This document shows, in pieces, positions 1-36,950 of a stretch of DNA of 36,950 nucleotides. The DNA is from Gemmatimonadota bacterium (GTDB lineage: Bacteria > Gemmatimonadota > Gemmatimonadetes > Longimicrobiales > Gaopeijiaceae). The stretch spans positions 1-36,950 of the forward strand of contig VXQO01000049.1 in assembly GCA_009838975.1 (NCBI GenBank), given 5' to 3'. The notes under the pieces are model-generated. The model saw only the letters and a program-made list of their open reading frames with translations. It was not told where the DNA came from and searched no databases. A program made the position numbers and the translations under genes. The first letter of the stretch is position 1. The number at the start of each line of letters is the position of its first letter.

Positions 1-1
1 G

Positions 2-958
2 GCGGTCGACTCGGCAGGGTTGGTGACCGCGGCGGGCGTCGGCGAAACGACGATCACCGCGACATCGGGCGAAGCATCGGGCGAAGCGGTGGTGTCCGTG
101 ATGCACTCGGCGGGTTCGGTCGTCGTGTCGCCGACGGCGGACACAATCGCACCAAGCGACACGCTACGGCTGGAGGCGAAGGCGTTCGACGCAAACGGGC
201 ACTTGGTCGTAGATGCGGAGTTCACCTGGTCGTCGAGCGACGCCGGAGTGGCTCGGGTAGACGGATCGGGACTGGTCACGGCTGTCGCCGAGGGCACGGC
301 GGCGATCACGGCCACGTCGGGAGACGCCCGCGGCACGGCGGAGATCACTGTGCAGAACCAGGACCGGGCTGCGCTGGTGGCGCTTTACCATGCCACGGAC
401 GGACCGAACTGGGTGAACAACGAGAACTGGCTGACGGATGTGCCGCTGAGGGATTGGTACGGAGTAAGTACGGATGGTTCCGGGCGGGTCGTTCGTCTTG
501 ATCTCAGCGGCCGGTGGGACCGCGAGGCGCAAGTGTACACGCCCCATGGGCTCAGCGGTCCGATTCCGCCCGAGCTCGGCAACCTCGCCAACCTGACACA
601 GTTGAACCTCGAACACAATCAACTCGCCGGCCCGATCCCGGCCGAACTCGGCAACCTCGCCAGTCTGAGGTGGCTGTACCTCAGGGGCAACCAACTCACC
701 GACGCGATCCCGTCCGCACTCGGCAGCCTCGCCAACCTGACGCGGCTGTACCTCGGGGACAACCAACTCACCGGCGCGATCCCGTCCGAACTCGGTAGCC
801 TCGCCAACCTGATGTCGCTTGCCATCGCGCGCAACGACCTCACCGGCGCGATCCCGTCCGAGCTCGGTAGCCTCGCCAACCTGACAGATCTGTGGCTCTG
901 GGCCAACGACCTGAGTGGCGCGATCCCGCCCGAACTCGGCACACGTCTTCCAGTGTAG
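2..958 (+). CDS. BIG2-LRR surface protein, 5' piece of a gene split by IME-1 (open at window edge)
   Basis: The frame is open from the first bases, so the true start lies upstream of the window. The visible protein has the end of one bacterial Ig-like (BIG2) domain, a second complete BIG2 domain, an LRR N-terminal cap (DRAALVALYHATDGPNW) and about six plant-type LRRs of the PELGNL..L..L.L..N.L.G.IP type. The family is normally exported and adhesive or protein-binding. The last LRR stops abruptly: after PPELG the codons come from the end of IME-1, which adds five residues (TRLPV) and a TAG. The missing remainder, more LRRs plus a metalloprotease, resumes in the same phase at 8267. As it stands this half could make a truncated LRR protein without the protease. 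Confidence 0.9.
   Translation, partial: AVDSAGLVTAAGVGETTITATSGEASGEAVVSVMHSAGSVVVSPTADTIAPSDTLRLEAKAFDANGHLVVDAEFTWSSSDAGVARVDGSGLVTAVAEGTAAITATSGDARGTAEITVQNQDRAALVALYHATDGPNWVNNENWLTDVPLRDWYGVSTDGSGRVVRLDLSGRWDREAQVYTPHGLSGPIPPELGNLANLTQLNLEHNQLAGPIPAELGNLASLRWLYLRGNQLTDAIPSALGSLANLTRLYLGDNQLTGAIPSELGSLANLMSLAIARNDLTGAIPSELGSLANLTDLWLWANDLSGAIPPELGTRLPV
926..941 (+). repeat. attL core of IME-1 inside an LRR codon block
   Basis: The 16 bases CCGCCCGAACTCGGCA encode the PPELG part of an LRR and recur identically at 8267-8282. The two copies are 7341 bp apart, a multiple of three, and lie in the same LRR reading phase. Recombination between them would remove the element and rejoin the host gene in frame. 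The exact crossover within the 16 bp cannot be read from sequence alone. Confidence 0.85.
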
Positions 959-985
959 TCCGGCAAGGTCTACCATGTAGTCCAT

Positions 986-1008
986 AACACGTTATTGGAC
1001 AACGTGTT
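986..1008 (+). promoter_or_regulatory. Conserved 8-7-8 inverted repeat upstream of int (IME-1)
   Basis: AACACGTT-N7-AACGTGTT is a perfect 8-bp inverted repeat near the element end. The same site occurs at 24553-24575 (IME-2, perfect) and 25193-25215 (IME-3, one mismatch) at the same distance from the integrase promoter. Sequence to its left diverges much more, so the site is under constraint. It could be an excisionase (AlpA) or integrase site or an operator; the binding protein is not determined. Confidence 0.7.
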
Positions 1009-1037
1009 CTGTAGGATACGCTGCGTCCGGACGTCCC

Positions 1038-1066
1038 TTGCGGTCCATCGCCATCCCGTGTATTCT
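1038..1066 (+). promoter_or_regulatory. Predicted sigma70-like promoter of int (IME-1)
   Basis: TTGCGG at 1038-1043 and TATTCT at 1061-1066 are separated by 17 bp. The arrangement is kept in IME-3 (TTGCCG-N17-TATTCT) and IME-2 (TTGCCG-N17-TAATCT). It lies 50 bp upstream of the GTG start of the integrase gene. Confidence 0.55.
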
Positions 1067-1086
1067 TCCCGATGTAGTGCTGCAAT

Positions 1087-1097
1087 AAGTGATACAC
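1087..1097 (+). promoter_or_regulatory. Candidate integrase arm-type site, left end of IME-1
   Basis: AAGTGATACAC occurs here and again in the same orientation at 8182-8192 near the right end. Versions differing by few bases lie in the corresponding places in IME-2, and one upstream of the IME-3 integrase. Tyrosine integrases of this class bind repeated arm sites at both ends; assigning that role here is inference. Confidence 0.45.
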
Positions 1098-1115
1098 CAT
1101 AAGGAAGGAGACACC

Positions 1116-2270
1116 GTGAAGCGACCGAGGACACTATCCGCCGCGTTCGTGCGGACGGTCAACCGGCCCGGCGTCTACGGCGACGGGCGGGGCGGTCGCG
1201 GACTGAGCCTTCGCGTCCACCGGACACGGGATGGCCGGATCACCAAGACATGGCGTCAGCGCGTCAGGATCGAGAGACGGCTGACCTCGATCGGACTTGG
1301 ACCGTATCCCGAGGTGACGCTCGCCGAAGCCCGGCAAAAGGCATTGGACAACAGCCGGGGCGTCCTCTTGGGCCAGGACCCGCGTGGGCGCGGCATCCCG
1401 ACGTTCGCCGAGGCCGCCGAGCGGACGATCAAGCTCCACCGCGAGTCTTGGAAGGCCGGGAGTCCGCTTCCCGAGCAGTGGGAGTCCACCTTCCGCCTTC
1501 ATGCCGCCCCGCTCCTCGACAAGCGGGTGGACCGGATCGAGAGCGCGGACGTGCTCGCGTGTCTCGCGCCGATCTGGAACTCGAAGCCCGCAGCGGCGCG
1601 GAAGGCCCAGCACCGGATCACCGCCGTCTTCCGCTGGTGCATCGGTCGAAACTACCGGGCGGACAACCCGGTGGACCGGGCGGTCGTTGCGCTGCCGAAG
1701 GCGAACGGCCACACGACAACGCACCACCGGGCGCTCCCGCACGGAGAGGTCGCCGCCGCGCTCCGAGCGGTTCGCCGGACCACCGACACGCACCCTTCGG
1801 CGGCTCCGTGCGTCGAACTGATCGTCCTCACCGCCGTTCGTCCCGGCGAAGCGCGGGGCGCGCTCTGGGACGAGATCGACGTGGACGCGGCGACGTGGAC
1901 GATACCGGCATCCCGGATGAAGGCGGGCCGCGAGTTCACGGTCCCGCTCAGCCCCCCCGCGCTCGATGTGCTCGAACGGGCGCGCAAGCTGTCGGGCGAA
2001 TCGCCGCTGGTGTTTCCGTCGCGGACCGGCGGACCGCTGCCGCCGAAAGCGCCGCTCAGGGTGCTCAAGCGGGCCGGGGTCGCCTCGACGCTGCACGGAT
2101 TCCGGTCGAGCGCCCGGTCGTGGATGGCCGAGTCGGGCGTCCCGGCAGAGGTCGCGGAGGCCTGCCTTGCCCACGTCCCGAGAAGCCAGGTCGTTCAGGC
2201 GTATCAGCGATCCGACCTGCTGACACGCCGGGCCGAAGTCATGCAGGCATGGGGCGAGTACCTCGGGTAG
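1116..2270 (+). CDS. int: P4-type tyrosine integrase of IME-1
   Basis: This site-specific recombinase would integrate and excise the element. The 384-residue protein has an N-terminal arm-binding domain of the DUF4102 type (about 1-90; GRGLSLRV and SIGLGPYPEVTLAEAR are typical), a core-binding region, and a catalytic domain with Arg242 (TAVRPGEAR), the HxxR box His327-Arg330, His353 and the nucleophile Tyr363. GTG at 1116 is chosen because AAGGAAGGAG sits just upstream; the frame is open a little further but without a ribosome site. P4-type integrases usually use tRNA genes, whereas here the flanking core is LRR coding DNA. By eye it is about 90% identical to the IME-2 and IME-3 integrases. 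Confidence 0.95.
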   Translation: MKRPRTLSAAFVRTVNRPGVYGDGRGGRGLSLRVHRTRDGRITKTWRQRVRIERRLTSIGLGPYPEVTLAEARQKALDNSRGVLLGQDPRGRGIPTFAEAAERTIKLHRESWKAGSPLPEQWESTFRLHAAPLLDKRVDRIESADVLACLAPIWNSKPAAARKAQHRITAVFRWCIGRNYRADNPVDRAVVALPKANGHTTTHHRALPHGEVAAALRAVRRTTDTHPSAAPCVELIVLTAVRPGEARGALWDEIDVDAATWTIPASRMKAGREFTVPLSPPALDVLERARKLSGESPLVFPSRTGGPLPPKAPLRVLKRAGVASTLHGFRSSARSWMAESGVPAEVAEACLAHVPRSQVVQAYQRSDLLTRRAEVMQAWGEYLG

Positions 2271-2340
2271 CTACACGCCGGCCCCAACCCCGATCCGCAC
2301 AACCCTTCCTCTTCCGTAGCGCAGTCCGCGGGCGACCGCG

Positions 2341-2362
2341 TTGCCGCCACCCACGGCGGCAA
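2341..2362 (+). terminator. Stem-loop downstream of int (IME-1)
   Basis: TTGCCGCC-N6-GGCGGCAA is a perfect 8-bp stem 70 bp after the integrase stop. IME-2 keeps it with one change. No T-run follows, so termination is uncertain; it could be an RNA-processing or protein-binding structure. The rest of 2271-2480 has no convincing gene. Confidence 0.4.
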
Positions 2363-2480
2363 ATCGAGCCGAACCGGCCTTGCCGGACCGGATTCCACGC
2401 CTCTGGACGATCATCCTTCGGTTCGCCAAGGGGGCGTCCCGCCGCGCCGCTGGCGGAGCTCTTCCGAGGCTCTGACACGT

Positions 2481-2504
2481 TATGACACAACATGATACGT
2501 CATA
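2481..2504 (+). promoter_or_regulatory. Candidate operator upstream of the HTH/AlpA genes (IME-1)
   Basis: TATGAC-N12-GTCATA is a perfect inverted repeat in a short AT-rich patch 62 bp before the small HTH gene. A conserved TTGACG (2530-2535) and repeated GACGTTC follow. The same repeat lies at 23051-23074 in IME-2. IME-3, which has a different control module, lacks it here. It probably binds an element-encoded regulator. Confidence 0.5.
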
Positions 2505-2565
2505 AGCACTTAGGTAATTTCCTAGGGGGTTGACGTTCTTGCGGACGTTCGTTCAGCGTTCGGGC

Positions 2566-2793
2566 ATGGAGACGCTGGAGGGACAGTTCATTTCGCGCGT
2601 GAGCGCGTTTCTCGGGCGCGCGGGCGTGAGCCCGACGGCGTTCGGCCAGATGGCGGTGGGCGATCCGAATCTGATGCGCCAGATCGGGCGTGGCCGTTCG
2701 CCGTCGCTCAGGACGGCGGACCGGATTCTCGCGTTCATCGCCGAGCACGACGGGGCATCGGGCGGTGGACGCGATCCCCCTCGACGGTCGTGA
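2566..2793 (+). CDS. Small HTH-like regulatory protein (IME-1)
   Basis: A 75-residue protein starting METLEGQFISRVSAF, with homologues at 22763-22990 (IME-2) and 26764-26982 (IME-3). The middle (about 20-60) reads like a Cro/CI-type helix-turn-helix: G-V-SPTAFGQMAVGDPNLMRQIGRGRSPSLRTADRILAFIAEH. The ATG at 2566 is chosen because all three copies start with ME(T/N)L; an in-frame upstream start at 2530 would add residues absent from the IME-3 copy. It precedes alpA and is likely a regulator of element genes. The family was not recognised beyond that. Confidence 0.7.
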   Translation: METLEGQFISRVSAFLGRAGVSPTAFGQMAVGDPNLMRQIGRGRSPSLRTADRILAFIAEHDGASGGGRDPPRRS

Positions 2794-2838
2794 CACCGGA
2801 GACCGACCAGCAAGCAGAGCACAACGAGGAGAAGCAGG

Positions 2839-3150
2839 ATGATGACCGAGAACCCGAGGAACGAGAGAACGAACCCACCGATCCGCTTCCTGCGGCTGCC
2901 CGAGGTGATGAAGCGCACGGGCCTGTCGCGTAGCACGATCTATGTCCGGCTGGCCGAGGGGCGCTTCCCCCGGCCCGTCGCCCTGGGCGGGCGCGCCGTG
3001 GGCTGGATCGAGGCTGAGATCGAGGAGTGGGTCGCCGAGCGGATCGCCGAAAGCCGATCCGTGGGCGGGCGGGCCGGTGAGCGCGTCGAGGCCGCGCACC
3101 GGATCCCCGAGGCCGGTTGGCGGGCGGCGGAGACCCGCCCGGTCCGATGA
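2839..3150 (+). CDS. alpA: AlpA-family regulator/excisionase (IME-1)
   Basis: A 103-residue protein with a textbook AlpA winged-helix domain at about 15-70: RFLRLPEVMKRTGLSRSTIY, then VRLAEGRFPRP and a WIEAEIEEWV ending. AlpA proteins regulate P4-type integrases or act as recombination directionality factors. It follows the small HTH gene by 45 bp and probably shares its transcript. The C-terminal tail (about 75-103) is low in conserved features. Confidence 0.92.
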   Translation: MMTENPRNERTNPPIRFLRLPEVMKRTGLSRSTIYVRLAEGRFPRPVALGGRAVGWIEAEIEEWVAERIAESRSVGGRAGERVEAAHRIPEAGWRAAETRPVR

Positions 3151-3189
3151 CGCGGCGCGCTCGAATCGGCCGGGGAACGGCGTCTTGGG

Positions 3190-3249
3190 CTTGCCTTGGG
3201 GAGGCAAGCCAGCGTACCCCGTGTAGGACACGGGGGCTGGCGAGGGGAT
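3190..3249 (+). other. Candidate oriT of IME-1 (nested inverted repeats upstream of mobC)
   Basis: The region has CTTGCC-N7-GGCAAG (3190-3208), then GCCAGC (3208-3213), a hairpin CCCCGTGT-AGG-ACACGGGG (3217-3235) and GCTGGC (3236-3241) closing an outer stem, followed by GAGGGG. The same design is found before mobC in IME-2 and IME-3 with paired base changes that keep the stem. ColE1-type relaxases nick in a CTGG^CTTA-like sequence, and each element has CTGG-C(A/G)AGGGG just after the hairpin. The nic position is inference. Confidence 0.65.
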
Positions 3250-3303
3250 GGCGCTGCCCCCCTTCGAACCCCAACAACATCCGCGCGCCGCTGGGGCGCG
3301 CGG

Positions 3304-3435
<132 letters not shown>

Positions 3436-3463
3436 CCCGTCCCCCGTATCGGCCGGTCGTCCG

Positions 3464-3802
3464 ATGAGCGGCCGCCGCCCCGCAACCGTCTCCGCCCGCG
3501 TGTCGGCGGCCGAACTCGCCGACTGGCGGGCCAAGGCCGCGGCCGCCGGCGTCCCGCTCTCGGCGCTCGTCCGGGAGGCCATGGCCCGCACGCGCACATG
3601 GACCGCCCCGGCGGCCGAGGTCGAGCGCGAGCGCACGAAGCAGGTCGCCCGCATCGGCAACAACCTGAACCAGATCGCCCGGTGGGTGAACACCCACAAG
3701 GCGGCCATCGAGGCCGTCGAGGTGATCGTCCACCTGATCGCCGTCGAGCGGGCGCTCCGCGCGCTGGCTCCGGTCGAGAGCCCGCACGCCGATGCTCGTT
3801 AA
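3464..3802 (+). CDS. mobC: MobC-type relaxosome accessory protein (IME-1)
   Basis: A 112-residue protein with an N-terminal ribbon-helix-helix-like part (TVSARVSAAELADWRAKAAA) and the MobC family signature IGNNLNQIARWVNTH at about 66-80. MobC proteins bind oriT and help the relaxase open the nick site. ATG at 3464 is chosen because the homologues in IME-2 and IME-3 start at the same place; further upstream is the G/C homopolymer. The gene overlaps mobA by 11 bp (GATGCTCGTTAA), indicating translational coupling, and lies directly after the candidate oriT. Confidence 0.92.
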   Translation: MSGRRPATVSARVSAAELADWRAKAAAAGVPLSALVREAMARTRTWTAPAAEVERERTKQVARIGNNLNQIARWVNTHKAAIEAVEVIVHLIAVERALRALAPVESPHADAR

Positions 3803-5321
3803 GTTCCTCGCGCACGGAACCGGGTCGGCCCGCAAGGCGGCCAGGTACCTCCTCGGGGAGCTTGACGCAGCCGGGAACGAGCGTGAGGGCGTCGAGGTGC
3901 TCAGGGGAGACCCCCACCAAGTGGCCGCCGTGGCCGATACGCTCCCCTTCGACCACAAGTACACCTCCGGCGTGATCGCGTGGGCGCCGGAGGACGAGCC
4001 GACCGAAGAACAGATCGAAGCCGTCCTCGACGAGTTCGAGAAGACGGCGTGGGCCGGGCTCGAACCCGACCGCTACGCATGGGCGGCGGTGCTGCACCGC
4101 GAGAAGGATGGCGGAGCGCACGTTCATGTCCTTGCCGCCCGATGCGACTTGGAGACCGACCGGAGCCTCAACATCGCACCGCCCGGCTGGGAGAAGACGT
4201 TCGGCGCGCTTCAGGACGCCTTCAACCACGAACACGGCTGGAGCCGGCCGGACGATCCGGCGCGGGCCAGGGTGCAGCAGCCCGGACACCGCGCCTACGT
4301 CGAGGCCGCCCAGCTGAGGGCCGGGCTCCGGCTCGAAGCCTCCCCACGCGACCTGATCCGCGACTACCTGATCCAGCGCGTGGAGCAAGGCGCGGTGCGC
4401 GATCGCCACGAGGTCGTCGCCGCGCTCCGGGAGGCGGGGCTTGAAGTGCCCCGCCAAGGCATGGACTACCTAACCGCGCTGGACCCCGAGACGGGGAAAC
4501 GGTGGCGGCTGAAAGGAGAACTGTACGGAGTTGATTTCCAACGCGAACGACTTGACCGAGCGGCTGCGGAAGAAGTTGGAGACCGAGCGCAGGGAGATCG
4601 AGGAGTTGACCGCGGACGAGCTCGAACGGCTCGCCGGGAACTCGCGGCGCGCCGTGAGATACGCGCTGCGTACCATCAGGCGCGATACGGAGGAGGCAAC
4701 AGGGCGGATGCGCGAGTTGCTGATGAAGGGTTGGATGAGGCCCCTGATCGTCGGCCTGAGCCTCTCGCTCGGCACCTTCGGCGGAAGCTGGGCGACGATG
4801 CGCTGGCTGTCGAGGAGCATCCACACCCGGATCGAGACCCGCGCCGAACTGGGCCGGGACATCGACGACGCCCGGCGGACGCTCGCCCAACTGGAGGTGG
4901 ACACCTGGGGGCTCGTGTTCCACGAGATCAAGGGCGAGCGGTTCGTCGTGGTGCCGGACGGGGTGCTGGACCGTCCGCCATGGCGGGTGGACGACCGTCC
5001 GGCCTTGAAGCTGTCGAACGAGTGAGGAGGCTGTATGAGCGCGTTAGAGGGGCAGTTGACGAGGGCCTTGCGGAGGTTGTCCGTGCAGTACGAGCGGGAA
5101 CAGCGGCGGCACTCCGAACAGGTCGAGGCCTTGCGGCGGCAAGTCGAGCGGCAGACCGGGGAGAACGCCACCTTGAGGCGGCGAATCGAGCGGCTCGACG
5201 AGCAAGTGACAGGCTTGACCGAGTACTACGGGACATCTGGCGCCGCGAGACCGCGCGGCCACGGCTGGTGATAAGGCCACCGACGCACGGGCCGGAGCGC
5301 GATGCCGGACCGAGCCGCTGA
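3792..5321 (+). CDS. mobA: ColE1/MbeA-like relaxase (IME-1)
   Basis: A 509-residue relaxase that would nick oriT and lead the strand into a helper conjugation channel. The N-terminal 230 residues align with ColE1 MbeA: VKF.AHG.GS, YLLG with Tyr19 at the known nucleophile position, REGVEVLRGDP, KYTSGVIAWAPED, N..HGWS..DDP and ETGKRWRLKGELY. In place of the MbeA His-Glu-Asn metal site it has His102, His110 and His112 (HREKDGGAHVH), the three-histidine form of other relaxases. From about residue 245 the sequence is Arg/Ala-rich and its codons are shared with mobB and mobD in another frame. Total length is close to that of MbeA (about 517). Confidence 0.93.
   Translation: MLVKFLAHGTGSARKAARYLLGELDAAGNEREGVEVLRGDPHQVAAVADTLPFDHKYTSGVIAWAPEDEPTEEQIEAVLDEFEKTAWAGLEPDRYAWAAVLHREKDGGAHVHVLAARCDLETDRSLNIAPPGWEKTFGALQDAFNHEHGWSRPDDPARARVQQPGHRAYVEAAQLRAGLRLEASPRDLIRDYLIQRVEQGAVRDRHEVVAALREAGLEVPRQGMDYLTALDPETGKRWRLKGELYGVDFQRERLDRAAAEEVGDRAQGDRGVDRGRARTARRELAARREIRAAYHQARYGGGNRADARVADEGLDEAPDRRPEPLARHLRRKLGDDALAVEEHPHPDRDPRRTGPGHRRRPADARPTGGGHLGARVPRDQGRAVRRGAGRGAGPSAMAGGRPSGLEAVERVRRLYERVRGAVDEGLAEVVRAVRAGTAAALRTGRGLAAASRAADRGERHLEAANRAARRASDRLDRVLRDIWRRETARPRLVIRPPTHGPERDAGPSR
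4531..5025 (+). CDS. mobB: MobB/MbeB-like mobilization protein nested in mobA (IME-1)
   Basis: A 164-residue protein wholly inside mobA in another frame. It has a charged helical N-terminus (1-60), one membrane segment at about 69-92 (WMRPLIVGLSLSLGTFGGSW), and a C-terminal WGLVF...GERFVVVPDG block typical of MobB proteins. Homologues in IME-2 and IME-3 start with ATG; here that codon is ACG (4524-4526) and TTG at 4531 behind GGAG is the best start. In ColE1 the corresponding protein stabilises the relaxosome and links it to the membrane. Conservation of protein sequence across elements shows it is a real gene, not a shadow of mobA. Confidence 0.87.
   Translation: MISNANDLTERLRKKLETERREIEELTADELERLAGNSRRAVRYALRTIRRDTEEATGRMRELLMKGWMRPLIVGLSLSLGTFGGSWATMRWLSRSIHTRIETRAELGRDIDDARRTLAQLEVDTWGLVFHEIKGERFVVVPDGVLDRPPWRVDDRPALKLSNE
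5035..5271 (+). CDS. mobD: MbeD-like coiled-coil mobilization protein nested in mobA (IME-1)
   Basis: A 78-residue, almost fully helical protein (MSALEGQLTRALRRLSVQYE) with heptad-like Leu/Val spacing, like MbeD of ColE1, which is also 78 residues and also lies in another frame inside the relaxase gene. It begins 9 bp after mobB with a GAGGAGG ribosome site. Its role in transfer is known only by family; MbeD-type proteins are accessory and linked to entry exclusion or efficiency. Confidence 0.82.
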   Translation: MSALEGQLTRALRRLSVQYEREQRRHSEQVEALRRQVERQTGENATLRRRIERLDEQVTGLTEYYGTSGAARPRGHGW

Positions 5322-5325
5322 GGGT

Positions 5326-5339
5326 CTCCGCTTACGGAG
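5326..5339 (+). terminator. Short hairpin after mobA (IME-1)
   Basis: CTCCG-CTTA-CGGAG lies 4 bp after the mobA stop, followed by GCGGGATTTC. It marks the junction between the conserved mob block and the variable cargo. Termination activity is plausible but the stem is short and the T-run poor. Confidence 0.3.
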
Positions 5340-5416
5340 GCGGGATTTCTCGTGTCTTCTCGGTGACGGCGTTATCATTGCTTAGGGCGATGCCGTTGGT
5401 AGATCGAATAGGAGCG

Positions 5417-5908
5417 ATGGACACCCGTACGGAAGAGCAGCGTCGGCGCATCATGCAGGCGGTCAGGAGCCGGGACACCGGTCCCGAGATGCTCGTCCGA
5501 CGACTCTTGCACCGCTTTGGCTACAGATATCGGCTGCATCGCACGGATCTTCCTGGGAAACCCGACATCGTCTTCGGGTCCCGGCGCAAAGTGATCTTCG
5601 TCCACGGGTGCTTCTGGCACTCGCACGGGTGTTCCAAGGGGCGTCTTCCGAAGTCTCGCCTTGAATTCTGGAGACCGAAGCTCCTCGAAAACAGCCGCCG
5701 CGACGGTCGAAACGAGGAAGCGTTGCGCGCACTGGGATGGAACGTGCTCGTGATCTGGCAGTGCGAGACCAGCGACCTCGAAGCCTTGTCCCAACGCCTA
5801 CTGCGCTTTCTGGGTGACAGGAAGCTCCAATCGCCTCGCAGAGCGACGCGCGGGAGCGTGCGCGGGCCGGATCGATCGGAAGCCATCAATCCACGCGGTG
5901 AGCCATGA
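5417..5908 (+). CDS. vsr: Very-short-patch repair endonuclease (IME-1 cargo)
   Basis: Vsr cuts beside T:G mismatches left when 5-methylcytosine deaminates. The 163-residue protein has RSRDTGPEMLVRRLLH, LPGKPDIVF with catalytic Asp50, and FVHGCFWHSHGC with His63 and His68, followed by FW..KL..N..RD and a GWNVLVIWQCE strand. ATG at 5417 gives the usual N-terminus; the frame opens further upstream but adds unrelated residues. It overlaps the C5 methyltransferase start by 4 bp (ATGA), matching its job of protecting the methylated genome. The last 25 residues are a variable tail. Confidence 0.94.
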   Translation: MDTRTEEQRRRIMQAVRSRDTGPEMLVRRLLHRFGYRYRLHRTDLPGKPDIVFGSRRKVIFVHGCFWHSHGCSKGRLPKSRLEFWRPKLLENSRRDGRNEEALRALGWNVLVIWQCETSDLEALSQRLLRFLGDRKLQSPRRATRGSVRGPDRSEAINPRGEP

Positions 5909-7239
5909 GACCCCTCGGTATCGACCTGTTCGCTGGCGCGGGTGGCCTCAGCTTGGGCTTCGAACAGGCTGGTTTTGACGTGGCGGCGGCAGTGGAGGTC
6001 GATCCGGTGCATTGCGCCGTCCACAAGTTCAACTTCCCCGATACGGCCACGATCCCGCACCCAATCGAGACCCTCGTAGGTGCCGATATTTTGAAAGCTG
6101 CCCGCATCGACGGGCGCCGGGTTGACTGCGTGTTCGGCGGTGCCCCCTGCCAAGGCTTTTCCCTTATCGGCCATCGTGCTCTGGACGACCCACGCAACGG
6201 ACTCGTACGCGACTTCGTTCGCGTGGTCGGCGAGATCGAGCCTCGAACCTTCGTCTTCGAGAACGTAAAGGGGCTAACGGTCGGTCGGCACCGCAAGTTC
6301 CTCGACGAATTGATCCACGAGTTTTCTCGGATCGGATATGTGGTGCGAGTACCATGGCGTGTGCTCAACGCTGCGCACTTCGGGACGCCCCAGAATCGAG
6401 AACGCCTGATTCTGCTGGGTGCCCGAAAGGGTGACTCGCCGCCGGCCTACCCGGCACCCTTGACTGAGATTCCCAGCCCTCAGCAACGAATCGTGGGCTT
6501 GCCCGAGGGACCGACCTGCTCGGATGCGCTCGGGGACCTGCCGGATGTCGACGAAATCGAGGAACTGGTCGCTTCCGATTCGACAGCCATCGCCGATTTC
6601 GGCGAGCCTTCGGAATACGCAGCCCTCTTGCGGTGCCTGTCCGACCACGCTTGGCACTACGGGCATCCCCGCGAGTGGGATCCCGATGTTCTTACGTCAA
6701 GCGCTCGCACCGAGCACACAGCGATCTCGCGAAGGCGATTCCGCGATACGGAGCCCGGCACCGTGGAGCCCATCAGCAGATTCTTCAAGCTGTCGGAGCG
6801 TGGAGTCTCCAACACGTTGCGTGCGGGCACCGACGGAGCCCGCGGGGCTTTTACCAGCCCGCGTCCGATCCACTACCTCTACGACCGCTGTATCACGGTT
6901 CGCGAGATGGCCCGATTGCACGGGTTCCCCGATTGGTTCCGTTTCAATGTGACCAAGTGGCACGGAGGGCGGCAGATCGGGAACTCCGTACCGCCTCCCC
7001 TGGCACGGGCGATCGCCGGTCAGGTGATGCGCGCACTGGGCGCTACTGCCACCCGCCCGAGCGTGCCGGTCTCGCTGGGAGATCCTGGGCTTCTGTCGCT
7101 CGACCTCTCGGGTGCCGCGAAACACTTCGGCGTAGAACCGCCACCCAGCCGCCGGGACAAGAAGAGCGGTGTTCGGAAGCGTAGGCAGATCGACATCGAA
7201 CGCGAGCGCCTCAACGGGCTGGTCGGCGCGCGTGCCTGA
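5905..7239 (+). CDS. DNA (cytosine-5) methyltransferase (IME-1 cargo)
   Basis: A 444-residue type II modification enzyme. Motif I is DLFAGAGGLSLGF (7-19), motif IV is GAPCQGFS with catalytic Cys82, motif VI is ENVKGL (119-124), motif VIII is QNRERLILLG, and motifs IX-X end with RLHGFPDWF and QIGNSVPPPLARAI. All key residues are present. The region between motifs VIII and IX, the target-recognition domain, is specific and gives no recognition site by eye. It is coupled to vsr upstream and to a probable restriction enzyme 4 bp downstream. A basic tail (DKKSGVRKRRQ) follows motif X. Confidence 0.95.
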   Translation: MRPLGIDLFAGAGGLSLGFEQAGFDVAAAVEVDPVHCAVHKFNFPDTATIPHPIETLVGADILKAARIDGRRVDCVFGGAPCQGFSLIGHRALDDPRNGLVRDFVRVVGEIEPRTFVFENVKGLTVGRHRKFLDELIHEFSRIGYVVRVPWRVLNAAHFGTPQNRERLILLGARKGDSPPAYPAPLTEIPSPQQRIVGLPEGPTCSDALGDLPDVDEIEELVASDSTAIADFGEPSEYAALLRCLSDHAWHYGHPREWDPDVLTSSARTEHTAISRRRFRDTEPGTVEPISRFFKLSERGVSNTLRAGTDGARGAFTSPRPIHYLYDRCITVREMARLHGFPDWFRFNVTKWHGGRQIGNSVPPPLARAIAGQVMRALGATATRPSVPVSLGDPGLLSLDLSGAAKHFGVEPPPSRRDKKSGVRKRRQIDIERERLNGLVGARA

Positions 7240-7243
7240 GAAG

Positions 7244-8023
7244 ATGAACCGATATCAAGCCGTGATCGAGAAGGTGTTCTTCGATCACTTCGCCGAAGGC
7301 ACAACCGAGTTCCGGTTCCGCCGGGAAGAGCTTGAGGACGCGATCACCGCTCTCGGCGTCGAGCGCATCAAGAATCTGGGCGACATTACGTATTCCTTCC
7401 GGCATCGACACCCGTTGCCCGACAGTATTCTCGAAACGCAACCGGAAGGGCACGAGTGGATCATCGAGGGGGCCGGTCGGGGCCGATACAGGTTCAGGCT
7501 CGTAACGACGGCGAGCCGAATCGTGCCGCGGGACGATCTGGTCGTGATCGACATCCCCGACGCAACCCCGGAAGTAATCCGCGCCCACAAGCTCGATGAC
7601 GAGCAGGCCCTCTTGGCCATGGTCCGCTACAACCGCCTTATCGACACATTCCTCGGCATTACCGCCTATAGCCTACAGAATCATCTACGGACGACGGTCA
7701 AGGGCGTGGGGCAGATCGAGATCGACGAACTCTACATCGGGATCGACAAGCTGGGCTGCCACTACGTCATCCCCGTTCAGGCCAAGGGCGAGAAGGATCA
7801 GATTGGAATCGTGCAGCCCACCCAAGACATCCGTTTCGCAGAGCAGAAGTTCCCCGGTATGCGCTGTCGAGCCATCGCTGCACAGTTCTTGCGCGACGAG
7901 GTCGTCGCCCTATTCGAGTTGACCTTGCAGGGTGGCGAGATCAAGGTCGTGGAGGAACGTCATTACCGGCTCGTCCCAGCAGATCAACTCGACGCGGCCG
8001 CGATCAGAAAGTATCGCGCGTGA
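7244..8023 (+). CDS. Probable type II restriction endonuclease, PD-(D/E)XK fold (IME-1 cargo)
   Basis: A 259-residue protein 4 bp after the methyltransferase. The central block GQIEIDELYIGIDKLG then YVIPVQAKGEKDQ (about 157-185) fits a PD-(D/E)XK nuclease with acidic Glu159/Asp161 and a Gln179-x-Lys181 ending, a variant seen in some restriction enzymes. RYNRLIDTFLGITAYSLQNH (128-147) and EERHYRLV are further strongly patterned stretches that recall endonucleases paired with C5 methyltransferases. Position next to a methyltransferase and Vsr makes restriction the likely job. Specificity is unknown. Confidence 0.75.
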   Translation: MNRYQAVIEKVFFDHFAEGTTEFRFRREELEDAITALGVERIKNLGDITYSFRHRHPLPDSILETQPEGHEWIIEGAGRGRYRFRLVTTASRIVPRDDLVVIDIPDATPEVIRAHKLDDEQALLAMVRYNRLIDTFLGITAYSLQNHLRTTVKGVGQIEIDELYIGIDKLGCHYVIPVQAKGEKDQIGIVQPTQDIRFAEQKFPGMRCRAIAAQFLRDEVVALFELTLQGGEIKVVEERHYRLVPADQLDAAAIRKYRA

Positions 8024-8266
8024 CCACTCGACCCGTTCCCTATGGTTGGGGGAGCGGTGAGGCGCAGCTCACTTCGCCCAAGCCGTCCCCGTGCACGGCA
8101 GAAACCCTGCTTGACCGCTCGCTTTTCGTCCGGAGAAATCCAGTACGGTCGAAGGGATTCCCGTTCAGATTTGCATATCTAAAGTGATACACTGCCCAGC
8201 ACGCATAATCTGTAACCTGTGGTAGCACAATAAGTTAGATTCACATAAAACCACGTCAGCCCACTT
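8024..8266 (+). other. Right end of IME-1, non-coding
   Basis: No gene is evident. The last 110 bp are AT-rich against a GC-rich background. TGCATATC at 8172-8179 followed by AAGTGATACAC (8182-8192) matches the IME-2 right end (GATATGCA at 14800-14807 then TGTACCACTT on the other strand). This shared block probably binds integrase or directionality factor. Confidence 0.6.
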
Positions 8267-8282
8267 CCGCCCGAACTCGGCA
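8267..8282 (+). repeat. attR core of IME-1
   Basis: An exact copy of the 16-bp sequence at 926-941. It begins an LRR in the same codon phase as the left copy. The next bases (GCCTCGGCAAC) continue the host LRR, in contrast to the element bases after the left copy. Confidence 0.85.
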
Positions 8283-11200
8283 GCCTCGGCAACTTGAGGC
8301 GGCTGTCGCTCCTTCACAACCAACTCGCCGGCCCGATCCCGCCCGAACTCGGCAGCCTCGGCAACCTGGAGTACCTGGGCCTCCACGCCAACCGACTCAC
8401 CGGCCCGATCCCGCCCGAACTCGGCAGCCTCGCCAACCTGGATGAGTTGGACCTCAGTGTTAACGCCCTCACCGGGCCGATTCCGCCTAGCCTTTTGCGA
8501 CTTGACGAGCTCCGATCCTTCCTCATCGAAGGAAATGCACTTTGCGTGCCCGGGACATCCGTTTTCGGCGCCTGGCTGCGAGCAATCGAAAACCACGACG
8601 CCGCGACGACGGCGTTCTGCAACGCGGCCGACCTGGCGGCGCTCAGGTCCCTGTACGAGGCGGCGGGCGGGACCGGCTGGATCCAGTCCGGCGGCTGGCC
8701 GGATGAAGGGTTCGTAGAGGACTGGCACGGCGTCAGCGCGGATTCACTCGGCCGGGTCACCGAACTGGATCTGGCGGGGAATGGACTCCAGGGACAACTG
8801 CCGCCGGATCTGGGCACGCTGGTTCGAATGACCGGACTGCGGATTGGCGACAATGCCCTTTCGGGTCGGCTTCCGCTGTCTCTGGCCAGGCTCTCCCTGA
8901 CAGAGTTGCACTATGCGGGCACAAGGCTCTGCGCCCCGGCCGAAGCATCGTTCCGGACCTGGTTGAACGCCATTAGGTCACACGACGGCACGGGGATCGA
9001 GTGTGCTCTGCTGTCGGACAGCGACATCCTGGCGCTGCTCTATGAAGCGACCGGGGGGCCGGACTGGTTCAACAACCGGAACTGGCTGACTGGAGCACCG
9101 CTGGCGCAGTGGTACGGCGTCCGGGTTGGTGACGAAGGCCGGGTGGTCGGTCTGATCTCGCGAAGCAACAATCTGACGGGGCCGGTACCAGCGGAACTTG
9201 GCAACCTCGATAGCCTGAGGGAGCTGGACCTAGGGTCCAACCAACTCACCGGACCCATCCCGGCCGAGCTCGGCAACCTCGGCAACTTGGAGGAACTCTC
9301 TCTCTCGAGAAACAATCTCACGGGCCCGATTCCGGCCGAACTCGGCAACCTCGATAGCCTGACGGAGCTGTCCCTCGCATCTAACCAACTCACCGGTCCG
9401 ATTCCGACCGAACTCGGCAACCTCGCCAACCTGACGAGGTTGTGGCTCTTTGGAAACGAGCTCACCGGCCCGGTCCCGGCCGAACTCGGCAACCTCGGCA
9501 AGGTCAGGTACCTGGTACTCGACAGTAACGGGCTCACCGGCCCGATTCCGGCCGAACTCGGCAACCTCGCCAACCTGACGGGGTTGTGGCTCTTTGGAAA
9601 CGAGCTCATCGGCCCGATCCCGCCCGAACTCGGCGGTCTCGGCAACCTGACGTGGCTGGACCTGACTGCCAACGGGCTCACCGGCCCGATCCCGGCCGAA
9701 CTCGGCAACCTCGGCAGCCTGGAGGCGCTTTCTCTTTCGTACAACAGCCTCACCGGCCCGATCCCACCCGAACTCGGCAACCTCGCCAACCTGAGGCGGC
9801 TGGACCTCAGTCCCAACGCCTTCACCGGCCCGATCCCGGCCGAACTCGGCAACCTGGTGAACCTCGAGGAACTGGACCTTGGCGGACACGATCTGACCGG
9901 CCCTATCCCGCCCGAGCTCGGCCGCCTGTCCAACGTGAAGCGGATGCTTCTCTGGGGCAATCATCTCACGGGCCCGATTCCGCCCGAACTGGGCGGTCTG
10001 GGCAGCGTGACCTACCTGGCCCTCGAAGGGAACGCCCTGAGTGGCTCCCTGCCTCCCGAACTGGGCAACCTTGCGGCTGTGGAGGAGCTGTTCCTGGAAG
10101 ACAACAAGCTTGAGGGTCCGGTTCCGTCCGGACTCGGCGGCATGGCCAGCCTGAGGAGACTCGGCCTGACCAACAATGCCGGGATGGAGGGACCCTTGCC
10201 AGCCGACATGACCGGTCTCCACCGGCTCGAAGCGCTGCTGGCCGGAGGCACGGATCTATGCGCCCCCTCGGACGCCGGCTTTCAGGGCTGGCTGAACGGG
10301 GTGCACAAGCGCCGTATCAGGTCCTGCGTTGAGGGCGATCCGCCGATGGCGTACCTGACCCAGGCGGTGCAGTCGCGGGACTACCCCGTTCCGCTGGTGG
10401 CGGCGGAGGAGGCGTTGCTGCGCGTCTTCGTGACGGCCCGGAATGCCGCCAGCGCGGGGATACCAGCGGTCCGGGCACGCTTCTACGTCAACGGCAGGGA
10501 GACGCACGTCGTGGACATCCCGGTCACGTCCACGCCGATCCCGACGGCGGTGGACGAGGGCAGCCTCTCGAAGTCGATCAACGCCGAGATTCCGGCGGAC
10601 GTCATACAACCGGGGCTCGAGATGGTCATCGAAGTGGATCCGGAAGGGACACTGGACGAATCCCTGGGCGTCGAGACGCGGATCCCCCAAACGGGCCGCC
10701 TGGCGGTGGATGTCCGGGCGATGCCGCTGTTCGAGCTGACGCTGATCCCGTTCGTCTGGACCCAGACCAACGACCAGTCGATCGTGGACCTCGTAGAAGC
10801 CATGGCCGCGGACCCCGAGAACCACGACATGCTCGGAGACACGCGCACGCTGCTGCCCGTTGGCACTCTGGACGTGAAGGCCCACGAGCCGGTGCTGAGT
10901 TCAAGCAACCATGCCTTCAGGATACTCCACGAGACCGAGGCCATTCGGGCCATGGAGGGAGGCAGCGGCCACTATATGGGCATGATGGCGGGGCGCGTTG
11001 AGGGCCCAGGCGGAGTAGCCGCCATCCGCGGCTGGACGGGCTTTTCGATTCCTCGCGCAAGCACCATCGCTCACGAACTCGGCCACAACCTGAGCCTCCG
11101 CCATGCGCCGTGCGGCAGGCCTGGCGCCTTGGATCTGTCCTATCCCTACTCCGACGGATTCATCGGCGCCTGGGGGTATGATTTCCGTAACGGCGGCAGC

Positions 11201-11794
11201 CTGGTGCGTCCGACCCGGCCAGACCTGATGTCCTACTGTGAGCCCGAATGGATCAGTGACTACAGCTTCACCAACGCACTGCGGTACCGGCTGTTCAACG
11301 AGGGTCGGCCCGCGGCCGCTCAGAGCCGGTCACTCCTCCTGTGGGGTGGGATCGGCACTGACAGCGTACCCTTCCTGGAGCCCGCCTTCGTGGTCGACGC
11401 CCCGGCCTTGCTTCCCGACTCCGCGGGCGATTACCGGCTCACCGGCCGGTCCGACTCTGGAGTCGAGCTGTTCTCACTGGCCTTCGCGATGCCCGAGACC
11501 GCCGATGGCGACGGAAGTTCCTCCTTCGCGTTCGTCCTGCCTGCGCGAGCCGGTTGGGACGGCAATCTGGCCAGCATCACCCTGACCGGCCCCGGGGAAT
11601 CGACGACGCTCGACGGGGACAGCGACGTCGCGATGGCCATCCTCCGCAACCCGCGCACCGGGCAGATCCGCGGCATCCTGCGCGACCTGCCCGCGGCCAT
11701 GCAGGCGGCCGCAGACAAGCAAGCGGTGCGTGCCCCGGATCTCAAGGTGCTCTTCAGCCGAGGAATCCCGGGCCCGGAGGCGTGGAAGCGATGA
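8267..11794 (+). CDS. LRR-metzincin protease, 3' piece of the gene split by IME-1
   Basis: About 1175 residues with no proper start: the frame opens at 8249 inside the element end, and the first usable codon is TTG at 8294. It holds roughly twenty 24-residue plant-type LRRs in three blocks separated by cap-like segments (LCVPGTSVFGAWL, LCAPAEASFRTWL, LCAPSDAGFQGWL), then a beta-rich region, then a zinc-protease domain. The motif HELGHNLSLRH (11072-11104) is a metzincin HExxHxxxxxH site, and LMSYC downstream can be the Met-turn. Family members are secreted or surface bound. Without excision of IME-1 this half lacks the signal peptide and BIG2 domains, so it is probably silent. Confidence 0.88.
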   Translation, partial: PPELGSLGNLRRLSLLHNQLAGPIPPELGSLGNLEYLGLHANRLTGPIPPELGSLANLDELDLSVNALTGPIPPSLLRLDELRSFLIEGNALCVPGTSVFGAWLRAIENHDAATTAFCNAADLAALRSLYEAAGGTGWIQSGGWPDEGFVEDWHGVSADSLGRVTELDLAGNGLQGQLPPDLGTLVRMTGLRIGDNALSGRLPLSLARLSLTELHYAGTRLCAPAEASFRTWLNAIRSHDGTGIECALLSDSDILALLYEATGGPDWFNNRNWLTGAPLAQWYGVRVGDEGRVVGLISRSNNLTGPVPAELGNLDSLRELDLGSNQLTGPIPAELGNLGNLEELSLSRNNLTGPIPAELGNLDSLTELSLASNQLTGPIPTELGNLANLTRLWLFGNELTGPVPAELGNLGKVRYLVLDSNGLTGPIPAELGNLANLTGLWLFGNELIGPIPPELGGLGNLTWLDLTANGLTGPIPAELGNLGSLEALSLSYNSLTGPIPPELGNLANLRRLDLSPNAFTGPIPAELGNLVNLEELDLGGHDLTGPIPPELGRLSNVKRMLLWGNHLTGPIPPELGGLGSVTYLALEGNALSGSLPPELGNLAAVEELFLEDNKLEGPVPSGLGGMASLRRLGLTNNAGMEGPLPADMTGLHRLEALLAGGTDLCAPSDAGFQGWLNGVHKRRIRSCVEGDPPMAYLTQAVQSRDYPVPLVAAEEALLRVFVTARNAASAGIPAVRARFYVNGRETHVVDIPVTSTPIPTAVDEGSLSKSINAEIPADVIQPGLEMVIEVDPEGTLDESLGVETRIPQTGRLAVDVRAMPLFELTLIPFVWTQTNDQSIVDLVEAMAADPENHDMLGDTRTLLPVGTLDVKAHEPVLSSSNHAFRILHETEAIRAMEGGSGHYMGMMAGRVEGPGGVAAIRGWTGFSIPRASTIAHELGHNLSLRHAPCGRPGALDLSYPYSDGFIGAWGYDFRNGGSLVRPTRPDLMSYCEPEWISDYSFTNALRYRLFNEGRPAAAQSRSLLLWGGIGTDSVPFLEPAFVVDAPALLPDSAGDYRLTGRSDSGVELFSLAFAMPETADGDGSSSFAFVLPARAGWDGNLASITLTGPGESTTLDGDSDVAMAILRNPRTGQIRGILRDLPAAMQAAADKQAVRAPDLKVLFSRGIPGPEAWKR

Positions 11795-11856
11795 CAAGAC
11801 AGTCCCCGCAAAGTAGGCGCCGCGCGGGAAGCGAAACGACCATGACCAGGAGTCCT

Positions 11857-12792
11857 ATGAAAAACCGCGACTGTATCCTGCTTCACCCCTTCGCGCTCAT
11901 CGCGCTGGCAACGGTGACCATATCAACCCCGCTGGGCGCCCAAACAGTTGGAGACCGCGTCCGCGTGTTCTCTGCGGGCACCGTGACCTTCGGCCGAGTC
12001 ACCGGCGTGAATGACGAAGGGTTCGAGCTCGCAAACGACGACCTGCACCTATCCTTCGCGTATCGGGACCTGGACCGCCTGGAAGAAGTGGGTGGGATCA
12101 AAACCTGGGGGTACGAAGGCGTCGTTATGGGCAGTGCTTGGGGGACACTTCTTGCTTTCAATGAAGACTTGAATGTATTTGAGGGAAGCCTCATAGGGGG
12201 CTTGTTGGGCCTCGTGTTCGGCGTGGCCTATCCCTTCTTCAGGCCCGAGGAGGCTGGCCGGTCATGGCGACCCATCTCGGTTCGCGAGTATTTCGTCCCG
12301 GTTCTCGGCGAGGAGTTCCCCTATGGTGGGCGGGTACGCGTATCGGTCGATGGTAGCGAGCTCATCGGCCGGGCCACCGCCATGACCGACGAAGGGTTCG
12401 AACTCGTCCAGGGTGGGATGCGCCGATCCTTCACCTATCGGGACATCGACGCTCTGGAATGGAGTCGTGGAATGCGATCTCGTTGGAAGACCGGGTGGGG
12501 CCTCGGCCTTCTCGGCGGGTTCATCGCCTTTCCGACCTTCAACGGGGCGTGGGGATGCGTGGCCAGCGACTGGGAGGGACCGTCCTGCGAAGAAAAGGGA
12601 CGCGACCTGTTTGCCTGGATCGGAGCAGGAGGCCTCCTGGGGCTCGGAGTGGGCACTGTTGTGTGGCGGCACGAGTCGTGGGAGTCCTTCGCGCTTCGCG
12701 ACCGGAGGCCTGATATCAGTCCCTTTGTCGCGCCGCTACGCGACTTGGAGGGACGCCACGGTCTGTTGCTGGGAGCGCGTATCGAGTTCTGA
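11857..12792 (+). CDS. Exported protein with hydrophobic segments, function unknown
   Basis: A 311-residue protein lying between the two convergent LRR-protease genes. ATG at 11857 has AGGAG just upstream; an alternative ATG is at 11842. The N-terminus looks like a signal peptide ending near PLGAQ. Two similar halves follow, each with a small beta motif: VGDRVRVFSAG...GRVTGVNDEGFEL...SFAYRDLDRLE, and GGRVRVSVDG...GRATAMTDEGFEL...SFTYRDIDALE. Each half is followed by a glycine-rich hydrophobic stretch (SLIGGLLGLVFGVAYPFF; GWGLGLLGGFIAF and GAGGLLGLGVGTVV). The duplication suggests a membrane-associated envelope protein. I do not recognise the family. Confidence 0.8.
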   Translation: MKNRDCILLHPFALIALATVTISTPLGAQTVGDRVRVFSAGTVTFGRVTGVNDEGFELANDDLHLSFAYRDLDRLEEVGGIKTWGYEGVVMGSAWGTLLAFNEDLNVFEGSLIGGLLGLVFGVAYPFFRPEEAGRSWRPISVREYFVPVLGEEFPYGGRVRVSVDGSELIGRATAMTDEGFELVQGGMRRSFTYRDIDALEWSRGMRSRWKTGWGLGLLGGFIAFPTFNGAWGCVASDWEGPSCEEKGRDLFAWIGAGGLLGLGVGTVVWRHESWESFALRDRRPDISPFVAPLRDLEGRHGLLLGARIEF

Positions 12793-12827
12793 TGGTGAAG
12801 GCACGCGCCACTCAGATGTTCCGTGGA

Positions 12828-14726
12828 TCACCGTCTCCAGGCAGTGGCATCCGGTATCCCCCGGCTGAAGATCACCTCCAGTCCCGTTCCGGCGGCGTGC
12901 CCGGTCGCGTCCATGGCCGCCTGGGTCGGAGGCTGCAGGTCCCGCAGGATGCCCCGCACCTGCCCGGTGCGGGGATCACGCAGAATGGCCATCGGGCGGT
13001 CGCTGTCACCGTCCAGCGTGAAAGACCCGCCGGGGCCGGTGAGGATGATTCGGTCCAGGTCATCTTCCCATCGGCCCCGCACCGGCAGAACGAACGTGAA
13101 GGAAGAACTCCCGTCGCCGTCCGCGGTCTCCGGCATGGTGAAGGCCAGGGAGAACAGATGGTGGCCGTCGGCGCCTCGGCCCGCGATCTCGTATTCGCCC
13201 CCGGAATCCGGCAGCGCGGCCGGTGCATCAACGACGAAGGCGGGGTTGAGGGAGGGTTCCCCTTCTGCGTCCACACCACCCCAGAGGAGGAGCGATCTGG
13301 CGCGAGCGGACACAGCCGCGGGCGCACCTTCGTCGAACAGACGATAACGGAGCGCGTTCGTGAAGCCATAGTCGCTGATCCACTGTCCTGGAAAACAGTA
13401 CGACATCACATCCGGCCTGGAGGGCTGGACCAGGCTGCCTCCATCACGAAAGTCATATCCCCAGACTCCAATGGATCCGTCCGGGTAGGGATACGAAGCG
13501 TCAAGACCTCCCGGACCGCCGCAGGGCGCGTGCCTCAGGCTCATGTTGTGGCCGAGTTCGTGGGCGATGGTGCTCGGTTCGGGAATCGAAAAGCTCCACC
13601 GACCGGACACACGGGCGATTCCCGCCGTTCCCGTAACGGGGTTTGCCATCATGCCCATGTAGTGGCCGGTCCCGCCCTCCATGGCCTGGATCGCTCTGGT
13701 TTCGCCAAACACCTGAAACCCATTGTTGCTTGAAGTCAGCACCGGCTCGTGCGCGGTCACGCCCAGGCTGCCCACCGGCATGAGCGTGCGCGTGTCTCCA
13801 AGCATCTCGTGCTTCTCGGGATCCGCGGCCATGGCTTCGACGAGATCCACGATCGCCGAGTCCTGGGTGTGGATCCAGACAAACGGGATCAGCGTCAGGT
13901 CGAACCGCGGCATGGCCCGCACATCCACGGCCAGACGGCCCGTCTCCGGGATCCGCTTTGCGACGCCCAGAGCTTCGTCCAACGTCCGCTGCGGATCCAC
14001 CTCGATCACCATTTCGAGCCCCGGCTGTATGATCTCCGCGGGAATCTCGGCGTTGGCCGATTTGGCGAGACTGCTCTCGTCCACCGCGACCGGGATCGGC
14101 GTGGACTTGCCCGGCACGTCCACGGCATGGGTCTCACGACCGTTTACGTAAAATCGGGCGCGCACGGCCGGAATGCCGATGCTGGTGGCCTGCATGGCTG
14201 TCGGGAACACGCGCAGCAAAGCCGTCTCGCCCGCGACCAGAGGAACGGGGAACGCCCGCGACTGCACGGCCTGAGTCAGATACGCGATCGGGGGATCTGC
14301 CTCGATGCAGAACCTGATACGGCGCTTGTGCACTCCGTCCAGCCAGGCTCGGAAGCCGGCGTCCGCGGGGGCGCACAAGTCGGTGCCGCTCGTAACCAGC
14401 TCTTCCAGTCGGTCGAGTTCGGTCAGCGATTGTGGCAAAGCGCCGGTCAGGCCCGCGTTATTCGCGAGCGCCAATACCTGGACGTTCGTCAAGGCTCCGA
14501 ACTCCGGCGGTACGGGACCCGAGAGGGCGTTGGACGCCAGGGACAGGAATCTCACATTGGCAAGATAGCCGAGTTCCGGCGGGAGTGGGCCCGAGAGATT
14601 CGCATTGTAAAGGTGCAGTTCTTCCAGGGCCGCGAGACCGCCGAGTTCGGACGGGATGGGGCCCGACAGATTGGTATTGTACAGACGCAGTTCTTCCAAG
14701 GCGGTCAGTTTGCCGAGTTCCGGCGG
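12828..14726 (-). CDS. LRR-metzincin protease, 3' piece of a second gene split by IME-2
   Basis: A paralogue of the protease half at 8267-11794 in convergent orientation. It has four to five LRRs, the cap LCAPADAGFRAWLDG, the beta-rich middle and a metzincin site HELGHNMSLRH (13530-13562) followed by DVMSYC. The C-terminal 500 residues are very similar to the + strand copy. The piece begins at the IME-2 right core; an ATG two codons before the first LRR codon (14730-14732) comes from the element but has no ribosome site. The upstream LRRs lie at 24603-25148 in the same phase, 9909 bp away. The signal peptide and N-terminal domains are not in the window. Confidence 0.88.
   Translation of the reverse strand, partial: PPELGKLTALEELRLYNTNLSGPIPSELGGLAALEELHLYNANLSGPLPPELGYLANVRFLSLASNALSGPVPPEFGALTNVQVLALANNAGLTGALPQSLTELDRLEELVTSGTDLCAPADAGFRAWLDGVHKRRIRFCIEADPPIAYLTQAVQSRAFPVPLVAGETALLRVFPTAMQATSIGIPAVRARFYVNGRETHAVDVPGKSTPIPVAVDESSLAKSANAEIPAEIIQPGLEMVIEVDPQRTLDEALGVAKRIPETGRLAVDVRAMPRFDLTLIPFVWIHTQDSAIVDLVEAMAADPEKHEMLGDTRTLMPVGSLGVTAHEPVLTSSNNGFQVFGETRAIQAMEGGTGHYMGMMANPVTGTAGIARVSGRWSFSIPEPSTIAHELGHNMSLRHAPCGGPGGLDASYPYPDGSIGVWGYDFRDGGSLVQPSRPDVMSYCFPGQWISDYGFTNALRYRLFDEGAPAAVSARARSLLLWGGVDAEGEPSLNPAFVVDAPAALPDSGGEYEIAGRGADGHHLFSLAFTMPETADGDGSSSFTFVLPVRGRWEDDLDRIILTGPGGSFTLDGDSDRPMAILRDPRTGQVRGILRDLQPPTQAAMDATGHAAGTGLEVIFSRGIPDATAWRR
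14714..14726 (-). repeat. attR core of IME-2
   Basis: CCGCCGGAACTCG on the minus strand, repeated at 24623-24635 in the same LRR codon phase. With the flanking element bases it forms the perfect palindrome GTTCCGCCGGAAC (14717-14729). Confidence 0.8.
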
Positions 14727-14734
14727 AACCATGT

Positions 14735-15411
14735 GAGTATTTCTAAATGACTATATATCAATGTGTTAGATAGCACAATGCAGCGTATGTACCACTTCCG
14801 ATATGCAGAAATGTGTTGGATTGAATGAGACGATATCGGAGGTCAGCAGACATAAGGCCTTCGGCAAAGCCGTGGTGGAACGGTCGGGCTGCATCCTCGC
14901 CGTAGCGATCAAGCCACATCGCGTCGGTCTCGCCCGGAGCGCCATCGAGGCGGCGGCTGAGCTGACTCCGGACAGGCCATCCGAGGGTGCTCGCCGCCCG
15001 CGAAATCCCCGTTTACGCGCTTGGCGAACCGACCATTTCGTGCCGGCACTGGGGGTCTCATCTTGCCTCTGCTCGCAGTCCCGGATGGAGGTCGAAGCGG
15101 TACGCTCCGTCAATTGCTCAGACGCCGTCGAGGGCGAACCGGATGGAGGTCAATTCCACGGCTTGGCCGAACAACTGCTGCTGAGAGCCCGCCTTCGGGG
15201 CTCGATTCGGTGTGATCCGGCTCACCTCTGACCGAAGGGTCAGCGAAGCCGTCCGCCCATCCCCGTTCGCGCCACTCCGGCGCACTCGACCGTGTCGGAG
15301 GCGGTGGCGGCGTACCGAGGGTTGCTTCTTGGCCGTCCTTGCCTGCGGCTCCCGCAACGTTGGCTATATTCCTGTTCCGAGGAAGCGATCATCGATTGGA
15401 GTTGGAGGCAA
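14735..15411. other. Right end of IME-2 and gene-free stretch
   Basis: The first 75 bp are AT-rich and hold the conserved end block (GATATGCA at 14800-14807). From 14810 to 15411 frames are open on both strands but show no recognisable domain or ribosome site. A 13-bp sequence CCGGATGGAGGTC occurs twice within 60 bp (near 15081 and 15138). The stretch may be decayed cargo and includes the upstream region of the ParB-like gene. Confidence 0.55.
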
Positions 15412-16848
15412 ATGACGAAGAACAAGACGAGACGTGTGGGGGTCGGAAACCTGCTGCTGGACCCTCGCAACACCAGGATTCCCACGGCTCACCAGACAGA
15501 AGACCAAAGGGCTCTATTGCACGAGCTGGTCAAGCATGAGGACGTCGCGACCCTGGCGAAATCCATCGCAAAGCTCGGTCTGTTTCCAAACGAGCGTATG
15601 GTCGTGACGCGTGAGGGGCGTCGATACGTGGTCCTCGAAGGGAATCGGCGACTCGCGGCGATCAAGCTCCTGCTCACTCCCGAGCTCGCGCAGACGCCAG
15701 CGCAGGTACGCGTTTATCGGAAGCTCGCTCAGACCACCGACTTGGCATCGCTCATGGTGATCGAGGTGGTCGTCGTTGCGGATCGCCTCGAGGCTGCACC
15801 CATCATCGCTGCGCTTCACACGAAGAATCCCAAGCGACGTTGGGAAGCCGTTCAGCAGGCCCGATTCTACCGTGGGATGGTCGAGGAGGGATTGACGCCG
15901 GCGGAGGTCGCGGAAAGACTCGCTGTCACCTTGGGCGAGGTTCGAAACTACCTCCGTTCCGAGAAGCTCTACCGCGTGGCCTTGACACTGGAGTATCCGG
16001 ACGGCGTGCGGGAGAAGGTCGAAAACCGTCGTTTTCCGCTGACCACGCTGGATCGATTCCTGGAATCGAGGATTGGCCAGAAGTTCCTCGGCATCAAGCT
16101 CGACGAAGACCTCGGCTTCCGTGGGGTGGTCCATCCGGATCGCTTTAGGGTCGTCCTCGCGAAGGTGGCTACCGACGTGGCGACCGTGAGGGGCCTTACT
16201 CGTAGAATTAACACCGAACGCGACTTCGAGACGTACGTCAGCGAAGCGGGGCGGGATCTTCCCAAGACGAAGGTCCGCGGTCGCTTCACGCCAGCGCTGT
16301 TCCTCGATGGCGAGGAACCAGACGAGGAGAGCAAGCAGGATCGGAAAGACCCTCCAAGGAGGCGTCGGACGAGACAATCGAAGAGCGTCGTTCCGACCGG
16401 CTTCACGTGTACCACTCGCCAATCCAAGGTCCGAGCGCTCTTCGACGAGCTGAAGAAGCTGGACGCCGGAAAGCAGCGGAACTCGTCGGGCGTGATGTTG
16501 CGCGTCCTTCTAGACGTGGCCCTCTGGTGCTTCTACAAGGCGCGCAAACTGGAGACCGCAGTCTTGGACCACTACGACAAGGACGGAAAGCGCCGGGCAC
16601 GCAATCCAGATTGGACCCCGTCGCTACGGCAACTCATCAGCTACGGCGTGGAAAAGCGCGTCTTACCGGGGATGCCTGCCGATGGCTACAAGTCGGTCCG
16701 CCTGCTCTTAGCGCGCGACCACAACTGGATAGCGACGATCGATTCGCTCAACGAGTATACCCACAACCCGCAGGTGCAGCCGACCGAAGCGGAAATCCGG
16801 ACGGTCTGGGAACGGGCGGAGCCAATGCTTGAGATCATCCTGAACTAG
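15412..16848 (+). CDS. ParB N-domain protein (IME-2 cargo)
   Basis: A 478-residue protein. The first 90 residues match a ParB/Srx-type domain: NLLLDPRNTRI, LAKSIAKLGLFPN, then VVLEGNRRLAAIKLL with the GNRR signature at 77-80. A helix-turn-helix-like segment follows (GLTPAEVAERLAVTLGEVRNYL, about 165-186). A basic linker near 340-360 separates a C-terminal helical domain of unknown type. ParB-type domains occur in partition proteins but also in nucleases and defence proteins. The 8-bp gap to a D12 methyltransferase points to a modification or defence role rather than partitioning; no ParA is present. ATG at 15412 follows GGAGTTGGAGG. Confidence 0.75.
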   Translation: MTKNKTRRVGVGNLLLDPRNTRIPTAHQTEDQRALLHELVKHEDVATLAKSIAKLGLFPNERMVVTREGRRYVVLEGNRRLAAIKLLLTPELAQTPAQVRVYRKLAQTTDLASLMVIEVVVVADRLEAAPIIAALHTKNPKRRWEAVQQARFYRGMVEEGLTPAEVAERLAVTLGEVRNYLRSEKLYRVALTLEYPDGVREKVENRRFPLTTLDRFLESRIGQKFLGIKLDEDLGFRGVVHPDRFRVVLAKVATDVATVRGLTRRINTERDFETYVSEAGRDLPKTKVRGRFTPALFLDGEEPDEESKQDRKDPPRRRRTRQSKSVVPTGFTCTTRQSKVRALFDELKKLDAGKQRNSSGVMLRVLLDVALWCFYKARKLETAVLDHYDKDGKRRARNPDWTPSLRQLISYGVEKRVLPGMPADGYKSVRLLLARDHNWIATIDSLNEYTHNPQVQPTEAEIRTVWERAEPMLEIILN

Positions 16849-16856
16849 GCGCATCG

Positions 16857-17816
16857 TTGGCAGAGCACTACAGTCCCCTGAGATACCCCGGAGGCAAAGC
16901 CAGGCTCGCCCGGTTTCTCGCGGCCATCCTGCACCGCAACGGCCACGTCCGATCAGAATACGTGGAGCCATATGCGGGAGGGGCAGGCATAGCCCTTCAA
17001 CTGCTCTTCGAGGAGTACGTTGATCGCGTCGTGATCAACGACGCGGATCCGCGAATGCACTCCTTCTGGTGGGCCGTGACGCGGCGGACTCGCGAATTCA
17101 TCGAACTCGTGCGAGCGACTCCCGTGACGGTGGATGCGTGGCACCAACAGCGGGAGATCTATGCGACGTGCGATCCCGAGACGCCACTTCGCCTCGGATT
17201 CGCGACGTTTTTCCTGAATCGGACAACTAGGTCCGGGATCATCCACAACGGCGGACCCATCGGCGGCTACGACCAAACGGGCAACTACAAGATAGATGCT
17301 CGGTACAATTCGAAGGCGCTCGTGAGACGCATCGTTAGGATCGGTGCCCATGCGGACCGCATCGAGACCAAAGGGGAGGACGGGCAGGACCTGCTTGAGG
17401 ATCTCGCGAACGACAGCGAGAGGGCGGAGCGAGCTTTCGTGTACCTAGATCCGCCGTACTACGGCAAGGGTCGGGCATTGTACATGAACCACTTCACGCC
17501 GGAACAGCACAAGTCCCTCGCCGCATTTCTCCAGGACGGTCCGGGATTCGATTGGATCTTGACCTACGATGATGTGGCGGCAATTCGACAGCTCTACAAG
17601 GAGTTTTCGCTGCTCAGCTTTGCCCTGAGCTATGCGGCGTACGAAAGGCGTCTAGGCTCGGAATTGCTCATTCATCCACCGAGTGTTTCCGTCACCCACG
17701 AAGAGCGTATCGCGTTTCCGTTCGCGGCGGCCAAGGAGGACCGGACGGGTCATTCTTGCGATGGCGATTCCCCGCTGTCCGATGGGTTGAGGACAGCTTC
17801 AAGTCGTGGCCCCTAA
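16857..17816 (+). CDS. D12-class DNA adenine N6-methyltransferase (IME-2 cargo)
   Basis: A 319-residue Dam-like methyltransferase. It starts with the motif X block PLRYPGGKARLA (8-19), motif I is VEPYAGGAGIALQL, an acidic ND(A)DP strand follows, and catalytic motif IV is DPPYYGKG. This order (X, I, target recognition, IV) defines the D12/alpha class. TTG at 16857 is the only start that keeps the conserved N-terminus; it lies 8 bp after the ParB-like gene, so the two are probably co-translated. The last 30 residues are unpatterned. A GATC-like target is possible but not readable here. Confidence 0.92.
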   Translation: MAEHYSPLRYPGGKARLARFLAAILHRNGHVRSEYVEPYAGGAGIALQLLFEEYVDRVVINDADPRMHSFWWAVTRRTREFIELVRATPVTVDAWHQQREIYATCDPETPLRLGFATFFLNRTTRSGIIHNGGPIGGYDQTGNYKIDARYNSKALVRRIVRIGAHADRIETKGEDGQDLLEDLANDSERAERAFVYLDPPYYGKGRALYMNHFTPEQHKSLAAFLQDGPGFDWILTYDDVAAIRQLYKEFSLLSFALSYAAYERRLGSELLIHPPSVSVTHEERIAFPFAAAKEDRTGHSCDGDSPLSDGLRTASSRGP

Positions 17817-17825
17817 GACTTGACG

Positions 17826-18260
17826 ATGACCGACACGGTCGACCGTGAGAAACGCAGCGAGATCATGTCCCGGGTGGGGAGTCGGGACACGAAGCCTGAG
17901 TTGGTTGTTCGCCGAATCGCCCACGGACTCGGGTTTCGCTACCGCCTACACGGAAAGGATCTGCCCGGCTGCCCTGACATCGTGTTTCCACGGTATCGAT
18001 CAGTCATCTTCGTACACGGATGTTTCTGGCACCGCCATCCCTCCTGCAAGTACGCGTCCACCCCGAAGACGCGTGTAGAGTACTGGGAAAACAAGTTCCG
18101 GGGCAACGTTGCTCGCGATGCGCGCAACGAGTCGCTTCTGCGCGACCTCGGCTGGAGGGTCATGGTGATCTGGGAATGCGAAATCAAGGACCGCAAGGCA
18201 GTTGCGGAACGCATCTCGTGGTATCTGAGGCCGCAGCACCTTGGAGAGACTGAAGGCTGA
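17826..18260 (+). CDS. vsr: Very-short-patch repair endonuclease (IME-2 cargo)
   Basis: A 144-residue Vsr protein with GSRDTKPELVVRRIAH, LPGCPDIVF and FVHGCFWHRH. Asp51, His64 and His69 fall at the same numbers as the catalytic residues of E. coli Vsr, and the C-terminal GWRVMVIWECEI strand is intact. It starts 9 bp after the D12 methyltransferase. An adenine methyltransferase does not need Vsr, so its likely client is the C5 methyltransferase encoded convergently at 18999-20207. It is clearly related to, but well diverged from, the Vsr of IME-1. Confidence 0.94.
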   Translation: MTDTVDREKRSEIMSRVGSRDTKPELVVRRIAHGLGFRYRLHGKDLPGCPDIVFPRYRSVIFVHGCFWHRHPSCKYASTPKTRVEYWENKFRGNVARDARNESLLRDLGWRVMVIWECEIKDRKAVAERISWYLRPQHLGETEG

Positions 18261-18372
18261 GCTCGGAGGAGATTCTGTTTGTCGGGTTCCCTCAGCCTGT
18301 TTGGGAGTCGGGCGCGTCAGCCCTCGCGTCCCGGCCCGGCATCAACGGGGCGGTGACTCCCGCTCTGCGTCA

Positions 18373-19002
18373 TCAGCCGCCGTTGAACTCCTTCAATCTC
18401 TTCTCTGCCAGCCGGTCCAGACGCCTCGCCTGTGCCCAGAGTGTGCGACGGATACCCACCTTTACCTTACGCTCGCTGATGACACGGGCCAGATTCGCAA
18501 TCGTCCTGGCACGCCTCGCCAACCGCACGTCGGGATGTTCCCGTTGTCGCCTGGCCTCCCCTCCAAGGATGGAAGCCTTGACGGACGGCGGCAGGGGAAT
18601 GAGATCGGTGGCCGGAATCTCGGCCTCGTTGAGGATGACCTTGAACGCCGACTGCTCCAAGGCTCGCTGGTAGACCGTGTATTCCGCACGGTGAAGGATG
18701 TCATCCACCTCCGCCCGGGAGGTGGGCATATCCCAGAAAGGCCATAGCTCGATGTCGGCGACTTCGAACGGGTCCAACACGCTCATCGCCACCGCGTCGG
18801 TTCTCTGGTTGGTCAAGTGTCGCCTGATTCGCGTTCTCAGCTTCTCGCGCGTTCTCCCAACGTAGATCGGCTCGCGATCGTAATCGTAGAACAGGTACAC
18901 TCCGTGCTTGCAGTCGCCAACTCGCCGCCCGTTGGGGCATAGCGTGTCGAGGACTTTGGCGACGCCGGCGTACAGCGCCGCAACCTCGGGCGTTTCCTTC
19001 AT
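18373..19002 (-). CDS. GIY-YIG nuclease, probable restriction endonuclease (IME-2 cargo)
   Basis: A 209-residue protein with the GIY-YIG core: GVYLFYDY (34-41), IYVGRT (46-51), and downstream Arg/His-rich KLRTRIRRHLTNQR carrying the expected catalytic Arg and His; an acidic AEYTVYQ and Asn in KVILNEAE follow. A basic helical tail ends the protein. The start overlaps the stop of the C5 methyltransferase by 4 bp (ATGA). GIY-YIG restriction enzymes paired with C5 methyltransferases are known (Eco29kI type), which makes this the likely restriction partner. Specificity is not predictable. Confidence 0.82.
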   Translation of the reverse strand: MKETPEVAALYAGVAKVLDTLCPNGRRVGDCKHGVYLFYDYDREPIYVGRTREKLRTRIRRHLTNQRTDAVAMSVLDPFEVADIELWPFWDMPTSRAEVDDILHRAEYTVYQRALEQSAFKVILNEAEIPATDLIPLPPSVKASILGGEARRQREHPDVRLARRARTIANLARVISERKVKVGIRRTLWAQARRLDRLAEKRLKEFNGG

Positions 19003-20207
19003 GCGGCGATCAGGGGAAGCAGGCAGCGGCGGGCCACCCATTCGATGACCGGGACGCAGACGGCATCGCCTAGCGCGAACATCGCTTGATTGGGAGTTAC
19101 CGACTCGTAGCGCATGTCGCCCGCGCCCTGCAGGCAGGCGTACTCCCGTACGTTCATCCACCGTACGGCAAGTCGGCCGCGGCCAGCGCGCAAAAGGGCT
19201 TGCTTGGCGGAGCCTCCTCGCGTGGTTCGTAGCGCGCCAGCTATTTCGTCCGCGCGCACCTCCCAAACGGCACGCCCGTTTCTGGTTCGCCGGAAAGCGC
19301 CGAAGTAGGAGACGGTCTCCCGCGACCGGTATTCCTCGACGCGCCTTGCCTGGTGCGGCGACAGGGTGGCTAGGAAAGCCCCCAAACGCTGAGGCGACCA
19401 CCATCCCCCATCGTCGCTGACGATGTCAGCCAAACGCACGTTGGTGTGGGCCTCGGGAGGTGGTGGGAGAAGGGGGGTGCAGTCGCGACTTCCGATGATG
19501 AAGACCCGGCGGCGGCTCTGTGGAACGAACGCAGCTGCGTTAACCACTAGACAATCCGTCCCATACCCGAGGTCTCGCAACTCACCAGTGACCTGTCGGT
19601 AGTCCCGGCCTCCGTGGACGGTGAGAAGTCCGGGGACGTTTTCGATCATGATGGTGCGCGGTGCCCTGTCGCCCATCTCTCCCAAGATACGGCAGAAGTC
19701 GTAGAGCACGCCGGAGCGGTCGGCGTTCAACCCCTCCCGGCGACCCGCCAGAGAAACATCCACGCAAGGCGACGACGCGGTGGCGAGATCAACGGTGGGT
19801 ACGTCTCCACCTGTCAGGTGGCGGATGTCGCAAACGACCAACTCCCTATCTCCCCAGTTGTCTCGGTAGATGGCCGCCTTCGCCTCGTCCACGTCGTTTG
19901 CGAACACGGTGTCGATGGAGCAGCGATCCAAGCCGGCCCGCATGAGACCCATGCCGGCGAAAAACTCGGCGGCGCTAGGATTGCTCCCGGGGAAGCCGGC
20001 GACTCCTCGGAGCCGAGCCGCCTCCTCTTCGGCCCCCGGAACCATTACGCCTATCTGCCCGATCGTGTCCAAGTCGTGTCCCTGTGGCCGTTCCTCGAAG
20101 TCGTTGATATGCCTTGGAGATGGGTTCACTTGGTGGCGCTTACGGTCTAGGATCCGACCGGAAGCCCTCCGCTGCCGACCGCCTAGGACATGTCGCTTCG
20201 CAAGCAT
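18999..20207 (-). CDS. DNA (cytosine-5) methyltransferase (IME-2 cargo)
   Basis: Motif I is AAEFFAGMGLMRAGL, motif IV is ASSPCVDVSLAG with the catalytic Pro-Cys, motif VI is IENVPGL, motif VIII is QSRRRVFIIGS, and motif X is ALGDAVCVPVIEWV. The PCVDVS form differs from the usual PCQ and marks a subfamily distinct from the IME-1 enzyme. The start is uncertain: ATG at 20207 (with GTG at 20210) gives about 402 residues, but the first 55 are unpatterned and an ATG at 20045 would still include all motifs. It is translationally coupled to the GIY-YIG nuclease. Confidence 0.9.
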   Translation of the reverse strand: MLAKRHVLGGRQRRASGRILDRKRHQVNPSPRHINDFEERPQGHDLDTIGQIGVMVPGAEEEAARLRGVAGFPGSNPSAAEFFAGMGLMRAGLDRCSIDTVFANDVDEAKAAIYRDNWGDRELVVCDIRHLTGGDVPTVDLATASSPCVDVSLAGRREGLNADRSGVLYDFCRILGEMGDRAPRTIMIENVPGLLTVHGGRDYRQVTGELRDLGYGTDCLVVNAAAFVPQSRRRVFIIGSRDCTPLLPPPPEAHTNVRLADIVSDDGGWWSPQRLGAFLATLSPHQARRVEEYRSRETVSYFGAFRRTRNGRAVWEVRADEIAGALRTTRGGSAKQALLRAGRGRLAVRWMNVREYACLQGAGDMRYESVTPNQAMFALGDAVCVPVIEWVARRCLLPLIAA

Positions 20208-20355
20208 CACATCTAGAGTGTCCGAACGTCCGGTGCGTTGGCAACCCCTTGGTGGTCGGCGGCGTGCCTCGCCACAGCCACCCTACAGAAGAAAGCCGCG
20301 CGTTGCCGAGTGGTCGAGGCTGCTAGCGGTAGTGCTGTCTCTCCGCCTCAGACCA

Positions 20356-21879
20356 TCACCGGCTCGGCCCGGAGTCCCGGTCCGGGCCGGGACTCCGTAT
20401 CCTTTCCAGCAGTTGCCTCGTCATCTCCACCTGCTCCCTGGCCCTGCGCCGTAGGTCCCGGAGTATCCGGTCAAGTCCGTCACCCGCGCGCTCAGCCGCT
20501 CGACTTGCCGCTGCAAGGCTTCGACCTGTTCTCGCAACGCTCCGATCCGTCCGGAGTGCCGCCGCTGTTCCGTTTCGTACTGCCCGGACAACCTTTCCAA
20601 TGCGGCCGTCAGCCGCCGCTCCAAATCGGTCATGAAGCTCCCTCCTCACTCTCTCGACAGCTTCAAGTAGGGCCGCCCTTTCATGGTGAAGGCCGGACGG
20701 ACCGCCGTCCCGGCGGGCAGCGACACGTACCGGTCCCCGCTGCTCTCCAGCAACTCGACGCCCCACGTCGTGTCCTCGATCTCCGCCAGCATCGCGCGCG
20801 CCCAGTCGGTCCTCGTGTCCAGCTCGTCCAACGTCTCGATCCGGTCCTGGATGCTCCTCGACAGCCAATGCATCGTCCCCAAGCTTCCGAAGCAGATACC
20901 GAGGAAGAGGCTCATGCCGACCACCAGCGGCCGGAGCCAGGCTTTCATCAGCAACTCGCGCATCTTCGCGGTCGCCTCGACCGTATCGGCCTCGATGGAA
21001 CGCAGCGCGCCGCTTGCGACAGCGCTCAAGTTCTCGCCGAGCCGCGCGAGCTCGCGCGCGGCTTCGTCCTCGATTCGCCTGCGGTCGGCCACCAGCCTGC
21101 TCCTCAACCGGGAGGTCAAGTCGCCCGGGCTCGAAGTCTCGTTCATACAGTTCTCCTCTCAGCCGCCACCGCTTTCCGCTGTCCGGATCGCGCGCGGTGA
21201 CGTAGTCCTTGCCTTGGCGGGTCACGTCGAGACCAACGTCCTCCAGTGCGGAGACCACGTCGGCTCGGCCCTTGACCGCGCCGTGCTCGACGCGCTGCAC
21301 GAGGTAGTCGCGGATCAGCGTGCGCGGGTCGGCCTCGTGTTCGAGCCCGGCCCGCAGCCTTGACGCCTCGATGTAGGCCACGTGGCCCGGCCGCTGCGCC
21401 CTCGCGCGCCTCGGATCGTCCGGTCGGCTCCAGCCGTGCTCGTGGTTGAGGGCGTCGCGAAGCGGGGCGTAGGTCTTCTCCCAGCCGGGGGGCGCGATGT
21501 TCAAGCTGCGGCCCGTCTGGAGGTCGCACTGCGCGGCTAGGATGTGCGCGTGGACGCCGCCTCCATGCTCGCGGTGCAGGACCGCCGTCCACGAGTAGCG
21601 ATCCGGCTCCAGTCCCGCCCACGCGGTCTTCTCGAACTCGTCGAGGACGGCTTCGATCTGTTCGCCGGTGGGTTGGTCCTCCGGCGCCCACGCGATCACG
21701 GCCGACGTGTACTTGCGCTCGAAGTCGAGCGAGTCGGCCACGGCGGCCACCATGTCCGGGTTGCCGCGCCACACTTCGACGCCCTCGCGCTCCCGTCCCT
21801 CGGCGTCCAACTCGCCGACGAGGTACTTGGCCGCCGCCTTGGCCGAGCCCTTTCCGTGGGACAGGAACCTAACGAGCAT
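20356..21879 (-). CDS. mobA: ColE1/MbeA-like relaxase (IME-2)
   Basis: 507 residues, nearly identical to the IME-3 relaxase. Tyr19 sits in AAKYLVGEL and the metal site is HREHGGGVHAH (His102, His110, His112). ATG at 21879 lies inside the end of mobC; an in-frame start 30 bp earlier would add residues from mobC's frame. From about residue 245 the sequence is Arg-rich and shares its DNA with mobB and mobD. The gene is followed by 150 bp without a gene and then the cargo. Confidence 0.93.
   Translation of the reverse strand: MLVRFLSHGKGSAKAAAKYLVGELDAEGREREGVEVWRGNPDMVAAVADSLDFERKYTSAVIAWAPEDQPTGEQIEAVLDEFEKTAWAGLEPDRYSWTAVLHREHGGGVHAHILAAQCDLQTGRSLNIAPPGWEKTYAPLRDALNHEHGWSRPDDPRRARAQRPGHVAYIEASRLRAGLEHEADPRTLIRDYLVQRVEHGAVKGRADVVSALEDVGLDVTRQGKDYVTARDPDSGKRWRLRGELYERDFEPGRLDLPVEEQAGGRPQANRGRSRARARAARRELERCRKRRAAFHRGRYGRGDREDARVADESLAPAAGGRHEPLPRYLLRKLGDDALAVEEHPGPDRDVGRAGHEDRLGARDAGGDRGHDVGRRVAGEQRGPVRVAARRDGGPSGLHHERAALLEAVERVRRELHDRFGAAADGRIGKVVRAVRNGTAAALRTDRSVARTGRSLAAASRAAERAGDGLDRILRDLRRRAREQVEMTRQLLERIRSPGPDRDSGPSR
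20421..20633 (-). CDS. mobD: MbeD-like coiled-coil protein nested in mobA (IME-2)
   Basis: 70 residues beginning MTDLERRLTAALERLSGQYE, helical throughout with heptad Leu/Val spacing. Almost identical to the IME-3 copy and related to the 78-residue IME-1 copy. It starts 12 bp after mobB behind GAGGAGGGAG. Confidence 0.82.
   Translation of the reverse strand: MTDLERRLTAALERLSGQYETEQRRHSGRIGALREQVEALQRQVERLSARVTDLTGYSGTYGAGPGSRWR
20646..21146 (-). CDS. mobB: MobB/MbeB-like protein nested in mobA (IME-2)
   Basis: 166 residues, identical by eye to the IME-3 protein. N-terminal helical region, a membrane segment near 72-94 (WLRPLVVGMSLFLGICFGSL), and the WGVELLESSGDRYVSLPAG block typical of MobB. 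ATG with GAGGAG upstream. It lies entirely inside mobA in a different frame. Confidence 0.88.
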   Translation of the reverse strand: MNETSSPGDLTSRLRSRLVADRRRIEDEAARELARLGENLSAVASGALRSIEADTVEATAKMRELLMKAWLRPLVVGMSLFLGICFGSLGTMHWLSRSIQDRIETLDELDTRTDWARAMLAEIEDTTWGVELLESSGDRYVSLPAGTAVRPAFTMKGRPYLKLSRE

Positions 21880-22210
21880 CGTCGGTCTCCCCGCCGATGC
21901 GGGCGACACGGAGCAGCGAGCGCTCGAACGACACGATGTGGGCGATCACGGAGACGGCCTCGGCCGCCGTCCCGTGGGTGTTCACCCAGCGGACAAGCTG
22001 ATTCAGGTTGTTACCGATGCGCGCGATCTGGCGCGTGCGCTCGCGCTCGACGGACCGCGCCGCCGCGGTCCACGTATGCGTCCGCGCCATCGCCTCGCGA
22101 AGCAGGACGGAGGGAGAGACGCCCGCCGCAGCGGCCTTCTCCCGCCAGGCGGCGTGCTCGGCGGGCGTGACGCGGGCGGCGACCATGACGGTGCGATGGC
22201 CCTCAGCCAT
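21869..22210 (-). CDS. mobC: MobC-type relaxosome accessory protein (IME-2)
   Basis: 113 residues with a ribbon-helix-helix-like N-terminus (VMVAARVTPAEHAAWREKAAA) and the signature IGNNLNQLVRWVNTH. It overlaps mobA by 11 bp and follows the candidate oriT by about 100 bp, as in the other two elements. Confidence 0.92.
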   Translation of the reverse strand: MAEGHRTVMVAARVTPAEHAAWREKAAAAGVSPSVLLREAMARTHTWTAAARSVERERTRQIARIGNNLNQLVRWVNTHGTAAEAVSVIAHIVSFERSLLRVARIGGETDDAR

Positions 22211-22312
22211 GGGCGCACCGGCGACGGGGTTCGGGGGCGTCGCCCCCGCGCGTCCGCTGCTCGTACAGCGGCGCGACAGTCCGGGGGTCTAAGGGGGCCG
22301 GAAAGCCCCCTT

Positions 22313-22347
22313 GCCAGCCCGCCGTGTTCAACACGGCGTGTGCTGGC
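22313..22347 (-). other. Candidate oriT hairpin of IME-2
   Basis: On the minus strand the order is GCCAGC, then a stem GCCGTGT-TGA-ACACGGC, then GCTGGC followed by AAGGGG. Relative to IME-1 and IME-3 the outermost stem pair changes together (C-G, G-C, T-A), which is the mark of a selected hairpin. It lies upstream of mobC. Confidence 0.65.
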
Positions 22348-22405
22348 TGCCCGACCAAAGACGCGCCCGACAAGCTGTTCCTCGGCTGCCGCGAAGCGCG
22401 CCGCA

Positions 22406-22714
22406 TCACCGCACCGGGCGAGCTTCAGCCGCCCGCCAACCGGCTTCGGGAATCCGTTGCGCGGCCTCGACGCGCTCACCGGCCCGCTCGCCGTCGAACC
22501 GGCTCTCGGCGATCCGCTCGGCGACCCACTCCTCGATCTCGGCCTCGATCCACCCCACGGCGCGCCCGCCCAGGGCGACCGGCCGGGGGAAGCGCCCCGC
22601 GGCCAACCGGACATAGATCGTGCTCCGCGACAGGCCCGTGCGCTCCATCACCTCGGGCAGCCGCAGGAAGCGGGTCGGAGGGTTCGTTCTCTCGTTCCTC
22701 GGGTTCTCGGCCAT
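22406..22714 (-). CDS. alpA: AlpA-family regulator/excisionase (IME-2)
   Basis: 102 residues with the AlpA winged-helix at about 14-70 (RFLRLPEVMERTGLSRSTIY). Nearly identical to the IME-1 copy, including the C-terminal RIPEAGWRAAE tail. It lies between the HTH gene and the oriT candidate. Confidence 0.92.
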   Translation of the reverse strand: MAENPRNERTNPPTRFLRLPEVMERTGLSRSTIYVRLAAGRFPRPVALGGRAVGWIEAEIEEWVAERIAESRFDGERAGERVEAAQRIPEAGWRAAEARPVR

Positions 22715-22762
22715 CGTCCTGCTCCTCCTCGTTGTGCTCTGCTTGCTGGTCGGTCTCCGGTG

Positions 22763-22990
22763 TCACGGCTTTCTCGGGGGATCGCGTCCACCTCCCGATC
22801 CGCCGTCCTGCTCCGCGATGAACGTGAGAATCCGGTCCGCCGTCCTGAGCGACGGCGAGCGGCCCCGGCCGATCTCGGGCATGAGGTTCGGGTCGCCCAC
22901 CGCCTTCGTGCCGAACGCCATCGGGCTCACGCCCGAGCGCCCGAGAAACGCGCCGGCGCGCGAAATGAACTGTCCCTCCAGCGTCTCCAT
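22763..22990 (-). CDS. Small HTH-like regulatory protein (IME-2)
   Basis: 75 residues starting METLEGQFISRAGAF and sharing the SPMAFGTKAVGDPNLMPEIGRGRSPSL... pattern with the IME-1 and IME-3 copies. A Cro-like helix-turn-helix is the best reading. The start at 22990 is chosen by alignment with the other two copies. Confidence 0.68.
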   Translation of the reverse strand: METLEGQFISRAGAFLGRSGVSPMAFGTKAVGDPNLMPEIGRGRSPSLRTADRILTFIAEQDGGSGGGRDPPRKP

Positions 22991-23050
22991 GCCCGAACGC
23001 TGAACGAACGTCCGCAAGAACGTCAACCCCTGGCGAATTGGCTAAGTGCT

Positions 23051-23074
23051 TATGACGTATCATGTTGTGTCATA
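23051..23074 (-). promoter_or_regulatory. Candidate operator upstream of HTH/AlpA genes (IME-2)
   Basis: TATGAC-N12-GTCATA, the same inverted repeat as at 2481-2504 in IME-1, 60 bp before the HTH gene. Confidence 0.5.
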
Positions 23075-23287
23075 GCGTGTCAGAGCCTCGGAAGAGCTCC
23101 GCCAGCGGCGCGGCGGGACGCCCCCTCGGCGAGCCGAAGGGTGATCGTCCAGAGGCGTGGAATCCGGCCCAGCGAGACCCGGTTCGACTGGTTTGCCGTC
23201 GTGGGTGGCGGCAATGCGGTTGCGCGCCGATCCGCGCTGCGGAGAGGCGGAATGGTTGTGCCGGCCGGTGGCGAAGGCGGCGAGCAG

Positions 23288-24445
23288 CTACCCGATGTGG
23301 TCGCTCCACCCCTGCATGACTTCGGCGCGGCGCGCCAGCAGGTCGGAGCGCTGGTAGGCCTGAACGACTTGGCTTTTCGGAACATGGGCGAGGCAAGCCT
23401 CCGCGACCTCCGCCGGCACGCCGGTCTCCGCCATCCACGACCGAGCACTCGACCGGAACCCGTGCAGCGTCGAATCCACCCCGGCACGCCGAAGCACCCG
23501 GAGCGGAGCCTTCGACGGCAGCGGCCCGCCGCTCCGCGAGGGGAACACCAGCGGCGACTCGCCCGACAGCTTGCGCGCCCGTTCGAGCACATCGAGCGCG
23601 CCCGTGCTCAGCGGGACGGCGAACTCGCGGCCCGCCTTCATCCTCGAAGCGGGGATCGTCCACACGCCCGCGTCCATGTCGATCTCGTCCCAGCGCGCCC
23701 CGCGCGCCTCTCCGGGCCGAACCGCCGTCAGCACGATCAGCTCGACGCACGGAACCGCCGAAGGGTGCGTGTCGCTGGTCCCGCGAACCGCGCGGAGCGC
23801 GGCCCCGACCTCGCTGTGCGGGAGCGCGCGATGATGGCTTGTGGTGTTGCCGTTCACCTTCGGTAGCGCCTCTACCGCCCGGTCGACCGGGTTGTCCGGG
23901 CGGTAGTTCCGACCGATACACCAGCGAAACACGGCGGCGATCCGGTGCCGGGCCTTCCGCGCGGCGGCGGGCTTCGAGTTCCAGATCGGCGACAAGCAGC
24001 GCAGCACGTCGGCGCTCTCGATCCGGTCCACCCGCTTGTCGAGGAGCGGGGCGGCATGGAGGCGGAACGTGGACTCCCACTGCTCGGGAAGCGGACTCCC
24101 GTCCTTCCACGCCTCGCGGTGAAGCTCGATGGTCCGCTCGGCGGCCTCGGCGAACGTCGGGACGCCGCGCCCGCGCGGGTCCTGGCCCAGGAGAACGCCC
24201 CGGCTGTTGTCGAGCGCCTTCTGGCGAGCCTCGGCAAGCGTCACCTCGGGATACGGCCCGAGTCCGATCGAGGTCAGCCGTCCCTCGATCCTGACGCGCT
24301 GCCGCCATGTCTTGGTGATCCGGCCATCCAATGTCCGGTGAACCCGGAGGCTCAGCCCGCGCCCGCCACGCCCGTCGCCGTAGACGCCGGGCCGGTTGAC
24401 CGTCCGCACGAAGGCGGCGCTCAGCGTCCTCGGTCGCTTCGTCAC
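23288..24445 (-). CDS. int: P4-type tyrosine integrase of IME-2
   Basis: 385 residues, with the DUF4102-type N-terminal domain and all catalytic positions (Arg in TAVRPGEAR, HGFR, LAHV, Tyr in QAYQRSD). GTG at 24445 follows AAGGAAGGAG. Nearly identical to the IME-3 integrase over its whole length except the last ten residues (MQGWSDHIG here, MQAWGDYIL there). Confidence 0.95.
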   Translation of the reverse strand: MTKRPRTLSAAFVRTVNRPGVYGDGRGGRGLSLRVHRTLDGRITKTWRQRVRIEGRLTSIGLGPYPEVTLAEARQKALDNSRGVLLGQDPRGRGVPTFAEAAERTIELHREAWKDGSPLPEQWESTFRLHAAPLLDKRVDRIESADVLRCLSPIWNSKPAAARKARHRIAAVFRWCIGRNYRPDNPVDRAVEALPKVNGNTTSHHRALPHSEVGAALRAVRGTSDTHPSAVPCVELIVLTAVRPGEARGARWDEIDMDAGVWTIPASRMKAGREFAVPLSTGALDVLERARKLSGESPLVFPSRSGGPLPSKAPLRVLRRAGVDSTLHGFRSSARSWMAETGVPAEVAEACLAHVPKSQVVQAYQRSDLLARRAEVMQGWSDHIG

Positions 24446-24494
24446 GGTGTCTCCTTCCTTGTGGTGTATCACTCATTGCAGCATTACACCGGGA

Positions 24495-24523
24495 AGATTA
24501 CACGGGATCGTGATGGACGGCAA
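24495..24523 (-). promoter_or_regulatory. Predicted sigma70-like promoter of int (IME-2)
   Basis: TTGCCG (24518-24523) and TAATCT (24495-24500) on the minus strand, 17 bp apart; the same place as in IME-1 and IME-3. Confidence 0.5.
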
Positions 24524-24552
24524 GGGACGAACGAGCGTTGTGTATCCTACTG

Positions 24553-24575
24553 AACACGTTGGCCAGTAACGTGTT
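24553..24575 (-). promoter_or_regulatory. Conserved 8-7-8 inverted repeat upstream of int (IME-2)
   Basis: AACACGTT-N7-AACGTGTT, perfect, with a spacer differing from IME-1 at two positions. See 986-1008. Confidence 0.68.
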
Positions 24576-24622
24576 ATGCCCTGCTAGGTAGACCCTAGTG
24601 GACTACTCGGGAAGATGCGTGG

Positions 24623-24635
24623 CGAGTTCCGGCGG
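24623..24635 (-). repeat. attL core of IME-2
   Basis: CCGCCGGAACTCG on the minus strand, matching 14714-14726. The next base pair to diverge (GCC versus GGC) marks the switch from host LRR to element sequence. Confidence 0.8.
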
Positions 24636-25129
24636 GATCGGGCCCGTGTGGTCGTTGCCCCACAGGCTGAGGTATCTCAAGTTCACGAGCCTCCCGAACT
24701 CGGGCGGAATTGCACCTGTCAGGGCGGTGTTCGAAAGGTGCAACTCTCGAAGCTCGATAAGGTTGCCGAACTCGGGCGGGATCGCTCCCGACACGCCGGT
24801 TCGAAAAACCCTCAGATCCCTCAGATTGGTGAGGTTACCGAGTTCCGGCGGGAGCGGGCCGGAAAGATCGTTCAGGTGGAGATACAGTGTCTCCAAGGTG
24901 GCGAGGTTGCCGAGTTCGGCCGGGATCGCGTCGGTCAGATTGTTACCCGAAAGGGACAGCCGTATCAGGTTCACGAGGTTGCCGAGTTCGGGCGGGATCG
25001 GGCCGGAAAGATCGTTCCCGTAGAGCGCCAGGCCCTTCACGCTGGCGAGGTTGCCGAGTTCGGCCGGAATCGAACTGTTGAGTTCGTTGGCCCCGAGGTT
25101 CAACTGCATCAGGAGGGCGAGGTTGCCGA

Positions 25130-25142
25130 GTTCCGGCGGAAC
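25130..25142. repeat. Palindromic core at the IME-3 left junction
   Basis: GTTCCGGCGGAAC is a perfect 13-bp palindrome. To its left is antisense LRR sequence; to its right is the IME-3 integrase end, homologous to the left ends of IME-1 and IME-2. The LRR flank is therefore in the opposite orientation relative to the integrase compared with the other two elements. Confidence 0.75.
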
Positions 25143-25192
25143 TGACCACGAGTGTTCCCAAGTAATCCACCAAGGTTCATCAAGTGGGCCAT

Positions 25193-25215
25193 AACACGTT
25201 ATTGGACAATGTGTT
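25193..25215 (+). promoter_or_regulatory. Conserved 8-7-8 inverted repeat upstream of int (IME-3)
   Basis: AACACGTT-N7-AATGTGTT, one mismatch in the second arm. The spacer ATTGGAC is identical to that of IME-1. Confidence 0.62.
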
Positions 25216-25244
25216 CAGTAGGATAGACAGCGTCCGGTCGTCTC

Positions 25245-25273
25245 TTGCCGTCCATCGCCATCCCGTGTATTCT
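25245..25273 (+). promoter_or_regulatory. Predicted sigma70-like promoter of int (IME-3)
   Basis: TTGCCG (25245-25250) and TATTCT (25268-25273), 17 bp apart. Just downstream GGTGTA and TACACC form a 6-bp inverted repeat around the leader, a possible operator. Confidence 0.52.
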
Positions 25274-25322
25274 TCCCGGTGTAATGCTGCAATGAGTGAT
25301 ACACCACAAGGAAGGAGACACC

Positions 25323-26480
25323 GTGACGAAGCGACCGAGGACGCTGAGCGCCGCCTTCGTGCGGACGGTCAACCGGCCCGGCGTCTACGGCGACGGGCGT
25401 GGCGGGCGCGGGCTGAGCCTTCGCGTACACCGGACACTGGACGGCCGGATCACCAAGACATGGCGGCAGCGCGTGAGGATCGAAGGCCGCCTGACTTCGA
25501 TCGGGCTCGGGCCATATCCCGAGGTGACGCTTGCCGAAGCCCGCCAGAAGGCGCTCGACAACAGCCGGGGCGTCCTCTTGGGCCAGGACCCGCGCGGACG
25601 CGGCGTCCCGACCTTCGACGAGGCCGCCGAGCGGACGATCGAGCTTCACCGCGAGGCGTGGAAGGAGGGGAGCCCGCTTCCCGAGCAGTGGGAGTCCACC
25701 TTCCGCCTCCATGCCGCGCCGCTCCTCGACAAGCGGGTTGACCGGATCGAGAGCGCGGACGTGCTGCGCTGCTTGTCGCCGATCTGGAACTCGAAGCCCG
25801 CCGCCGCGCGGAAGGCCCGGCACCGGATCGCCGCCGTGTTTCGCTGGTGTATCGGTCGGAACTACCGCCCGGACAACCCGGTCGACCGGGCGGTAGAGGC
25901 GCTACCGAAGGTGAACGGCAACACCACAAGCCATCATCGCGCGCTCCCGCACAGCGAGGTCGGGGCCGCGCTCCGCGCGGTTCGCGGGACCAGCGACACG
26001 CACCCTTCGGCGGTTCCGTGCGTCGAGCTGATCGTGCTGACGGCGGTTCGGCCCGGAGAGGCGCGCGGGGCGCGCTGGGACGAGATCGACATGGACGCGG
26101 GCGTGTGGACGATCCCCGCTTCGAGGATGAAGGCGGGCCGCGAGTTCGCCGTCCCGCTGAGCACGGGCGCGCTCGATGTGCTCGAACGGGCGCGCAAGCT
26201 GTCGGGCGAGTCGCCGCTGGTGTTCCCCTCGCGGAGCGGCGGGCCGCTGCCGTCGAAGGCTCCGCTCCGGGTGCTTCGGCGTGCCGGGGTGGATTCGACG
26301 CTGCACGGGTTCCGGTCGAGTGCTCGGTCGTGGATGGCGGAGACCGGCGTGCCGGCGGAGGTCGCGGAGGCTTGCCTCGCCCATGTTCCGAAAAGCCAAG
26401 TCGTTCAGGCCTACCAGCGCTCCGACCTGCTGGCGCGACGCGCCGAAGTCATGCAGGCGTGGGGCGACTACATTCTCTAA
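25323..26480 (+). CDS. int: P4-type tyrosine integrase of IME-3
   Basis: 385 residues, same domains and catalytic residues as the IME-1 and IME-2 enzymes (Arg of TAVRPGEAR, HGFR, LAHV, QAYQRSD). GTG at 25323 follows AAGGAAGGAG. The stop overlaps the end of the convergent alpA by 4 bp, unlike IME-1 and IME-2 where int is followed by about 300 bp and co-directional genes. Confidence 0.95.
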   Translation: MTKRPRTLSAAFVRTVNRPGVYGDGRGGRGLSLRVHRTLDGRITKTWRQRVRIEGRLTSIGLGPYPEVTLAEARQKALDNSRGVLLGQDPRGRGVPTFDEAAERTIELHREAWKEGSPLPEQWESTFRLHAAPLLDKRVDRIESADVLRCLSPIWNSKPAAARKARHRIAAVFRWCIGRNYRPDNPVDRAVEALPKVNGNTTSHHRALPHSEVGAALRAVRGTSDTHPSAVPCVELIVLTAVRPGEARGARWDEIDMDAGVWTIPASRMKAGREFAVPLSTGALDVLERARKLSGESPLVFPSRSGGPLPSKAPLRVLRRAGVDSTLHGFRSSARSWMAETGVPAEVAEACLAHVPKSQVVQAYQRSDLLARRAEVMQAWGDYIL

Positions 26481-26737
26481 CGCCGGGTCTCTCCGTAGCC
26501 GGTCGACGCCGCCATCGAGTCACCCCGGCTTTCCGCTATCCGTTCGCGGATCCACTCGTCCACCTCGGACTCGATCCAACCCACGGCGCGAGCACCCAGC
26601 GACACCGGCTTCGGAAAGCGCCCCTGGTCCAGCCGCACGTAGATGGTGCTGCGGGACAAGCCGGTGCGCCGCTGCACCTCCGGCAGACGCAGGATGCGCA
26701 CGCGCACCGACCCTTCCAGTTCGATCACGTTAGTCAT
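26477..26737 (-). CDS. alpA: AlpA-family regulator/excisionase (IME-3), inverted relative to int
   Basis: 86 residues; RILRLPEVQRRTGLSRSTIY with the WIESEVDEWI ending is the AlpA domain. ATG at 26737 has a strong AAGGAGG ribosome site. It is more diverged than the IME-1/IME-2 pair and lies on the opposite strand to the integrase, tail to tail with it, downstream of the HTH gene. Confidence 0.92.
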   Translation of the reverse strand: MTNVIELEGSVRVRILRLPEVQRRTGLSRSTIYVRLDQGRFPKPVSLGARAVGWIESEVDEWIRERIAESRGDSMAASTGYGETRR

Positions 26738-26763
26738 CGCTTCGTACCTCCTTCTCTCAATGA

Positions 26764-26982
26764 TCACTCCCCGGAACCACCCGATCCGTGATCCCGGTCC
26801 CAAGCCGCCATGAACGCCAGAATCCGTTCGACCGTCACGAGTCTCGGCGAACGGCCCCGCCTCAAGTCGCCCCAGAAGCTCCGGTCGCCGACGGCCCGCT
26901 TCCCGAGTTCCGAAGGCGACATCCCCGTGTCCCGCAGGAACGCCGAAATGCGCTGCTCGAACCACCTCGTCAGATTCTCCAT
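26764..26982 (-). CDS. Small HTH-like regulatory protein (IME-3)
   Basis: 72 residues (MENLTRWFEQRISAF) with the same plan as the IME-1 and IME-2 proteins: SPSELGKRAVGDRSFWGDLRRGRSPRL then ERILAFMAAWD. Likely DNA binding. It is co-directional with alpA and divergent from the S24 repressor across 290 bp. Confidence 0.72.
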   Translation of the reverse strand: MENLTRWFEQRISAFLRDTGMSPSELGKRAVGDRSFWGDLRRGRSPRLVTVERILAFMAAWDRDHGSGGSGE

Positions 26983-27023
26983 TGCGCGATCATGAAATAG
27001 GATATTGTCAAGTCGTGCAAGAT

Positions 27024-27048
27024 GGTAGGAAATCGGATACTTCCCACC
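27024..27048. promoter_or_regulatory. Candidate operator in the divergent control region of IME-3
   Basis: GGTAGGAA-N9-TTCCCACC is a 7-of-8 inverted repeat between the divergent HTH/alpA and repressor genes. A related half-site, AGGTAATTTCC, sits just before the repressor ATG (27260-27270). The rest of 26983-27274 holds no gene. Confidence 0.4.
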
Positions 27049-27274
27049 TCGTTGACGTTCAACGAGTTACGGAATCGGGATTTCGGCGCGCGCTGCCAGC
27101 GGGGCGTAAAACGCCCCCGTTCTCGCCTCGGCAGACTCGAAAACAACAGAATCAGGATCGGCTGGGGTGAGGAGCGTTGGGAGCGTCGGAATCGAACGGT
27201 TACCTGCCGCCCGACGAAGCTCCGGTGAAGGAGTCCCGTTGCCTTCGCGGCAGGCAGTAGGTAATTTCCGACTT

Positions 27275-28000
27275 ATGGGACGAAGAAAGAAGGAAACCGG
27301 TCAACTGGACCCGGTGCGCCGGAGGCTGCTCAGGATGGTGGCCGACAGCGACACGAACCTGCGCACCGCCTCGCTCGCCATCGAGCGCAACGCCGCCTAC
27401 CTGCACCAGTTCGTCCACCGGGGCACGCCCAAGGTGCTGGCGGAAGACGACCGTGAGGCGCTGGGCGAGCATCTGGGGTGCAGCCCCGACCTCCTCAAAC
27501 ACGGCCGGGGCTTCGGGCGCCGGGCACGGCCCAACCCGAAACCAGCGCCTGCGCGCGCGAGCCCCTACGCGGCCCCGCGGGGCTACAGCGCGGTGCCGGA
27601 GATCGACGTGCGCGCCTCGGCGGGGCCGGGGGCGTGGAACGACGAGTTCGAGGAGGCCGCCGGATCGTGGCTGTTCGCCGATCCGCTCATCCGCCATGAG
27701 TTCCGGGCGAGGCCGGAGGATCTGCGGATGATCACCGTGGACGGCGACTCGATGGAGCCGGTGCTCTCAAGCGGCGACCGCATCCTCATCGACGTGAGCC
27801 TCAAGGTGCCGGTCCCGCCCGGCATCTTCGTCATCTGGGACGGCATGGGGCTCGTCGCCAAGCGGATCGAACACGTTCCCCATTCCGATCCGCCCAGGGT
27901 CGTGCTCAAGTCCTTCAACCCGGAGTACGACAGCTACGAACGCCTAGCCGAGGAGATCCGCATCGTCGGACGCGCCGTCTGGGCCTCCAGAAGGCTGTAG
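27275..28000 (+). CDS. S24/LexA-CI-like repressor (IME-3)
   Basis: 241 residues. An N-terminal helix-turn-helix-like region (about 20-68) precedes a linker and a C-terminal S24 peptidase-like domain with Ser159 in VDGDSMEPVLSSGDRILID and Lys196 in GLVAKRIEH, the usual Ser-Lys pair. Such proteins are phage-type repressors that can self-cleave on DNA damage. ATG at 27275 is the likely start; upstream in-frame residues lack pattern. It replaces the collinear control region of IME-1 and IME-2 and would tie IME-3 to stress induction. Confidence 0.9.
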   Translation: MGRRKKETGQLDPVRRRLLRMVADSDTNLRTASLAIERNAAYLHQFVHRGTPKVLAEDDREALGEHLGCSPDLLKHGRGFGRRARPNPKPAPARASPYAAPRGYSAVPEIDVRASAGPGAWNDEFEEAAGSWLFADPLIRHEFRARPEDLRMITVDGDSMEPVLSSGDRILIDVSLKVPVPPGIFVIWDGMGLVAKRIEHVPHSDPPRVVLKSFNPEYDSYERLAEEIRIVGRAVWASRRL

Positions 28001-28230
28001 GGGCACCGCGAGGGGGTAAGGCAGCTCGTCGGTTTTGCGAAGCGCCGACCGGCGATGGGGGTGCCGCTGGCGGAGGTCGATACGGCTCCGGGACGGCGTT
28101 GGATCCCTTGGGAAACCGCCTCGATTCGGGCGGTTGACACGGTCGGAATCGGGCTTCTCCGTGTATGGTATGGAGACCCCGCCGACCCGAGATTTCCGCC
28201 GACGCAGGCTGACTGGCGCGCTTCCCCGAG

Positions 28231-28300
28231 GGCTGGCTGACGGCCTTAAGGTCGGTCAGCCAGCCGACTCCGTGTTGAACACGGAGGCTGGCGAGGGGAG
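28231..28300 (+). other. Candidate oriT of IME-3
   Basis: An outer inverted repeat GGCTGGCTGAC...GTCAGCCAGCC around TTAA (28231-28265) is followed by the hairpin TCCGTGT-TGA-ACACGGA (28269-28285) flanked by GCCAGC (28259-28264) and GCTGGC (28287-28292), then GAGGGG. It matches the IME-1 and IME-2 structures with compensating changes. The rest of 28001-28396 has a GGGGGCG-ACGCCCCC hairpin (about 28361-28375) and no gene. Confidence 0.66.
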
Positions 28301-28396
28301 CGCTCCGCCCCCCTGCGACCCCCTGGCGTTTTGCGCCGCTCGCGGAGCGGCGGCCGCGCGGGGGCGACGCCCCCGAACCCCGCCTCCGGTGCGCTG

Positions 28397-28735
28397 ATGG
28401 CGGAGCATCGCACCGTGATGGTCGCCGCGCGCGTCACGCCCGCCGAGCACGCCGCCTGGCGGGAGAAGGCGGCCGCGGCGGGCGTGTCCCCCTCCGCGCT
28501 GCTTCGCGAGGCGATGGCGCGGACGCAGACTTGGACCGCGGCGGCGCGGGCGGTCGAGCGGGAGCGCACGCGCCAGATCGCGCGCATCGGCAACAACCTG
28601 AACCAGCTGGCGCGCTGGGCGAACACCCACGCCTCGGCGGCTGAAGCCGTCTCGGTGATCGCGCACCTCGTATCGTTCGAGCACTCGCTGATCCGTGTCG
28701 CCCGCATCGGCGGGGAGGCCGACGATGCTCGTTAG
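28397..28735 (+). CDS. mobC: MobC-type relaxosome accessory protein (IME-3)
   Basis: 112 residues, MAEHRTVMVAARVTPAEHAAW at the start and IGNNLNQLARWANTH near 66-80. Overlaps mobA by 11 bp. Close to the IME-2 copy, with changes spread through the C-terminal half. Confidence 0.92.
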   Translation: MAEHRTVMVAARVTPAEHAAWREKAAAAGVSPSALLREAMARTQTWTAAARAVERERTRQIARIGNNLNQLARWANTHASAAEAVSVIAHLVSFEHSLIRVARIGGEADDAR

Positions 28736-30248
28736 GTTCCTGTCCCACGGGAAGGGCTCGGCCAAGGCGGCGGCCAAGTATCTCGTCGGCGAGTTGGACG
28801 CCGAGGGACGGGAGCGCGAGGGCGTCGAAGTGTGGCGCGGCAATCCGGACATGGTGGCCGCCGTCGCCGACTCGCTCGACTTCGAGCGGAAATACAGGTC
28901 GGCCGTGATCGCGTGGGCGCCGGGGGACCGGCCCACCGATGAGCAGATCGAAGCGGTCCTCGACGAATTCGAGAAGACGGCGTGGGCCGGACTGGAGCCG
29001 GACCGCTACGCGTGGACGGCGGTTCTGCACCGCGAGCGCGGCGGCGGCGTCCACGTCCACATTCTGGCCGCGCAGTGCGACCTACAGACGGGCCGCAGTC
29101 TGAACATCGCGCCCCCCGGCTGGCAGCGGACCTTCGATCCGCTCCGCGACGCTTTCAACCACGAGCACGGCTGGAGCCGACCGGACGACCCGAAGCGCGC
29201 GAGGGCGCAGCGACCGGGCCACGTGGCCTACATCGAGGCGTCGAAGCTCAGGGCTGGGCTCGAACACGAAGCGGATCCGCGCACGCTGATCCGCGACTAC
29301 CTCGTGCAGCGCGTCGAGCACGGCGCGGTCAAGGGCCGAGCCGACGTGGTCTCCGCACTGGAGGACGTTGGTCTCGACGTGACCCGCCAAGGCAAGGACT
29401 ACGTCACCGCGCGCGATCCGGACAGCGGAAAGCGGTGGCGGCTGAGAGGAGAACTGTATGAACGAGACTTCGAGCCCGGGCGACTTGACCTCCCGGTTGA
29501 GGAGCAGGCTGGTGGCCGACCGCAGGCGAATCGAGGACGAAGCCGCGCGCGAGCTCGCGCGGCTCGGCGAGAACTTGAGCGCTGTCGCAAGCGGCGCGCT
29601 GCGTTCCATCGAGGCCGATACGGTCGAGGCGACCGCGAAGATGCGCGAGTTGCTGATGAAAGCCTGGCTCCGGCCGCTGGTGGTCGGCATGAGCCTCTTC
29701 CTCGGTATCTGCTTCGGAAGCTTGGGGACGATGCATTGGCTGTCGAGGAGCATCCAGGACCGGATCGAGACGTTGGACGAGCTGGACACGAGGACCGACT
29801 GGGCGCGCGCGATGCTGGCGGAGATCGAGGACACGACGTGGGGCGTCGAGTTGCTGGAGAGCAGCGGGGACCGGTACGTGTCGCTGCCCGCCGGGACGGC
29901 GGTCCGTCCGGCCTTCACCATGAAAGGGCGGCCCTACTTGAAGCTGTCGAGAGAGTGAGGAGGGAGCTTCATGACCGATTTGGAGCGGCGGCTGACGGCC
30001 GCATTGGAAAGGTTGTCCGGGCAGTACGAAACGGAACAGCGGCGGCACTCCGGACGGATCGGAGCGTTGCGAGAACAGGTCGAAGCCTTGCAGCGGCAAG
30101 TCGAGCGGCTGAGCGCGCGGGTGACGGACTTGACCGGATACTCCGGGATGTACGGCGCAGGGCCAGGGAGCAGGTGGAGATGACGAGGAGGCTGCTGGAA
30201 AGGATTCGGCGGCCTGGGCCGGATCGCGATTCCGGACCGAGCCGTTGA
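28725..30248 (+). CDS. mobA: ColE1/MbeA-like relaxase (IME-3)
   Basis: 507 residues with Tyr19 in AAKYLVGEL and a three-histidine metal site HRERGGGVHVH (102, 110, 112). The N-terminal domain follows MbeA to about residue 240, ending SGKRWRLRGELYERDF. The remaining half is Arg-rich and shares DNA with mobB and mobD. Nearly identical to IME-2 across the whole gene. Confidence 0.93.
   Translation: MLVRFLSHGKGSAKAAAKYLVGELDAEGREREGVEVWRGNPDMVAAVADSLDFERKYRSAVIAWAPGDRPTDEQIEAVLDEFEKTAWAGLEPDRYAWTAVLHRERGGGVHVHILAAQCDLQTGRSLNIAPPGWQRTFDPLRDAFNHEHGWSRPDDPKRARAQRPGHVAYIEASKLRAGLEHEADPRTLIRDYLVQRVEHGAVKGRADVVSALEDVGLDVTRQGKDYVTARDPDSGKRWRLRGELYERDFEPGRLDLPVEEQAGGRPQANRGRSRARARAARRELERCRKRRAAFHRGRYGRGDREDARVADESLAPAAGGRHEPLPRYLLRKLGDDALAVEEHPGPDRDVGRAGHEDRLGARDAGGDRGHDVGRRVAGEQRGPVRVAARRDGGPSGLHHERAALLEAVERVRRELHDRFGAAADGRIGKVVRAVRNGTAAALRTDRSVARTGRSLAAASRAAERAGDGLDRILRDVRRRAREQVEMTRRLLERIRRPGPDRDSGPSR
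29458..29958 (+). CDS. mobB: MobB/MbeB-like protein nested in mobA (IME-3)
   Basis: 166 residues with the membrane segment near 72-94 and the WGVELLESSGDRYVSLPAG block. ATG behind AGAGGAG. Protein identical by eye to IME-2. Confidence 0.88.
   Translation: MNETSSPGDLTSRLRSRLVADRRRIEDEAARELARLGENLSAVASGALRSIEADTVEATAKMRELLMKAWLRPLVVGMSLFLGICFGSLGTMHWLSRSIQDRIETLDELDTRTDWARAMLAEIEDTTWGVELLESSGDRYVSLPAGTAVRPAFTMKGRPYLKLSRE
29971..30183 (+). CDS. mobD: MbeD-like coiled-coil protein nested in mobA (IME-3)
   Basis: 70 residues, MTDLERRLTAALERLSGQYE, helical. It differs from the IME-2 copy by a single residue near the end. Starts 12 bp after mobB behind GAGGAGGGAG. Confidence 0.82.
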   Translation: MTDLERRLTAALERLSGQYETEQRRHSGRIGALREQVEALQRQVERLSARVTDLTGYSGMYGAGPGSRWR

Positions 30249-30468
30249 GGATCAAGGGAGCGAGCACCGTCAGCGGAGCTTCGCCCGGCTGTGCATGGCT
30301 TGGCGATCACCCGTGGCAGTATGCAGCCCTGGGTGTCCGTTGCCATTAGATTGCTGGACCACCTAGTCGGGACACGGACGCGGCGGCCGCTTGCGCAGGT
30401 ATGGCCCCGGCCTCAATCCGCGTCTCCGACCGTTCCCTCAGCCAACACCAAGCAGAAGGAGCAGCGCC
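30249..30468. other. Junction between IME-3 and host chromosome
   Basis: No gene, LRR sequence or att core is seen. The absence of an IME right-end block (GCATATC and AGTG-TACA) suggests the end was lost, or that this copy of the element has a different end not recognised here. Confidence 0.45.
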
Positions 30469-31287
30469 TTGGGCAAGGTCATACTGATAACAGGAGCTTC
30501 CTCCGGCATGGGCCGGGAGGCGGCGATCCTGCTGGCCCGCGGGGGCCACACCGTCTACGCTGGCGCGCGCCGGGCGGATCGCATGGAGGATCTGTCCGAA
30601 CACGGCATCACCCCGGTCGAGATGGATGTCTCGAAGGGCGAGGACAACGAGCGGGCCGTGCGCCGGATCATCGATGCCGACGGACGCATCGACGTTCTGA
30701 TCAACAACGCGGGCTTCGGCCTCTACGGGACGGTCGAGGACATTCCGCTCGAAGACGCCAGATACCAGTTCGAGGTGAACCTGTTCGGCCTCGCCCACCT
30801 CACCCAGCTCGTCCTGCCGCAAATGAGGGCGCAGGGCGCGGGCCGCATCGTCAACACCTCCTCGATGGGCGGCCGGATCTTCACGCCCTTCGGGGCCTGG
30901 TATCACGCGACCAAGCACGCGCTCGAAGGCTGGTCGGACTGCCTCCGCATCGAGACCGCCCCCTTCAACATTCAGGTCGTGCTGATCCAGCCCGGTCTCA
31001 TCCAGACCGAGTTCGGCGATGTGGTGGGAGGGAGCCTTCAGAAGTACTATGCTGAAAGCGCCTACAAGGCCGGTCTGGACCGGCTCTTCGCGATGGCGTC
31101 CGACCCCAAGGCCGCGAGTCGCGGAACCGACGCCAAGGTGCTCGCCCGGGTGTTCGTCGAGGCGGCGACCGCCGCCCGGCCTCGGCGGCGGTACGTGAAG
31201 GGCGCGACGGCGCGACCCCTGATGTTCATCCGCAAGTGGTTCGGCGACGGCATCTACGAATCCGTATTGCGCCGCACTTTCGGATGA
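30469..31287 (+). CDS. Short-chain dehydrogenase/reductase
   Basis: 272 residues of a classical SDR oxidoreductase. TGASSGMGREAA (cofactor loop), NNAGFGLYG and the catalytic Ser...Tyr-x-x-x-Lys set (NTSSMGGRIFTPFGAWYHATKHAL) are all present. TTG at 30469 follows AGAAGGAG and puts the cofactor strand GKVILITG at the very N-terminus, as usual; an in-frame ATG-less extension upstream lacks pattern. The substrate is unknown. It is the first host-like gene after IME-3 and could equally be cargo. Confidence 0.92.
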   Translation: MGKVILITGASSGMGREAAILLARGGHTVYAGARRADRMEDLSEHGITPVEMDVSKGEDNERAVRRIIDADGRIDVLINNAGFGLYGTVEDIPLEDARYQFEVNLFGLAHLTQLVLPQMRAQGAGRIVNTSSMGGRIFTPFGAWYHATKHALEGWSDCLRIETAPFNIQVVLIQPGLIQTEFGDVVGGSLQKYYAESAYKAGLDRLFAMASDPKAASRGTDAKVLARVFVEAATAARPRRRYVKGATARPLMFIRKWFGDGIYESVLRRTFG

Positions 31288-31386
31288 CCAGATCAGTTGG
31301 TCCATAAGAGGCGAAAGAACGGCGCGACGCGGGACAGCGCTGCCGCCTGTTCCCCGGCCGGGATAGCGTGCTCGCGGACCTGCTTG

Positions 31387-32004
31387 TTAGCCGACCGGGA
31401 TGACGAAGCCGCTCTGAATGGTCAGGTGCCGCGTCTTGGAGTCGTCCTCGTCTATCGAGGCGAGGCCGAGCGAGTAGAGGGCGTCGAGCCCCAGCCGGAC
31501 GCTGCCGGCGAGAGGAAACTCGACGCCTCCGCCGAATGCCACCCCAAAGTCCAAGGTCTTGATGTCGAAGTCCGCGAAGGGCGGATCGACGCAAGGCGTA
31601 ACGACGCTCAACCCCTCCAGAGTGCCCTCCACTTCGCACGAGAGGCGATAGGCCGCCCATGGGCCGGCCATCACGCCGATGGAAACCCCGCCGCCGGACG
31701 TGCCGACCCTCGCCAAGGCCGAGAGTTGGACGTAGTCGAAGCCGAGCGTGATCTTGCCACCCTCGACGTTGCCGCTGCCGCCCTTCTGCGCGTACGTCCC
31801 GCCGAACCTCAGGCGCAACGCGTTGGACACCGGAACACCGAGTTCCATCCCCGCGACGAAGCCGGAAACGGATTCCTCCTCGACTCCCTCCTGCTCGATG
31901 GTGACGGTGCCGAAACCGACTCCGCCCTTCAAACCCAGGGTGGTCTGAGCGGTCGCAGGGGCCGCGATCAGCGCAAGACCGGCCAACACAACGAGCGTTC
32001 GCAT
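31387..32004 (-). CDS. Small outer-membrane beta-barrel protein
   Basis: 205 residues. MRTLVVLAGLALIAAPATAQ is a signal peptide with a cleavage site after TAQ or ATA. Mature sequence has alternating strands with glycine-rich turns (LGLKGGVGFGTVTIE, LRFGGTYAQKG, FGVAFGGGVEFPL, LGLDALYSLGLASI) typical of outer-membrane beta-barrel domains of the OMP_b-brl type. Its role (porin or assembly) is unknown. An alternative start 15 bp upstream (32019) is possible. Confidence 0.85.
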   Translation of the reverse strand: MRTLVVLAGLALIAAPATAQTTLGLKGGVGFGTVTIEQEGVEEESVSGFVAGMELGVPVSNALRLRFGGTYAQKGGSGNVEGGKITLGFDYVQLSALARVGTSGGGVSIGVMAGPWAAYRLSCEVEGTLEGLSVVTPCVDPPFADFDIKTLDFGVAFGGGVEFPLAGSVRLGLDALYSLGLASIDEDDSKTRHLTIQSGFVIPVG

Positions 32005-32180
32005 AGCAGGCATTCTCACTTTGGTTGGGTCTAGGTGACCGAGGGACCGTAGCGTGGTCCCGCCGGATCGCGCACCAATCTAAACACTTGACCGACGGCC
32101 TGCCGAGCGTCCATCCGTCCCCGGCAATGGATCGTAGGCGATGCCAACGGCAGCCCGGTCGCGGATGACGGGCTCCTCCT

Positions 32181-35100
32181 TCAGTTCCCGGGGCGGTAGG
32201 TCACAGAGAGCTTGATGCGCCTGCCCTTGGGGCTGTGGGTGAAGGCGTCGTAGGACTGTTCCCAGTTGACCAGTGGCGGATCGGCGTCGAGAAGGTTGAT
32301 CACCGACAGCGCGACATCGGTCGTGCTCGACGTGCGCCGCAGCAGACTGAGGTCCCAGCCCACAAACCGATCGATGTGCTCGAACTCGGTGTCGGGGAAC
32401 ACTTCGTTCGTGTACCCGGAGACGGTGTTGAGGTAGTTGACCACGCTGTAGTCGCCCCAATGGTATCCGGCCGAGAAGCGGAGTTTCCACTGCGGCAGCG
32501 GGGGAGCGATCGGATTGCCCCAGTTGAGCTGGCCCGCCGCGTCCTGCGCGGCGAATACCTCGGCCCCGTTGAGTTCGAGCGCCTTGACGAAGAACTCCCG
32601 GGTGTAGGTGCCGTCGGCCCCCAGCGAGAGGATGCCCTCGCCGGCGGGCAGGCGCGTGCTCGCGTGCAGGTCGATTCCCGACATCCGGATGCCCGGCCAG
32701 TTCACGTTCGTCACCCTGATCCGTTCCACGGCCGACACGTGGCAGGTTCCCGTCCCCGGTCCGTCTGGGCAGGTCACGAACTCCTGCACGGCGGCCCGGG
32801 AGGCTCCGCCCGCCGCGTACAGCCGGGTCACGCCTCCGAAGGGCACCTGGTCGATCACGTCGCGGAAGTCGTAGCTCCAGAAGTCGGCCGTGGCGCGAAA
32901 CCGTGGAAGCTGCAAGGTCAGCCCCACGTTGTAGGTCAACGCGCGCTCGGGCACGAGCTGGCTGTTCCCGAACGCGTCCACCGCCTTGTAGATGCCCGCC
33001 TCGGACACGTATTCGAGCCCGGTGCTGCGGTCTTCGTTCAGGTCGTCCACCGAGGGCGTGCGGAAGGTCGTCTGGAGCGAGGCGCGCAGCGCCAGCGGGT
33101 CGGCCAACGCCACGCGGACGGCCAGCTTGGGATCGAAGCTGCTCACCGACCCGTGGAACTCGTAGTTGGCGGCGGCCTGGCCCTCCACCCTGTCGCCGAG
33201 TGTGAAGCGGCTCTCCGCGAAGAACCGGTTCACCATCTGGGCGTCCTGGTACTCGTAGTGCCCGGTGGTGAAGGTGAACGCCCTGGCCTTCTCGAGGCAG
33301 CTGCGGTCTCCCGGCACGGGGCACGGGTTGATCGACAGGTCGCCCGGCTGGTTGGGGGTCGCGGAAACGCCGAACCTGCGGAACTGATACCCGACGGCGT
33401 AGTCGAGCCCCTCCGTGACGGCCCCCTTGAGCATCGCGTCGGCGACGAACAGGTCCGCCGAACTGTCCAGATTCACCTCCTCGTTGATCCAGTCGATCAG
33501 TTCCGCGCTGTTCTCTAGCCCGGGCATGTGGTCCGGGTTCGGCCGGTCCCGGTAGAGCGCGCCCGGCTGCGCCGACAGCCGATGCGCGTTGCTGAACGGG
33601 TTGTAGTACCGGCAGTTGCCCTGGCCCGCCACCGCGCCGTTGAGGGAACCGAGCGCCATCCCGGACGGACTCGACGGGTCGACCACGACCGTCACTCCGC
33701 AGTCCGGGCCTCCGAAGCCGCGGAACGCCAGAAACTTCCGGTAGGCGTACTCGGCCGGAAGGTTCGCGTTGCCGGAAGCCCGGGAATAGCTGGCGGACAA
33801 CTCGATGGCCCCCCCGCCCAGCGACTCGATGCCGCGCTCCAGCGAGGCCGCGATCCGCTGAGTGCGGGACGCGCGCTCCAGCGTCCGCCCGGGTCCCGAG
33901 TTGCCGACGAGCCGCCCGTAGAAGTACCAGTTGTCCTCCAGACAGGCCTGTTGGCTCGCGAAACCGGCGCTCTGTCCATGGGTCCCGCAGAACGCCTGCC
34001 TGCCCGGGTTTCCGGGTTCGATCACCTGGGCTCCGTTGTACGGAGAGATCGGCGGATAGGACGGGGTCGTGAACCACTCGGGAGTCGTGGCCTCGGCCCA
34101 AAGCGCCTCGACGTGGTAGCTCGAACGGTCCCCCATGTCGCCGTTGACCTCGGCAAAGCCCCGGAACTGGCGGGACGCCTGGAGGAGATTGTCCCACGGC
34201 TGGTAGCGGAAGCGGCAGGTCTCGCCCTCGCGGTGCCCCCCGAAGTCCGTGCAGCGGGGATCCACGAAGACGCCGCCCCAGCCTCCGAACTGCGCGTCCG
34301 AAAGGGCCGCGGTGAACTCTTCGATCGTCTCGTCGCCCGTCAACCTCGGGAAGAGGAACGCGCCGGGGTTGCCCGTATAGGACCAAGCTCCGCCGCCGGA
34401 CGTGAAGGGACGCAGCGCCCAATCGCGATCCTCCGGATGCAACTCCTGCCCGACCAGCGCCTCGGCGGAAACGACGGCGTGCGCGCCGTCTCCGAGCCGC
34501 TTGCCCCAAATCGCTCCCGCGTGCGTCTCCCCGGACCCGGCGAAGTACTCGTGCGAGCCCGACACCTCCAGCCCTTCAAAATCGCTGCGGGTCAGAAAGT
34601 TGGCCACGCCCGCCACGGCGTCCGAGCCGTAGACCGCCGACGCGCCCTCCTTCACCACCTCGATCCGGTCCAGCGCGATCGACGGAAAGGCGTTCACATC
34701 CACGAACCTCCCGCCGGACAGCCGCGCGGGCAGGTACACTTGGCGCCGCCCATTGAGCAGCACGAGGGTGCGGGACGGCCCGATCCCCCTGAGGTTGACG
34801 CTGGCGACCGTCTCCGACACCGCCGCGGGGGGCCGGGTATTGTACCAACCCTGACGGTCCCCGAGGACCCCGGCGCTCGATCCGAGGTTGCGGAAGAAGT
34901 CCACGGCCTGCGGAGACCCCTGCTCCGCCAGCGTCCTCCGGCTCGAAACGGCCACCGCGTAGGGCAATTGCACGAGCGACTCCGAGAACGCGGTGCCCGT
35001 CACCACCAGTTCCGCGAGGCCCAGGACGGTTGTTGTCAGCCTGAGTTCGACGGTCGCAGCCGCATCCGCGTTCACGGTGACGCTCATCGACAGGACCGCA

Positions 35101-35426
35101 TAGCCCAGCCTCTCGGCACGGAGTTCGTGCGTGCCGACGGGAACGCCCGGCAGGGCGAACCGCCCGTTTCCGCTGGAGAGCACTCCGATCCCGAGCGCGG
35201 GCACGCTGATCTGCGCACTGGCCAGCGGCTCGCCGGTCTCCGCGTCTGCCACGGTGCCCGTGATGGTGCCCGTCTGCTGAGCGGACACCGAGGCCACCCA
35301 GGTGAGTCCCGCGGCCATAATGGCCGACGCGAACGTCACCACCTTGAAGGCCCGGCGTGAACGGCCGGCCTCACGAGCGGCGTGGATCGCGGGATCCACG
35401 TTCAGCGCAGCTTGCTTTAGTTCCAT
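32181..35426 (-). CDS. TonB-dependent outer-membrane receptor with carboxypeptidase-regulatory-like domain
   Basis: 1081 residues, the usual length for a large TonB receptor. A signal peptide region ends near VASVSAQQ (about 50), then a carboxypeptidase-regulatory-like beta domain (GTITGTVADAETGEPLASAQIS, ..., GTHELRAERLGY), a plug domain (LAEQGSPQAVDFFRNLGSS, VNLRGIGPSRTLVLLNGRR, IEVVKEGASAVYGSDAVAGVANFLTR) and a long beta-barrel ending KLSVTYRPGN. It imports a ligand across the outer membrane using TonB; substrate unknown. ATG at 35426 has GGAG upstream. Downstream is the beta-barrel protein on the same strand. Large open frames on the opposite strand here are coding shadows. Confidence 0.95.
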   Translation of the reverse strand: MELKQAALNVDPAIHAAREAGRSRRAFKVVTFASAIMAAGLTWVASVSAQQTGTITGTVADAETGEPLASAQISVPALGIGVLSSGNGRFALPGVPVGTHELRAERLGYAVLSMSVTVNADAAATVELRLTTTVLGLAELVVTGTAFSESLVQLPYAVAVSSRRTLAEQGSPQAVDFFRNLGSSAGVLGDRQGWYNTRPPAAVSETVASVNLRGIGPSRTLVLLNGRRQVYLPARLSGGRFVDVNAFPSIALDRIEVVKEGASAVYGSDAVAGVANFLTRSDFEGLEVSGSHEYFAGSGETHAGAIWGKRLGDGAHAVVSAEALVGQELHPEDRDWALRPFTSGGGAWSYTGNPGAFLFPRLTGDETIEEFTAALSDAQFGGWGGVFVDPRCTDFGGHREGETCRFRYQPWDNLLQASRQFRGFAEVNGDMGDRSSYHVEALWAEATTPEWFTTPSYPPISPYNGAQVIEPGNPGRQAFCGTHGQSAGFASQQACLEDNWYFYGRLVGNSGPGRTLERASRTQRIAASLERGIESLGGGAIELSASYSRASGNANLPAEYAYRKFLAFRGFGGPDCGVTVVVDPSSPSGMALGSLNGAVAGQGNCRYYNPFSNAHRLSAQPGALYRDRPNPDHMPGLENSAELIDWINEEVNLDSSADLFVADAMLKGAVTEGLDYAVGYQFRRFGVSATPNQPGDLSINPCPVPGDRSCLEKARAFTFTTGHYEYQDAQMVNRFFAESRFTLGDRVEGQAAANYEFHGSVSSFDPKLAVRVALADPLALRASLQTTFRTPSVDDLNEDRSTGLEYVSEAGIYKAVDAFGNSQLVPERALTYNVGLTLQLPRFRATADFWSYDFRDVIDQVPFGGVTRLYAAGGASRAAVQEFVTCPDGPGTGTCHVSAVERIRVTNVNWPGIRMSGIDLHASTRLPAGEGILSLGADGTYTREFFVKALELNGAEVFAAQDAAGQLNWGNPIAPPLPQWKLRFSAGYHWGDYSVVNYLNTVSGYTNEVFPDTEFEHIDRFVGWDLSLLRRTSSTTDVALSVINLLDADPPLVNWEQSYDAFTHSPKGRRIKLSVTYRPGN

Positions 35427-35639
35427 GTTCCGTCTCCTTGGCCCAGGATAGCACGAGGTTCCATCCTTGTGAGAATCTTTAGTGGTTTGGATGTTCCGGG
35501 ACTAGGAAATTAAGCAAAGAAGTAGCATCTTGGTGGGATCGCGAGGGTGCCGGGGGGATTAGGCGTCGCACCACTCGGGAGAGGCCGACCTTCTGTAGGT
35601 TACGATGTCTTGTGAGACGAAGCAATGGAGGATAAACGG

Positions 35640-35906
35640 ATGAGCGAAGGACGCAGCCTGAGCGCTGAGGAAATCCGCCAGATTGTTTGCAAGGAGCAGA
35701 ACCAGTTCCGTCACGAGGTAATCGGTCGGCTCGGGGACATGAACGCGAAGATCGACAAGCTCCTGCACCACATCCCAGGCATCAGGGATCGGGTCGTGGA
35801 GATCAATGCCCGGCTAGATGGTGTGGAAGGCGATACCCGGGACACCAAGGAAGACATCGCCAGGAGGACCTCGGGCGACGAAGTGAGGCGGCCGGGGCGA
35901 TGGTAA
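35640..35906 (+). CDS. Small coiled-coil protein, function unknown
   Basis: 88 residues starting MSEGRSLSAEEIRQIVCKEQ and largely helical with heptads (VIGRLGDMNAKIDKLLHHIP, IRDRVVEINARLDGVEGDT). ATG at 35640 is behind TGGAGGAT; an ATG at 35625 is possible. The last ten residues are Arg-rich and lack pattern, so the reading could be frameshifted or truncated at its end. No family is recognised. Confidence 0.55.
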   Translation: MSEGRSLSAEEIRQIVCKEQNQFRHEVIGRLGDMNAKIDKLLHHIPGIRDRVVEINARLDGVEGDTRDTKEDIARRTSGDEVRRPGRW

Positions 35907-36752
35907 TTGACCGCCGCCACTGGCGCTCGCGACACCACGAAAGCACCGGAGCGGGTCAAAGCAGGTGGCAAGTGTACAGTTCCCGACTGTTCGGTTTGGA
36001 CTACAGCGCGGAGGGTTTCAGTGAACTCGGCAAGGGCGTGAAGACCGGCAAAGCCGGGTGGTGGACTGGATCCGACAAGGCGACCGGGCCACGACGGTCG
36101 CGGAACCAATGCGGCGGGTTGGCGGCCAAGACGACGGGAGGTCCTCGTCGAATGCACCGGGCTGGTGCTCGCCGGCGACGCGGATGTGGGGCTACACGGC
36201 GAACCCGAAGATTCGAGAACCGCGTTCTCGCTGCACCTGGGGCTGACAGTCTCCGTCGCCACGCCACGGCCCGCGAAAGTCAGCGCCACACTCTGACGAG
36301 CCGGACCGCACGGACGCGGCTCGACAGGCTGGGTGCGGGGATCCCGCGTAATCCCCCTTGGCGCGGCATTTGCCGGAGGGGCTTACCATCTCGGCCGGTG
36401 TCGAGCTGTCCGTCCAATGGAACAGCCTTCAAGGGTAAACAGCGGGGGTCGTGCCAACGGGAGACGCGTTGATGACGGCCCGGCACCCCCCTTCACCCGA
36501 AGGGATGAAAACCTGACCGGCCGTTCAGAAAACTGTACTGTAGGCGCACCCGCGAGGGCGTTCATCCGAGCGCACGGGACTAACCCCTGTGGTTTGGTTG
36601 GTTGGCACAGAGCTTGCATGCGTTCCGGCCCGATTCGCCTCGTGTTCGTCCGGTTGGCTGAAGGTCATCCGGCTCGGACGTGCGTTTTCACATAGATGCT
36701 TGCGCCAACCTTGGTGCTGCACCCACCCACATCCAAAGGGGATGTCACAGTT
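35907..36752. other. Gene-poor stretch before the lipoprotein gene
   Basis: Open frames exist on both strands but none has a ribosome site, domain or consistent pattern. It contains a hairpin CCCTTC-ACCC-GAAGGG (36489-36504) and a sigma-54-type site (36602-36619). The first 300 bp may be a decayed gene. Confidence 0.6.
36602..36619 (+). promoter_or_regulatory. Sigma-54 (-24/-12) promoter candidate
   Basis: TTGGCACAGAGCTTGCAT has the GG and GC doublets 10 bp apart and all the conserved bases of TGGCAC-N5-TTGC. It faces the lipoprotein gene 134 bp downstream. No enhancer-binding activator gene is in the window. Confidence 0.65.
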
Positions 36753-36950
36753 ATGAGGAGATTCAGAAATCTACTCGCGGCTGTTGCCCTGCTCGGGATC
36801 CCGCTCGCTGCCTGTGAGGAGGCAACTCCTCCGCCACCGGTCGGCTCGATTGTCGGCCAGGTGGCGATTGAGGGCACGGGGATCGACGGTGTATCCGTCA
36901 ACCTTAGCAACGGCAACTCCACCACCACCTCCGGTGGCGGCAACTACCGC
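36753..36950 (+). CDS. Lipoprotein with carboxypeptidase-regulatory-like domain (3' end beyond window)
   Basis: The first 66 residues of a gene that continues past the window. MRRFRNLLAAVALLGIPLAAC is a lipoprotein signal peptide with a LAAC lipobox; the Cys would be lipidated. After a Pro-rich linker, GSIVGQVAIEGTGIDGVSVNLSN and a Gly/Thr turn (TTTSGGGNYR) match the start of a carboxypeptidase-regulatory-like or SdrD-B-type beta-sandwich. Likely surface exposed. Related BIG2/LRR proteins in this window suggest it may continue into Ig-like repeats, but that cannot be seen. Confidence 0.8.
   Translation, partial: MRRFRNLLAAVALLGIPLAACEEATPPPPVGSIVGQVAIEGTGIDGVSVNLSNGNSTTTSGGGNYR

Follow-up and report, generated by a model that had tools for sequence, protein, structure and literature searches.

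Integrative mobilizable elements (IMEs) that carry MobP relaxases have been described in Bacteroidetes and Firmicutes, the canonical examples being NBU1, NBU2, Tn4555 and Tn4399 of Bacteroides; the review that describes them mentions neither ColE1 nor mobB and includes no element from Gemmatimonadota (PMC5704250). Among plasmids, pAsal2-like regions were assigned to MOBP5, with oriT upstream of mobC, in a study of Paracoccus plasmids (PMC3832669), and MobB and MobD have been described as encoded internally in mobA (PMC9282650).

The window analyzed here is a contig taken in its entirety (36,950 bp) from a metagenome assembly of 4.5 Mb in 162 contigs. It carries three elements, each with a mobCABD cassette, and these are, with a probability of about 0.88, IMEs with a transfer module of the ColE1 superfamily. 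The genome belongs to the same genus as the single-contig genome G069, and rpoB shows 80-81% identity to the genes of Gemmatimonadetes metagenome-assembled genomes (MAGs), in agreement with the predicted Gemmatimonadota host. The original prediction counted three cassettes, which is correct for the window; the genome as a whole holds five relaxase copies, of which contigs C52 and C40 carry the remaining two, one each and again with a nested MobB.

The mobCABD cassettes and their products

The genes of the three cassettes are as follows.

3464..3802 (+), element 1 mobC, 112 aa; NikA-like 4e-11, MobC 1e-9
3792..5321 (+), element 1 mobA relaxase, 509 aa; motif III HREKDGGAHVH; Relaxase 4e-6; NF047848 MbeA 4e-27 over 1-487
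4531..5025 (+), element 1 mobB, 164 aa, TTG start; within mobA, +1 frame; one apparent membrane-spanning stretch
5035..5271 (+), element 1 mobD, 78 aa; within mobA, +1 frame; MbeD_MobD 28 bits (28.0; cut-off 21.6)
21869..22210 (-), element 2 mobC; NikA-like 9e-13, MobC 1.5e-9
20356..21879 (-), element 2 mobA, 507 aa; NF047848 7e-34; Relaxase 8.5e-7
20646..21146 (-), element 2 mobB, 166 aa, ATG start; nested
20421..20633 (-), element 2 mobD, 70 aa; nested; MbeD_MobD 31.9 bits (cut-off 21.6)
28397..28735 (+), element 3 mobC; NikA-like 8e-15, MobC 2e-11
28725..30248 (+), element 3 mobA, 507 aa
29458..29958 (+), element 3 mobB, 166 aa; nested
29971..30183 (+), element 3 mobD, 70 aa; nested

As predicted, mobB and mobD are located entirely within mobA in another frame, which is the +1 frame in all three elements, and the gene coordinates and product sizes given earlier proved correct (MobC 112-113, MobA 507-509, MobB 164-166 and MobD 70-78 aa). 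The 3' end of mobC overlaps the start of mobA in element 1, where mobC stops at 3802 and mobA begins at 3792. The nested genes of this element start at +739 nt (mobB) and +1243 nt (mobD) of mobA. The likeness to ColE1 that had been pointed out extends to these positions: mbeB (+688 nt of mbeA) and mbeD (+1213 nt) likewise use the +1 frame. A GGAGG at 5026-5030, immediately past the mobB stop, provides a well-placed ribosome-binding site for mobD in element 1.

MobA matches the NCBI model NF047848 (MbeA) over its whole length (E 4e-27 in element 1 and 7e-34 in element 2), with residues 1-487 of the element 1 protein aligned to positions 1-470 of 497, at scores below the exception-level cut-off of 500 bits. 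In the three elements and in their homologs alike, motif III reads HHH, which sets them apart from the HEN subgroup of MOBP5 that includes ColE1 proper; the ColE1-type designation holds for the full-length MbeA homology but not for motif III. MobC, a member of a family of relaxosome accessory proteins, matches the Pfam models NikA-like and MobC above cut-off in elements 1-3, and MobD matches MbeD_MobD (PF04899) above the gathering cut-off of 21.6 (28.0 and 31.9 bits in elements 1 and 2).

For MobB, there is no usable match in Pfam, NCBIfam or PHROGs, and a direct search of the genome with Pfam MbeB_N returned zero matches. Profile comparison (hhalign) with MbeB of ColE1 and Klebsiella gives an E-value of 2e-14, profile-profile comparison with a more inclusive plasmid set gives 7.5e-28, and tblastn of MobB against plasmids finds plasmid MbeB at 5e-4. 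An apparent membrane-spanning stretch occurs in both proteins, as does a C-terminal TWGVE...LP.G segment. By profile comparison, MobB is a relative of MbeB, though no family library names it. In the profile searches proposed with the original prediction, the MbeA and MbeD models match, while MbeB_N is silent and MobB is linked by profile comparison instead. The assignment to a ColE1-type cassette is borne out by the family matches of MobA to MbeA, of MobC and of MobD together with the MobB-MbeB comparison, and a lack of similarity of the nested products to these families, named beforehand as a counter-argument, is not what was found.

Selection on the nested frames

An alternative reading of the locus is that the nested reading frames are chance open frames arising from the GC-rich codon usage of mobA, with only MobC and MobA being real proteins. 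Codons 247-409 of mobA indeed stay open in the +1 frame in 13-38% of synonymous-codon shuffles, so an open +1 frame in one GC-rich sequence proves nothing. Substitution patterns among homologs, however, speak clearly against chance. Across 14 divergent homologs, codon-position variability changes clearly at mobA codon ~240: upstream, mobA position 3 is about 2-7 times as variable as position 2, and inside the mobB overlap, variability moves to mobA position 1 (the mobB wobble position), which climbs to 0.36 and exceeds position 3.

Among five independent close pairs, the rate of changes that are synonymous in mobA and nonsynonymous in the +1 frame is 0.051 [0.044-0.057] per weighted opportunity before the overlap, 0.017 [0.013-0.022] under mobB and 0.022 [0.015-0.029] under mobD. 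The synonymous-rate profile suggested with the original prediction thus shows clear constraint in both nested frames, with a 2-3 fold fall in mobA synonymous change within the overlaps. Changes creating +1 stops occur at 7 of 462 weighted opportunities before the overlap, at 0 of 330 under mobB and at 0 of 221 under mobD, contrary to the absence of constraint that had been considered in advance. Because of the rate drop and the loss of +1 stop-creating changes in close pairs, both nested frames are taken to be under purifying selection; the comparison leaves this clear. The Pfam match of MobD, the profile match of MobB to MbeB and the ribosome-binding site before mobD likewise run counter to chance frames. 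That explanation, now hardly credible, was rejected on the clear constraint in the substitution classes, even though openness measured against shuffles is not significant.

Constraint is not uniform among relatives. In a Palauibacter-type clade (L011-L014), MobB has lost the C-terminal TWG motif conserved elsewhere and evolves under weaker constraint (0.031 vs 0.038 before the overlap, with overlapping intervals), while MobD remains constrained. Since the motif is lost and the constraint weaker, MobB is not required everywhere and seems dispensable in this clade.

Carrier elements, candidate oriT and proposed mobility

The cassettes are accompanied by the following features.

926..941 (+), element 1 left core repeat CCGCCCGAACTCGGCA; Pro-Pro-Glu-Leu-Gly codons of a leucine-rich-repeat (LRR) gene; identical 16 nt at 8267
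1089..2270 (+), element 1 tyrosine integrase; Phage_integrase 7e-19, Phage_int_M, Arm-DNA-bind_3
2839..3150 (+), element 1 AlpA-type regulator/excisionase candidate; Phage_AlpA 1.5e-23
3208..3247 (+), element 1 oriT candidate hairpin; GCCAGC-stem-GCTGGC, then GAGGGG
5363..5908 (+), element 1 cargo, Vsr nicking endonuclease; Vsr 4e-30
5905..7239 (+), element 1 cargo, C5-cytosine methyltransferase; DNA_methylase 5e-64, MTase_II 6e-168
7169..8023 (+), element 1 cargo, type II restriction enzyme; REase_II 1e-123
8267..8282 (+), element 1 right core repeat CCGCCCGAACTCGGCA; direct repeat of the core at 926
about 14726-24635 (-), extent of element 2; CCGCCGGAACTCG cores at 24635 and about 14726
15292..17816 (+), element 2 cargo, PD-Lambda-5 A and B defence components, two genes; PD-Lambda-5_A 5e-56, _B 1e-105
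17820..18260 (+), element 2 cargo, Vsr
18999..20210 (-), element 2 cargo, C5 methyltransferase
22313..22347 (-), element 2 oriT candidate hairpin, upstream of mobC
22406..22714 (-), element 2 AlpA-type regulator; arm with 91% DNA identity to the element 1 copy
23288..24472 (-), element 2 tyrosine integrase
25296..26480 (+), element 3 tyrosine integrase; arm with 96% DNA identity to element 2
28259..28292 (+), element 3 oriT candidate hairpin, upstream of mobC

The PD-Lambda-5 B match of element 2 is an N6-adenine methyltransferase. Elements 2 and 3 are separated by 0.5 kb and have opposite orientations; for element 3, no right end was located and no cargo recognised. Elements 2 and 3 have stretches of 100% identity in common, to which an assembly artefact could contribute. 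An S24 repressor is encoded in element 3.

The CCGCCCGAACTCGGCA and CCGCCGGAACTCG cores each encode Pro-Pro-Glu-Leu-Gly in an LRR gene. Deleting element 1 in silico together with one core copy restores the LRR open reading frame, and removal of element 2 leaves an uninterrupted LRR frame with its 24-aa periodicity intact. LRR genes of related genomes align unbroken across the element 1 junction (G250, 74% identity over 9-462 of 464), strict orthology of the aligned genes being uncertain owing to the LRR repeats. In L007, L012 and L083, too, near-identical integrases adjoin LRR coding sequence, and at other loci, the same cassette is joined to quite different integrases. Elements 1 and 2 accordingly have what defines an IME on the side of integration, namely an integrase of their own and att repeats in the chromosome. 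The integrative nature claimed in the original prediction is supported by the direct-repeat flanks and the LRR frame restored on removal (elements 1-2) and by homologs inside single-contig genomes. Status as a ColE1-like plasmid is unlikely because the elements are integrated, and no replication gene was noted in them.

Upstream of mobC, each element contains a hairpin of the form GCCAGC - inner stem - GCTGGC, followed by (G/A)AGGGG, in element 1 at a distance of ~220 bp. Its search pattern has zero occurrences in 733 kb of shuffled loci. Pairing is found in 96% of cells across 15 distinct homologous sequences from related loci, and the inner stem has 24 double-sided changes; as the selection pattern already dictates some of the outer-stem bases, the real evidence is the inner-stem covariation. 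The covariation score is 0.287, compared with 0.061 when shuffled and at most 0.048 when slid. There is no clear sequence match between the hairpin and the ColE1 oriT region. Position and form of the hairpin suit an oriT of the ColE1 superfamily, and it is proposed as an oriT candidate with a putative nic position.

No coupling or VirB4 models matched in the 36,950-bp window, and the elements would thus combine a relaxase and a putative oriT with no mating-pair or coupling genes of their own, as expected of IMEs. The VirD4 (PF02534) and VirB4 N-terminal (PF03135) models have no matches in the genome or the genus. The idea that a helper is absent was dropped, since contig C95 of this genome carries a divergent type IV secretion system (T4SS), revealed by the TraG-D_C and TraG P-loop models. 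This contig encodes a TraG/TrwB-type coupling protein, a VirB4-like ATPase, VirB8, TrbL, TrbI, ArdC and an integrase of its own, and its conjugation locus is a candidate helper for the elements.

Taken as IMEs, the elements would be excised as circles by integrase and AlpA, restoring the LRR gene. MobC would assist MobA in nicking oriT at the foot of the hairpin, and MobB, anchored in the membrane, and MobD, a coiled coil, may aid assembly of the relaxosome and its docking to the helper T4SS, on the model of MbeB and MbeD. A single strand would then pass to the recipient, recircularise and integrate in an LRR gene, bringing restriction or defence genes with it.

The arrangement of a P4-type integrase with AlpA, together with the S24 repressor of element 3, also resembles phage satellites, and the elements might be defective or satellite prophages that acquired a mob cassette and are carried mainly by phage particles. 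This is very unlikely: the element open reading frames scanned yielded no capsid, terminase or portal genes, MobB is without a match in phage records or IMG/VR, and an intact relaxosome with an oriT candidate favours conjugation.

Of 395 genomes sampled from the phylum, 37 contain MobB relatives, and most of these belong to a single family, although the weakest few matches may be due to chance. Within the genus, MobA is present in 20 of 23 genomes, including two single-contig genomes, at as many as 16 places in one genome, many being fragments. A chromosomal location of the cassettes is supported, because copies lie within single-contig genomes. Transfer into Gammaproteobacteria, suggested by the titles of two MAGs (L006 and L018), was discarded: their rpoB is 95% identical to that of a BD2-11 MAG and 71-72% identical to rpoB of the genome studied here, closer than Palauibacter (67-68%), and they are probably mislabelled.

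The many copies in the genus that are truncated or contain stops, including broken ones in the single-contig genome G028, and the drift of MobB in one clade would also fit cassettes that are defunct remnants of plasmids or IMEs, trapped in the chromosome with transfer lost. For the cassettes in the window, this appears unlikely: all three are intact with conserved oriT candidates, copies 94-97% identical are present in other MAGs, cassettes are found with differing integrases, and selection persists between close pairs. Functional IMEs remain the preferred reading. A bolder extension, also rather unlikely, is a large Gemmatimonadota IME family for which the repeated LRR Pro-Pro-Glu-Leu-Gly codons offer numerous interchangeable attachment sites; elements that insert, excise and recombine with one another would thereby switch LRR genes off and on and reshuffle repeats, while the ColE1-type cassette would spread defence genes among sponge symbionts.

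Comparison with known systems

No report of MOBP5-type IMEs in Gemmatimonadota, of Gemmatimonadota IMEs in general, or of LRR attB sites or insertion was found in the open-access papers searched. Every part of the elements is of a known kind, and LRR-inserted IMEs in Gemmatimonadota appear undescribed. Nested mobB and mobD, best known from plasmids of E. coli, emerge as an old, selectively kept design common to Pseudomonadota, Cyanobacteriota and Gemmatimonadota and to both HHH and HEN relaxases, and the nested cassette would also act as the transfer module of chromosomal islands with restriction and defence genes. Standard annotation overlooks the nested genes: no library model covers MobB, and both genes are missing from the annotation of many plasmid records. 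Comparing many natural copies renders the roles of MobB and MobD testable.

The mbeCABD cassette of ColE1 (NC_001371; MOBP5/HEN) has the same order C-A and likewise holds B and D inside A in the +1 frame; offsets and protein sizes nearly agree, and MbeA, MbeB and MbeD are homologous. ColE1 is a gammaproteobacterial plasmid, in contrast to the integrative elements described here. Motif III is HEN in ColE1 (HQDKGRLELN) and HHH in the elements (HREKDGGAHVH), and the N-terminal part of the relaxase is only 33-34% identical between them. HHH plasmids of Aeromonas, Methylomarinovum, Acinetobacter and Citrobacter combine an HHH relaxase with nested B and D and reach 46-65% N-terminal relaxase identity to the elements; these regions are plasmid-borne, with a longer relaxase in two of them (L062 and L063) and mostly unannotated nested genes. 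Two cyanobacterial plasmids have both frames nested in +1 as well, with an intermediate H...ExH pattern in motif III. Because both nested frames are found in +1 in HHH and cyanobacterial plasmids, nesting is common to the whole sampled group and no peculiarity of ColE1. The earlier description of such cassettes as typical of small plasmids of Proteobacteria is accordingly too narrow where it concerns nesting, given the cyanobacterial pairs.

Like the canonical MobP IMEs (PMC5704250), the elements are integrated, carry their own integrase and a MobP relaxase, have no T4SS and would need a helper, whereas their insertion inside LRR coding repeats sets them apart. The transfer kit is familiar, while carrier, host and insertion site look new.

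Insertion sites and layout of the elements

Two of the three integrative mobilizable elements are bounded by core repeats that correspond to the Pro-Pro-Glu-Leu-Gly codons of a leucine-rich-repeat (LRR) gene.

Window 926-941 and 8267-8282: core repeats of element 1 (+ strand)
Window 24635 and 14726: core repeats of element 2 (- strand)

Judged from the sequence, the LRR reading frame is whole again once element 1 or element 2 is excised. Since the core sequences are found again in many of the LRR repeats, each LRR gene offers many possible attachment sites.

Elements 2 and 3 (window 14726-30250) are of opposite orientation and separated by an LRR fragment of approximately 0.5 kb. This mirrored arrangement recurs in a related genome (G097), where LRR sequence also lies between two back-to-back integrases (locus L083, 11000-15089). 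Elements 2 and 3 were compared over window 20351-22198 versus 28406-30253 and 23295-24635 versus 25133-26473. Per 100 nt, identity is 78-98% over the initial stretch of the mob module and integrase but 100% in long later tracts, reflecting either gene conversion or assembly collapse. Element 3 differs from elements 1 and 2 in encoding its AlpA-like gene on the opposite strand and in possessing an S24-type repressor.

Window 26477-26965, - strand: AlpA-like gene of element 3
Window 27167-28000, + strand: S24-type repressor of element 3

In element 1, the interval between the candidate oriT hairpin and mobC contains, unusually, long G runs followed by C runs (window 3303-3435), which are possibly a sequencing or assembly artefact.

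Candidate conjugative system in the same genome

Another contig of the genome (C95) carries a candidate for a divergent conjugative type IV secretion system that was detected with PF12696 and PF19044 but not with the PF02534 and PF03135 models.

C95, about 10800-26400 (locus L089): coupling protein, VirB4-like, VirB8, TrbL, TrbI, ArdC and integrase

Similar matches are found in more than half of the genus genomes.

Related loci and their hosts

Two related loci stem from metagenome-assembled genomes (MAGs) titled Gammaproteobacteria (JAPPHB01, JAPPJO01). These titles are probably wrong, as the rpoB of these MAGs is 95% identical to that of a BD2-11 clade MAG and 71-72% identical to that of the present genome.

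In the Palauibacter-type clade (L011-L014), MobB ends earlier and has lost the TWG motif, yet mobA and mobD are retained. This clade is a natural example in which constraint has been relaxed for one of the two nested genes. Two cyanobacterial plasmids (L059, L060) contain unannotated mobB and mobD frames nested in the +1 frame. Their relaxase motif III, H...ExH, falls between the HHH type of the window elements and the HEN of ColE1.
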